Shown here: positions 1 through 64,000 of the stretch, one piece after another
Numbering within the stretch: position 1 is the stretch's first letter
Layout of the letters: every line of letters starts with the position of its first letter
Assembly (NCBI GenBank): GCA_009760885.1
Contig: CM019713.1
Location: 11,927,774-11,991,773, forward strand
Direction of reading: 5' to 3'
Length of the DNA stretch: 64,000 nucleotides
Source of the DNA: Achatina immaculata
Lineage: Eukaryota; Mollusca; Gastropoda; Stylommatophora; Achatinidae
Translations under genes and position numbers: made by a program
Notes under the pieces: generated by a model
Told to the model about the DNA's origin: nothing
The model's input: only the letters and a program-made list of their open reading frames with translations
Database searches by the model: none

Positions 1-61
1 GTAATGTGGTCAGTATCACATCTGGCCAAAGGATGATATACAGAAGCAAGTAATAAGCATG

Positions 62-890
62 TGGAAATCTTACATCCTTCCTCTGCCATTAAAAATCAAA
101 TAGGGCTCACATGGTAGATCAACAAATTTTCCTGTTTTCGATAAGCTTTTCAATTTCATCAACGGATTCAATGCCTACTAATTTGGCCTCCCTTAACAAT
201 GTCCTCTTTAGAGTTTCACATGGCTGACCTCTTCTTCTTTAGCCTGTTGTGTTCCACTTGATAGGCAGTTTTGAGATTCTCTGACTGTTTCTTCTTATCA
301 TGTAACTGATTGACGTCCATCTCCTTTTACTGAACACCAATGAGACAGGTTGTTGTTCGCTCATCTACCTTATAATTTTCCATTGTTCTTGAATTCGTTC
401 CACCTTATACCAAGTATTTTCCTTAGGCATTTGTTTTCAAAAGAGTCAAATTTCTTGTCTATTTCTTTAGCTGTTTCCAGTTTTCGCATGCATAAATGAG
501 GGTGGATATTACATTTGAATTGAATAATCTTAGCTTGGTTTTTGTGCTTATAACTTTTAAATGTCATGTGTTCTCAAGATTCTTGAAGGTCAATGCTGCT
601 TTTGCAATTATAACTTCTTTTCTGGTGTCACCATCCTGTCTATGTAGCTGCAGAGGTGTGAAAATTGGCGTACTTCTTCAACAACTGTTCTTTCTACATA
701 TATTTTTTCCTTCTTGATTAATGGGAAGTTTAATTATTTTTGTCTTGTCCTTGTTAATTTCAAGTCCTATTTTGCTAGCCAGTGAAGACAGGGCATCTGT
801 TATTTCTTGCATCGAATTCACATTGTCACTGATAAGAGTTATGTCATCAGCAAAATCAAGATCTCCTAGTTGGGTCCCATGTACCTAATC
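62..890 (-). mobile_element. RTE-like LINE fragment, family RTE-1
   Basis: Read on the minus strand, this is the C-terminal part of an RTE-like reverse transcriptase: pieces such as KEIDKKFDSFENK and LRKILGIRWNEF recur in the copies at 4893-6660, 8411-8979, 19947-20631 and 51100-53040. The minus-strand 3' end is near base 62 and the 5' end is truncated near 890. Stops and frameshifts interrupt it, so it is a dead copy. The RTE assignment rests on the C-terminal layout (YLGS, then DGDTRKE, then RKILGI) and is by family resemblance only. Confidence 0.75.
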
Positions 891-2987
891 AATGCCCATT
901 TTACCATTTATGCGGCAGCAGTGACAATGTAATTAACTTAAGAGGTAATCTCCTGACTGAAAGATGTAGTTTAAGAAAAAGTTATAATGCCTTCTCAAAC
1001 TAATCAGCACACACATGGCAAGCAATAAAAATCAGAGATTCACAACTCACCCATGTACAGCTAATTCCAGTAAGGAAAAAAAATCCTGCTTCTAGCAATT
1101 CCTCAAGAAGTTAAATGTTCAATACGATAATGCCAGACAAAAACGCATGGACACTGTACTATATTTGCAAAGTTTTTACACAAATCCAGACCTAAATTAT
1201 CTCTCTTAAACCTCATATCTTTGTCTACAAGATATATGTAATGATATGGATATGACAGTGATGTTTTATTGGCTAGTGATATAAACTGATCCCTATATAG
1301 CACTCACTGCTTTACATTATCTGTATTAACGACAGCCTAGAGATCATCAGTCTGATTACAGCAAGCAAATCATTACATGTCTAGTCATGCATTAAGCAAA
1401 ACTAAAGAGACTGCAGATTCAAATTAAATATATTTAACAGCACACAGGGGAACGACATCACTAAAGCATGTTTTGTATTACTGTTGCAAGAGATCAAATA
1501 AAATCATAGAGCCAACTGACTAAACTGTAAAATCATGAGTCAAGTCCAATCCACTATTCTACATCTTCAAACTGAGTCCATGGTGGTATTTCAAGAGACT
1601 CAAGTCACACATAAGTCCAGGTTGATCAATTCAGTCTGCATCTCTGCTAACATCACATAAAAATTTCATTCAGCACACAAAGTGCTTCGAGTATAGTTTT
1701 AGTAGATATTTTTCTAGTTGCAAAACGTCCTTATGTTTATATAGACTCCTCCTCAACTTTATATTGGATCTATGCTGAGCCACTTATGTAGCATAGATCT
1801 AGTAAGATTTTAATAGGTTTTATTTATTTATATTCTTTATTTTTAAAATCAGACAGTTTGGTAGGGATTTCAGTTTTTGCTTTTGAAATCTAAGCAATGT
1901 TTCAGGAAATACCATAGTAAAAATAGACTAAAGAATAATGGAATGAAACACAGAATGATGGAAGGAAAGATGGAATCGCAGTGTGGAAAATGAAGAATGA
2001 GATGGAGCTAAATAGTAAGGTAAAAATAAAAATAAAAAAACATAACCATAGCAAAACAAAGAAAACAAAGAAAAGAAAGAATACTTAAAGAATGATGAAA
2101 AAAATGGGAGACAAAAACAGTTACCAGTACATTAAATGTTAACAGAGGAAGAGGAATGTGGTGTTGTTAAAAACAGTAATGAAGTAAAATAATAATAAAT
2201 TAATATACTGGATCATAAAATGAATAATACAAGAAATATGAAATCTCTGACAGTGGGAAAGAAAAATGACATAAGAAAAATATTTTTTAAATGAAACAAT
2301 AAAAAATTGTCAAAAACATGTACCTATTTTTTTTCTCAAGCATAACTCGTATCTGAAAATAAAAAAACTCTCACTTCATCAGTCTATAGAAGCAAACAAA
2401 AGACAAATGTGATTTAAAAAAAAAAAAAAAGTTTCATGATTAAGTTAGTCCAACAGCAAGCTCTAAATTAAAATACAAAGAAGATACACTAGAAAAGGCT
2501 GTAAATATTTGTTAGTCATCCTTTTCTGTTATTTATTTACTTTACTTTTCAGCAGCCCCAGCCACAAGTGAGAAAAGAAAATAAAACTTGATACAAAACT
2601 GAAAATATGGTACAGGATGGACCGATCAAATGGTGAATAAGATGCATAAAGCCTAGGTGTAACAGAAAGACAGAGAGGGTAGCAAAGATAAAAAAAAACA
2701 ACAACAACAAAAAACCCCTTAGATTCATTAATTACGCAGAAAAGTGTGCTCTCATTTAACCACTTGTTACCAAAAAAAAAAAAAAGCACTTACAAAAAAA
2801 AAAAACCAAACAAAAACAGCAGATGAATTCCAGTTTAACACAACTATCAAAGCAAAACTTTTCTTATCCAATATCAGGTGGGCTTCAACTTAGCACCAAG
2901 TGTCAGAGCAAAACACTTTTCTCATCCAGTGTCAGACCAGCATCAAGTGAGCAGCAAATGTCACAGCAAAACATTTTTCCTAAGCAA
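891..2987. other. Non-coding AT-rich stretch
   Basis: Poly-A tracts and short ORFs only. I see no splice-bounded exon and no recognisable transposon protein. Near 2835-2985 there are diverged forerunners of the 48-bp repeat that follows. Confidence 0.5.
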
Positions 2988-3254
2988 TATGAGGTGAGCT
3001 CCCATTTAACAACAAGCGTCAAGTTTTCATGTCTATATGAGGTGAGCTCCCATTTAACAACAAGCGTCAAGTTTTCATGTCTATATGAGGTGAGCTCCCA
3101 TTTAACAACAAGCGTCAAGTTTTCATGTCTATATGAGGTGAGCTCCCATTTAACAACAAGCGTCAAGTTTTCATGTCTATATGAGGTGAGCTCCCATTTA
3201 ACAACAAGCATCAAGTTTTCATGTCTATATGAGGTGAGCTCCAATTTAGCCACT
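2988..3254. repeat. 48-bp minisatellite, five full units plus a partial
   Basis: Units start at 2988, 3036, 3084, 3132 and 3180, with a partial unit at 3228. Each begins TATGAGGTGAGCTCC and they are nearly identical. Because 48 is divisible by three, the array stays open in frame on both strands (16-residue repeats such as YEVSSHLTTS); this follows from the period and is not evidence of a gene. Confidence 0.9.
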
Positions 3255-4892
3255 AACTGTCAAAGCAAAGCACTCTGCCCAAGAAATATTTTTTCAGCTC
3301 CACTACCATGGGTGCTTCTTCTGACTCACTCATGAAAAAGATGTGGTTAATTCAGTTTCACATCTCCTGTAGATGCCGCATTCTTCTTTAATGTTAATGA
3401 TCATCATCATTTTTAATCTGGATCGCCATTACTGTAATTATCACAACTATGGTCACCTATCATTAATTCTCATAAACAACTGTAAATTCTAGTGCTGGCA
3501 CACTTTCAGACACTGCTGAACTTACATGGACAAACCGTAAAATCATGAAGCAATCTTGCACATTCTGCAATGTGGCAGCTGATATGGCTCTCAGAAGCAA
3601 CAGATCCTGAAAAAAGATTAACCAGCCTGCTTTGAAATTATTTTTTAACTTCCCGGCCTAACAAGGCTTTGCTAATATGGATGCTGGAAATGTTATAACA
3701 TTATCATTTTCAAATGAAGAGATATCATGTGTTGTATAGTCATAAAGATAATCCAGCACTGGAAAGACAAGTAACATGTTGGAGAATTTCTGTTTATTCT
3801 TCTCACTAGATAATTTTCTGACATCAATTATTTGTGTTGAAAGAAAACACTCACTGTCATGACAGTAGTTCACTGGATATCACAGGAAAGGTGAAAAAAA
3901 AAGATCAGCAAAGAATAATCTGATTAAATAAGCTAGTAGACACAAAGTTTGAACACTATACCAAACATGGTTAGGAATCAAGCAAAGTATAAAGAGATCA
4001 TAGCTGCTGCTAGAACTCACATAACCATGTGGATTTACACAGTGGATGTGCATATATATGAACAGCACCATCCACATATACACTGAATATCAGTACCCAG
4101 AATTTCATATCTATTTATAGCTGTTTTGGCTAATTTTATGTTGTGAAGCTTCTATATCATGCAATTTTTTTTAATGCTTGAAACAACATCGAATTATAAA
4201 TATGGATGTTATATTAGACATCATATCAAATGGCAAATAATACAACTGGAGTGACTTTATTGCAACACAAGAGTGAGCAGAAAAGAAGTTTTAGTATCAG
4301 TATCTAAAATTCCTCCTGCTAAATTTATGGGATAGAGCACAGTGTTGGATGGTTATCCTCGAAAAATGCAAAGCACTTAAGAAGTAGGAGAAAGAAAAAT
4401 AGTAAGGGAATGACCATGACTTGAACCACAGACTCTGGCAGGATGAGAAATCGGCTAGCCACAAGAGGTTAAATACTTTCTACTCAAGCCATCTCACATC
4501 ACTAAATATATGATATTGTATTCCCCCCCCCCACTTTACTTTTATTACATGTACTAGCTGTAATCTGTCAGAATATAACACGGAGAGTAACAACTAACTT
4601 CATAACCTTTCCATTTTTTTTTAGATCTCTTATCTGTACTTGTGCAATTAAGGATTTTATGGTGTAAACTCTATGACCATGTACAGATACACAGTCATCT
4701 GTTGTTTGGATTTATGTGTTTTTTTTAGTTTACTCCACACTGCATGCACATGAAATTGCTGCTCTACTTTCTTTGGCATTCTCTATCTTTCTGCATCTTA
4801 AAATCAAAATACACATCTGACTTATTTTGAAGCATTTTGGCCAGTTTCAATCCATAATGTACAAAGTTTTTTACAAGGTTCAAATGACATTT
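3255..4892. other. Non-coding stretch with one SINE relic
   Basis: Apart from the SINE-C relic at 4345-4500 and a C10 tract near 4523, I see nothing recognisable. The short ORFs here have no family resemblance and no splice context. Confidence 0.45.
4345..4500 (-). mobile_element. tRNA-derived SINE relic, family SINE-C
   Basis: Read on the minus strand it has the SINE-C order: a tRNA-like head with GGTTCAAGTC (box-B-like), then a body with ATTTTTCTTTCTC and a AAGTGCTTTGC end. The same order is seen on the + strand at 11690-11870, 32130-32275 and 38400-38540. The copy is diverged. Confidence 0.5.
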
Positions 4893-6660
4893 CTTATATC
4901 TTATATCCTTCCTGTGCCATTAAATGTCACATAGGACTCGCTAGGTAGTTCATCAATTTGTCTTGTTTTCGGTGAGTTTTTCAACCTCATCAAGGGATTT
5001 TATGCTCACTAAACTGGCCTCTCTAAACAATGTCCTCTTTAGAGTTTCCTGTGGTTGGTCTCTTTTTCTTCAGCCTGTTGTGTTCCACTTGATAAGTGGA
5101 TCTGGGGATTCTCTGATTGTTTCTTCTCATCACGTGACCAACATATGTCCATTTCCTTTTCCTGATTACACATGAGACAGGTTGTTGTCCACTCATTTGT
5201 CTTATTCTGCATTGTTCTTGAATTCATTCCACTTGATGCCAAGTATTTTCCTTAGGCATTTGTTTTCAAAAGAGTTTAACTTATTGTCTATTTATTTAGT
5301 TGTTTTCCAGCTGTCGCATGCATAAATGAGGGGGGAATATTACATTTGAATTGAATAAGATTGGTTTTTGTGCTTATAACTTTTGAATGCCATATGTTCT
5401 TGAGATTCTTGAAGATCGATGCTGCTTTTGCAATTCTAATTTCCTTTCTGGTGTCACCATCCTGGTCTATGTAGCTGCCAAGGTATGCAAATTGATTTGA
5501 CTTCTTCAAGAGCTGTCCCTTCTACATCTATTTTTTTATTTTGATTAATGGGAAGTTTCATTATTTTTGGGTGTCTGAGTGGCGAAGTGGTTAGTGCACT
5601 GGTCTCTCATGGCGAAGGTCGGGGGTTCAAATCCGGCCGGCGGCACCCCAGTCACCCAGCTGTAGAAATGGGTACCCGACTTCTTCTGGAGTTGGGGAAG
5701 GAAAAGGCAGCCAGGCGTGATACTGACCATATCACCCTCTAGTGTGCTGATAGGTCAAAGAAAATATGGGCACTAACACCATATCCCTATGTGCCTCTAA
5801 GGCATGACAGGGTTACCTTTACTTTCATTATTTTTGTTTTGTCCTTGTAAAGTCCTATTTTGCTAGCCAGTGATGACAGGATATCTGTTTTTTCTTGCAT
5901 GGAATTCATGTTGTTACTGATAAGAGTTATGTCATCAGCAAAATCAAGATCTTCTAGTTGGGTCCCATGTACTCAATAAATACCTGTGTTACCTGTGCAG
6001 CATTTTTTCAATATGAAGTCTATTGCAATTCCAAAAAGCAAAGGAGATAATAAACATCCTTGTTTCATGCCTGTTTCAATCTGGAACCATTCGCTCATCC
6101 CTTCTTCTATTTTGAGTGTACAAACATATCTGTTGTAGAGGTCCTTAATGATGCTGACAATTTCAGATGGTATTCTATACAGACTTAAAATACTCCATAA
6201 TGAATCTCTCATTGTATATTATCAAATGCCTTTTTTGAAGTCTATGAAGTTCAGTATTAGTGGTTTCTGCTTTTTAATATATTCTTCAAGTAATCTTAAA
6301 GATCTGGTCGAGACAGCTTCTCCCTTTTCAAAATCCTGCTTGTTCTTCTCTCACTGTGGTATCCACTATATCTTTAAGTCTATTCAAAATGACTTTGCAA
6401 AATACTTTTGACACAACTGATACTAAAGTTACTACTCTCCAACTGTTGCAGTCACTAAGGTTGCCTTTTTTTTTGGCATTTTAGCACTGATTCCTTTTTT
6501 CCATTTAGAAGGGACCTTTTCTTCTTTCCAAATCTTATTAAATATTCTCTGTAGTTGTCTTATGTTGTCACTACTGATAGCTTTTAACATTTTAGGCATC
6601 ATTTTATGATGAGATGAAATGACATTTAGATGATTAAGTCCATTCATCTGCATCAAGTAA
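4893..6660 (-). mobile_element. RTE-1 LINE copy, truncated, with RT and C-terminal parts
   Basis: Minus-strand reading gives RT-domain pieces (ETGMKQGCLLSPLLFGIA near 6040-6110) followed by the C-terminal YLGSYIDQDGDTRKE region near 5430-5490. The 3' end at 4893-4910 carries the family's ATAAG-type short tail. Stops and frameshifts are present and the 5' half is missing. A SINE-A copy (5570-5822) has inserted into it, which gives a relative age: the LINE came first. Confidence 0.8.
5570..5822 (+). mobile_element. tRNA-derived SINE (family SINE-A), full copy with TSD
   Basis: A 253-bp insertion flanked by a perfect 14-bp target-site duplication, TTTCATTATTTTTG, at 5556-5569 and 5823-5836. The head has a canonical RNA polymerase III box A (TGGCGAAGTGG, 5580-5590) and box B (GGTTCAAATCC, 5624-5634), spaced as in a tRNA. 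The body runs on to CATGACAGGGTTACC. It sits inside the RTE-1 copy at 4893-6660. A true tRNA gene is excluded by the long body, the TSDs and the related copies at 34703-34853 and 28985-29165. Confidence 0.9.
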
Positions 6661-6711
6661 CACTTGATCCAAGTTTTACTTTGCTACAAAGTTCAGTTGG
6701 AACTCCAATTC

Positions 6712-6865
6712 ATAATGTACTGGAAACTGATAAGGGCCTAGCTCTACTGCTACATTCATATATAATATATTGCTCTATTGCTGTATTCATGACATATTTT
6801 ACTGTTCTACTGCTATGTTCATAATATATTCTACTGCTCTATTGATGATATTTTCTACTGCTATC
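6712..6865. repeat. Degenerate short tandem repeat
   Basis: Several imperfect units around CTACTGCTATGTTCATAATA of roughly 40-50 bp, AT-rich and diverged. No coding content seen. Confidence 0.5.
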
Positions 6866-7292
6866 ACTCATGTAGCATTCAGTCCAAGCTTTATATTACT
6901 ACAACATTCTAAAGGCACTTAGATTCAAGATTTAATCTCTTTATGTGGCCTAAATAAACACTAAGTCTTTAATTTCACTCAGCAATGACTAACTCTACTT
7001 ACAAAATGCAGGCAAGCAGCCTATGATTTAAATCAATGATTGGTCCCAACACAACTTTCAGTACAATTATATCACTCACTTTTTCTAATGAACTCATGTA
7101 CTTTCCTGAAGATGGCAACTCCTGCAAAATAAAAATTGACAACAGACAGAGAATATAATAAAAGAAATAAATAAATAAAACTGTCTCATCAAGTGCCATC
7201 TCCACTTGAATGTTGACTACAATGGTCTTTCAGCTTTCTCTGTCCTTATTTTCACAGTGCACCTGGTCTTTATGTTGTTCACCCATCTATAT

Positions 7293-8020
7293 TAGTGGTT
7301 CCTAAATAGGAGGTAAACTGCCCCCCCCCCAAATGAGAAGATTCAGAAGGGCAGTGAAGGAACAGGTATTGGCAAGTGATATTAGAACTAAGTGAACAAA
7401 ATTTTTTTTTTAAGTTTTGGGGTGGCTCAGGGACATTTTTTTTAAATAACTTTATTTTCATTCAACAAACAACAATTTCATAATCAATTGGAATGACGTG
7501 AAGTGAGGATGATTGCCCGTGAGGTGAAATAATGAGATGGTGGGCTTTTACAAACCATGAGTTGATAGCGTGGAGTATGATAAAGTTAATACTTTATACA
7601 TAAAATGTTAAAACAAAGGTGTACAGTATGACACACTTTCTCTCTCTCTCTCTCTCTCATAGGCTTGCTAACATTAGGGCTTTTTTTTTTTACCGTGGGC
7701 AGGGTTGATAAAAAGGCGTCGTCTGCTTATTTTTATCTCTATTGTCGTGTCGCTGTCTGTGTCTGTGCTGTGCCTTGTTTATTTCCACACTTGGCTGACA
7801 TGTTATCTTAAACCCCCTCAAGAGTAGAGATGTCTGCTGGTCAGTTTGTCGCGTCAAAAGTTAATCCTGTCTGACAGTCATTGTCTGGTCAGTTTGTTGC
7901 TTCAAGGCTAATCCCGTCTAATAACATTTATTAGATATGAAATGATAAGAACAGATTTTTTTTTTCAGGGATATAGTTTGCGAACCAAGGGAACAGCTCA
8001 GAAAAATCTGGAAACCAGTG
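7293..8020. mobile_element. Possible non-autonomous hAT-like element
   Basis: The left edge reads TAGTGGTTCCTAAA and the right edge, reverse-complemented, CACTGGTTTCCAGA. Both resemble the CAGTGGTTC-type ends of hAT elements. I find no convincing 8-bp TSD and no transposase. The interior holds a (CT)n tract near 7640 and a two-unit ~54-bp tandem repeat at about 7836-7922. It may be chance. Confidence 0.3.
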
Positions 8021-8410
8021 GTCTTTATCTCTGTCATTCTCTTCTCATTTTCCCCTCAAGTATAGTTTCATTATTGTATTTTGCCTGTTGACATGACTGA
8101 AATACTTTAACTGTCTGGTTCTTTTCTGTTGAACAGGACCACACTATTTTAAAACAATCTTCCAAAAAAAGTCTCTATAAAATTTTAAAATATGTGTAAA
8201 AGAATTAAATAGTAAATGCATTATGTATGCAAAACAAGTAAAATATCCATCTTTTTTTCTTGTGGTCTCCCTTTAGCTGCAAACTTGTGTTCACTGCTGT
8301 AGTGACTTCAAAGAATACAAAACCTGTCATATAGTGGACTGGGTTACAGTGACCTACTTGAAGTCCCAAAGTGTTCCTTACAATACCAATATGTTGAGCC
8401 CTAAAAAATA

Positions 8411-8979
8411 TATATAGCAAAATAGGATTTGAAATTAACAAGGACAAAACAAAAATAATGAAAATTCCCCTTAATAAAAATGGAAAAATACACATAGAAG
8501 GGACAGATATTGAAGAAGTCAATCAATTTGCATACCTTGGCAGCTATATAGACCAGGATGGTGACACTAGAAAGGAAGTTAGGATCAGAATTGCAAAAGC
8601 AGCATCAATCTTCAAGAATCTTGAGAACATATGGAATTCAAAAGTTATAAGCACAAAAACCAAGTTAAGACTATTCAAATGTAATATCCACACTCATTTA
8701 TGCATGTGAAAGCTGGAAAACAACTAAAGAAATAGAAAAGAAATTAGACTCTTTTGAAAACAAATACATAAGGAAAATACTCTGCATCAAGTGGAATGAA
8801 TTCAAGAACAATGCAGAGATAAGACAGATGACTGAACAACAACCAGTCTCATGGGTGATCAGGAAAAGGAGATGGACATATGTTGGTCACTTGATGAGAA
8901 GAAATGATCAGAGAATCCCAAAACAAGCTATCAAGTGGAACACAACAGGCCAAAGAAAAAGGGGCAGACAGCGTGAAAC
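8411..8979 (+). mobile_element. RTE-1 LINE fragment, left part, interrupted by an insertion
   Basis: The C-terminal region of the RTE-1 protein, including EEVNQFAYLGSYIDQD and later KWNTTGQRKRGRQ, is readable with a few frame breaks. The copy stops abruptly at 8979 and resumes at 10410; a 1.43-kb element sits between. GCGTGAAAC is present on both sides as the TSD of that insertion. Confidence 0.85.
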
Positions 8980-9194
8980 CATCTTCTTCTTCTTCGTTCG
9001 CTTCTACCACCAAGACCGCACTGTGATCCTACTGAATTTTCGCCTGTGGTTCTCGTTAGGTCCCGTGGTCTCGAGATCCCCAGGAGGACCACAAGAGGTT
9101 CAGAGTATCGCAGGGCTTTAGCCTGTATTCTTGGTGGGTCTCTGAAGCGGAATTGCGTGACACCATGGTTTTCGTTGTACCAGTTTAGTCTAGA

Positions 9195-9370
9195 GTTGGA
9201 CTTTCTCACCGGAAGACCTCGACGTGTTTAGGATATCAGTGCATCCCCGCTGGGTGAGAGGTGGTAGCCCACCCAGGCCAAAGCTGGACCTTCTCACCGG
9301 AAAACCTCGACGTGTTTTGAGATAACTGTGTACCACCGCCGGGTGAGAAGTGGTTGCCCATCTAAACTGC
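9195..9370. repeat. Unit-A tandem repeat of the VNTR element (2 copies)
   Basis: Two consecutive ~88-bp units, each with TGGACYTTCTCACCGG near the start and GGGTGAGA near the end. Copy 2 of the element has three units (starts 29441, 29529, 29618) and copy 3 has one (about 60190-60275), so unit number varies among copies. Confidence 0.85.
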
Positions 9371-9484
9371 CCTGGTCCAGTGTCTCCGACTTCAGCATTT
9401 TGCGGTCGTGGCCGCTACCCTTCCTAGTTGTGACCAGGATGGAACTTTTGTCCAGGAGGACGAATCCTCGCCATTAGTGACTTC

Positions 9485-9807
9485 CACCCCTGGGTTGAGC
9501 CAGTTTAGGCATATTATCCCAGTATAAGCGAGTTTGGGATGTGACCGACCTCTAGAGCAGAGGTACTGTGACATGCACAGCCTTCAAGATTCACCCCTGG
9601 TGTGAGCCGGTTTAGGCATAATTCACCAGTATGGGTGTATTATCAGGCGTGACCGACCTCTAGAGCGGAGGTGGCATGACATGTGAAGCCATCAAGTTCC
9701 ACCCCTGGTGTGTGCCGGTTTAGCCATATTTCACCAGTGTAGGTGTATTTCAGACGTGGCCGGCCTCTAGAGCAGAGGTGCTGTGATATGTGTAGCTCTC
9801 GTAGCGA
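9485..9807. repeat. Unit-B tandem repeat of the VNTR element (3 copies)
   Basis: Three ~107-bp units beginning CACCCCTGG at 9485, 9592 and 9700, each containing CGRCCTCTAGAGC. The equivalent units in copy 2 start at 29819, 29926 and 30033. A further degenerate unit follows to about 10060. Confidence 0.85.
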
Positions 9808-10409
9808 TACTACTGGACATACCAATTAAATTTCACTTTATCCATTCCACCACCTTTTCACATCAGCACCGGACAGCAACCTTTATTTCTTTTTCTGCAT
9901 TTTCTTCCTCGACCGGGAGGAGCTTCACTCCATGCGCGGCAGTCAAAGAGTCTCGCCAGCAGTGTCTTAATCTCTGGGATAAGCCGGTTCATGCATTTCA
10001 GCCGATATGACTGCACTCAGGACGTGGCTGACCTCCAGACCAGAGGTGCCGTGATTTGACTGTTTGCTTCGCTTTATCCTTTCTACCACCTTTTCCGCAG
10101 TGGTGCTGCGTGGCAACCCCATTTGTACCTTTCTTCATTGGCCGGGAGGAGCACCGCTCCACACACGGCAGCTGAAGAATCTCGCCAGCAGCAGTAGATG
10201 AGCTACCAAACATGTCACTCATCTACCCTAAGTATCTGGTTTTAAAGCACCAGATATTCGCCATCGCCCCTTCTCCTGTCAGTTTAAACAGTTCTGCCAC
10301 GGGAAGGCCAGAAGCTGGACTTGACTGCCAGAGGCTGTTTGAGACACACACCGTTGGAGTGGAGATTGAATTCTCCACCCCACCTCCGGCAATAACAGTC
10401 CTTAGAACC

Positions 10410-10580
10410 GCGTGAAACTATGAAGAGGACATTGTTAAGAGAGGCCAAATTAACAGGCATAAAATCCTTTGATGAGGTTGAAAGACTCGCCAAAGACAGG
10501 AAAAATTGGCGAACTACTTTGCGAGCCCTATGTGATGTTTAATGGCACGGGAAGGATATAAGATAAGATATAAGAAACAC
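10410..10580 (+). mobile_element. RTE-1 LINE fragment, right part with 3' tail
   Basis: Continuation of the LINE interrupted at 8979. It reads on through GAGGACATTGTTAAGAGAGG to TGATGTTTAATGGCACGGG and ends with an ATAAGATATAAG-type short repeat, the 3' tail shared by the RTE-1 copies. Confidence 0.85.
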
Positions 10581-10640
10581 CATCAAGAGGTCAGATATGG
10601 TCTTGAACAAGCTCTGACTGGTTGGCTTTGATAGCAGCTA
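10570..10640 (+). repeat. 71-bp repeat, first copy
   Basis: The stretch beginning AAGAAACACCATCAAGAGGT reappears at 11199-11269 with one difference seen. One copy follows the RTE-1 tail and the other follows a (TA)n tract. Origin unknown; it may be the edge of an unrecognised element. Confidence 0.75.
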
Positions 10641-13340
10641 CCTCTATCTCTTTACCAACTCAAGCTTTGCTACAAATATAAATTTTAAAATACTCATTAA
10701 ATCACTACTGAAAAGTGAATGATTTGCTACTATATCCATTAAGACACTGCTGAAATATGGATAATTTCCTGCTATAATCACAAAATTTTAAATTCCACAA
10801 AAGGACATACTGCTATTTTGTCATCAAGGATCCTGGCATAATCATCTGCTCTGTAGTAATATTTTGTGACATTTTTTAATGTACTCATTTCTCTTTGTGT
10901 CAGCCTACAAAAAAAAAAAGGACAGAAACACTTCATGGAGCTACGATTTATTTAATTCATAACAAAGACTGTCAAATAAACACACTGAGAATCCCTTGCT
11001 GATTAAATATTTCAGAAAAACTAACTTCGTTATTTTAAAAAATCTATAGTTTTTAAAGACAAAAGATTTTCATTAAAATCAAGGATTTTAACATTTTATT
11101 AATGATCTGAAATTTCTTAAGTGTTCTGCCATTAACAACAAGTACATAAATATGTACAGAACTGAATATGAAACCTTATATATATATATATATATATATA
11201 AGAAACACCATCAAGAGGTCAGATATGGTCTTGAACAAGCTCTGATTGGTTGGCTTTGATAGCAGCTAGATTAAGAGTTTAATAGGGCCGAAACACTTGT
11301 CTGGGGGGGTTATTCCTCTGATGACCTGAAGGAATTGTGTTGTTCCGCTCTCTACGGTAGAGAGTTTCCTGCATATATATATACAACATTAGCCTTCTCG
11401 CCTATGCACTTTTAAATAATACTAGACACTTAATATTGAATTAAAATGATAAATTCATGGTGAAGAGAGTAAATTACTGAGAAAAAAACCATGGGAGTGT
11501 TATATAAAGTTATTATGAAATCAGAAACTCATTATGGTATCATATAAGTGAATCTTATTTATAACAGGAAATAATTAATCACAGCAAAACCTTATTCTGA
11601 GATCATTTGTTCTAATGAAGATAATTTGTTAGGCTTAGGGAAAAAAACAAAAAGGCCACCCTTGCACTCCTTAATGAGATCTAGGAATGTAAGATGGAGG
11701 AGTCCTCTCATGGTTAAGTGGTTACTCAACAAACCAGAGTCTGTGGTTTGAGTCACAGCCATTCTCTTATTATTTTTACTCTTCTCACAACTAAGGTGCT
11801 TTGTCTACTATTTTGTTTACTATTTTTATTATTCATATACACTTTTCTCCTAAACTTTACTATATGCAGGCCTTGTTTTTTCAAATTTGCTAAAATTATA
11901 CGTAAAACATGACAGAAGACAATGAAAATGGACTCTCCCTGCATCACTCATAGCACAAACCAACAGAGGACAAAAAAAAAACAAAAAGTGAGATTATCAC
12001 AAAACTGACCGATATGGAAATTGCATAAAGCTTCTGTTTGATTCTGAATCTGTAACTGGCATGGTATCTGATGTTGCATAAACCGGCTTAGTATTGACCT
12101 GCCAATATAGTAAAATATTCTTTTATTTTATAGATATCACAACAAGTTACTAATTTCAAGAGGCCACATCATTTACATAAATGTAAAATAATAACCAGCT
12201 GCTTGTATTTTGAACAGATTTTTTCACTCTTTTTAAACATAATTTAGTTTGAATATAAAGATGATTTCATGTTATAAAATTCACTAAATTTTAGTTTTTC
12301 ATTTAATGGCAACTGAAACACGGAGAAGCTAAACAACAATCAGCTCTGACAAATTTTCCATGTAGAATCCAGATAAACATAAACACGAATGACTACATCT
12401 TTTTCTTATTTGTTCACCCTCAGAATGATGTTATTTGTGTTGGGCCACAGTTTGCAGCTAAGCTGTGATGTTTGTGCCTTTAGGCCAACACATCCGACTT
12501 CAGCTTGGTGAACTTTTTCACTTTCCCATTTTCAGTCCCTATCCACTTTGCCAGACTACCATCTGTTTCCAGGGGGACACAACTGGGAGGCAGAATTGGG
12601 TCTTGACTGACTCTGGTTTGCCAACCCTGATGCAAAACAGTCAGCCATGGATCACTAGCCACTAGCTTGAGTATACATCCTCATTCCCTCAGCTGCAGCT
12701 TCAAAACGCTGAAAGTCAAATAGAGAACGAGCAATTAAAACACAGTCCATTCAGAAGGTGAAATAGCTTTCTGGTTCATTTGAAGATCCACGCAAATTCT
12801 TAAGACCAAGAAACAAAATCCAAAATAAGACTATCACTCTCTCTCGTCTCTTCACTGTCTACAACACATGGAGATGCTGGTAACAAGAGATTTTCACTTT
12901 TGTCAGCCTTTTGCTGTCTTCTTGGGTGTTTACCATGTCAGTCCTTTGAAGGAAGTCTACACTGCTTACATATTTTGTCTGCATCAAGAAATAAGAAATA
13001 ACAGACACCACAGCATGCCCCAAACACACTGAGAAGCAAAATATCAAGTGGTTTGATCACTTCATCAAAATGTAACTGAACCAGTTACCACTATAGGCCT
13101 TCAAAAAAATATAGTGTTTGATTTAGAGGGCACCAAAAGAGAAGATAGCCAGATGATGTCCAAAGGGTCCTATGGTGACATCGATATCATTCCCTAATGC
13201 TACTCACCTGGCACAAGACCATAAACTGCACCTTTTCACAATACTTGACAGGAAACAGAAGCATGCAGTGAAGTGGGCAGTGGCATAAACTATGTAAAGC
13301 AGGTGGAGAGATGAAATAAAGATGTGGAATTATAATGTAA
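10641..13340. other. Non-coding stretch with (TA)n, repeats and a SINE
   Basis: Contains a (TA)n tract at 11177-11200, the second 71-bp repeat copy (11199-11269), a small CTCTCTACGGTAGAGAG hairpin near 11350, the SINE-C copy at 11690-11870, and a diverged piece resembling family D on the minus strand around 12590-12670. No exon recognised. Confidence 0.45.
11690..11870 (+). mobile_element. tRNA-derived SINE, family SINE-C
   Basis: Box A TGGTTAAGTGG (11711-11721) fits the consensus; box B GGTTTGAGTC (11745-11754) has one change. The body follows with CATTCTCTTATTATTTTTAC. Related copies lie near 4345, 32130, 36475 and 38400. Confidence 0.6.
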
Positions 13341-13341
13341 A

Positions 13342-13651
13342 GTAGATATGTATATTAAATGCACTGAAATAGAATGCTGTATATTCAATATTTTAAGTAA
13401 AAGGCCTATTCTTTGTTAGTACATTTTTCAGGGGTGAAAACACTATTTGATTAGGCAACCCAAAGCTGATATACTAGTGTCAGGGTTAGCGAACCAGTAG
13501 ATATGTATATTAAATGCATTGAAATAGAATGCTGTATATTCAATATTTTAAGTAAAAGGCCTACTCTTTGTTAGTACATTTTTCAGGGGTGAAAACACTA
13601 TTTGATTAGGCAACCCATAGCTGATATACTAGTGTCAGGGTTAGCGAACCA
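13342..13651. repeat. 155-bp tandem duplication
   Basis: Two consecutive near-identical 155-bp units, 13342-13496 and 13497-13651, each starting GTAGATATGTATATTAAATG. The second unit runs straight into the rest of a family-D repeat, so the duplication includes the left edge of that element. Confidence 0.85.
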
Positions 13652-13870
13652 CAGCTGACCAAGACCCTGTTCCCACCTCCCCACTGATACCCCCGGTAAC
13701 AGGCACAGACTGGCTAACAGGGTAGAGATCACCGTTGTCTCCATGGTGGTGGAGTCTGCTAAAAAAGTATTGCTTTTCAGCTGTACTCCAGGACTGAAAA
13801 AGTACCTGCCATAACCTGCTCCCAAGCTGACATGATGCTGTGCCTCAACACCTCTACAGCATCGGCTGCA
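13420..13870 (+). mobile_element. Dispersed repeat, family D
   Basis: Member of a ~300-450-bp family with the order TGTCAGGGTTAGCGAACC, then CTGACCAAGACCCTG, then a tail region GATGCTGTGCCTCAACA. Other members are at 24970-25140 (-), 25440-25770 (+), 28256-28520 (-), 56630-56760 (+, partial) and 63385-63860 (+, with a tRNA-like head). The head in the last copy suggests a SINE. Confidence 0.7.
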
Positions 13871-14191
13871 AATAACACCAGCTCACATTAACAGAGTGAT
13901 AGCACAAGACAAGATACTGTATTTTTCTACCATTATATTTCTCGACTGCCTCTTTTCAAGTGGGTATATTCAGTTTTTAAATTCAATTCTCACATACAAA
14001 AAAATCAACATTTCAAATTAAAATAACTACTGGAGAAGGAAACAAAATAAAAAGAGTTACGGTAAGCAGAGATGTTAGAAAAAAAATGCAAAATGATAAA
14101 AAGGACACAGAGAAAGAAATATCACAAGCAGGACACAAAAAAAAAATGAAGAGACTTCTTCTTCTTCTTCTTCTTCGTTCGCACTGTCTGT

Positions 14192-15049
14192 CTATATCTG
14201 CAGTCCTGTCTCTTGGATAAATTTCACTGTTTTTTGTAATTCATGTATGGAACCATAGAGCTTATCTTCTTTAGTGGTTTCACTGGGCCAGTAATTATTT
14301 CTCAGTGACTCGTAGTTGATGCAGTTCTGGAGGATATGTTCCACAGTTTGGGGCACCTGGGCACATGTACACAGATTAGTAGTACCAACCTTAAACTTTG
14401 TATACATGTGACTTCGGAGTCGGCTGTGTCCTGTTCGGAGACGGAAGATGGTGACTTGTTCCTTTCTGTTTAGCATGTGATAGTCATCATGTGGTGGTGT
14501 TTGTGGCTTCCTGTAGGTTTTTATCATGCTTTTCTTCTGATTATAAGTGATTGGTATGTCTGGTTGCTCCATTTCAGTGCCCTCTTTGGCCAGTTGGTCA
14601 GCTTTCTCATTGCCTGGTATCCCACAGTGGGAGGGAATCCATTGCAAAGTGACTCCATGTTGTAAGCCAATTTTTGACAAGGCATCCTTAAGGTCTGGTA
14701 GTTTGTTGCACTGAAGAGCCTCCAGTACTGATCTTGCATCTGTGAGAATTACTACAGGACATGTATCAATTCTGGAGTCTGATAGTTTTTCAACTGCAGC
14801 AATAATTGCCCTAACTTCTGCATCAAAGTTGTTGCAGTATTTACCAGTGGGTATGGAAATCTTGTCAATGGTGTTGTTTGGATATTCAATATATGCTCCT
14901 GCCCCTCCATTCTTTATGGCATTATGTGCAGATCCATCTGTATACACACGTATCCAGGTGTCACATGGATATTTGTCATCTAGAACACTAAGTGTGGCTG
15001 TTGATCTTACAAGACTACTCTGCATCTCACCATTCTGCACACCTTTCAC
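14192..15049 (-). pseudogene. LINE RNase H domain
   Basis: 285 residues counted from a GTG codon, with the frame open further upstream. The RNase H1-type catalytic set is visible in order: VYTDGSA (Asp), FDAEVRA (Glu), ILTDARS (Asp) and GNEKADQLA (Asp), with the WIPSHCGIPGN motif just before the last. A Cys-rich stretch follows (TNLCTCAQVPQTVEHILQNC), common at the C-terminus of such LINEs. The domain would remove RNA from the RNA-DNA hybrid during target-primed reverse transcription. It is out of frame with the RT by one base near 15135, so here it is a broken part of ORF2 with the domain itself intact. Confidence 0.9.
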
Positions 15050-15126
15050 TTCAGTCTGAATAGATATTTGTGTATAATCTGCTTCTTTCCATGGTGTATG
15101 CTCTGGTACAGATGATAATGGAGTGA

Positions 15127-17097
15127 CTACAGTGGAAGGTCAGGTATCAGCTTACGCATACGCTTGGCCTGATGAATGAAGCTGCTTCTTTTAAGCCGTC
15201 CTAATGCCAAGTTATTGAATCTCTCCTTCAGGGGATGGCTTACAGAGCTAAGGAATTTTTCTCCCATGGTCATGACCTTTGTGTCTCTACGTTCCTTTAG
15301 CGGTTGAACACCAACTATTTTCTGCATTTCTACTATTGGTGTGGACCTCATGGCACCTGTGATAATCCGTAGTGACTGATTTTGAACCTTGTCTAGATTA
15401 TGCAGCGTAGTGTTTGATGCTGTGCACCAAGATGTTGAGCCATATTCTAAATGTGGTAGAATACTTTGCTGATATACATTCTTGAGGATTCTTTCACTAG
15501 CTCCCCATGTGGTTCCACTCAATTTTCTTAACATGGCTAGTTTTCTTCTGGCTTTTGCTTCTGCACTGTTGATGTGTTGCTTCCACGTCAGTTTTGAGTC
15601 AAGAGTCACTCCTAAGTAAGTGGATTGGTTGTCCATCCTTAAGGGTATTTCATTTACAAAGATCTTACCTGCTTTCTGTTTAGATGAGAGGGTGAACAGA
15701 GTGGTACTTGATTTCTCTGTGTTGATACTTACACACCATTTGTTTGTCCATGATGTCAAGATGTCTGCTGCTCTTTGGAGTCTCTGTGTAGCAACTGTCG
15801 CATATTCATCTGTACACCACATGACCAGATCATCTGCATACAGTGCCGCTTTGATTCCATAGGGAAGTTCCTTGACCAGGTCATTAATGAATACAAGGAA
15901 TAATGTAGGCGAAAGGACTCCTCCTTGTGGTACACCGTGTCGCAGAAGTACCTTCTGGCTGTTGTGTCCATCCATTACTACTCTAGCTCTTCTATTGTGT
16001 AAATAGGACTTTATCCAGTTGTACAGTCTTCCATTCACATTGCAGTTTCTTAGTTTCCACAGCAGACCTTTTTTCCATACTTTATCAAAGGCTTTCTTCA
16101 GGTCTATCCACGCTGCTAGTACAAGGTTTTTCTCTTGGAATGCATCCTCAATCTCTTGAGAGAGATAGATCACTTGATCTTCCGTACTGTAGTACTGCCT
16201 AAATCCTGCTTGTTGTGGAACGAGAAGGTTTTCACTTTCTAGGTACCATTTTAGCCTCAGGTCAATGATGCGTTCCATCGTTTTGCATAGGCAGCTAGTG
16301 AGACTGATTGGCCTGTAGCTGGAGGCAGTATCACTGTTTTTCCCTGGTTTTAGCAGTGGTACCATGCTTGCTTCCTTCCAGATTTGAGGTAACTTACCTG
16401 TGCTCCAGCACATATTGAAAATATCCAACAGCTTTCCCAATGCTGCCATTCCCAGGTTCTTGATCATTTCATTGGACACTCCATCTGGTCCTGGTGATTT
16501 CCTTGGTTTCAGTTTACTAACTGCTAGGTCTAACTCGCTGCGTGTGATTGGTGCATTCATGACCTCCACTTTTCTGACTTGTTCCTCCTCTTTCTGTGGC
16601 TGGATGCGCACTGTACGCTCCTTCTCTGGATGGATATCAATGTTGCAGTCCTGTGCAAACATGCGAGCAAAGTGATCTGCTACCTGCTTACCTGTAAGAG
16701 TTTTCCCATCCTCTATTAGTGTAACCTTTGTACTTCTTCCAGTACTCTCATCATTTAACTGTTTGATTAGTTTCCACAGTTTCCTTCCATCCTTTTCAAA
16801 GTTTAGGGACTCTGTTTTCTCTCTCCAACTTTCCCGTCTGGCTTGCAGCTTTGCTCTCTGAAATTTGGCCTTAGAATGTTGGTAATTATTGTGGTGTTCT
16901 TGGCATGGTCTATTTTCTGCTTGCTTTCGAGCTGCTTCCACGTCATCATGGAGTTTTCCCAGCTCACTAGACCAGTATGGTTTATAGTCCCTGCGAGCTC
17001 CTCTGGGAATGGTTTCATGAGCGGCCTGAAGGATACAAGCATTGAATTCCTTCACTATGCTGTTAATATCCTTACCTTCTATGGACAGCTGTCCCAC
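15127..17097 (-). pseudogene. LINE reverse transcriptase domain
   Basis: 656 residues of continuous RT frame. RT motifs occur in order: KLKPRKSPGPDGVSNE, YRPISLTSCLCKTMERI, QAGFRQ, AAWIDLKKAFDKVW, HGVPQGGVLSPTLF and the active site YADDLVMW near residue 419 (about 15830-15841). The N-terminal part (HETIPRGARRDYKPYW) is the usual linker from the endonuclease. The frame ends with a premature TAG after LIPDLPL, while the coding text continues into RNase H one base out of frame. Function: reverse transcription of the element RNA at the nicked target. Confidence 0.93.
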
Positions 17098-18041
17098 CAG
17101 GTACCTGTACGATGTCTGTACATTGTCCAGTTTGCTTTTTTATAGTTCCATCTGGGGAGAGGGTTACTGGTGTTAAGGAGTTCATTTTCTATTGTCAGGA
17201 GGACTGGTCGATGGTCGCTACCTCCAAGTTGTTTTCCAACTTCACGTGTAATGTTCCACTTCAGATCTGGAGAGTGGAATGCCAGATCTGGTGTTGATTT
17301 TGTATGCCATGCCCTTGAGTAAAATGTTGGGGCATCCATTGGCTGGTTGATCAGGAGAAGTCCATTATCATCCTGCCAGCTCTCAACTTCCTCTCCTTTC
17401 TTGTCTATGTGGTCATAGCCCAAGCTCTGGGAATGACTGTTAAAATCACCACAGACCATCAGTCTCTCTTTGTGTGGGATTGTTCCTAAAGCAAGTGGGC
17501 GGTCATTAGGACAGTAATAGTTAAGGAGATGGAAATCTGTATTACTACTTTTTAGATGGATCATCTGGTATTCGGCTCCTTCCATGTACACTCCCACCTG
17601 ACATGCGCTGATGTTATTCTTAACAAGTGTGAGTACTCCTCCTTTTCTTCTGTCCTGTCGGTCTGATCTAAAGCACTGGTAGCCTCTGATTTTAAAGGCG
17701 GCATCTTTGGTTAGGTGTGTCTCCTGTATGCAGCATATACTTACCTGCTCTGCAAAAAGTATGTTCTCTAGTTCAACCTTTTTGCTATAGCCATCTCTAA
17801 CACTGCTGACACCCTCAGCATTCCACTGCATTATTTTAAGTTCTTGCTTTTTGGCTATTTTCTTCTGTTGTATTTTTTGGCCAGTAGCTCTACTCTCATG
17901 TCTCCTGACTCCACAAGACGAACTGAGAGGACCTCCAGTAGCATTGGGTGGACCCTTTCGAGGCAGGGGGCCCGGCACTGCACCTGCCTGGTTAGTCTTC
18001 ACAGGGCGAGCACCATGTTTGAAAACTGCAGATAGAGACAT
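17079..18041 (-). pseudogene. LINE apurinic-type endonuclease domain
   Basis: 320 residues from ATG; the frame is open further upstream to the TGA at 18108-18110. EEP-family motifs: MQWNAEG (Asn), CIQETHL (Glu), VCGDFNSHS (Asp/Asn) and GGSDHRPV (Ser-Asp-His). This domain nicks target DNA to prime reverse transcription. The last residues (after NWTMYR) are read out of frame; the true text continues as the RT linker after a one-base shift near 17110-17125. A basic, Gly/Pro-rich N-terminus precedes the domain. Confidence 0.9.
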
Positions 18042-18107
18042 TTCATTAGCGATAATGCGTGTTACCCTGATTTTTGCGATGCGCCTTTTGGCTGGGTAAC
18101 TCCGACT

Positions 18108-18416
18108 TCAGCACCTTTCCTTGCTAGGGCAGACTGTGGTCTTGCTCGGACTGCCATGAAGACAGTGTGGCTGGCCTGCCCAAAACTTTGTTTTCCAGCC
18201 CCTGGTGGCTGTACTTAAGCACCTTCTCCATGTCAGATGGTTTGAGACAGTTCCACAAAGACACTCTGACTTTGAGATGAGGAATCTGATGAGTGCTTCA
18301 ACGATATCCATTCCCCGCCACCCATAGTCTACTGGCTCTGTTTTGTTTACATCATTCTGATAGCCATTGTTGTAAAGACCCATAGGCTTGTCACGTCCTG
18401 GATTCATTGGTTTCAC
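18108..18416 (-). pseudogene. LINE ORF1 remnant or 5' coding region
   Basis: 102 residues ending in TGA, in the same frame as the endonuclease that follows. No clear zinc knuckle or coiled coil is visible. By position it is the tail of an ORF1 or the N-terminus of ORF2 cut by a stop. With only ~530 bp between the TSD and the endonuclease ORF, a full ORF1 is absent, so the copy is probably 5'-truncated. Confidence 0.5.
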
Positions 18417-18649
18417 ATCAGACTTCCCTCATCCCCGCCAGAGATCTCCATGTCCCCATCTGTCCACCAACCTGACATTACATTTTGCAAAAATAACAAT
18501 TACAATTAGTGTTGATTGCTACAAGTTTCTGGGCTACAGAGGTAGGTCAGAGTTTTTAAGCAAACAGATCTATGTTCCCTGTCTCACAAACACTGTGTTA
18601 AGATAAGTGTGTTCTTAACACAGTTGTTCCCAGGGGAAAATGAAGAGAC

Positions 18650-19946
18650 AAATTCAAAGACTGTGATACAAGAAATAAAAACAAAATAAATTTTAAAAAA
18701 AACTAAATACAAAAAAAAGAGTAACAGTAATAGTGTGTAAAGGCCTTTAAGATTTGGTCCAACTCATCTCACAGCAACAACAAAAACTTCATGTGAATCA
18801 TCAATATGTTCATACTATTACATTTTCATTTTTTGACTCACTCACAGTGCAGAAAATCTCAGCAGTGGGGGTACAAACACACTACATAACAATACAAAGA
18901 AATACAAGTGAAAGTGAAAGAAATAAAAACCAGTAACAGTTTCTCACTACCTGTCGCATACCAGTACCTGATCTAGCCAATATGTATGGTACTCTATGGC
19001 CAAACGAATGCTGTCTACCCACTTTTGCCTATCTTCTGCGTGAGATGCTGCCATTAATGTAGAATGATCATACATAGAAGTTTCAGTTACTGTATTCATT
19101 TTATGTTAGACACAATACTATTTTATTTTTACTGCTTCCTCCCAAATTAAAAAATGCTACAAATAACATTACTGGGGACACAGGTTCTGATTTTAAGGAA
19201 GACTTAGGGCTCTTTTATATGGATCTGAAACACAGAAAATATAGTCAAACATGAAATGAAACAATAGTTTCCCTTTTAGCTGAACATCTGATGGCAAGAC
19301 AAAGTAACCAACTCTGAGATTTTGCAGAATGAGGTTGCTGAGAATGGATGACAATATTTGTGCACAAATTTTGTATGGTGAACTTCTAAAGGAAAAGAGG
19401 GTGTGTGGCAAATGAAAAATTAGATACAATGACATCTGTAAGTCATGAGTGTGAGATTTTTCTACTAGTCATGAGATCTGGAAAGAACACAGAAAAGACT
19501 GAGTCACGTGGACAGCAACTCAGTGAAAGAGCACATCAACATTTAAGGATGAAATAAGCGCTAAACCTGGAAGTTAGAAGACACAAGTGCAAGAAAACTA
19601 GCCCTTGGAGTACAAACATTTCTGGCCATTACCATGGCTGACTATGTACATTAAACACGGATGTAAAGTCAGTCACAAAACGAGCTGCTTGGGAAGATGA
19701 TGCGCATAAGAAAAATCCACAACAGTTGATAAACATGCCTGCTTCAAAGCTGTGTTCTTAGATGACAGTGCCATCAAATTATATGTATTATGAAACAAAG
19801 TTTAGTTTTAAAAAAGGAAGAAAATATTTTAAAAATAAGTATCAGAAAAAAAAATATTAATCCATTTGATCTTGTGCTTCATAATGAATGAAAAGAATGA
19901 TAGTACCATTTATGGAGGGAATAAATTCCATGTACTTTTCATATGC
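18650..19946. other. Non-coding stretch
   Basis: AT-rich with poly-A tracts. I recognise no repeat family or exon apart from the TSD at the right edge, which belongs to the next LINE insertion. Confidence 0.4.
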
Positions 19947-20631
19947 TGAAGTTAACAAGGAAAAAACAAAAGTAATGAAACATCTCATTACTCAAGAAGG
20001 AAAAATATATGTAGAAGGAACAACTGTTGAAGAAGTAACCCATTTTGCATACCTCACCAGGATGGTGACACCAGAAAGAAAGAATTTAGAACTGCAAAAG
20101 CAGCACTGACCTTCAAGAATTTTGAGAACATATGGCATTCAAAAGTTATAAGCACAAAAACCAAGCTTATTCAATTCAAATGTAACATCCACCATCATTT
20201 ATGCACGTGAAAGCTGGAAAACAACTAAATAAATAGACAAGAAATTAGACTCTTCTGAAAACAAATGCCTCAGGAAAATACTTGGTATAAAGTGGAACAA
20301 ATTCAAGAACAATGCAAAGGTAAGACAGATGAGCAAACAACAACCTGTCTCATGGGCGATCAGAAAAAGAAGATGGACATATGTTGATCACATGATAAGA
20401 AGAAACAGTCAGAGAACCCCAAAACAAGCTATCAAGTGGAACACAACAGGCAGAAGAAAAAGCAGTCGAACACATGAAACTCTGAAGAGGACATTGTTAA
20501 GAGAGGTCAGTTTAGTGGGCATAAAATCCCTTGCTGAGGTTGAAAACCTCGCTGAAAACAGGAAAACTTGGCAAACTACCATGCGAGCCCTATGTGACAT
20601 TTAACAGCATGGGAAGGACGTAAGATGTAAG
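19947..20631 (+). mobile_element. RTE-1 LINE, 5'-truncated, with 13-bp TSD
   Basis: A 685-bp insertion flanked by a perfect TSD, ACTTTTCATATGC (19934-19946 and 20632-20644). It covers the C-terminal ~200 codons of the RTE-1 protein, with KWNTTGRRKSSRT and LREVSLVGIKSLAEVE readable, and ends in the GTAAGATGTAAG-type tail. Several frame breaks mark it as inactive. The clean edges make it a good reference for the RTE-1 3' end. Confidence 0.88.
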
Positions 20632-20685
20632 ACTTTTCATATGCAGATGCAGATGATATATTTGTATTTCAGATATGTATCAAAG

Positions 20686-20766
20686 GAGTGACATAATGAA
20701 GGAGTGACATACAAAGGAGTGACATAAATACTGTAATGAAAGAATGACATAATGAAAGAGTGACAA
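20686..20766. repeat. Short tandem repeat around GGAGTGACAT
   Basis: About five irregular units of AAAGGAGTGACATAATG. Inverted relatives (ATGCCACTCCTTC) lie at about 21003-21080, on the other side of the telomere-like stretch. Confidence 0.7.
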
Positions 20767-20869
20767 TATGATATGTTTATTTTTAAAAATATTTCAATGT
20801 GAAAAATCAAATAAGCCATTCTATCACCTAATCTGTGCAGTGGTCTTCTATTATGAATGTCTTTATCAC

Positions 20870-20965
20870 TGATACCCTAACCCTAAATGCTAACCTAAAC
20901 TCTAACCATAAATACTGACCCTAAACTCTAATTTTAAACTTTGACCCTAGACCCTAATCTATTGA
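20870..20965 (+). repeat. Degenerate interstitial telomere-like repeat
   Basis: Starts ACCCTAACCCTAAA and continues with diverging CTAACC, CCCTAA and CTCTAA units for about 90 bp. The vertebrate/mollusc-type telomere motif is CCCTAA, so an old interstitial telomeric tract is possible. Confidence 0.55.
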
Positions 20966-22340
20966 CGATGGCTAGTGTTTTCGAACCTAATATGAGGATT
21001 TACATATGCCACTCCTTCATTACTACAATATTTATGTCATGCCATTGAAATCCATCTCCAATATGCCACTCCTTGGATATGTTATTCCTTTTAACTGATA
21101 AAGGTTGTCCCGTAATGTCACAGACACATATACAGGATACACTGTTAGTGCCCATTCACTCACTTTTCTTGACCAGTCACTATACTACAGGGTGATGTAA
21201 TCATCATCATGCCTGTCTTGCCTTGCCTCTCCCAACTCTAGAATGAGTTAGGCACCAATTTCTACAGCTGGCTGACTGGTACACTTCTAATCATATCTGA
21301 ATCATTGACATTCACCATGAGAAATAAGGGGACTAACCACTTTGCTACCTGGGCATGAATGTACTGTAAATCTTTCACTCCATGAATAATGACTATCTGC
21401 TCCAAAATCTCATCTACAATATCATGCATCTCATTCCACACTATTAATTTCTTTTTTTTTTTTGACAATGTGCAGCTGCCACTATTTAACAGAAGAGGTT
21501 CAAACTTGACTGAAAGAAGGGTTATTTTTTTTTTACAAATATCTTACCAGTTATTTAACAAAACTTTTATTTGACATAAAAAAAAGCACTGAAGTAAAAA
21601 ATTTTAATTAAACAAATATACTACATACATCAGACACCTACAAGGTTCCATTATTCTGCTCCTCTGATTGTTTTGTGGTCCTTTAAACTATGAAACATCT
21701 CACTTTAATGGTCAAATCTGAGCTCATCAAATATTTTAATCACTTCCTCCAAATCCTTTAAATTTATGACTTTTCAATCATAAATAAATTGTTCTATGTT
21801 CAGTTAAAGCAAATTTCATGCCCATTTCATTATGCAGAGCTCTATAGTTTGTCTGCACAAATAATAATACGGACATATACAGCCCAATCCTTTTGGCACA
21901 GAACACAAACAGATTCTGCTGACACATTTCAGCCCTTGCTACAGTAACACACAGCAGCAACACATTTTGGTAAGACACAGTCATGAATGACAACCTTTTA
22001 ACCAGAACACCTGTCCTGAGGATTCTTTAACAGTGAAAGTCTGTAAATCACTGGCAGAAATGGACACAACTGCTCCCTAAGACAGAGAAAGATTTCTCGT
22101 TACAGTCAAACTACATCTCATGGGTTAATTTCAAGCAATAAGTGGAACAAGCACATGCCTTTTAACGGCTGCAAAATATTTCTTTCTGCACGATGAATGA
22201 GATCTCTAAGTACACAAAAGATTACACTAATTCCATAATCAACTAATATACCAGATGTTTATCGTATTACTTCCTTCACTACATCACATGTAGTAGAGAC
22301 TGGGGGTTTAATTTCATTATCCAGGCTCAAATTTATAAAA
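20966..22340. other. Non-coding stretch
   Basis: Contains a diverged SINE-A-like piece near 21245-21350 (TTTCTACAGCTGGCTGAC) and T-rich tracts. No exon recognised. Confidence 0.4.
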
Positions 22341-22341
22341 A

Positions 22342-22737
22342 GTGTTAGCTGTACTAGGTAGGTGTTAGCTGGAAAATATATCTTTAGCTGTACTAGGTGT
22401 TAGCTGGAAAATATATCTTTAGCTGTACTAGGTGTTGGCTTGAAAATATATCTTTAGCTGTACTAGGTGTTGGCTTGAAAATATATCTTTAGCTGTACTA
22501 GGTGTTAGCTTGAAAATATATCTTTAGCTGTACTAGGTAGGTGTTAGCTTGAAAATATATCTTTAGCTGTACTAGGTGTTGGCTTGAAAATATATCTTTA
22601 GCTGTACTAGGTGTTGGCTTGAAAATATATCTTTAGCTGTACTAGGTGTTAGCTTGAAAATATATCTTTAGCTGTACTAGGTGTTAGCTTGAAAATATAT
22701 CTTTAGCTGTACTAGGTGTTAGCTTGAAAATATATCT
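22342..22737. repeat. 35-bp minisatellite, about 11 units
   Basis: Unit of 35 bp built on TCTTTAGCTGTACTAGGTG followed by TTAGCTTGAAAATATA. Some units carry an extra GGTA, giving 39 bp. Variants (TTAGCTGG, TTGGCTTG, TTAGCTTG) are arranged in blocks, suggesting multi-unit duplications. There are no unique spacers, so it is not a CRISPR array. Confidence 0.92.
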
Positions 22738-22919
22738 CAGGATTTCTTGGTAGAAATAAATCACTCTCATGTGCCACATTTTTCTGGCTGGAAAGGAAAT
22801 TCTAAGATTGTTGATGTTGCCCTTGGGGGTATGAAGTAAAACTGAAAAGCAACAAATTCAAGTAAGTATCATATTTCCATTGCCTCCCCCATCACTGTTT
22901 GATGAGTTACAGCCCTGTA

Positions 22920-23490
22920 AATATCATCGTCATCATCATCATCAGGTGCCGTGCGGACTGACACTGGCTATTATGCTTCTCCAGAGTACACGATCCTTCT
23001 TGCAGGCCTTCAGCTCAGTTGGTGATCTCCTCTCATACTATCCCATCAGGCTGTCCAGTATCATTTCTCTTGGTCTTCCTCTTGATCTTCTTCCTTCTAT
23101 TTTTCCTGTTGTTATAATATTTTCAATGCCCTCTCTTCTCACTGCATGTCCTATGCAAGTACATTGTCTCTCTCTTATTTTTTTGACAAGATTTTTTGTC
23201 TCTCCAGCTCTTCTCATACATTCTTCATTAGTTATTTTTGCTGTCCAGTGGATTCACAACATTCTTCTAATAAACCATATTTCTGCTGCTTCCGATGATT
23301 TTTGTGCAGACCTGCTTATTGTCCATGATTCACTTCCATAAAACAAGATAGGTTCAATATAGCATTTTAGGACTCATTTTCTAACATTCATTGATAAGGA
23401 TGTGTTGGATAATACATTTCTCATTCTCTGAAAAGCAGTCTTTGCTTGGCATACTCTGTTCCAAGGTATTTGAGTTTCTGCACCTGCTTT
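22920..23490 (-). mobile_element. RTE-like LINE fragment, family RTE-3
   Basis: Minus-strand homologue of the copy at 39651-40442, with matching C-terminal text (GRPREMILDS-type region, NEECRRR-type region). The 3' tail is a (GAT)n-type run seen at 22925-22943. The 5' edge stops at the TTCTAAAGCAGGTGC region, exactly where the next LINE (RTE-2) begins. Confidence 0.8.
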
Positions 23491-23496
23491 AGAATT

Positions 23497-24965
23497 CATT
23501 CATTCATTTATTTATTTGCATGTCCCTTGCGGAACTTTGTCTCTCTAACAGCACTCCTGTAGGCCTCTCGGTTGTGAGCAAGATGTCCTGTTGCTGATGC
23601 ATCCATTTGCAGATCATCAACAATGTCTTGCAGCCATCTTCGCCTTGGTCTTCCTCTCTTTCTTTTTCACATTATGTACCCTTCCAAGACGGTCTTCTCC
23701 AGATTATCATGACGTTTAATGTGTCCAAAATATTTAAGTTTTTTTCTCTTTAATCCTCTTTACTAGCCAGCCTTTTTCAATATTAGGTTCTTGTAGTATG
23801 GATATGCTTATTCTTCTTTGTATCCATGGTATTTGAAGAACTCTTCTGTAGCATTTACATTCAAAGGCATTTATGTGTTTCTCATCTGTTTTGTTAAGTG
23901 TCCAGGTCTCACAGGCATATGTTGTGATGGGAAAGATGCATGCCCTTAAAAATCTTATTTTTGTAGTTCTGTCTGTTCCTCTCCACAGATTCTTTAGTTG
24001 TTTTACTTTCTGAAGAGTGATAGATGTCCTCTTTTTAATTTTCCTCATTGTATCTCTATTATTAGTTAGCAGTGATCCAAGATATTCAAAACTCTCCACT
24101 TCTTCCAGTTTTTCCTCACTGATGCATATATCAGCTGCCTTGTTTAGTTGTCATCAGTTTAGTTTTCTTAACATTAAGATAGAGGTTTTGCTCTTTGTTG
24201 TTCTTATGGACTGACATAATTAGTTTTTCCATTCCTTTTTGTGTTGTGGACAGTAATACTGTGTCATTAGCATATCTAATCTCTGGTATTTCATAACCTC
24301 CAATTGTTATGGCATTGTAATATTCTTTGTCTACATCTTCTCTAACATTCCTCATTATATTCTCAGTATACAAGTTAAATAAGTAAGGTGACAATATGCA
24401 ACCCTGATGGACCCCTTGTTTTATGTCAAACCAAGTTGTTGTTTCACCATTTATTCTTACTGCTGCTTTGTTGGTATAGATACAGCAGTGATGTTAATTG
24501 TATCAAATGTATTGGAAATTCCACTTTTTCCATTATTTCCCAAAGTTTCTGGTGTTGTACACAATCAAATGCCTTTGAGTAGTATATAAATGCTAAATAT
24601 AGATTCATATTAAACTCTCTGCATTTCTCTATTATTAATCTTATATTGAATATATGATCTCTAGATCCTCTTCCTTGCCTGAAACCAGCTTGGATCATAT
24701 TGACTTCTTCTTCTATTTTCTTACGAAGTCTACCCATTATGATTTTTAATAGAATTTTACTGGCATGAGTAATCAGGGCAACAGTTCTATAGTTTGTGCA
24801 TAATTTCAGGTTACCCTTTTTTGGCAGTGGTATGAATACAGTTCTTTTCCATTCTTTTGGCCAAATACCTGAATGCCATATCTTTTTACATAGTGCATGA
24901 TAGATTGTTGCACATTCCTCTCCTCCAGCTTTAATAAGTTCAGCTGTTATCTCAATGAAGGTGAT
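23497..24965 (-). mobile_element. RTE-like LINE, family RTE-2, RT to 3' end
   Basis: Minus-strand text covers part of the RT (PKKGNLKLCTNYRTVAL, QAGFRQGRGSRDHIF, YYSKAFDCVQH), the active-site region reading RYANDTVLLS (the usual YADD has become YAND), and the C-terminal YLGSLLTNN region. The 3' tail is (AATG)n at about 23497-23515. It is broken into three frames. The Asp-to-Asn change in the catalytic motif would by itself inactivate the RT. Confidence 0.85.
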
Positions 24966-24969
24966 GAAA

Positions 24970-25140
24970 CACAAGTCAAATGGGGAACTGGTTATAGTGG
25001 CTAGATTGCTGAACTCGAGTAAAGCTAAAAAGCGACCAAGGACCATACCAATCCTCGCCCTTGTTTGTCAAACTGAACCTGTTACTGAAAATACCAAAAA
25101 AAGCTAGGACAGGCTCTTGGTCAGCTATGGTCTGCTGGCC
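24970..25140 (-). mobile_element. Family-D repeat fragment
   Basis: Minus-strand, diverged piece of family D (AGCTAAAAAGC and CTTGGTCAGCTATGG regions). Confidence 0.5.
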
Positions 25141-25439
25141 TTGACAAGAGGGCAGTCACTGTAGAACTGTTATTGTCACTCCTTATAAACTCCACATAAA
25201 TTTTAGAAAAAAACAAGCAAAGGCAGCCACGTGGCAGGAATAAAAAAAAGGGGAGATGCTGGTGCCCATGGTTTCTTTCACTTGTCACTTGTACTTCAGC
25301 ACTTGTAGATGTTGTAGAAAGCCACCTTTCTTTCCCTAGTACTGAGAAGAACAAGATGTGCCACTTCTACAGAACAGACTGACTGGGGTCCTCTTGCCAA
25401 GAATGGACCATTGACTTCTGTCGCCACTGAAGAGCAACC

Positions 25440-25770
25440 AACCATTTCACTAGGGGTGAAGATGCTATCTGATTTGGCAGCCAGTGATCCATAGCTGACA
25501 GTCTACCATCATGACTAGCAAACCATAGTCAACCAAGACCCTGTCCAACCTCTTCAGTTGGTACCTCCAGGAACAGGCTTGCCTGGCTAAATGGGGGGGG
25601 GGGGTCACCGCAGTCCCCGTGCTGGTGAAGTTAGCTAAATAAGTACTGCACACCCCTTGCTTTTTTTTTTTAGATCCACTTAGAGACTGAAAAAATGGCG
25701 GCTGTAACCTGCTTCCAATTCAGCACGATGCTGAGCCTCAACATCTTTGCTTCATTGATTGCAAAGAACA
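25440..25770 (+). mobile_element. Family-D repeat
   Basis: Diverged copy with AGCAAACCATAGTCAACCAA, AAGTACTGCACACC and GATGCTGAGCCTCAACA in family order; it also contains a G10 tract. Confidence 0.65.
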
Positions 25771-27935
25771 TCATCGCACAGTTCCAGGGAAAAAGAAGAA
25801 CTTTCGTTACTCAGGTGGCCTCATAAGTTTGATAAATCTCAAAATAAAAAAAAGTACTGCGTGAGGATTATGCCTAGAACTATTTTGTTTCTCACACAAG
25901 AATGTCTGACAGAAAAAAAAAAAAAAAAACAAGAAAACCATCACGACAAAGTCTCACTGCTGGCATTCAACTGGAAAAACAGTGATTATATCATCCTTTT
26001 TAATCTGATTGCTAACCGAGTAAACAAAGAATCTGATCTCTTTTTCATGAGATAGCACCTCAGAAGTGACATCATCTACTAACTAACAACTTACTAGCAT
26101 GTTCACTATGTTACCACCACTTAACTTTAAATTAAAAAAATATTAACTCGGTAAATATCAGGAGGCAAATAAAAGGGACATCCTCTAGTAACCATTTCCT
26201 CCTAATTCTTCAATCAACATCTTAGAAGTGTCTTCCATTTATGCCCGTTTCTTTCCACTTCTTCATTCAACATTTAAAAAGTGAAATCCTCAAATAATCA
26301 CTTCCTTCTAGTCTTTAAATCAACACCTGAAATGTATCATGCTCTAATTACCTTTTTATTTTTTTTTTCTACTTCTTCAAATAACATTTGAAAAGTGGTA
26401 CCCTCTAATAACCATTTCCTTCCAATTCTTCAACCAGCATCTCTGACACCATCTACTAACTATTTTCTTACATTCTTCAAGTAAACAAAGGTAGACAGAG
26501 GTGTATGTTTCGGTTTAACAAAAAAGATAGGTGTGCCCACTTTCTTCAATCTTTTTATCTTCTTGTAAAACTGAACCATACGCCTCTGTCTACCTTTATT
26601 ACTAGAACAATTTTTATTGCAGTCATCATTTCTCTTATCTCCCATGCAAACTGATACGTGGCAACATATCAGATCTTCCAATACATGACACACCAACCAA
26701 TGAAAACAGAAAGAAATACAGAAATATATATGCACGCCTTGAAACAAAACAGAATGAAAACTCTGGAATACTGCATATTATAACTGCCATTAAAAAAACA
26801 AGAGTTCACATATTTTTTTCTGGTTCACTTACAGCCCACGGCCAATTTATCATTCCCTAAACTATGACTTTTCAAGCTCAATTACATTCATCAGACTTAT
26901 TCTTACAATTACTGAATGCTGAATCAGCTATTTATTCTTAGCGGTTGTCATGTAGTTAGTAGTTTTCTTACCTTTAAAATAATAATTCCTTTTGGCCATT
27001 CTTCCTTGTGTTCTTTTTTCTGCAGGAATATAGAGCAGCAAATAATCTTCATTTAAAAAAAAACCCTTTATTTTCATGATTATGAAATCCGTGTTAAAGA
27101 CTCACTTTACTGATGTGATCCCCACAAATCTTTTCTTAAATTGATTTCACCTCACCATCTTTGATGAACTGATTCGTGGGATGTTATCATTTGTTTGCCA
27201 GTTTTAGATGTGTTACAACACCAGAAGCCATAGTGAAGTGTCACATCATCTTTTCTGGGAATTTTTAACTACTCTTAAACTTTCATAAGAATTTGAAACT
27301 TTTTTTCCTTTCATCTTGGTAAATTAAATGAAGAGATCATTTTGTTCTTCATATATGTATCTCTCATGAGAAAATCCTCTGTAATTTTGCCATTATGCTT
27401 TGTTTCATTAATCTTAGTTCATAAAGCAGTCCCTTAAATATATTGATAAATATTTCACTCAGGGTCATAGAGAGCCAGGTCAGGCCCTAGGGTCGGTTAT
27501 TACTGGACCCCTTATCCAAACATAAAAAGTAACTTTTATATATATAACTGTAAGTTATTTTTTTAATAATGTAAAACATTCTTTCATTATTTTATACACT
27601 TAACTCCATAGTCAGAATGTTATAGGGTTTTCATGAACTTTGTCTCCAATAATAAGAAAAGAGGGGGAAAAAATTCAGATTTGTTTGACTTCCTCAATAG
27701 CCTGGTCCCCAGAGGTATAACCCAGTTCTCCCCCACTCCTCCAGTTTCATTCCTTCATCCGCATACATCTGTACTTCTTTTTCTGACTGGCAAAATCCAC
27801 ACTGGTTTCTTTCACCAGATTTGTTGTGAGGTAAGTGTCATCTTCCAGACTAGTGCTTCCAGTGTACATGAACTGGCTCATGGTAGTAAATGTCTGTCAG
27901 CTTTGAGAAGCCATCCTTATTGATGTAGAACATAT
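25771..27935. other. Non-coding stretch with a degenerate minisatellite
   Basis: From about 26050 to 26480, imperfect ~60-bp units recur around CCATTTCCTTCTAATTCTTC and AACAT.TGAAAAGTG. Beyond this I see no recognisable element or exon. Confidence 0.45.
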
Positions 27936-27939
27936 TTTC

Positions 27940-28205
27940 TTCCTTCCTTCCTCACCTTCTTTACTCTGGAGCACAGGCCATCAACAAGAGCTCTCCATTT
28001 ATTTCTGTCCTGGGCTGTTTCTTCTTTCGTCTCCAGGTGTAGTCCAACTTTTTAAACTCTGCTTCAAGACTCCTTCACCAGGTGTTTCTAGGTCTTCCTT
28101 ATTTCCTCTTACCCTGGGGATTCCAGCTGAGAGCCTGCCTGGTTATGTTAGTGCTAGGATTTTGAACTGTATGTCCTATCCATCTCCAGCATCTTTTCAC
28201 TATTT
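27940..28205 (-). mobile_element. RTE-like LINE fragment, family RTE-4
   Basis: Minus-strand reading gives the conserved RTE C-terminus: a GH-type region, [15 protein letters not shown], then AQDRNKWRALVDGLCS. Only the last ~90 codons remain. Confidence 0.75.
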
Positions 28206-28255
28206 AACATATTTAACAAAGTGAAACTTATACTTGTACGAACTCCCTGTAACTG

Positions 28256-28520
28256 CGAGCTGCTGTTCTTTTCAGCCGATGCTGTACAGATGTTGAGGCA
28301 CAGCATCAAACTGGCGTGGGAGTGGGTTATGGTGGCTACTTTTTCAGCCTTGGAGTACAGCTAAAAAGCAGGGAGTGTGCAATGCTTCTTTAGCAGACTC
28401 CACCACCATGGGGACTATGGCAATACCTGTCCCATTAGCCAGGCTAAGTCTGTTACTGGGGGTACCACGGAGAGGTGGGACAGCTATGGGTCGCTGACTG
28501 CCTAATCAGACAACATCTTC
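28256..28520 (-). mobile_element. Family-D repeat
   Basis: Minus-strand copy: GTTGAGGCACAGCATC at the left edge, TACTTTTTCAGCC and AGCTAAAAAGCAGG in the middle, and a GACAGCTATGGGTCGC region at the right. Confidence 0.65.
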
Positions 28521-28984
28521 ACCCTCAACAAAGTGAAAATCGAGAGATAAAAGGCAAAACCTGTTTGCCATATTTTTTTCTTTGTTTTGAAAAAAAAAAG
28601 CTTGTTAATTTATAACCCTTTTTACTAAGCTTTTTCTACACTATTTCCTAACTTTAGCAGAAGACATACATAAAATATAGTTTTAATTGACCTACCTCGT
28701 AGTAATCTATGAATCCTCTTTCTGGTCTGAGTACAAACCATCTATACTTATAACCCCTCACACAATTGGTGTACTTAAGAATAAAACCCTCCATTGGTAC
28801 AATAACTGATCTAGAAATGATAAAGATCAGGATAACAAAATATTATTAGTAAATAAACAAAATGATTGCACACTGCAGTTTAAAAAAAATGTTTTTTTTC
28901 CAAACTGGACCATTCATTATGACAACATCCTTTCCTCTTAATATGCCAATCATGCCTATCTGCCATTCTTTCTTCTACAGGGGG

Positions 28985-29165
28985 CCGGCACCCACTTCTA
29001 CAGCTGAGTGACAGGTGTGCCTCCAGTCCATTTTGAACCACAGACCCTAGCTGTGAGAGGAAAGTGAACTAACACATTCTACTGCACCAACAGGTCAAGG
29101 AAAATACAGGCACCAACACCACATCCCCTAAGTGCCTCTGTGGCAGGTACAAGGCTAACTGTACC
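28985..29165 (+). mobile_element. Diverged SINE-A-like element
   Basis: Shares ACTTCTACAGCTGAGTGAC, then ACAGGTCAAGGAAAATA, then TAAGTGCCTCT with SINE-A, in the same order, but the tRNA head is not recognisable. It lies just outside the TSD of VNTR element copy 2. Confidence 0.55.
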
Positions 29166-29205
29166 TTCAAGCACCACAGCAGCGTGGCTTTTCTTTTGCC
29201 GGAAC

Positions 29206-30523
29206 TTCTTCTTCTTCTTCTTCTTCGTTCGCTTCTACCACCAAAACCGCACTGTGATCCTACTGAATTTACGCCTGTGGTCCTCGTTAGGTCCCGTGGT
29301 CTCCTGTGTGGTCCCCGAAAGGACCACACGAGATCCACAAGAGGTTCAGAGTATTGCAGGGCTTTAGCCTGTATTCTTGGTGGGTCTCTGAAGCGGGATT
29401 GCGTGACACCGTGGTTTTCATTGCACCAGTTTAGTCTAGGGTTGGACTTTCTCACCGGAAGACCTCGACGTGTTTAAGATATCAGTGCATCCCCGCTGGG
29501 TGAGAGGTGGTAGCCCACCCAGGCCAGAGTTGGACCTTCTCACCGGAAAACCTCGACGTGTTTTGAGATACCCGTGTATCACCGCCGGGTGAGAGGTGGT
29601 TGCCCATCCAGTCCAGAGTTGGACTTTCTCACCGGAAAACCTCAGCGTGATTAGGATACGCAAACATCCCCGCCGGGTGAGATGTGGTTGCCTATCTAGA
29701 CTGCCCTGGTCCAGTGTCTCCGACTTCAGCATTTTGCGGTCGTGGCCGCTACCCTTCCTAGTTGTGACCAGGATGGAGCTTTTGTCCAGGAGGACGAATC
29801 CTCGCCACTAGTGACTTCCACCCCTGGGTTGAGCCGGTTTAGGCATATTATCCCAGTATAGGTGTGTTTGGGACGTGACCGACCTCTAGAGCAGAGGTAC
29901 TGTGACATGCATAGCCTTCAAGATCCACCCCTGGTGTGAGCCGGTTTAGGCAAAATTCACCAGTATGGGTGTATATCAGGCGTGACCGACCTCTAGAGCG
30001 GAGGTGGCATGACATGTCCAGCCATCAAGTTCCACCCCTGGTGTGTGCCGTTTTAAGCATATTTCACCAGTGTAGGTGTATTTCGGACGTGGCCGGCCTC
30101 TAGAGCAGAAGTGCCGTGGTATGTATAGCTCTCGTAGCGATGCTACTGGACATACCGATTAAACTTCACTTTATCCTTTCCACCACCTTTCCCATCGGCA
30201 CTGCACAGCAACCTTTATTTCTTTTCTGCATTTCTCCCTTGACCGGGAGGAGCTTCACTCCATGCGCGGCATTTGAAGAGTCTCACCAGCAGTGTCTTAA
30301 CCTCTGGGACAAGCCGGTTCATGCATTTCACCCGATATGACTGCATTCAGGACGTGGCCGACCTCCAGACCAGAGGTGCCGTGATTTGACTGTTTGCTTC
30401 GTTTTATCCTTTCTACTACCTTTTCCGCAGTGATGATGCGCGGCAACCTCATTTGCACCTTTCTTCATTGGCCGGGAGGAGCACCGCTCCACGCACGGCA
30501 ACTGAAAAAACTCGCCAACAGCA
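29206..30523 (-). mobile_element. VNTR-bearing composite retroelement, copy 2
   Basis: A 1318-bp insertion with a perfect 12-bp TSD, TTTTGCCGGAAC (29194-29205 and 30524-30535). The minus-strand 3' tail is GCGAAC-(GAA)n. It has three ~88-bp A units (29441, 29529, 29618) and three ~107-bp B units (29819, 29926, 30033). Relative to copy 1 it has one extra A unit, an extra ~18 bp around GTGGTCCCCGAAAGGACCAC (a small hairpin), and lacks about 210 bp at the 5' end. That pattern fits 5' truncation during target-primed reverse transcription. Confidence 0.85.
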
Positions 30524-30705
30524 TTTTGCCGGAACATATTCACAAGTTTCAGAAACTGGACACTTGATCTCCCTCCTCCACAATCAGAGACCATGATAAT
30601 GTTAAAGAAACTATGGAATTAATTAAAAAAAAAAAAAAAAAATATTACTGAGATCTCAACCCAGTATTTTTGCTCTGTAGACAGATTCTCTACCACTGAG
30701 CACTG

Positions 30706-31280
30706 TTACACCAAAAGATTAGCCACAGTCTTGGATGCTATTTGTATATAATATTTGTATAAAAGTGACAAAACATCATTATCATCAGTCCTCTGTAATC
30801 CCAATAAAGCATAAGGTATCAACAAATTTCCCCAGGCAATCCTGTCTTGAGCGCGTCGTGATACCTCAAACCATGTCTTTCCTGCCTCCTTTGGTTCTTC
30901 CTGAATTGTGCACCTCCATGTTTCTAATAAGCTATCAAGTGGAGCACAACAGGCCAAAAAAAAAGAGGTCGACCACGTGAAACTCTGAAGTGAACACTGT
31001 TAAGAGAAGCCAGTTTAGTGGGTATAACATCACTTGATGAAGTTGAAAGACACGCAGAGAACAGGAAAACTTGGCATACAACTATGCAAGCCCAATGTGA
31101 TGTTTAACGGCACGGGAAGGACATAAGATGTTTCTAATGGCCTGGCCCTCTTTCTTTTTCCTTGAGGTGTCCAAGTCAAGGAGGTACAGAAGTGTCTTGC
31201 TTTTTCCATTTGTAGTGTGTGACCCAGCCATTTCCATCTTCATCTTTTGACCTCTAGTAATATTCTCAATGCTTGTTCAT
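30706..31280 (-). mobile_element. RTE-4 LINE fragment, interrupted by an RTE-1 insertion
   Basis: Minus-strand C-terminus: KRKRARPLETWRC, EEPKEAGKTW and RRAQDRIAWGNLL are readable across 30706-30928, and the upstream part (WTPQGKRK side, HTLQMEKAR) at 31139-31280. A 199-bp RTE-1 piece splits it. Confidence 0.75.
30929..31127 (+). mobile_element. Short RTE-1 insertion with 11-bp TSD
   Basis: Only the last ~199 bp of RTE-1, ending with GGGAAGGACATAAG, flanked by ATGTTTCTAAT at 30918-30928 and 31128-31138. It is a severe 5' truncation nested in an RTE-4 copy. Confidence 0.88.
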
Positions 31281-31451
31281 TTGGTTATTTCCTCATTTGT
31301 CATGCATTTTACCCAGTGTATTCTTAGAATTTTCCTAAGTGAAAAATACTGAAAGAAAAATTAATCTGACCATAATTAGTGAAGGAAGTGAAATAACTGC
31401 TCTTTCACAATACAGTATGATTATTTTGTCATTTCCTTTGTTATATATATA

Positions 31452-31497
31452 TTGGCCTCAGTGTATATATATATATATATATATACACTGAGGCCAA
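31452..31497. repeat. 46-bp perfect palindrome with (TA)n core
   Basis: TTGGCCTCAGTG, a (TA)n centre, then CACTGAGGCCAA. The arms are perfectly complementary with no spacer, so it could extrude as a cruciform. It may be a minimal relic of a TA-targeting MITE. Confidence 0.9.
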
Positions 31498-32079
31498 AAT
31501 ATAATCTGATTATAGAACTCTGGTCATCTCCCAGTAAAAAAAAAAAACTTCTGGCTGTGTTTATTATAAAGTTTTGTGCTGTCTTAGAACTTTTGTTTGG
31601 TAGCAAAAGAGTTACAATATAAGTAAACCACAGATGAGAAGCTAAGATTCAACTCAAATACTTCGCTGACTCTATGCACTTATACTGATCAAAACAAAAT
31701 AAACTGTCCCCATGCCACTGCTGTAAACAGACACAAATGACGGGGATCTCATTGCAAATTTAGCTGGATGAAGGGAAAATCCCATGTTCATGAGAATAAT
31801 GGAATGCCAATTGAACAATGCACTGTAATGAGCAATATTTCTGAATTGATCAAACAACACTATGTCCTATCTATTTATTGTAATCTGAAATATAGCAGGG
31901 TTATTTATGACAGAGCTGTCGGTGCTATGTGAAATCAGATGAAGTTAGAAAGGACCTATCCTCTTTGCATTCTGGACACATCCACAGGTGCTCCAGTCAC
32001 ATTTCAGTATCATGTACAATGAGTTATAACACCTGTCCTACAATATCTGACCATCCTTAAAAAAAAAAATCATAGACAA

Positions 32080-32275
32080 AGCACTTTTAGACATGCGAGA
32101 CAGAAAAATGACAGGAGAATCACCTGGGACTTGAAGCAGATAGTTATGCTCTCTCATGGCTAGACAGTTGCTCATCCTACCTGAGACTGTGGTTCAAGTT
32201 CCAAGTCATTCTCTTGTCATTTTTCTTTCTCTCACATTTAAAACTCTATGATTTTTTTCAAAGCTCTAACCATAC
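32080..32275 (+). mobile_element. SINE-C copy with an inverted second piece
   Basis: The right part is SINE-C in + orientation (GTGGTTCAAGTTCC, CATTCTCTTGTCATTTTTC). The left part (AAGCACTTTTAGACATG, AAAAATGACAGGAGAAT) is the reverse complement of the SINE-C body end, giving a head-to-head arrangement. Confidence 0.55.
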
Positions 32276-32976
32276 AGTATTGTGTTCTATAACGAATGCC
32301 ACTTCATGAAAACTCAATTACTTTTTTTTTCTAAAACATAATATGACTACTTACTGTGACCTCACACTTGCTCCTTTTTTTGGTGCATCCTGTTAAGAAA
32401 ATAATGGTTTCCAACTGTACTGTTAGTGGACATATTACAACATAATAATATCATTTAAAATTTTATTATATAACTTCCATAAAGAATTTCTATATTAAGG
32501 AGCATTACATATGGTGTAGAAGTAAGCACATTAAATATGAGAAGAGCTTTAAAAAATGAGGCACTTTAAATGTGGATATACAGAAGAAAATTATAAATTT
32601 CATGGCTAGAAAAGAAAACAATATAGTAAAAAATGGGATGACAGTGAAAAGAGAAAGAATGAAAAACTGTAGAACCAGGTAGTTAAAAAATACATCAATT
32701 ATATCAAGAGACATAATACAAGTACAATAGTGAAACCCACACTAGAGCACAAAGCAGGAGGAAAAAAAAAAAAACAAGACATGAGGTTGAGAATGATATA
32801 GATTTGCTGGGGAACCATCACAGACAACATTCCATGATGGGGAGAGAGTGCGAGATGATACTGTTGATGATGATCACTGTTATCCTATTCAACCCTGAGA
32901 AATTAATGCATCTATGCATTAATGAAATAAAATGTCCAGATACTTAAACTGAATAAGCCACACAATAATTAATTAC

Positions 32977-33351
32977 CTTCAGAGCGATATCCAGATCTGT
33001 TTCTTTAGATTCATCTATCAGGTCGTCTATGCTACATGATGTCTTTCGAAACGTTTGACCGGTTTTCAGCAAGATTGGAGGAGTTTTTTTAACAGGACAT
33101 AGTGAAGGGTCGTGCCAAGTGCTTAACTTACGTAAGCTTTTGTATTGTTCAGTCTGTGCATAATTGCTTTTCACGTCCTTCGGTGATAAGAATTTCTGGC
33201 TAGAGAGCTGTTGGATTAGCATCTGTGCTTGCTTGTTTCGTTTAAAACTCCTCTTCACCGTGCGACGCCTCAAGAAGACTGCAGTGTATGGGGGCAAGCT
33301 CTTTGGAGGCGGATCACTCTGTTTGCAACAGCATCTTCCAAGGTTGGACAT
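32977..33351 (-). CDS. First coding exon of an unidentified minus-strand gene
   Basis: 125 codons from an ATG at 33351, ending in phase 0 at a good splice donor (CTGAAG then GTAATT). The protein begins MSNLGRCCCKQSDPPP, has a basic patch (RRRTVKRSFKRNKQ), a Ser/Lys/Thr-rich middle (KSLRKLSTWHDPSLC) and an acidic end (SIDDLIDESKETDLDIALK). Composition and the clean donor look like a real host exon rather than a repeat: no other copy exists in the window. I do not recognise the family. Later exons should lie to the left (coordinates below 32900); I could not identify any. Confidence 0.55.
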
Positions 33352-33606
33352 GAATATAGCTCATTGCAGCTTGGATACAGCCCCACACTTACGCACGGTG
33401 TGAGAATCGGACAATTTTAGAAGCGCTTAAACATGACTGCATTGTGATCAAATGGTTCGACAAATCACACTCTAGAACAGACAAAGAGGATACCATAGTT
33501 GCATTTTTTTGAAAATACAAAGCACTTGTTTGCTTGTTGTGAGCTGGAGAATTTAATTTTTCTACAGCTTGGCCGTTCAACGAAACAAGAAGATAAATGG
33601 AAAGTA
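33352..33606. promoter_or_regulatory. Candidate bidirectional promoter region
   Basis: About 255 bp separates the ATG of the minus-strand gene (33351) from the candidate first ATG of GCAT (33607). The stretch has more CpG than its surroundings (TTACGCACGG, AATCGGAC, AGAAGCGC) and no repeat. I see no clear TATA box. The call rests on position only. Confidence 0.35.
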
Positions 33607-33670
33607 ATGCGTTGCGGGGTTTCCCTGTACATGAAGCTTGTGGTGTGCTATCACAGAACCTCTGTGGTAG
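33607..33670 (+). CDS. GCAT: Candidate first coding exon of GCAT (mitochondrial presequence)
   Basis: An ATG opens 21 codons plus one base and ends at a possible donor (GTTAGG, 33671). Phase 1 matches what the exon at 42544 needs. The predicted start, MRCGVSLYMKLVVC, continuing with YHRTSVV, has Arg, Lys and His but no acidic residue, as expected for a matrix-targeting presequence. The donor is not strong, and GTAGGT three bases earlier would be better but in the wrong phase. Inferred only from phase, position and composition; the intron would be 8.9 kb. Confidence 0.3.
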
Positions 33671-33964
33671 GTTAGGTTCGAGTCTTGCTTTGCCTTACTG
33701 AATCTAACGATTATGACATTAGCTGATGGCAGTGTCACCTACCTCCTAGTATCATATTCAGATCTTTCGCGATAAGTTTTAATTCCAGTCTCAGGTTGCA
33801 AGCAAAGTCCATTCGCGTAGTAGTAGCAGCAGCAGCACCACCAGTAGTAGTAGTAGTAGTAGTAGTTGTTGTTGTTGTTGTAACAACCAGCGAATGAAAT
33901 ATAATAGCTGGAAATAAAAAAGATTTTGTGGTAAACGAAATATGTCTACGTGTGCTTTTTTTTT

Positions 33965-34690
33965 CGAAGTCTTGTCTTGTCTCATATATCTTTTGTCCAA
34001 ACGTCGTGGTGGGGCTCGACGAGTTGTTTCATACTTGTATAATGGGATATTTAATGCTTCTGTAATTTTCTCTCTTCATCTCTTGCTTGGGCGGCCTCTT
34101 CCTCTGTTACCCATAAATCTTAGTGTGAATATTTTGTGTGATATACTGTCTGTCGGTAACCGTGTAACATGGCCAAACCATCAGACTTGCTGTTTCTGGA
34201 TATATTGTAGTGTAATACTTGTGTTACTCCAACCTTTGCTCTGATGGCGTCATTTCTTATTTGGTCTCTTTTTGTCACATTTAGTATTCTCTTTAAGCAT
34301 CTAATTTCTGTCGTGATGACTTTTCTTTTGTTCTTGGTTGTTAGTGTCCATGTGTGACATTGATGGCATAGAGTAAGGAGGAAAATTATGTTGTATAGTG
34401 CACTTTTAGTTTCATTTGTGATGTATTTGTTTTTCAGTAAAGGAGTCATTTGTCCAATAACCTGATTTCCTTTATTGCATCTTCTCTCAATCTCAGCATC
34501 AATTGTCCCTGCGGATGATATTATGCTAGCTAGCTATTTGAAATGTTTCACTGTTTCAAGGGCTGGTTGTCTATGAAGATCTTTGTTGTGATTTCTTCTC
34601 TCGCTATGGTCATGACTTCCGGCTCTGTAAGTTTTATGATTAGTTTGTCCTTCTTTCCTGTAGCCTTGTCTTTGTCTAGATGTGTGGGTA
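33965..34690 (-). mobile_element. RTE-like LINE fragment, family RTE-5, first copy
   Basis: Minus-strand C-terminal text with KSALYNIIFLLTLCHQC, RCLKRILNVTKRDQIRN and AKVGVTQVL. The YLGS-equivalent region and the 3' end are present; the rest is truncated. Confidence 0.65.
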
Positions 34691-34702
34691 TGTATGTTTA
34701 AA

Positions 34703-34853
34703 TGGATACCTGAGTTCTTCTGGAGTTGGGGAAATAAAAGCAGCCAGGCGTGATACTGACCATATCACCCTCTAGTGCGCTGACAGGTCAAGGAAAATAT
34801 GGGCACTAACACAATATCCCTATGTGCCTCTAAGGCATGACAGGATTTACCTT
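34703..34853 (+). mobile_element. SINE-A, 5'-truncated
   Basis: Matches the body of the SINE at 5570-5822 (GGAGTTGGGGAAATAAAAGC, GACCATATCACCCTC, CCTCTAAGGCATGACAGG) but lacks the tRNA-like head. Confidence 0.8.
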
Positions 34854-34894
34854 TATCTTAATGCAGATATAATTTCTCTAGAAATAAATAATAG

Positions 34895-35700
34895 CTGGTT
34901 ACTCGAATCTGTCCCCTTGGCACACCAGTCTTCTCCTTCTTCTTCTTGGTCTGCTTATGTCATTAGCGTCGCAAGGGCATCGGTTCAGAGCAAGGTGAGA
35001 GGCCTGGGTAACTGTTGTGTCTTGTTTCCTCAGTGTGTCTTCCCACCCCATCTATCGCCTTTTTTCCTTGGTCGTCCTTGAGCCTTATGTCCAGACGTTT
35101 TCGAGCTGTATGCGCGTCCTGCTGCTTGTTCTAGATTCTCGCGTATCAAGTGCCCGAACCACTTACACTCTGATTTTTAGTCCTTGACTGGTATTGTTCC
35201 CACCATTTGCCGGATTATTTCAGTTCGCACTTGGTCCCATCTTGTCTTGTCTTATATTTTTCGTATGCATTTCATCTCGCATGCTGCTATCTTTCTGTTG
35301 TGATATTTGGTGAGTGTCCATGTTTGGCATTGATAACACAGAATCAGGGTAAATTTTGTTTGAAAGGGTTTTTTTTAAAGTGTCCATTGAGATATTTGGA
35401 TGTTTTAGGATTGGTGCAAATTGATAGGCAACATTGTTTGCTTTATGAATTCTACATTTAATTTCCCTGTCTCTGTTTCCATTCTCAGTAAATATGTTTC
35501 CTAGATAGTTGAATTAAGTAATCTGCTGGAATTTGGTGTTATTTATATAAATGTTACTTTCTCTTGGAGTTCTTCTTATCATCAGCGTTTCTGTTTTGTC
35601 AATATTCTTAAAATATTGTATTCTTTGCAACTGCAGTCAAGTCTACTGGTGTGATTTTGTAGTTCATCATTTTGGTGTAGCTTTGGTCATCTATCAGTAG
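34895..35700 (-). mobile_element. RTE-like LINE fragment, second RTE-5-like copy
   Basis: Minus-strand text with KTETLMIRRTPRES, NYLGNIFTENGNRDREIK and a C-terminal WEDTLRKQDTTVTQAS region, ending in an Arg-rich (AAG)n-type tail near 34925-34945. It is a separate copy from 33965-34690, because both contain the 3' end. Confidence 0.65.
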
Positions 35701-35982
35701 AAGTACTGTAGGCTTTTTCTGGTACATACGAGTGTATTTATTAAAGAACTTGTCAGAAATTATATCTCTTGTAGACATTGTCAAACTGCGTGATTGTAAA
35801 AAAAAAATCTAACGCCGCAACAAATTATCACCTTCTCCAAAAGCGGCCGCAAGCTGTTGTGCTCCGTATGCAAGGTTAACTACTTGCAATCTTCTTCATC
35901 CTTTGTATATTCTTTATGTCATATGCAGTTTTTCTGCACAGAAATTTTAAAGGTCTGAAATACCTCCACTATCCCGTGCAAT

Positions 35983-36360
35983 TGAGAAACACATAAATGC
36001 CTTTGAATGTAAATGCTACAGAAGAGTTCTCCAAATATCATGGACACAAAAAAGAACAAATATATCTATACTACAAGAGCTTAATATTGAAGAAGGCTGG
36101 CTAGTAAAGAGGACTAAAGAGAGAAAACTTAAATATTTTGAACACATTAAACGTCATGATAATTTAGAGAAGACCATTTTGGAAGGATACATAATGGAAA
36201 AAAGAAAAAGAGGAAGACCAAAACGAAGATGGCTGCAAGAAATCGTTGACGATCTGCAGATGGACGCAGCAGCAGGCCATCTTGCTCACAACCGAGAGGC
36301 CAACAGGAGTGCTGTTTGGGAGGCAAAGTTCCGCAAGGGACATGTAAATGAATGAATGAA
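35983..36360 (+). mobile_element. RTE-2 LINE, 5'-truncated, with 11-bp TSD
   Basis: A 378-bp insertion flanked by TCCCGTGCAAT (35972-35982 and 36361-36371). Contains the C-terminal RTE-2 text (KRKRGRPKRRWLQEIVDDLQ) and the (AATG)n 3' tail. The clean TSD fixes the RTE-2 3' end and tail type. Confidence 0.9.
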
Positions 36361-36474
36361 TCCCGTGCAATAGTTGGATTCTTAAGTTGACCTGCAGGTG
36401 TAAATTCTTCAAATCAGAAACAGCGATGATTTCACAATATAATACAGTGTCGTAACAGCTTTCGTCAAAATACA

Positions 36475-36548
36475 AAATAACAGACGAAGCACGTTTGACG
36501 TGGAGAAGAAATAATGATAGGTGAATGACCAGGATTTGAAACATGCAG
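36475..36548 (-). mobile_element. SINE-C fragment
   Basis: Minus-strand body piece (GAAGCACGTTTGACGTGG side, GGATTTGAAAC), followed by CAGGGCCGTCAC and a long G tract. Confidence 0.4.
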
Positions 36549-38399
36549 GGCCGTCACTAATGATTTTGGGGGGGGGGGGGGAATTGGAAAAAAAAAAGAA
36601 TGCGAAAATAAATTATGAAGAAAATGCAAGTTAATTTATTATTGACCACGCCTACTCGCGGATCGGTCCATCTTGGGGAAAAGGATTCAAAATGCATGAT
36701 TTCTCTCTTCGGGTGGGGGGCGGGGCGAGAAAGAAGGAAACAGTTTCTGTGGTACAGAAAGATAAACATTATAGCATAGCTACAGACTGTATTCCAGGCG
36801 TAAGTCACACTGAATAATTAGAGATAAAAGTGATGACGACTGATCCTAAAAATCAAGGCAGATAGAGGTGTGTGGTTCATTTTTTTTTTTTTTTGCAGCC
36901 GTATTTAACAATTAACACTGTTTACAAGATTTGTTAATACAGATCCAGATGATAGCAATATTCGTGAGCATTTTCTTTATTTCATTCCTTTATAAACCAC
37001 TACAGACTGAATATTAACCGAATATATTTGGGGGGGGATGACTAACGCATTAGAGACTTAAAATCGATAGCTTTTTTTTTCCTTCTTAATCTCCTGTTGT
37101 CAGTGATACCGCAACACGGTTCAGAAATGGTGTTTGTTTCTCTCAGCCATAAAAAAAAAAATTGCATCGTGAAATCCTTATGAAAGCCTGCTACAACTCT
37201 AACGCTCAACCCAATAAGGACCACCCTCTGGGAATCTAGAATCGAAGCCTTTGTCCTTACGAATTTTATGTTTTGAAAGAAATTGCTGAACACGAGTCAG
37301 TGGACAAATTGGCAAGATACGAAACAGTTGCCCTTTAAAAACAGAGATTTTACATTTTTAAGGTGTCTTGTTTTATGACATTATGTTTTAAAACCAGATT
37401 GGTGCTAGTAAATTTATTTACTCTGAAAAATGGCCGAAATTCGATTGAAAGATCTTGTCATGATTTCAGTTTAGCATGAGATCAGTCAAAACTTACACTA
37501 TACTGATCTCTTCCTGATTTTGCGAATATGAAAACAAGAAAACGTTCATTTTAAACGCTAGTGAAACAACAGAAGTGCAAATAACGTGCAGACATGGGTG
37601 TTAAAAACTAAAATATATACAGAACATTGTTTGTGGTTTAAAAGCTCATCGTTCTGCGTATTGTGTGCATTATAATTATATAAATAATATATCTACATTC
37701 ATTTTTGTTGTTTCTCACTTTGCAATATTCGTGAGCATTTTCTTTATTTCATTCCTATATTAGCCACTACAGGCCAAACAAATGTTCACCAGTGTTTGCA
37801 ACAACTACCAATTTTATTTAATTAAATTAAAATAAAAAGAAAGAGTGTCATGATGATGACGACATTGATGATAATAATAAATGTATAGTTTATCTTATGA
37901 TTTTAAAATTAATTTATAAATTATTGTTAATGCTATTTAAAATTACCGACCGAACTTGTTAAAGCTTACATAACATGTTCGGGTTAAAGATATCACATGT
38001 TAATTTCAGAATTGAACAAGGTAGCTACAGCACAGGGAGATAAAATTCTTTGGGCCGGCCACAGACGCATGGATTTCTACAGGACAGTTTTTACTAAATT
38101 TTTTTTGGATCATGCCTCCACCCCAGTGCCTCAAAGATTTACCTCCCCCCCCCCCCCCCCGCAGTATAATAGTCAACCAAGTTCAATATATTCTAATTGC
38201 CTTCCAAAATATTAATTGCCCCATTGGCCGCACGTTGGGAAACTGCGATAGGACGAGCAACCGCCTAGCCAGAGAGTACATCGTACTTATCGACTTGGCC
38301 ATTCCTACATATTCATGGCCATCTTTTACATCCGGAGATGTAAGATGGACAAGTCGATGAATGCGCTGTGATCGCCTTATTGGAAGCCGCGGAGAGAGT

Positions 38400-38540
38400 C
38401 CTTGTCATTCTCCTGTCATTTTTCTTTCTCTCGTGTCTAAAGTACTTCGTTTACTATTTTCCGAAGGTTAGCCACGCAACACTATGAGCTGCTACTTGTG
38501 CTGGCCTTGTGCGTCTCTCGTGGCAAAATTTGGTGGTTCT
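38400..38540 (+). mobile_element. SINE-C fragment
   Basis: CATTCTCCTGTCATTTTTC, TTTCTCTCGTGTCTAAAG and ACTTCGTTTACTATTTT follow the SINE-C body order; the head is lost. Confidence 0.45.
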
Positions 38541-39389
38541 ATCCGGCGTGGAGGCAAAAGAAGTGAACAACTAGTTCGTCTTTGAGGAAATATGGCCAGA
38601 AGAAATTCTAACCGCATACAATCCATCCCTTATTTAATTAATGGAATACGTGTCGTTCTTAGCGACACTATTTTCTTTACAACATAACGCAGATATATTG
38701 CGTATTTATTAAACGTTTTAGTCGAACATTATTTCATTTTGCCTGGCAAAAGATAAAATGGACGACCTCTCCTCAGATGGACTCGGGACATCACGGAAAG
38801 TCTGATTGTGTCACTGCAAGACTTGCGCAAGACCGTGTGAGAGGGACAACGTTCATGTTACATGAATGAATGAATGAATCTTACTTTGCACCCCCACCCC
38901 CCAAACAAAAAAAAAGATTAATAATTTAAGTTGGTCCAGCAGGAAATTGATAGAAACCAAATTTTGTCAGAGTTGATAAAACACAACTGTGCAGGTCATC
39001 ATAGACAAGAATAGGAACTCTTCAAGAGTTAAGTTATATTTTTTTATGTACCAAATAAAATGGCAGCGAGTCGTCTGGTTTTTAGTATGTAAAATTCCGT
39101 ATTTCTCATATTTTTACATGCTGAAATTCTCTCCATTAAAAATGATTCGTTCAAAACAATTTTTTAACGTAGACGAGGCAGAATATTTTTTTGCAGTCTT
39201 CACAGTGGGAAATAAAAGTTTGAATTTAGATACGCAAAAACTTCTGAATGCTCAGTCCAGTGTGGCGATTAGCGCGTGCCATGCCACAGAACTAGGTTTA
39301 GCTATTTATTTTTTTTTTTTTAAAAGTAATAATAAATGTCATCCACCAGTCTCTGACCATGGTACTAAGAATTCACTATTTCCTAGTTA

Positions 39390-39500
39390 TGTGATGCAGT
39401 GTACATGGTGTTCCAAAAGTTTCTTTACACTTTCTGGAGATCACTGTAGGGGGCCCCCTAGACTTACTGACCTGACACTTTGTAACTTTTTCTCGTAGGG
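39390..39500 (+). pseudogene. Possible mariner-like transposase C-terminal relic
   Basis: The end of a + strand ORF reads DHCRGPPRLTDLTLCNFFS. Tc1/mariner-type DDE transposases commonly carry PPRSPDLTPCDFFLW-like text around the third catalytic Asp. Here the second Asp of that motif is Asn. Too short for a firm call, and no terminal repeats are seen. Confidence 0.35.
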
Positions 39501-39650
39501 TAAAAGCAGTATTTATGTACCCCCAGTTTCACAGGATCTTACCATTCTGAAGCTGTGAATCACTGATGTCATCACATCTGTTACTTTAATTATGCTACGT
39601 AATACCCAGGAGGAACTTTATTATCACATTGATGTGTGTATCCCACAGGG

Positions 39651-40442
39651 AACCTTTGGTATGCTGACAACACAGTACTGATAGCTGAGAACCAACAAGA
39701 CCTGCAAAATCTCTTGGATAAAGTCGCCAAAGAAAGTGAACAGAAAGGCCTTACTTTAAACATCAAAAAGACAGAGACTATGGTTATATCTAAGAAACAG
39801 AATCCACCAGCATGCAGTATTAAATTAAACGGAACTGTTCTAAAGCAGGTGCAGAAATTCTAATACCTTGGAGCAGTAATAACTTCAGATGGGAAATGCA
39901 GAACAGAAATTAGGAACAGAATAGGCCAAGCAAAGACTGCATTTCAGAGAATGAGAACCATATTGACCAACACATCCTTTATCAATGAATGTTAGAAAAC
40001 GAGTCCTAAAATGCTATATTGAACCTATCTTGTTATATGGAAGTGAATCATGGACAATAGGCAAGTCTGCACAAAAATCATTGGAAGCAGCAGAAATGTG
40101 GTTTATTAGAAGAATGTTGCGAATCCCCTGGACAGCAAAAATAACTAATGAAGAATGTAGGAGAAGAGCTGGAGAGACAAAAAACCTTGTCAAAAAGATA
40201 AGAGAGAGACAATGTACTTTCATAGGACATGCAATGAGAAGAGGGGGCATTGAAAATATTATAACAACAGGAAAAATAGAAGGAAGAAGATCAAGAGGAA
40301 GACCAAGAGAAATGATACTGGACAGTCTGATGGGATGGTGTGAGAGGAGATCACCAACTGAGCTGATGGCCTACATGAAGGATTGCGTACTCTGGAGAAG
40401 GATAATAACCAACGCCAGTCGGCACGGCACATGATGATGATG
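39651..40442 (+). mobile_element. RTE-3 LINE, 5'-truncated, with 11-bp TSD
   Basis: A 792-bp insertion flanked by ATCCCACAGGG (39640-39650 and 40443-40453). It starts inside the RT palm (WYADNTVLIAENQQDLQNLL; the usual YADD reads YADN) and runs to the C-terminus (SRGRPREMILDSLMGW) and a (ATG)n tail. Two frame breaks are seen, near 39862 and 39988. Confidence 0.9.
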
Positions 40443-40665
40443 ATCCCACAGGGTGGGGGTAGGGGAACACTCACAGCGAGTCCATGGAAGAACACCCCAG
40501 TGTATTTTCTAAAAATTGTCATTTCAAGTCTTTGAAATAATTATAATTGTTGACTGAAGACTTAGTGAGAAATGGTTGTTTGAGGATATCACTTGTCATG
40601 TATGGACTAATGAACTACTAGTTACTAGAGAAATACACATTCTGAAATGTTTACCAAGTCTAGAG

Positions 40666-40706
40666 TATATTGGCACTTTTTACCCAAGGTAAAAAGTGCC
40701 AATATA
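40666..40706. repeat. 19-bp perfect inverted repeat, 3-nt loop
   Basis: TATATTGGCACTTTTTACC and its exact complement are separated by CAA. Perfect arms; it lies about 50 bp upstream of an RTE-2 copy. Confidence 0.9.
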
Positions 40707-40756
40707 TTATATAATATACAATAAATTATGTAGTTTTTATTATGTAGTTTTTACCC

Positions 40757-41637
40757 ACTTTTTACTGTCACCGTACTTATTTAACTTGTATACTGAAAAT
40801 ATAATGAGGAATGTTAGAGAAGATATAGACAAAGAGTATTACGATGTCATAACAGTTGGAGGTTATGAAATACCAGAGATTAGATATGCTGATGACACAG
40901 TATTACTGTCCACAACACAAAAAGCAATGGAAAAACTAATTGTGTCAGTCTGTAAAAATAATGAAGAGTAAAACCTCTATCTCAATGCAAAGAAAACTAA
41001 ATTGATGACAACTGACAAAACAAATAAGGCAGCTGAAGTATGTATCAATGAGGAAAAATTGGAAGAGGTGGAGAGTTTTGAATATCTTGGATCATTACTA
41101 ACTAATAATGGAGATACATTGAGAGAAATTAAAAAGAAGATGTCTATCGCTCTTCAGAAAGTAAAACAACTAAAGAAGCTGTGGAGAGGAACAGACAAAA
41201 CTACAAAAATAAGATCTTTCCCATTGCAACATATGCCTGTGAGACCTGGACACTTAACAGCTGAGAAACACATAAATGCCTTTGAATGTAAATGCTACAG
41301 AATAAATGCTTCAAATATGAGCACAAAAAAGCAAAAATATCCATACTACAAGAACTTAATATTGAAGAAGACTGGCTAGTAAAGAGGATTAAACAGGGAA
41401 GGCTTAAATATTTTGGACACATTAAACATCATGATAATTTAGAGAAGACCATCTAGGAAGGATACATAATGGGAAAAAGAAAGAGAGGAAGACCAAGGCA
41501 AAGATGGCTACAAGACATCGTTGATAGTCTGCAGATAGATGCATCGGCAGCAGGACATCTTGCTCACAACCGAGAGGCCTACAGGAGAGCTGTTAGGGAG
41601 GCAAAGTTCCACAAGGGACATGCATATGACTGACTGA
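40757..41637 (+). mobile_element. RTE-2 LINE, RT to 3' end
   Basis: Begins in the RT domain (SPYLFNLYTENIMRNVREDI just upstream of the palm), has an intact active site (RYADDTVLLS, unlike the 23497-24965 copy), then YLGSLLTNNGDTLREIK and the C-terminus. A deletion and frame breaks lie around 41215-41265. The tail is a corrupted ATGACTGACTGA. Confidence 0.85.
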
Positions 41638-41924
41638 CCCAAGGAGATGGTTTTGAAGCAGCCAGATATCAGCTGTTATGGGTTTTGCCAAGCTTTATCT
41701 TTGCTGAGCAGCTCCTGTCATGGCTGATTCTACCAGTTTTGGATTTGCTCAGTGGGCCATAGTAGCAAGAGGCAGTATTCATGTTAGAAGTCAAGTTTCG
41801 TTCTAATTTCAATTTTAGTCCTCATTTCCTCCTCTAGTAATGCTGCACTCTCTCCACAAGATTTGGTCCTTTGCAAGTTCTTCCTCAGATCTCATGGCTG
41901 ATACAAAAATCTCACAGAGTAGTT

Positions 41925-42130
41925 AGTTACTAGAAAACTGCACTTCTCAAATGCTGGCTGTGAACTATAGTAATTACTGAGACTGCATTTCTTGGATATT
42001 GATTAAGAACTAGAGTAATTTCTAGAAGGTTACGTTTCTCACGTGTTGACTAAGAACCCTAGTAATTATATAAGGCAGCGTTTCTCAGATATTGACTAAG
42101 AACTACAGTAATTCTGGAATACTGCACTTC
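41925..42130. repeat. Degenerate ~58-bp tandem repeat, four units
   Basis: Units with the pattern CTGCA(C/T)TTCTC, then TATTGACTAAGAAC, then AGTAATT recur four times with much divergence. Confidence 0.6.
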
Positions 42131-42261
42131 TCAAGTGTTGGCTAAACAGTTGGACTAAGCTGCATATTCAGAACAAATGTAGGGTCTGGCAGGGAAACCT
42201 GATGGGTTTCCAATTGGTTATACTTCTTCTGGACCCTATTTTTTTATGTACAGCACTCAGC

Positions 42262-42495
42262 ATGGTCAGCTGAGTGGTTAGGTGCTTGGTTTACTAATCC
42301 GGTGGTACCGGGTTCAGTCCCAGCAATGGAATTTTTTTATGGTACACACCAAAAAGGCCCTTAAGGGTTCACCCAGCTTCTAAAAATGGGTACCAGAGAA
42401 ATCTGGGAAGATAAAGTGCCCAGGCATGGCACCGTGTTCCTCAGTATGCCTTAATGGCATGGAAGCAGGAATAAAGACTCACATGAAGAATCAAA
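42262..42495 (+). mobile_element. tRNA-derived SINE, family SINE-B
   Basis: Head with a box-A-like CAGCTGAGTGG and box-B-like GGTTCAGTCCC (42311-42321), body with ACCCAGCTTCTAAAAATGGG and a 3' A-rich end near 42490. It sits ~50 bp upstream of the GCAT acceptor at 42543. No TSD located. Confidence 0.65.
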
Positions 42496-42543
42496 AAAAA
42501 ATTGCTTATGTTCTATTTAGCTCATAATTTATTCTTTTATTAG

Positions 42544-42761
42544 GAAAGAACAGCACCCTAATTTTGGGCGCACATCAGCGGTGGACAGCTTCCTTAGCTT
42601 CACTGCGAAGTCTCCTAGACAAAGAGCTTGAGAGCATTCGAGACGCTGGGACTTATAAATCTGAACGTGTGATCACTTCTCATCAGGGTCCATCCATTCT
42701 TGTGCAGGGCAGGAAGGAAAACATATTAAACTTCTGTGCAAACAACTACTTAGGATTATCA
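42544..42761 (+). CDS. GCAT: GCAT exon A (N-terminal domain)
   Basis: Acceptor TTATTAG at 42537-42543; enters in phase 1 (one base from the previous exon). Encodes the end of the presequence and the N-terminal arm through [11 protein letters not shown]; donor GTCAGT at 42762. There is no in-frame ATG, so the start codon must lie upstream. Confidence 0.93.
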
Positions 42762-45700
42762 GTCAGTGCCATTTTCTCTCAGTGTTATTCGTTGTGTACT
42801 AAATGAGCTCCTGAATATGATGTAGATTGTTGTTGGTGATGATAATAGTGGTGATATACTGTTGGTGGATTGTTGTTGGTGTTGATGATGATATACTGTT
42901 GGTAGATTGTTGTTGGTGATGATGATGATGATATACTATTGGTAGATTGTTGTTGGTGATAATGATGATGATGATGATATTCTATTGGTATATTGTTATT
43001 GGTGATAGCGATGATGATATACTATTGGTATATTGTTGTTGGTGATGATGATGATAATATACTATTGGTAGATTGTTGTTGGTGATGATGATGATATTCT
43101 AATGGTATATTGTTGTTGGTGATAGCGATGATGATATACTATTGGTAGATTGTTGTTGGTGATGATGATGATATATACTATTGGTAGATTGTTGTTGGTG
43201 ATGATGATGATGATGATGATGATATACTATTGGTAGATTGTTGTTGGTGATGATGATGGTGGTGGTGGTGATGATAATGGTGGTGATGATGATGATATAC
43301 TATTGGTAGATTGTTGTTGGTGATGATGATGATGATATACTTTTGGTAGATTGTTGTTGGTGATAATGATGATGATATTCTATTGGTATATTGTTGTTGG
43401 TGATAGTGATGATGATATGCTATTGGTAGATTGTTGTTGGTGATGATGATGATAATATACTATTGGTAAATTGTTGTTGGTGATGATGATGATATTCTAT
43501 TGGTATATTGTTGTTGGTGATAGCGATGATGATATACTATTGGTAGATTGTTGTTGGTGATGATGATGATAATATACTATTGGTAGATTGTTGTTGGTGA
43601 TGATGATGGTGGTGGTGGTGGTGTGATGATGATGATGATGATGATGATGATGTACTGTTTACTTTAGCTGGCAGACATCACACTTTTAATTTAAATGCAG
43701 GCAAGTTTCATCATTTGGAAATAAACTTTGTTGTTCTAAAAATGGCTTCATTACAGTCGAGACATTCCCATACCCGCTCAGAATGGGTTTGCTGGCAGCA
43801 GGGACACTCTGGGTACTGTGCTCATTTCTGTGACAGATTTTCTAGAGTTTTGCTGGACAGCAGCAATCTGACCCGCTCTTCTCGTGATTTCCAGCTGCCA
43901 AAGAATTTTTTGCACATGTGTGACAGTGCGCATGAACATTCAGTCCCACTTCCTAGAGACTGAGGGAAAATTTATTGCTGGATGATTCATGAGAAAAAGT
44001 CCCTGCCACTTCAGATAGGATTACATCCAGGGCAAACATGTAACCCTGAGACCAACAGGTTCCCCCCCCCCCCCCCATCAAAGATTAAAGATTACAGTGC
44101 TAGTTTTGGGGTTTTTTTAACCAGACTCCAGTTTTACTTCTCAACTGGCACAGGTATAGAGGTTCAGTCTTTTGTCAGTAATTCCCAGTCTGCTTGACTT
44201 GTAGAAGTCTCTCATGGATTCCTCACAAATATCCCTGTATCTCAGTCTATCTCGTAGCTTCCTTACCTAAAGAAATTATGTAGTTTTTAGTTAACACTTG
44301 TCCTTCGTCTCTTAGAAAACTGAACAACACCCACAATACACGTACATTTTTTGTTATCATTCATCACAGACACCTTACTTTGTTGGGAAATGATGTTGTG
44401 TCATTTTTTTGGGTTTTTTTTAGCATTTATCATAGTTTAAAACTATGAACTCACAGCTACGAAACAAAACCATTTAGGTGTAATTATTTGAAAAAAAATT
44501 TGGAAAGCTATTTAAACAACTTATGCTTGATAATACAAAGATTTTGCAAGAATAGGCTGCTGATTTGTGTAATGATTACATCAAGAGATTTGCCTTTTCT
44601 TTGTTCCACAGAGTCATCCAGCTGTTGTGGAAGCAGGCAAGAAAGCTATAGATTCACATGGGGCTGGGTTAAGTTCTGTGCGCTTCATCTGTGGGACACA
44701 GGTATTTATGTTTTTTAAAAATATCTAGGACTAAATATCTAGCTTTTGTGCATTTGGGTCAGAATTTTACATTCTAGCATAAAGTTAGAATTACAAAGGC
44801 AGCATTGGTCTTTAAAAAATCTTGAGAAAATATTGCAGTCAAAAGTTATAAGCATGAAAACAGAGTTAAGATTATACAACTCATATGTAATACCTACCCA
44901 TGTTTGGAAGCATGTAAAAGCTGGGAAACAACTAAAGAAATAGAAAACAGATTAAATGCAAATGAAATCAAATATCTGAGGAAAATACTCTGTATATAGT
45001 GGAATGATTTCAAGACTAACACAGTGATAAGGAAAATGAGTACACAATAACCAATTTAATCAGTGATCAGAAAAGGAGATGGACACATATCGGCCACATG
45101 ATGAGAAGAACCAGTCAGAGAATCCCAAAACAAGCTGTTAAATTGGACACAACAGGACAAAGAGAAAGAGGTCGAGCATGTGGAAACTCTTAAAGAGAAC
45201 GTTGTTGAGAGAGGCAAAATTAGTGGCCATAACCTTTGACGAGGTTGAAAAAACTCACAGAAAACAGAAAAACATGGTGAACCACAAGTCAAGCCCTATG
45301 TGATGTTTAATGGCACCGAAAGGTGTAGGATGTTCATCTCAAGGTCCACTCATTCATTGCAGCATTGAAATTACCATATGAAGAGAATGATGGTTCCTGC
45401 TCCAGATCCAGGAATGATGATCTGTAGCTGACCAAAATGAAAAAGTTCTTGTGGGGGAACGAGCATACTACAGCCTGATGAATGAAAAAGAAGGTCATTG
45501 TGGTCCTTGTCATGTTAGAGCTTAACTCTTCTCCGTGCCTCAGGAAAAAACACGGACGTTCAGTTGGAACTGGAATAAAAGTGCGGGTCTTGATCTGTAT
45601 AGGGGGTATAGTTGTAAAATGGAATAGAAAACAGTATTACCATGTACTTATTATGTTTCAAAATATAACTAAATGTATGAAGATTTCATAAATGCAGAGT

Positions 45701-48700
45701 TTTTTAGGAAAAAAGAATTAATGTGATCTTTTTAGACAGTGATTGTGCCCAGCTTACCATCGGCTAGATCTAGATCTACACAGCTTACTATCTAAGATGT
45801 CTAGATCTACTTGTCAATCTCGTATTGTGATTCTATGTTGCATTCTCACTAAATTAATGTCTGAAATAACCTCCTAACTACTTCTCCAGTCGTCTAATAT
45901 GTCTAGATCTTCTTGGGATACATTCAAGAACAGTGGTCTGGTCACATGCCATGTCCATACCCTCTATATACATCATCAAAAATTGAAAATTTTCGATGTT
46001 TCTCACTTGGCATCATTCGTAACTAAGCACTCTTTCACCATTTTGAAAAGTGTCACCAGACACGCGGACGAAATATGTACAATCTAAATGTTAAACCGTT
46101 TTTTTTTAATGAAACAAACCAGCCGTTGCTATAATGACGGTATGTAGCATGTCGGAAAACCGAAAGCGTCACTGTAGTGCCAGAAGGCACAGAAAGAGTT
46201 AAATGAGGAGCTTAGTTATTTCACTTTGTAGGGAGGACAATGTCCTGTCATCATCATCATCCTGTGTGTGTGCCTCAGGATGTGAGGAAAGACATAATGG
46301 GCTCTGACTCTGTCACTTGGCAGAAGTGGTGTAATCAAGATTCCAACAGCAGAAAGAAGTGCCAGGACAACCATTAAACACAAACCGACATGTAAACATC
46401 CATGGGATAGAAAAAAACAGACTCCCAAAGCAGGTTGTGAAGAATGGAGAGATATTTCTTCCACAAGGAGTGGATCCAGCTTCTAGAGGGCTCCTGGTTA
46501 TCCAGTTTGACGTGTGATCACGTTTGCCTAGAAGCTATTTCCTTGGCCTCAACCAAACCACCATAACCCATTCTCCTTCCAGAGTGGAGCTTATGCTTCT
46601 TCATCATCATCACAAGCACATGCTGCAGATAACAACAACATTTTGCCCAGGTCATGCGGGAATTAACGGCATTGAGAAAGTGGACAAACTAGCAAGTGTG
46701 GCTTGAATTCAGGGTACCCTGAGAATGGATAAGGAGGAGATTGCAAGAGCCACCTTAGACAATCTGCAAATGGAAGATGACATCAGATTGAATGCAAAAT
46801 GACAACAATCACATCAGGAGGATGATCAAGTTGGGGGAGGTGAGGAGAAGTGGACGTTTTTCCAAAAGAAGTGGTTTAGCATGTGTTATCCACAGGCAGC
46901 GTGTGACATGACTGGCTTCATCAGCAGACACATACTTCAGCGGGTGTTGAAACAGAAGGTGGGTCACATATGAGAATTGTCGGAGTGCGGGAATGCCAGT
47001 CTCTGATTACAGATTACAGGTGTAACCAAAAACAAGAAACATGAACCATATTTATTTACTTTACTTTATCCTTCCTCTTATACTGTAAGGTGTCAAGTGG
47101 AGATGCATTCGACGTTTTTGGGCCATATGAGTAGCTTCGATGATGTTCATGCCATAATTTGTAAGTGTTTCTGTAATATCATCTATCATCTTTTTTCAGG
47201 GGGGGGAGGGGTTTCTTCTTGATCTGTGTCCTGTAGTTCTTTTGTTGAAGCCCCTCATGGCTGATTGTCAGTGCGTCATTCTCATTAAGTGGGTAAACCA
47301 GTTAATTCTTTGTTTCTTTATGTATTGCAGGCATGATGCAGTTCCTAGCATTGTCTTATGTCTTATATTCTTGAAAGGAGATAAAACATGAACCATGCCA
47401 TTTTTTTTTTTTTCTTTCAGTTTAGTATTTTTATTTTCCTAAATTAATGCCATGCCCATGTTCAACAATTATTTTGTTATCGTTCATTTATTATTATTGT
47501 TTTGTTGTTCAACATGTTGTTGTTAAACTTTTATTGTGTTCTCAATTGGTAAAGGACCTGCACAAGGCGCTAGAAGAGAAGATTGCTAAATTTCACGGAA
47601 AAGAAGATGCAATCCTGTACATCAGCTGCTTTGATGCCAATGCTGGAATTTTTGAGGTGTTGCTCAGCCCAGATGATGCTGTGCTGTCAGATGAGCTCAA
47701 CCATGCCTCCATTATTGATGGAATTAGACTATGTAAAGCCAAGAGGCTTCGGTACAAGCATAGAGATCTTTCAGGTGGTTTTTCTGTTCTTTTTTTTTTT
47801 TTTTCCCCTATTCCTTAACCATTTAACTCTTCCCGGGCCTTTCATCGCTTAGACAACAGTTCTGGTTTCTCACGTGGTGCCTTTAATCACTCTAGTGATG
47901 TTTGATTTGTTTCATTAAAAACCTGGTGTAATGTTTAGATTGTAAACATTTGGTGCGCATGCTCTGTGACCTTTTTCAAAATGGCAGAAGAGTACTTAGT
48001 TATGAGGGAGAAAATTGAAATTTTCTGCAAGAAATTTCAATTTTTGGTGATGTAGATGGGGTTATGTATCAAGTAGATCTGATATGTCTAGATCTACTTG
48101 ATACATTCAAGAACAGTGGTCTGGTCACAGGGCATGTCCATAACCCCATCTCTCTCTCTCTGAACCTTAAGTGCCCAGGGCACATGGGGCTTCTGCAAGG
48201 GTTTTCCACAAATGCCTGTCCTTCGCCTTTTTTTCTGCTCTTGCCCAGGATGTTGAGCGATAGAGGGCTCACCTGGGCAAGAGCAGAAAAAAAGGCGAAG
48301 GACAGGCATTTGTGGAAAACCCTTGCAGAAGCCCCATGTGCCCTGGGCACTTAAGGTTCAGAGAGAGAGAGATGGGGTTATGGACATGCCCTGTGACCAG
48401 ACCACTGTTCTTGAATGTATCAAATAGAACTAGACATATTAGATGACTGGAGAAATAGTTTTATTTCAGGCATTATTTTAGCGATAATGCAACATAGAAT
48501 CGCAATATGACATCAACAGGTAGATCTACGCATCTCAGATGGTTTGTAGTGTACCTCTAGACCTATCCGATGGTAAGTTGAACACAATCATTGTCTAAAA
48601 CATCACATTACTTCTTTGTTCCTTAAAAACTCTGCATTTATGAAATCTTCATAAGTATTTAGTTATTTTGAAACATAATAAGTACACTTTTCACACGGAA

Positions 48701-51700
48701 ATACTGTTTCATTCACATTTTACTAATATGCCCCTATGCATATCAAGACCTGCGCTTTTAATCCAGCACCCAACCGAACCTCCGCATTTCTTCCTGAGGC
48801 ACGGAAAGAGTTAAAATCAGTCCTTTTTATCTCCTTTCATGAAAATGTAGCAAGAGAAATTCCACTGTTAGGATTCTGGGCCTGTCACAGAGTACCAGAG
48901 CACCTTTAGCCAGCTGTTTTCAGGGTGACCCAAGCCTTTATGAACTCATGGTGATTCTTTTGAAAGTTAATCTGTGAAAAATGTTGTGAACATTGATACT
49001 CGAGGGACTCTTCTCCAATAAATGCTGAGTCATATAGTGTAGGCAATGATGTCTGGATACAGTTTTGATTATCTGTGTTTCTTGAAATAGTGAATCCCTT
49101 TTCTTTGTTGATATCTGGTTCCACCTTGTGTTTAAGTCCCTAAATAGGAGCAAGCATGACATTTTTAGAGATAGCATTATTACGGTTAGTGAACTGGGGC
49201 TAGCCAAGTATAAAGGTTAATATCATCAGCTCCATCAGTTGGGCTAAAAGAGTAATGCCTGCTGTGGTTTTGTTGGCTGTTAAGTTTGCCTAGAAGCTAT
49301 TTCCTTGGCCTCAACCAAACCACCATAACCCATTCTCCTTCCAGTGTGAAGCTTATGCTTCTTCATCATCATCACAAGCACATGCTGCAGATAACAACAA
49401 CATTTTGCATTACTAAGAGAGATTAGAAGAACTTGTCCAGTTGTTAAAATGAATCTTCCACTTGTTCAGTTTTTTTGTCAGCAAAATTCACCACCTGAGG
49501 GAACATTTGAATCCCAGTTCTCTTTGATGGGGAACTAGGACGTAGTCATGCCACAGCTACAGGTCACTAATCCTGATATCTTAACTATCCCTCAGGCACA
49601 TTGAATTTCATGCTTGTAACCACCGACTGCAATCAGATGTAAAAATATTATAGTGAAGCTTATGCAGTGATCCCGTTAACTGGTAATTGCCAGTAAATTA
49701 CAGATAAAACAGGAGAAAAAAACGGAAGCTTTTGGAGGTTGTTGGTTACTGCAGCTGATTTATATTGTCAAAATCCTAGTAAAAAGAAACCAGCAAAATC
49801 ATCTGGAGGATAATCAGACCGGTAGATTGATGAGGCTCTAGTTGTATGTAGGAGAATCAGCTTGACTTTGATTCACCATGTGAGCATTTTGTATAGATCA
49901 AATAGTAAGAAAAAAAAATCACACAGACATTTAATTCTGGCTGATGTTTTTAAAGTGTGTTTAATTTTACATTAAACAAAAAAAAAAAAAAAACATAAAA
50001 ATATGGTATAAAATACTGAATGTTGTATTGACAAAATGGGTATATTGATAAGAACTTCATGCCAGATGAAAGATAAAATTTTACCAGATTAGAAAAATCC
50101 TAGCATGATCACTGAGCTTATTAATTATGAAAAAGTATTACGGTTTTTCAGGGCATGAAAAATTGTATAGGAGTTTCAGCAATGGCAAAAAAAAAAATAA
50201 AGTTTGGGAAATGCTATAACAGGCAACTAATTACGGAAATTAGAAAGATGAGCTTAAGAAGAGGAGAGTGAGGAATGATGTCATTGTGATGCGCAAGAGA
50301 TAAAGCCTGAGAACTTTAGTGCATGGGGGCTCATAATAGAATGAGACAGAGCAGATGGTTGTGTTGAATAGTAGTAGTAGAGTTAATGAAATAGCTAAGT
50401 CTCTGCAGGATGGCATCTCAGGGTTAAGCCCAAACTTGGCTTCAGTATGTTCCACTCAACCTAGCTGCAAAAAAAAATAATAAATTGGTACCAGACACTT
50501 ATGTTCCTCTTAAAGAAAAAAAAATGTCTGCAAGGCAAGGCACCCCTGTGTGGAAAGTATGTATTTGCTTGTAAAAGTGAAAACGGTTTGTTCAGAGGAA
50601 TATCGGTTCCGGTTTCACAGGTCTAGACTGAAGCAAACAGAAATAAAACATAAGTAGGTAATGAGCTGGCGCTGGTGACAGATGTGATCTGGCAGGAGCA
50701 GTGCTTTGCTTGTTGTCTGAAGTAAGTGTACAGTGGTGAAGCTGTTCTGCAGGCTCTATTCACAGTTTTATGTTCTCCAGATCTCGAAGCCAATCTTGTA
50801 TTGGCCAAGGACTGTCGTCAGCGATTGATTGCAACTGATGGTGTATTCAGCATGGATGGCAATGTTGCCCCTCTCAGGTAGAAAGAAATAATGTGAAGAA
50901 CATGAATGTCAGTAAAGTAATTAAGGACATTGAATAATTGATAGAGCATTTAAGGACATTGAGTAATTGATACGGAGAATTAAGGACATTGAATATTTGA
51001 TATGGAGAAATTAAGGACATTAATTATTATTAAATGAATATTATTATAATAAAAATATTTAAAAAATAGTAATTAAGCAATTAAGTAGCAAAAGCAAGTG
51101 CTAGACTGCAAAAAAAAAAAAAACAACAAAAAAGCATGGATATCGGAAAACCCATGGAAATGCATACATGAAAGATGAGCAGCCAAATTAGCCATGTTGA
51201 ATGTAAAGACATATCTTGGAAAAGATTTGGCAAAAGTAACATACAAAGAACTAGACAATAAAGTAAAAAGTTCAGCTAGAGGAGATAAAAGAGAATACAT
51301 AGACAGTATGGTGGAAGAAGCAGAGAAAGCAGCAAAAACAGAAGACAACAAAACTCTATAACATACAAAAGAGGCTAACAGGTACTATTACATCCAAAGA
51401 CAAATCTTTAGAAAAACTGGCACCCTGTTAACATCAGGTAGGGACCAAAAACAAAGAAGGGCCAAACACTTCCAAGAAATACTTATTTGAACACATCCAA
51501 AAGAATTGATAGACCTTGAAACTGACTTAGCAGTCCCACAGCTAAATGTCAACCTAGATGAAATTATATTGAACAAAATTGAAACAGCAGTGAATCTAAT
51601 GGCTAACAATAAAGCTGCAGGTGTAGATGAAATAACAACCGAAATGTTAAATGCTATTAACAATGACAACATGAGCCAACTACAGAGAATGTTTAATAAA

Positions 51701-54700
51701 GTTTAGAAAGAAGAAAAGATCTCTTCAAAATGGAAAAAAAGGAATCATTGTTAAAATACAAAAAAAAGGCAACCTTAGTGACTGCAGTAATTGGAGAGGA
51801 GTAAACTTACTGTTAGTTGTGTCAAAAGTATTTTGCAAAGTCATTCTGATTAGAATTAAAGATGTAGTGGATACTGCAATAAGAGAAGAACAGGCAGGAT
51901 TTCAAAAAGGGAGAAGCTGTCTCGACCAGATCTTTACTCTAAGAATAATACTTAAAGAACATATTGAAAAGCAAAAACCATTAATCCTGAAGTTCATAGA
52001 CTTTAAAAAAAGGCATTTGATAGCATACACAGATATTCATTGTGGAGAATTTTAAGATTATATGGAATACCATCAGAAATTGTCAACATCATTAAGGATC
52101 TCTAAATTTTTTGTGCAGTCAACTCATAAAAAGGAATGAGCAAATCATTCACCAGACTGAAACAAGGATATATACTATCTCCCTTGCTTTTTGAAATTGC
52201 CAGACTTCATAATGAAAAAAATGTTGCACAGGTAAAACAGGCATTGATTGGATATATGGGACCCAACTAGAAGATCTTGATTTTGCTGATGACATCAATA
52301 TGAATTTGATGCAAGAAAAACAAGATATCCTGTCTTCACTGGCTAGCAAAATAGGACTTGAAATTAACAAGGAAAAAAAAATAATGAAACTTTCCATTAA
52401 TCAAAAAGGAAAAGTATAAGTAGAGGGAACAGCTGTTGAAGAAGTACACCAGTTTGCATACCTTAGCAGTTACATAGACCAGGATGATGACACCAGAAAG
52501 GAAGTTAGAATTAAAATTGCAAAAGCAGCATTGACCTTCAAGAATCTCGAGAACCTGCGGCACTCAGAAGTTATAAGCACAAAAACCAGGATAAGATTAT
52601 TCAATTCACATGTAATATCCCTCCTCATTTATGCATGTTATTGCAGGAAAACAGCTAAAGAAATAGACAAGAAATTAGACTCCTTTGAAAACAAATGCCT
52701 AAGGAAAATACTTGGCATAAAGAAGAACAGATTCAAGAACAGTGCAGAGATAAAGCAGATGAGTGAACAACTAACCTGTCTCATGGGTGATCAGAGAAAA
52801 GGAGATGAACATATATTGGTCATGTGATGAGAATTAACAGTCAGAGAATCCCAGAACAAGCTATCAAGTGGAACACAACAAGCCAAAGAAAAAGAGGTTG
52901 ACCACATGAAACTCTAAAGAGGACAAATTAGCAGACATAAAATCCCTTGATGAAGTTGAAAAGCTCGCCTAAAACAGGAAAATTTGGCGAACTACCATGC
53001 AAGCCTTCTGTGACGTTTAACAGCACAAGAAGGATGTAAGATGTGATTAAGGATATTGAATAATTGATAGAGCAATTAAGGATATTGAGTAATTGATAGA
53101 GCAATTAAGGATATTGAGTAATTGATAGAGCAATTAAGGATATTGAGTAATTGATAGAGCAATTAAGGATATTTAGTAATTGATAGAGCAATTAAGGATA
53201 TTTAGTAATTGATAGAGCAATTAAGGATATTTAGTAATTGATAGAGCAATTAAGGATATTTAGTAATTGATAGAGCAATTAAGGATATTGAGTAATTGAT
53301 AGATTAATTAAGGATATTGAGTAACTGATAGAGCAATTAAGGATATTTAGTAATTGATATGGAGCAATTAAGTATATTTAGTTATTGATAGTGCAGTTAA
53401 GGACATGGAGTAATTGGTAGAACAATTAAGGACATTGAGTAACTTATAAAGCAGTTAAGGACTTGATGTAGTAGAAGATGTGGTATAAAGAAACTAAAGA
53501 CATGCCATAATTGATAGAGCTATTTAGAACATGAAGTAGTGGTTTTTTTTTCTTTTAAAAATCAGTCCATGCATTTGACAAACAAAAACTGAAAGCTGAT
53601 GATTGTTAATAGAAAAAATATATAACAAAAAAGTAAAGTGAGGCATTGAGAGAAAAAAAACCCAGAAATATAAAAAGGTCACTTATGAATGAAATCAGTG
53701 CTTCAGTCTTGCACTCAATTGAAATAAGTACTTGAGCCATATAATTATGAGACTAGTGCTTTATCTGTACAGTCAGTTGAGGTCAGTACCTGACACATGC
53801 TGTGTACTGATGATGAGTTTGTGTTTTTGTTTTGAAAATTTCAGGGACATCTGCGACCTGGCAGACAAACACCAGGCTGTGGTTTTTGTGGATGACTGTC
53901 ACTCCACAGGATTCTTTGGCCCCACTGGCAGGTCAGTAGGACACTGTTATGTCAGTACGGAATGTATGTTACAAGAAGTATATGATAGATAAAGCTGTGG
54001 ATGAAAAGGCTTTGAGGGGATAATGGAATAAAAATTGTGTCTGATACTTATTGTTATTTCATTTTGATACAATGATGCTTATATTGAGGACTGGGGAGTA
54101 ATGTGATAGAAGGCAAGTGTAATGTCTGAGATGGTACAGTTACCTGAAATTTTTAACTGTAGACAAAAAGGACTCAGTGCTACTTTCCTGCAGTGATTGC
54201 AGAAGCAGTCTTTCACCCTAGCTTGTCTTCCCTGTGCTGGTGGACCTTGTTAAGAAGTCAGCTTTGTAGGTCTGAGTGGGCTTCTTTCAAGCCAGGAAGG
54301 CCACACTGACCACCACCTATAGTGAGTTTTTTGCCTCTTTTATAGGATCTATGACATTGTTCCTTCAGTAACTTAGTCTTAGTTTCATTAAGGTCCTGTA
54401 ACTACAACACAGACATTATATGTTGTAGATTCGTTTAAAGTGGCCTACCTCTTTCTTTTGACAGTCACTAAAAATCTACAAGAAAGTTCACTTCATGTCA
54501 GGTTGATGTAGATATTTTTATACATGGCACCTTTCAGTTCTGAAAAGTTTTTTTTTTTCTCTTCCTTCTTTATGCAATGAAGAGGCACAGAAGAATACTT
54601 CAACTTGAATGGCCGAGTTGACATAATAAACTCCACTTTAGGGAAAGCTCTAGGAGGAGCTGCAGGTAAGATCACAAGAACCTGATAGGTCCAGCTTTAT

Positions 54701-56193
54701 TCAGTTGTTTATTAAGTGCCATGGTGATAAGTGTAAATCTTAATAAAGAAAATAAATAAATAAAACGTAAATATTTGGGCACATTAAATGTCATGATAAT
54801 TTAGAGAAGACCGTCTTGGAAGGGTACATAATGGGAAAAAGAAAGAGAGGAAGACCAAGGCGAAGATGGCTGCAAGACATCGTTGATGATCTGCAAATGG
54901 ATGCATCAGCGGCAAGCCATCTTGCTTACAACAAAGAGGCCTACAGGAGAGGTGTTAGGCAAAGTTCTGCAAGGGACATGCAAGGAGAGCTGTTAGGCAA
55001 AGTTCCGCAAGGGACATGCAAATGAATGAATGGCTGGTGATAAGCATAGGCAGTGATTGTGATAGGATTTTTTGAAACTGGTACAGTTGTACTTGTCTTT
55101 TACTTTGCATGAAGCACTTTCTGAAATACTGGGTTTCTCATTACAGCATTCATTCTGTATACTATTTTTATGTAAATTAAGCACATTTTACAAACATCGG
55201 CAGAAACTGAATGTCCATGTGAAATGTTTTTATTATTTGTGGCAAGATTTAACCTATACAAAATGCTCACATACTGAACCAAAATCAAATCTAACTGATT
55301 CTCCTCGACGCAAATTCAGCATCATCAGCCTCCAACCAATTTTGCTGTTTGCTTTTTTTTTTTTAACCAGGTTTTTTATTATATTTTGGTTTTTCTCGTT
55401 TCCAGTTGAAAATTTTCCAATTTACTAGTAATTGCTGGTTAATGTGATTACTAATAGGTAATCATTCTTTTTTTTTCCTTCATTTCTGTTTTGCTTGGTG
55501 AACCCGAAGGCGTTTTTCTTTAGGCTTCCCTATATGGCCTTGAAATGGCATTTTTAGCATGTCAGATAACTCCACAAAACTACCACAGTAAACCTGTATA
55601 TTAATATCTTGGTGGTTTAGTCACTGATTTTTTTAACTGCTGCTGTAAGAATTGCTATAAATGTCACAGGGTTAGAGCGTCTTTCTTTTTTTTTTAAACC
55701 TTTTATTGTTTCTGTAGCAGTGCTATTTTTAGTCATTGCGTACTATGCTTTTGATAGAATTCAGCATCTGTTATTGTTACATCCTTTTGTCATTTCTGCT
55801 AGGTGGATATACAACTGGACCAAAGCAGTTGATAGACTTGCTAAGACAAAGATCAAGACCATATTTATTTTCCAATACCCTGCCACCCCCAGTCGTGGCC
55901 TGTGCTAGCAAGGTATGGCTGCTCTTGAAAGTGGAAGTAGAATACTTTGGTTTTGTATAACTATAAACATTGGTCATGTAAAATGTATATATTTGTGGAT
56001 GGAAAGTGCTGGAGTTATTCATACATATTTCTACTGTTTATGATGTTTCCAAGGATGGCCATTTTTGTTGTTGTTGTTCTGCTGCTGTTTATCATATAGG
56101 TTTCTGCTTCATTTTTTTGTATTTGTTGGTGTCATTTTACTTGTTTTCTGAGACACATTTTTTTTAAAGCCAGTTTTTAATAATGGATATTTA

Positions 56194-56235
<42 letters not shown>

Positions 56236-59200
56236 GTGTGTACAGTTTACTCTGGCATTCTTTGGTTGCAGAGGTGTTGTCTCTTATTAACGTGTGCCAG
56301 ATACAAGTTTTATATATCAGTGTTATTGACTTAAATGTATGTTAGAACTAGGCTACAACTCACTTCCATTTGTTGAGAAGACAGTTTACTAAATCTGTGC
56401 TATTCCCTATCTCATCAGTCATCCAATATATTATAGCAAATAATATTCTTTTGGTTGTTTCTTTTGTTATGCTTATATATATTTTTTTTAAAAAAATGGA
56501 ATTTGGATTGAAGATATTCTTTAATGCAGTAGGTATGGACTTTGTCATCTCGGAGTTAAACTTAATTTTGTCTTCAAAAGTGTTGAAGGCCATAAAAAAA
56601 AATTACAAATGTCAATCTGGCATATGTGTTCTGGGTTGGCAAACCCAAACTGACCAAGATCCTGTCCATATGTACACCCCCCCCCCCTCCCAGTAATGGG
56701 CCCAGCCTGACTAACGGGGCAAGATTGCTATATAGGCGGCTGCATCTGGTAAAGAAATATTGATGCTAAATTTTTTTAAATGTGAAGCTTTGTTTGCTTT
56801 TTTCCCCTCATTTCTGCAGGCTTTGGACCTTGTAATGGAAAATACAGATTTGCCCAAGAGAGTGTTGTCTAACACACTGTTATTTAGGACACGTATGAAT
56901 GATGCTGGCTTCACAATATCTGTAAGCTGAGATAGAAGTTACTGTGCTTAACTAGTAGTGCTGTTTCTTATTCTGCTTTAAATGGCTTTGTGTTTTGGTT
57001 TTTGTTTTTTTTATTTTTGGAAGATGAAACGTGGCATGGCAAATATTTATTCTGATAGGCAAAAGTACGTTTTTTTAAAACCACTTCAACTTTTTTTTTT
57101 AATGAAAGAAGTTGAAACTTAGAAAGGAACTGTATAAGGAAAAAAGAGCAAATAAATTGGGGGGGGGGGGGGCTGGCATGAACTAAAATAACTGATTCAG
57201 GCCAGAAAGTAAAACAACTAAAGAATCTGGAGAGGAACAGACAGAGCTACAAAAATAAGATTTATAAGGGCATGCATCTTTCCCATCGCAACATATGCCT
57301 GTGAGACCTGGGTACTTAACAAAACAGCTGAGAAACACATAAATGCCTTTGAATGTAAATGCTACAGAAGAATTCTTCAAATATCATGGACACACAAAAG
57401 AACAAATATATTCATACTACAATAACTTAATATTGAAGAAGGCTGGCTAGTAAAGAGGATTAAAGAGAGAAAACTTAAATATTTTGGACACATTAGATGT
57501 CATGGTAATCTAGAGAAAACTGTCTTGGAAGGGTACATAATGGGAAAAAGAAAGAGAGGAAGACCAAGGCAAAGATGGCTGCAAGACATCGTTGATGATC
57601 TGCAAATGGATGAATCAGCATCAGGGCATCTTGCTCATAACCAAGAGGCCAACAGGAGTGCTGTTAGGGAGGCAAAGTTCCACAAGGGACATGCAAATGA
57701 ATGAATGAGGGCAGGTTTTGATGGCAAAGCTTGTTTGACACTTTCATCAAGTCAGGGAAAGGGGAGGGGGGAATACACTACAAGTAGTATGTTCAATGTA
57801 CCTAAGTCATTGGATTAAATCACGCAATGTAGGCTTTATCTATATCATTTTTATGATTACAGATGCCTTGTATATCCCCATTCTTAACAATTTTATAATT
57901 ACAGATGGCCAGTATATCTCCATTCTTAGTCAGTTTATGATTATAGATGCATAGTATATCCTCGTAACACCCAAACCAGACTGTGAGAATCATCAGGATA
58001 ACCAATTTTGTTAGGATTTCAAAAATAAATCGGTAGCTTGGTTTTACCCTACATATAGATATTTGAGAACAGAACAGCTGAAAGGAAATTCTAATCTAGT
58101 AGAACAATTTTTTTTTTGGCTGCTGTTCAGAAATCCCATACCCCATTTTTTGGTTCCCATTCTGCAAGGGAGTGTGTGACTATACTCATGTGCTGTGCCC
58201 TGAGGCATCGGTAACCATGTCTTTCCACAGTTTCCAATCTGTCATCCATCAGTTCTGTTGTTGTGCTTCTCTCATGCCATTTTATCAAGCCATCTAATAT
58301 TTTCTCTCTTGGTCTACCTCACCCTTTCCTGCCTCCAGTTTTCCCTGTTGTCATGATATTTTCAATCCCTCCTCTTCTCATTATATGGCCAATGAATCTA
58401 GACTATTCCCCCCCCCCCCAACGGTATGTTTATTAAAGCTCATTTCTCATTGGCTTTCTTTAAACATTCCTCATTTGTTATTTTGGCTGTCCATGATATT
58501 CATAACATTCTTTAGAGGCAGCTGAAATGTGGTAACTACAAAGAATGTTATGAATATCATGGACAGCCAAAACAACAAATGAAGAATGTTTAAGGAAAGC
58601 CAATGAGAAATGAGCTTTAATGTCCATAAGTTCTGGTTTTTTGTTTTTTTTTGTTAGTGACTATGATTTGCTTCCACATAGCAATAGTGGCTCGATATAG
58701 CATTTCACGTTCTTTTCCTAGTATGTATTGCACAAAATAGATTTCATTTTCTGAAATATCAACAGTTAAGAAGCCCTGGTGTAAATTAATATTAGACAAA
58801 TATTGCTTTTTTTTAATTAAACTTCTAAAGTAGATGAAACTTTTAACTAAGGATGCGGGAGTCAAAGGATCTCACTAATTGTCATTATTAAGTGCCTTTT
58901 TTTTTAATGCCTCTATTTCAGTGAAGATAACTCCACATAAATTGAATCCTCACTGTGTTAGTACTGCAAGTAAATGTAATGGAAGAATTAGTACATATTC
59001 ATCCTGTGATTTTTAAAGAAGAGAAAATAGGCAGACATCTGTATTGTGGTAGTTTGTTTTTCCATCACAGTGGAACATTCTAAGAAAAAAAGCCAGACAT
59101 TGCAGCAGAACTGGATAGCATTGAATAGTTTTTAATTATGGGGCGCTTACCAGCAAAGACTGTGCAATGGAGGAACAATGAAGGGCAACAGGAGACACTC

Positions 59201-61657
59201 ATAATATTGTGAAAAAGATCGAGCTGTGTACAGTCAAAGTGCCATTGTCACTGTCACCAAACACACACTACGAACAACACTGAGGTTAAAGGCCAAGCAC
59301 ATATGGTAGTGTTCTGAATGCAAAGAAGTCCATCTCTAGGCCAACAGCAGAGCATGGCCATTCTTCAACTTCAGAGTTCAAGGCCTGGTGTATAAAGTGT
59401 ACACTGAAGAAGCTGCTGTTCTCTTTATCATCAAAAATTCGTGGAATCCATTACATCGTCTCTTGATTTTACGTTCTGAGTAATTATGATTTTTAAATCT
59501 CCTCTAGGGTGATCGTGATCACCCGATCTGTCCAGTCATGGTGGGAGATGCCAGGCTTGCCTCACAGTTTGCTGACCAAATGCTGGGTAACCATCTGTCT
59601 TTCAACATTATGTTTTTTGCTAGTATAATGTCTGCTAGTCAACTTTGCTTTATGTTTTATTGGATAATCTTTGTCTTAACTTTCCACATTTATTCCTAGG
59701 TTTATTAATCTACTGAATCTTTATCTTAAATTTCCACATTTATTTCCTGGATTATTAATCTTCTGAATCTTTGTCTTATACATCAGTTATTTCTTGATTA
59801 TTAATCTACTGAGCAAAAATGAATTAATGCTTATCATCAAGCAAAGAAGCATGTGTAAGCATGAAAAAAATCTTAGATAATTAATTTTCTATGTTTGGTT
59901 ACTGATTTCACTGGCCAGAAGAGTAGAACGTCCTTCTGTTTCAGAATCCAAGCCATGGGCCCTCATACTTTGGAAAAGTTTCATTATCTATATGGTAGCT
60001 ATGTGATTTCTTCTTCTTCATTCGCTTCTACCATCAAGATCGCCCCGTGATCCTACTGAATTTACCCCTGTGGTTCTCGCGAAAGTCTCATTTAGGATGG
60101 AAGCTCAGAGCATCATGGGGCTTGGGCCTATATTCTCGGTGGGTCGCAGAAGCGGCATTGCATGGTTTTCATTGCACCAGTTCAGCCTCAAGTTGGACTT
60201 TCTCACCAGAAAACCTCGATGTCGTTAGGATATGAATATATCCCCGCTGGGTGAGAGGAGGTTGTCTATCTAGACTGCCTGATCCAGTGTCCCCAACTTT
60301 AGGGTTCTGCGGTCATGACCGCCACCCTTCCTGGCTGTGACAAAGATGGAGCCCCTGACGAGGAGGATGAATCCTCACAGCTAGTGAGTCTTACCCCTGG
60401 GTTAAGCTGGTTTAGGCCTATTACCCCAGTTCTGGTGTACACAGGACGTGGCCGGCCTCTAGAGCAGAGGTGCCGTGATATGGGTAGCCCTCACCATGAG
60501 ACTACTGGCCATACCTATTTAACTTCACTTAATCCTTTCCATCACCTTTTTCATGGCGGCGCCGCTCAGCAACCCTAATTGCATTTTTCTTCATTGGCCG
60601 GGAGGAGTTTTGGCCCACGCACGGCACCAAAGAATTTTGCCACCGTGCATTAAATGCAAAATAATTTTTTTTCAGAAAACATGGGTAACCTTTAATGAGC
60701 AAACGCTACGCTACACTAAAAAAACATGGTAAAAACTTGGTGAATTTTCAAAATGACAGTGATGTAGTTAAGAAGAAATAGCCAGCAATTGATATTCCTT
60801 TTTTGTACTAACAAATTTTTGTCACAGACCCCCACAGCAGGTTCTGTGGACCCACAGGGGTCTGCAGGCCACCATGTAGTCAGGTTGTAAACATCCAACA
60901 CAGTGATTCTCAACAGGGAGGCTTGTGGTTCCCCTGGGATAATTTCAAGTCTAAGGGGAGGAATTACCAGCGTAAAGAGTGTATAATGGTGAAAATTCTT
61001 TCTGGTTGGTTTAATATATAGTGAGGATTTAGGAGAAGTCTGGGTAGAAAAGGGAGGATTGATACCTGGACCATTGGAAATCACTAATCTAACAGTAATA
61101 ATCAGTTAATAGTGGTAAATTAGAGACAGAACATAACCAGATTTAGATGGATGTAGCTGCTGTTACAGCATTGCTGGATGCTATTGCTGAACTTTCTGGT
61201 GCATTCAGAGATGCTACTAATGCACAAAGACCTACAGTAGCCAAGGCTACACTCTATCTTTTAAACCACCTGGAAGTCAGTCATAAAATGATGAACCAGT
61301 ATCTGGATTATGAATATCCAGCAGTATCCAAAAACCCACCTAAGAGGAGGGGTATGAAGTTGATGGAAAATATGAGGTTCCAAAAGATTTATTTCCAGCT
61401 TGTAAGTGTGTCTTATATAGCAGGGAGATGCAGTTAGTTAACTCAGTATATGGTATTAGTTTTGCATATTACATCTTTGTCTGCCTCTGTGTTTTACAGA
61501 TAGAGGCATCTACGTAATTGGCTTTAGCTATCCTGTGGTACCAAAAGACAAAGCTCGCATTCGCGTTCAGATTTCTGCCTCTCACACGGTGGCAGATATT
61601 AACAGAGCCGTTGATGCCTTTGTTGAAATCGGCAGGAATCTGAAGGTCATCAAATAG
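42544..61657 (+). CDS. GCAT: Glycine C-acetyltransferase (2-amino-3-ketobutyrate CoA ligase), ten exons
   Basis: Ten exons join in phase into 414 residues ending in TAG; animal GCAT is about 420 residues, so only a short N-terminus is missing. The enzyme is a mitochondrial PLP-dependent alpha-oxoamine synthase that converts 2-amino-3-ketobutyrate and CoA to glycine and acetyl-CoA after threonine dehydrogenase. Family motifs in order: [50 protein letters not shown] (His that stacks on PLP), [19 protein letters not shown] (Asp to the pyridine nitrogen), STLGKALGG (Schiff-base Lys, about residue 259 counted from this exon) and the C-terminal ARIRVQIS (Arg that binds substrate carboxylate). No frameshift or lost catalytic residue is seen, so the gene appears functional. 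All splice sites are GT-AG. The introns hold many transposons. Confidence 0.96.
42830..43660. repeat. Intronic minisatellite, ~45-55-bp units with (GAT)n
   Basis: About 16 units built on GGTAGATTGTTGTTGGTGAT, a variable (GAT)n run, then ATACTATT. Unit length varies mainly through the number of GAT triplets. Lies in the intron between exons A and B, with blocks of higher-order duplication. Confidence 0.9.
44612..44701 (+). CDS. GCAT: GCAT exon B
   Basis: Thirty codons, phase 0 on both sides: [19 protein letters not shown] then [11 protein letters not shown]. Acceptor TTCCACAG, donor GTATTT. Confidence 0.95.
44785..45335 (+). mobile_element. RTE-1 LINE fragment in a GCAT intron
   Basis: Diverged C-terminal RTE-1 text (TCAAAAGTTATAAGCATGAA, TTGTTGAGAGAGGC) in the sense orientation of GCAT, ending with AAAGGTGTAGGATG, a worn version of the tail. 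Confidence 0.7.
45526..46198 (-). mobile_element. TTAA-flanked MITE (piggyBac-like), simple form
   Basis: A 673-bp element between TTAA at 45522-45525 and 46199-46202, with terminal inverted repeats CTCTTCTCCGTGCC and (complement of the right end) CTCTTTCTGTGCC. No transposase ORF. TTAA duplication and short TIRs are typical of piggyBac-type elements. It is homologous, in reverse orientation, to the outer parts of the element at 47827-48810. Confidence 0.75.
46522..46646 (+). repeat. 125-bp duplicated segment, copy 1
   Basis: Nearly identical to 49284-49408 (starts GTTTGCCTAGAAGCTATTTC in both). The copies lie in two different GCAT introns, 2.76 kb apart, on either side of exon C. Confidence 0.9.
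46590..47010 (+). pseudogene. Relic of a retrotransposon RNase H domain
   Basis: Reads [21 protein letters not shown], then a stop and further eroded text ([16 protein letters not shown]). The usual motif is PGHAGxxGNExADxLA, so the catalytic-Asp position is KVD. The end of the 125-bp duplicated segment is part of it. Confidence 0.6.
47050..47375 (-). mobile_element. RTE-like LINE C-terminal fragment
   Basis: Minus-strand text [18 protein letters not shown] and [23 protein letters not shown] matches the C-terminal layout of RTE proteins. It is a different subfamily from RTE-1 to RTE-5. Confidence 0.6.
47555..47774 (+). CDS. GCAT: GCAT exon C (PLP-binding core)
   Basis: Enters in phase 0, leaves in phase 1. 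Encodes [27 protein letters not shown] and [17 protein letters not shown]. Acceptor GGTAAAG (weak pyrimidine tract), donor GTGGTT. This is the longest exon of the core domain. Confidence 0.95.
47827..48810 (+). mobile_element. TTAA-flanked MITE with a perfect central palindrome
   Basis: A 984-bp element between TTAA at 47823-47826 and 48811-48814, with TIRs CTCTTCCCGGGCC and (complement) CTCTTTCCGTGCC. The outer parts match the simple form at 45526-46198 in reverse orientation. The centre (48098-48423) is a perfect 152-bp inverted repeat with a 22-nt spacer, part of which is absent from the simple form. It begins ~50 bp inside the intron after GCAT exon C. Confidence 0.8.
48098..48423. repeat. 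152-bp perfect inverted repeat, 22-nt spacer
   Basis: Left arm 48098-48249, right arm 48272-48423, no mismatch found when read base by base, including equal CT/AG runs of 12. Transcription through it in either direction would give a long, fully paired RNA hairpin. Confidence 0.93.
49284..49408 (+). repeat. 125-bp duplicated segment, copy 2
   Basis: See 46522-46646. The two copies differ at a few positions (for example AGAGTGGAGC versus AGTGTGAAGC). Confidence 0.9.
49409..50780. other. GCAT intron sequence, nothing recognised
   Basis: AT-rich intron ending in the exon D acceptor. No repeat family or exon identified. Confidence 0.45.
50781..50877 (+). CDS. GCAT: GCAT exon D
   Basis: Phase 1 in, phase 2 out. 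Encodes [14 protein letters not shown] then [17 protein letters not shown]. Acceptor TTCTCCAG, donor GTAGAA. Confidence 0.95.
50905..51040. repeat. 29-bp minisatellite, left remnant
   Basis: Three to four units of AATTAAGGACATTGA with ATAATTGATA. The same minisatellite resumes at 53043 on the far side of a LINE. Confidence 0.8.
51100..53042 (+). mobile_element. RTE-1 LINE, longest copy in the window
   Basis: Covers the endonuclease-RT linker ([20 protein letters not shown]), RT motifs ([32 protein letters not shown], a damaged [13 protein letters not shown] palm near 52280) and the C-terminus to the TGTAAGATGTG tail. Stops and frameshifts are frequent. It is in the sense orientation of GCAT and lies within a minisatellite. 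Confidence 0.85.
53043..53480. repeat. 29-bp minisatellite, main array
   Basis: About 14 units of ATTAAGGATATTGAGTAATT with GATAGAGCA. Variants (TATTTAG, TATTGAG) occur in blocks. The last units are diverged. Confidence 0.92.
53845..53931 (+). CDS. GCAT: GCAT exon E
   Basis: Phase 2 in and out. Encodes [20 protein letters not shown] then TGFFGPTG. The first Asp of VDDCH is the expected contact to the PLP ring nitrogen. Acceptor AATTTCAG, donor GTCAGT. Confidence 0.95.
54583..54665 (+). CDS. GCAT: GCAT exon F (catalytic lysine)
   Basis: Phase 2 in, phase 1 out. Encodes [15 protein letters not shown] then [12 protein letters not shown]. The Lys of TLGKALGG forms the internal aldimine with PLP. 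Acceptor CAATGAAG is unusual (the pyrimidine tract lies ~10 bases upstream); donor GTAAGA is strong. Confidence 0.95.
54765..55033 (+). mobile_element. RTE-2 LINE 3' fragment
   Basis: Text [20 protein letters not shown], then a short internal duplication of the end (GTTAGGCAAAGTTC...GCAAGGGACATGCAA occurs twice) and a (AATG)n tail. Confidence 0.85.
55803..55912 (+). CDS. GCAT: GCAT exon G
   Basis: Phase 1 in, phase 0 out. Encodes [19 protein letters not shown], then [17 protein letters not shown]. Acceptor TCTGCTAG, donor GTATGG. Confidence 0.95.
55913..56819. other. GCAT intron with (TA)n and a family-D fragment
   Basis: A (TA)n tract lies at about 56196-56231, and a family-D piece at 56630-56760 (TTGGCAAACCCAAACTGACC). 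A C-rich tract near 56679. Confidence 0.6.
56820..56921 (+). CDS. GCAT: GCAT exon H
   Basis: Thirty-four codons, phase 0 on both sides: [19 protein letters not shown], then [10 protein letters not shown]. Acceptor TTTCTGCAG, donor GTAAGC. Confidence 0.95.
57203..57706 (+). mobile_element. RTE-2 LINE 3' fragment
   Basis: Starts at [18 protein letters not shown] text and runs through [18 protein letters not shown] and [20 protein letters not shown] to a (AATG)n tail. Near-complete C-terminal part, sense to GCAT. Confidence 0.87.
57836..57965. repeat. Degenerate ~53-bp tandem repeat
   Basis: Three units around TTATGATTACAGATGC with GTATATCCCCATTCTTA. Confidence 0.6.
58180..58621. mobile_element. 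RTE-3 LINE fragment with a head-to-head inverted end
   Basis: 58180-58513 is minus-strand RTE-3 C-terminal text ([14 protein letters not shown]). Its right end, 58432-58513, is repeated in inverted form at 58540-58621 with about three mismatches over 82 bp and a 26-nt spacer. This is the structure expected from 5' inversion (twin priming) of a LINE. Confidence 0.75.
59508..59586 (+). CDS. GCAT: GCAT exon I
   Basis: Phase 0 in, phase 1 out. Encodes [20 protein letters not shown], then FADQML. Acceptor CTCCTCTAG, donor GTAACC. Confidence 0.95.
59655..59812. repeat. Degenerate ~55-60-bp tandem repeat, three units
   Basis: Units around GAATCTTTATCTTAAATTTC and CCACATTTATT...TTATTAATCT. Confidence 0.65.
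60008..60642 (-). mobile_element. VNTR-bearing composite retroelement, copy 3 (short)
   Basis: Same order as copies 1 and 2: a (GAA)n tail with GCGAATGAAGAAG on the minus strand, one A unit (about 60190-60275), one clear B unit (about 60389-60500), then the ATTGGCCGGGAGGAG end region. Missing units account for the shorter length. It is more diverged and no TSD is visible, so it is older. It lies in the last GCAT intron. Confidence 0.8.
60901..61086. mobile_element. Small hAT-like MITE
   Basis: 186 bp with ends CAGTGATTCTCAACAGG and (complement of the right end) TAGTGATTTCCAATGG. Flanked by 8-bp direct repeats ATCCAACA (60893-60900) and ATCTAACA (61087-61094), 7 of 8 matching. An 8-bp TSD and CAGTG-type ends are hAT hallmarks. 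Confidence 0.65.
61147..61400 (+). pseudogene. Possible hAT transposase relic
   Basis: An ORF fragment with [20 protein letters not shown] then LYLLNHL resembles the all-alpha part of hAT/ZBED-type transposases (LL-x-F-x-x-AT pattern followed by PT and a hydrophobic helix). No catalytic motif is covered, so the call is weak. It lies just upstream of the last GCAT exon. Confidence 0.35.
61500..61657 (+). CDS. GCAT: GCAT last coding exon (J) with TAG stop
   Basis: Phase 1 in. Encodes [17 protein letters not shown], then [17 protein letters not shown], and ends RNLKVIK-stop at 61655-61657. The RIRVQ Arg is the expected substrate-carboxylate ligand. Acceptor TGTTTTACAG is strong. Confidence 0.96.
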
Positions 61658-63060
61658 TGTGAAGGTCATCCAGCGGGACATGCTGAAGTACCTGTTTTAG
61701 ATGGTTGAGTATAATGTGATGACTCGCATTCTTGACAAAGACATGTGGGTTTAGTGTGTTGAAAGAAAAGTGTTTCATGAGCAGTGCTGCTAATTGATGG
61801 TTTTTTGTGCTAATGAAACTGCATTTCTTCATGAACTTCAATCATGGTTATCATCGTAGACTTGAAGTATAGGACCACAAGTCTTTCCTAACTTGAAATG
61901 TGTATGTCACTTATTTTGTGTGTGTGTTTTTTTTTTTCCATGTTTTCATTTTTTTTTCTTATAATTAACATTTTTTTTTTTGGGTGTTTTTTTTTTGGTT
62001 GCCATTTTTGTTTTCTTTTGAATCTTAGAAGTTGCTTGATTCGTTTTTTTTTTTTTTTTTAAACATTTGGCCTGGACACCTTGGCTATTTCTACATCCTT
62101 GGTTGGAGAAACAACTGCTTCATGGCTGTAATTTCAGTCATTTATTTATTTTTTTTGTTGACTATGCGTTCTCTCATTATAATCAACATATTTGTATTTG
62201 ATGTAATTCTGAATCAGTTTCACCTTTTTTTATATTTGTTGTCTGGTGTTGTTATTGTTTATTGTCAAGACCATATGTGAAATCTCCCAATAGCCATGGC
62301 TCTGTTCTCTGTCACACACGTGTGCCAACATAAACACCTGCACATTATACAAGTGTCAGTCAGTCAATCAGTCATTTGCATGTCTGTTGTGGAACTTTGC
62401 CTCCCTAACAGCTCTTCTGTAGGCCTCTCAGTTGTAAGCAAGATGCCATGCTGCTGATGCATCCATATACAAGTGTGCACTTCACAGTTATTTTTACAGT
62501 AAAATGAAATTTCCATATGTGTGCATTATATTTGTGAAAATAAGATAATTGTGTACATTTTCTTGAGGCCAGCGTGTTTTTTTTTTCCTGCAATATATCT
62601 TTAAGCCCACCTAGTATTTCTTGTTTAATGTGTCTCAAAAGACCACTGAGTATTTGTTGGTCTCAGAAACTTGACAGTTGTTTTGTGTATTTGTTGTTCA
62701 CAGTGTCTGAATGGCATTTTTTTGTTGTTTTTTTTTTTTAATTAGTTGTTCTTTACTGTCTTAGCATGAATATGTTGGTTACTGTATCTCAAGTTCATAC
62801 AAGAAATTTGACAAAGATATTGGAATTTTTATAAGAAAATTATTTTTATCCCTTGTTTTTTTTAAAATTAATATTATCAACTTGATTTAATTGTCAAGTT
62901 ATCATAGCTGTTGATGATACTAACATATTGCATTGATCAACATTCCATGATAATTTTTTTTCAGTGAGAATGATGTGTTATGTAAAAAAAGGTAGTTGCA
63001 AATGAAGAAGCATGCAGTTGTTACAGCCACAAACATAATAAATGTACTAGCAAAAGACAT
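61658..63060 (+). other. Probable GCAT 3' untranslated region
   Basis: T-rich sequence after the stop. A canonical AATAAA lies at 63037-63042, which would put the poly(A) site near 63060. A minus-strand RTE-2 3' end lies inside at about 62360-62470 (CAGTCATTTGCATGTC and GGCCTCTCAGTTGTAAGC). The end of transcription is inferred only. Confidence 0.35.
62360..62470 (-). mobile_element. RTE-2 LINE 3' end fragment
   Basis: Complement of the RTE-2 end (GCAAAGTTCCACAACAGACA-type text, then the tail side CAGTCAGTCAATCAG). About 110 bp only. Confidence 0.75.
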
Positions 63061-63384
63061 TTTCTGAGGATATTTTTCTGTTTTATTGATCCATATCACT
63101 TATTCTGAATTTTGTTAAAAATGTGGCTGCATCATTTTCTTGAATACAGGGTTTGTTTTTTCATTGTGAAGTTTTATGCACTTTTTATTTTTGGTAAACT
63201 TTTCCAGTACCATGTTTTTTTTCTCTTGAAAGCTCCACATTTTTTTTGTTTTAATATCTGGATTTAATTTTTTTCATTGAAAAGCACAATTATAATTTTT
63301 ATGCTGTATGATTTAGTCTGGGTCCCCCCTTTGTTTTTTTTTCTTCATAGTTGTTTTTTTTTTTTTCTTGTTTTGTTGTAAGGG

Positions 63385-63860
63385 TGCCACCATGGTGGTC
63401 TAGTGGTCAGTGTACTCACCTGCCGATCATAGGGTCTCTGGTTCAATTTCACACTAGCACTGAATTTTTTTGAGGCCGACCAGCACCAGGCCATTGCAGT
63501 CTCAGAAAATGGATGCCTGCAACAGCGAAGAGCCACAGCAGGACTCAAGCACTTCCAGCCGGCTGGCTCTTGATGAATTTTTTTTTTTTTTACTCTCAGT
63601 AAGCAACCCATAACTGACGTGCTAGCGTCAGGATTGACGAAACAAAGCTGACCAAAACCCTGTCCCGTCTCAGGTAACAGGCCTAGCCCAGTTAATGGGA
63701 CAGTGGTTGCCATATTCCCCGTGGTAGTGGAATCTGTTAAAGAAGTACTGCACGCTCTCTGCTTATTAGCTCCAGTCAGGGACTGAAATAATTAGTGATC
63801 GTAACCCGCTCCGACTGCAACTGATGCTGTGCTTCTACATAATAACTATGTCAGCTGCAT
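63385..63860 (+). mobile_element. tRNA-headed SINE with family-D body
   Basis: Head with box A TGGTCTAGTGG (63396-63406, fits the consensus) and box B GGTTCAATTTC (63440-63450). A middle part follows (GCCATTGCAGTCTCAGAAAA, GGCTCTTGATG), then the family-D body (GACTGAAATAATTAGTGATC, GATGCTGTGC). It is the only copy in the window where D is joined to a tRNA-like head. Confidence 0.65.
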
Positions 63861-64000
63861 ATAAAACCACTTTGCAGTTCCATAGAGATTGAAAAAAGGT
63901 GGGTTTTAAAATAGTTCTTTCTTCACCTAGCATTGTGAAATATGAATTCCTTGCACTAAAATTGTCCTGTGGACTTATTATGCCTTGTGACTGCAGGAAC
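63861..64000. other. Window end, nothing recognised
   Basis: AT-rich sequence downstream of the SINE; no feature seen. Confidence 0.4.

Follow-up and report, generated by a model that had tools for sequence, protein, structure and literature searches.

The 64,000 nucleotides of Achatina immaculata DNA analysed here (the window) contain three copies of a repeat that has blocks of tandem units, a simple (GAA)n tail and no recognisable protein. The question is what kind of element this is, and what moves it. The answer that we favour, with considerable confidence, is that the copies are members of a non-coding family of non-LTR retroelements from this gastropod, and that a young LINE located in the same window, belonging to the I superfamily and probably Ingi-like, mobilises the family in trans. 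This answer rests on sequence, specifically on the ends of the element, its target site duplications (TSDs), the tail shared with the LINE, the unit structure, the copy counts and the lack of any open reading frame (ORF) above chance.

The three copies named in the original prediction are present, all reading 5' to 3' on the minus strand, with (GAA)n being the 3' tail at the low-coordinate side. Copy 1 (8980-10409, 1430 bp) is a long form with a head. From its 3' end it consists of the tail (8980-9001), an A block of two units (about 9187-9362, the inner border being approximate), a linker (about 9363-9481), a B block of three units (about 9482-9790), a stretch made up of C and B0 (about 9791-10192) and the head (about 10193-10409), the borders from the linker onwards also being approximate. 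Copy 2 (29206-30523, 1318 bp) is multi-unit and headless, with an A block of three units at 29433-29696 and a B block at 29817-30109. Copy 3 (60008-60642) represents a 646-bp single-unit form, C-B-linker-A-3'. The single layout that had been proposed for all three copies is thus not what is found, and neither is a shared GC-richer end, since the head of about 217 nt is present only in copy 1 and the first unit in copies 2 and 3 is C. TRF detects the block of about 107 bp in copies 1 and 2, and a block of about 89 bp in copy 2. The predicted numbers of A units (2, 3 and 1 in copies 1, 2 and 3) were confirmed. Those of B units (3, 3 and 1) hold for the tandem block; a motif count adds a more diverged B unit upstream, inside a duplicated C-B segment of copies 1 and 2, giving totals of 4, 4 and 1 for B and 2, 2 and 1 for C, with a stricter BLAST unit count giving fewer B units in some copies.

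Copies 1 and 2 have exact TSDs, as predicted: GCGTGAAAC of 9 bp for copy 1 (8971-8979 and 10410-10418) and TTTTGCCGGAAC of 12 bp for copy 2 (29194-29205 and 30524-30535). No convincing TSD was seen for copy 3. The insertion site of copy 1 is the 3' part of another LINE, and its empty counterpart is found in a related LINE fragment at 20174-20626 on the plus strand, where the joined flanks of copy 1 align at 85% identity over 453 bp, ungapped through the junction, and the TSD is in single copy. This second LINE family, which we take to be RTE-like, has several related 3' fragments in the window (8669-8979, 20174-20626, 52604-53051, 44881-45323, 4897-5351, 67-520 and 30926-31129), one of which was the target of copy 1. 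It is worth adding that the window contains other minisatellites, with 40-bp units x 20 (42822-43608), 29-bp units x 14 (53046-53461), 35-bp units x 11 (22359-22737), and 5.5 copies of a 48-bp unit that are 99% alike, with one frame open (2987-3248). At 47426-47818, on the plus strand, an aminotransferase class I/II domain is encoded in a frame that looks like an exon, presumably resembling 2-amino-3-ketobutyrate CoA ligase.

To describe the family, the 1.65 Gb assembly was searched, and from 14,798 first-look candidates the 28 best of 40 scored loci were taken; one of these (L001) is copy 1, and with copies 2 and 3 they make up the 30 copies examined. A consensus was built from 26 copies, omitting copies 2 and 3, the headless L008, and L017, whose alignment begins two bases late. 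It is 1540 nt long with 54% GC, and the copies, which were selected for similarity to copy 1, diverge from it by 3.4-7.2%; private differences per copy amount to 1.0-2.0 per 100 bp, depending on the region. Headed copies begin with GGTTCTAAGGACTG, adjoining the TSD, and their 3' terminus is ...GTAGAAGCGAACGAAGAAG(AAG)n; some of them deviate from this by point changes. Two copies, L011 and L025, which are sisters on the tree, have in common a short 5' variant GGTTCTAAGGACTGTAAATGCG without the hairpin region, about 45 nt including a strong hairpin being exchanged for a few bases after GGTTCTAAGGACTGT.

Exact matches to the 5' 15-mer number 5,042 in the genome and those to the 3' 21-mer 9,290, compared to 0 and 0 for the reversed-pattern controls, and the family is therefore not a product of chance. 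In C1:1-18.09 Mb, an intact 3' end follows downstream, in the same orientation, for 20 of 47 element 5' ends. The spacing is 843-1503 bp in 19 of these and 3,792 bp in one, with no opposite-strand pairs. If the intactness of the two ends is independent, this ratio suggests, as a rough figure, some 20,000 element 3' ends in the genome. The pair with the 3,792-bp spacing (C1:15635075-15638866) may represent two separate copies, one copy with a nested insertion, or a longer relative. At L071 (C21:12170570-12172450), the start of another copy follows 1,615 bp on with an identical upstream flank, implying a genomic tandem duplication that included the flanks; this copy matches the consensus at 98.6% in the head and 93% as a whole.

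The ends of the copies indicate how they were inserted. End repeats of at least 9 bp, anchored at the element ends, are present in 20 of the 30 copies, and of at least 7 bp in 21, compared to 0.1% and 2.0%, respectively, for re-paired flanks. Repeats of at least 8 bp are found in 22 copies, with a mode of 12, one of these being a 19-bp repeat in L013 that is probably a flanking repeat. In ten copies the end repeat is absent or merely 4-7 bp (no repeat in four, 4-6 bp in five). The 300-bp flanks of the 30 copies have no common continuation, and the matches between them (among 435 pairs on each side, 2 upstream and 4 downstream, at various offsets) are scattered as expected from insertion into other repeats. 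TSDs of variable length, a 3' tail and a precise 3' end are the marks of target-primed reverse transcription. They bear directly on whether this could be a DNA-level element, such as a Helentron of the pearl type with a central tandem array. Helentron and pearl elements are not known to produce a TSD on insertion, and the presence of TSDs contradicts this reading, as do their variable length, the tail, which is a microsatellite of variable length, the empty site with a single TSD copy, and a 3' end common to a LINE that encodes reverse transcriptase (see below). The reading derives its appeal from oyster Helentron derivatives, which are described as containing tandem repeats (PMC7492417); we regard it as extremely improbable.

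The original prediction that the element has no protein of its own stands. The longest stop-to-stop frame of the consensus is 123 aa, compared to a mean longest frame of 130 aa in 200 shuffles, and single copies reach 153 aa, below the 95% point of the shuffles at 185. A coding element was thus rejected, there being no ORF above chance, and a protein search with a single frame of the element gave no relatives. Neither reverse transcriptase nor LTR was found in the element, again as predicted, and no tRNA head: all eight loci scanned were without a tRNA. No Rfam family reached its gathering score in the 64-kb window, and at a lax threshold copy 1 and L016 each gave merely one chance-level snoRNA match. 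The Rfam results included no 5S or 7SL/SRP-type match and no hammerhead family, the ribozyme that a Retrozyme would be expected to carry. An HDV-like ribozyme at the 5' end was considered and rejected, the first seven bases being without a partner (by eye) and Rfam giving no match. Compared to mononucleotide shuffles, the 5' and 3' regions of the consensus have more stable folds (z -4.5 and -6.4, respectively). A stem directly before the tail can be drawn in both the long and the single-unit form; folding the two jointly, with 42 sequences, gave a weak consensus structure (z -2.4), with both sides changed in one of 16 pairs.

These results also bear on whether the element is a long SINE, that is, a Pol III-transcribed head joined to a LINE tail and enlarged by internal duplications. 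SINEs with LINE-derived tails have their 3' end and tail repeat in common with a LINE and reach high copy number, and the element resembles them in its LINE-type 3' end, its high copy number and its lack of an ORF above chance. It differs from them in having no recognisable tRNA, 5S or 7SL head and no other Rfam match, and in its length of up to 1.5 kb. The 1540-nt consensus contains A-box-like words and no B-box consensus. A degenerate or novel Pol III promoter is possible, and we consider a long SINE to be quite unlikely.

The original prediction missed a probable driver of the family in the same window. At 14156-18636, on the minus strand, there is a LINE of about 4.48 kb, with a 13-bp TSD GTCTCTTCATTTT (14143-14155 and 18637-18649) and a 3' end GCGAACGAAG(AAG)n that is identical to that of the element. 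Its domains are in three overlapping frames, all on the minus strand: endonuclease (17079-18107), reverse transcriptase (15127-17139) and RNase H (14192-15139). The 3' end reads ...TAGACAGACAGTGCGAACGAAGAAG..., with the stop codon nine bases before the shared motif. Another copy, L039, has a single frame of 1283 aa with Exo_endo_phos, RVT_1 and RNase_H all above cut-offs. The proteins of the LINE are 97-99% identical to those of the window copy, and many long open frames were found among the 66 places scored in the genome search (which include the window copy itself as a 100% self-match). This level of identity, together with the many long open frames, implies that the LINE was recently active. 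The RNase H domain indicates that it belongs to the I superfamily. Within this it is probably Ingi-like, an assignment based on domains and not on a tree, and made because Ingi elements are reported to be numerous in several gastropods (PMC11203168). Like the gastropod I-superfamily and Ingi-like LINEs of that report, the probable partner LINE has endonuclease, reverse transcriptase and RNase H; the element itself encodes nothing. The best named relative of the LINE's reverse transcriptase, at 69%, is from the stylommatophoran land snail Bradybaena similaris, others being from Littorina, Batillaria and the bivalve Mytilus.

The 3' end common to element and LINE is present in 10 of 12 LINE loci fetched, the window copy included (L033 and L036 are without it), and the 5' end CCCCTGGGAACAACTGTG in 14 of 15 fetched 5' ends, L047 being the exception. 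Genome-wide there are 6,113 LINE 3' ends and 3,577 5' ends, with controls of 0. In C1:1-27.6 Mb, 14 of 54 LINE 5' ends pair with an intact 3' end, compared to one in the opposite-strand control. Ten of the 14 pairs span 4445-4475 bp, the others being 2709, 2900, 4281 and 4766 bp. A 31-bp range therefore holds 10 of the 14 LINE lengths, and no more than 3 of 19 for the element; the coefficient of variation over all pairs is equal (0.140 for the 14 LINE pairs and 0.141 for the element).

The element and the LINE have in common GCGAACGAAG (about 11 nt) and the AAG tail, and nothing longer; a blastn comparison of the two gave the tail and chance-length words alone. Within the window the 16-mer GCGAACGAAGAAGAAG, with up to two mismatches, occurs four times, at the three element tails and the LINE, where 0.01 occurrences are expected. 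Tails of the shared type that have A, G or T at the position 19 bases before them number 17,970 in the genome, compared to 2 in the control. Of 56 printed tail contexts, classed by eye and in agreement with the genome positions of the element and LINE 3' ends, 34 are element, 16 LINE and 6 other. In the six others, on C1, the sequence is unrelated as far as TGCGAACGAAGAAG, and all have the LINE-like T before GCGAAC; they are perhaps LINE insertions so severely truncated at the 5' side that about 11 nt and the tail are left. One of them starts with LINE-internal sequence and is perhaps a deletion derivative. A T-type tail (GCGTAC), seen in the short-form consensus and considered as a co-evolving variant, was dropped as it is rare genome-wide, with 94 of element type and 12 of LINE type compared to 9,290 and 6,113 for the A type.

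A shared 3' end is also what would be expected of a SIDE, a short internally deleted element like Persaeus and Zenon (PMC6740152), which keeps the two ends of an autonomous LINE and has lost what lay between them. The trypanosomatid RIME and SIDER elements are SIDE-like. The present element agrees with SIDEs in being non-autonomous, in having a LINE 3' end and in having no Pol III promoter signature or head, as described for Persaeus (PMC6740152). However, the LINE 5' end CCCCTGGGAACAACTGTG is unlike GGTTCTAAGGACTG of the element, neither the 5' end nor the body of the element comes from the LINE examined, and the element contains tandem blocks. Since it has only the 3' end in common with this LINE, and not the LINE 5' end or body, the sequence argues that it is not an internal deletion of it. 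A longer relative encoding a reverse transcriptase was sought and not found: the flanks lead into no common sequence, the LINE examined shares the last 11 nt or so plus the tail, and the one possible exception is the 3,792-bp spacing described above. We consider a SIDE origin unlikely. For the preferred reading, mobilisation in trans by the LINE of the window, the short length of the shared stretch matters in another way: only one LINE family was examined, and another LINE with an identical end could supply the machinery.

Further evidence comes from the target sites. The LINE has end repeats of 11-13 bp in all eight pairs examined, L031 being ambiguous through a local repeat, and these lengths match the element's mode of 12. 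A T two bases before the nick (-2) is found in 13 of 22 element insertions and 6 of 8 LINE insertions, where simulation gives an expectation of 0.32. A pyrimidine at -1 is found in 18 of 22 and 6 of 8, respectively, which is no more than expected, since maximal matching against the AAG tail alone gives 0.67. The next base is a purine in 21 of 22 element insertions (P 0.0005) and 7 of 8 LINE insertions (P 0.14), with an expectation of 0.63. The agreement at the nick site is therefore weak and partly built in by the method, and this, together with the less than certain cause of the length differences, slightly lowers our confidence in the trans-mobilisation model and slightly raises that in a SIDE origin.

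The length differences are best considered together with the unit structure. From 5' to 3', the long form consists of the head (1-217), C1, B0, C2, B1-B2-B3, the linker, A1-A2-A3, the 3' region and the tail. Units of the consensus are 82-88% identical for A, 80-87% for B1-B3, 69-73% for B0 against the other B units, and 72% for C. The motif count gives four B and two C units in most of the selected long copies, the exceptions being L012 and L015 (C) and L020 (B). The number of A units in these copies ranges from 2 to 4, the counts for L019, L025 and L027 disagreeing between the two unit-counting runs. When a tree is built from the remaining sequence, leaving out the A block (26 rows), A-unit number requires 9 changes compared to a shuffled mean of 9.1, and is thus not clustered on this weakly resolved tree, which has good support on 3 of 23 inner branches. 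Unit number is the likely cause of the length differences in the element, with the reservation that what was measured is length, to which deletions may contribute. The proposal that the head is more conserved than the body gave a mixed result, divergence being 4.1% in the head, 5.9% in C2 and 2.9%, below the head, in the linker.

With copy 3 as query, the matches found were 84-87% identical to it and some 640 bp long (40 scored of 9,977 candidates). The single-unit consensus of 15 loci, copy 3 included, is 646 nt long and consists of one C, one B, the linker, one A and the 3' region; this set retains L058, which is wrongly cut, and L070, which is partial. Its members are 3.9-7.8% from their own consensus. 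By eye, 8 of the 15 start with GCTGT before TGGCGAG or variants of it, and repeats of at least 8 bp are present in three (L059, L063 and L066). Copy 2 and L008 have multiplied units and no head, and they start where the single-unit form starts, with TSDs of 12 and 11 bp, which argues that the headless start is a second true 5' end and not a random truncation. As single units are the simpler state, and the single-unit copies are somewhat further from their own consensus, the simplest order suggested by these sequences is that the family would have grown from the 646-bp single-unit form through multiplication of units, with one lineage then acquiring the 217-nt 5' head. The head alone looks like an added module.

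A mechanism can be proposed on this basis. A transcript, presumably of Pol II type, would begin at GGTTCTAAGG and finish in the AAG tail, so that the element RNA would carry at its 3' end the terminus of the LINE itself, GCGAACGAAG followed by (AAG)n. We infer that target-primed reverse transcription would then take place in trans: the endonuclease of the LINE would nick the target, its reverse transcriptase would prime on the tail and copy the element RNA, and fill-in would leave the TSDs, mostly of 9-13 bp. The A, B and C units would gain and lose copies, producing the differences in length among copies.

The original prediction compared the element to the SVA and LAVA elements of apes. Functionally these are indeed the closest, in that they are likewise non-autonomous and non-coding, with TSDs, a simple 3' tail, LINE dependence (which we infer for the snail element), internal tandem repeats varying in number and stepwise change of modules, as described in PMC7353768. 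In the snail this variation runs from the single-unit form in the family of copy 3 to between two and four A units. The word composite, in the sense of separately known parts, fits less well, as only the head looks added. The TCTCCC hexamer of SVA is absent from both strands of both element consensuses, and an Alu-like or 7SL module has no Rfam match in the element. The units of the element are about 88 and 107 bp, compared to 36-49 bp in the published description of SVA and LAVA (PMC7353768). The tail is (GAA)n, where SVA has poly(A); the probable partner, which has a specific 3' end, is a LINE of the I superfamily, where that of SVA is L1; and the host is a gastropod and not a hominoid primate. 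The element thus appears to work like SVA, its dependence on a LINE being the presumed part, without any of the SVA parts tested. Judged by its sequence, it is no SINE as far as Pol III features go, its 5' end sets it apart from a SIDE of the LINE examined, and it is not a Helentron. It looks like an element that resembles the SVA of apes and arose separately.

In the account given in PMC7353768, VNTR composites are specific to hominoid primates, and the VNTR is a major determinant of their mobilisation. Among the literature matches listed, judged by titles and abstract openings, there was no VNTR-bearing non-LTR element outside primates. We put forward, tentatively and as a serious possibility, that a VNTR retrotransposon has arisen independently in a snail; that one genome preserves both the LINE that moves it and each step by which it was assembled (single-unit core, multiplication of units, addition of the 5' head); that the partner needs only about 11 terminal nucleotides and the AAG tail; and that multiplied repeats have been favoured twice, independently, because they help mobilisation in trans. 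If true, a separate origin involving a different LINE clade would make it possible to test whether tandem units as such promote trans-mobilisation. The shared 3' end of about 11 nt, nine bases after the LINE stop codon, would provide a compact test of template recognition by an I-superfamily reverse transcriptase.
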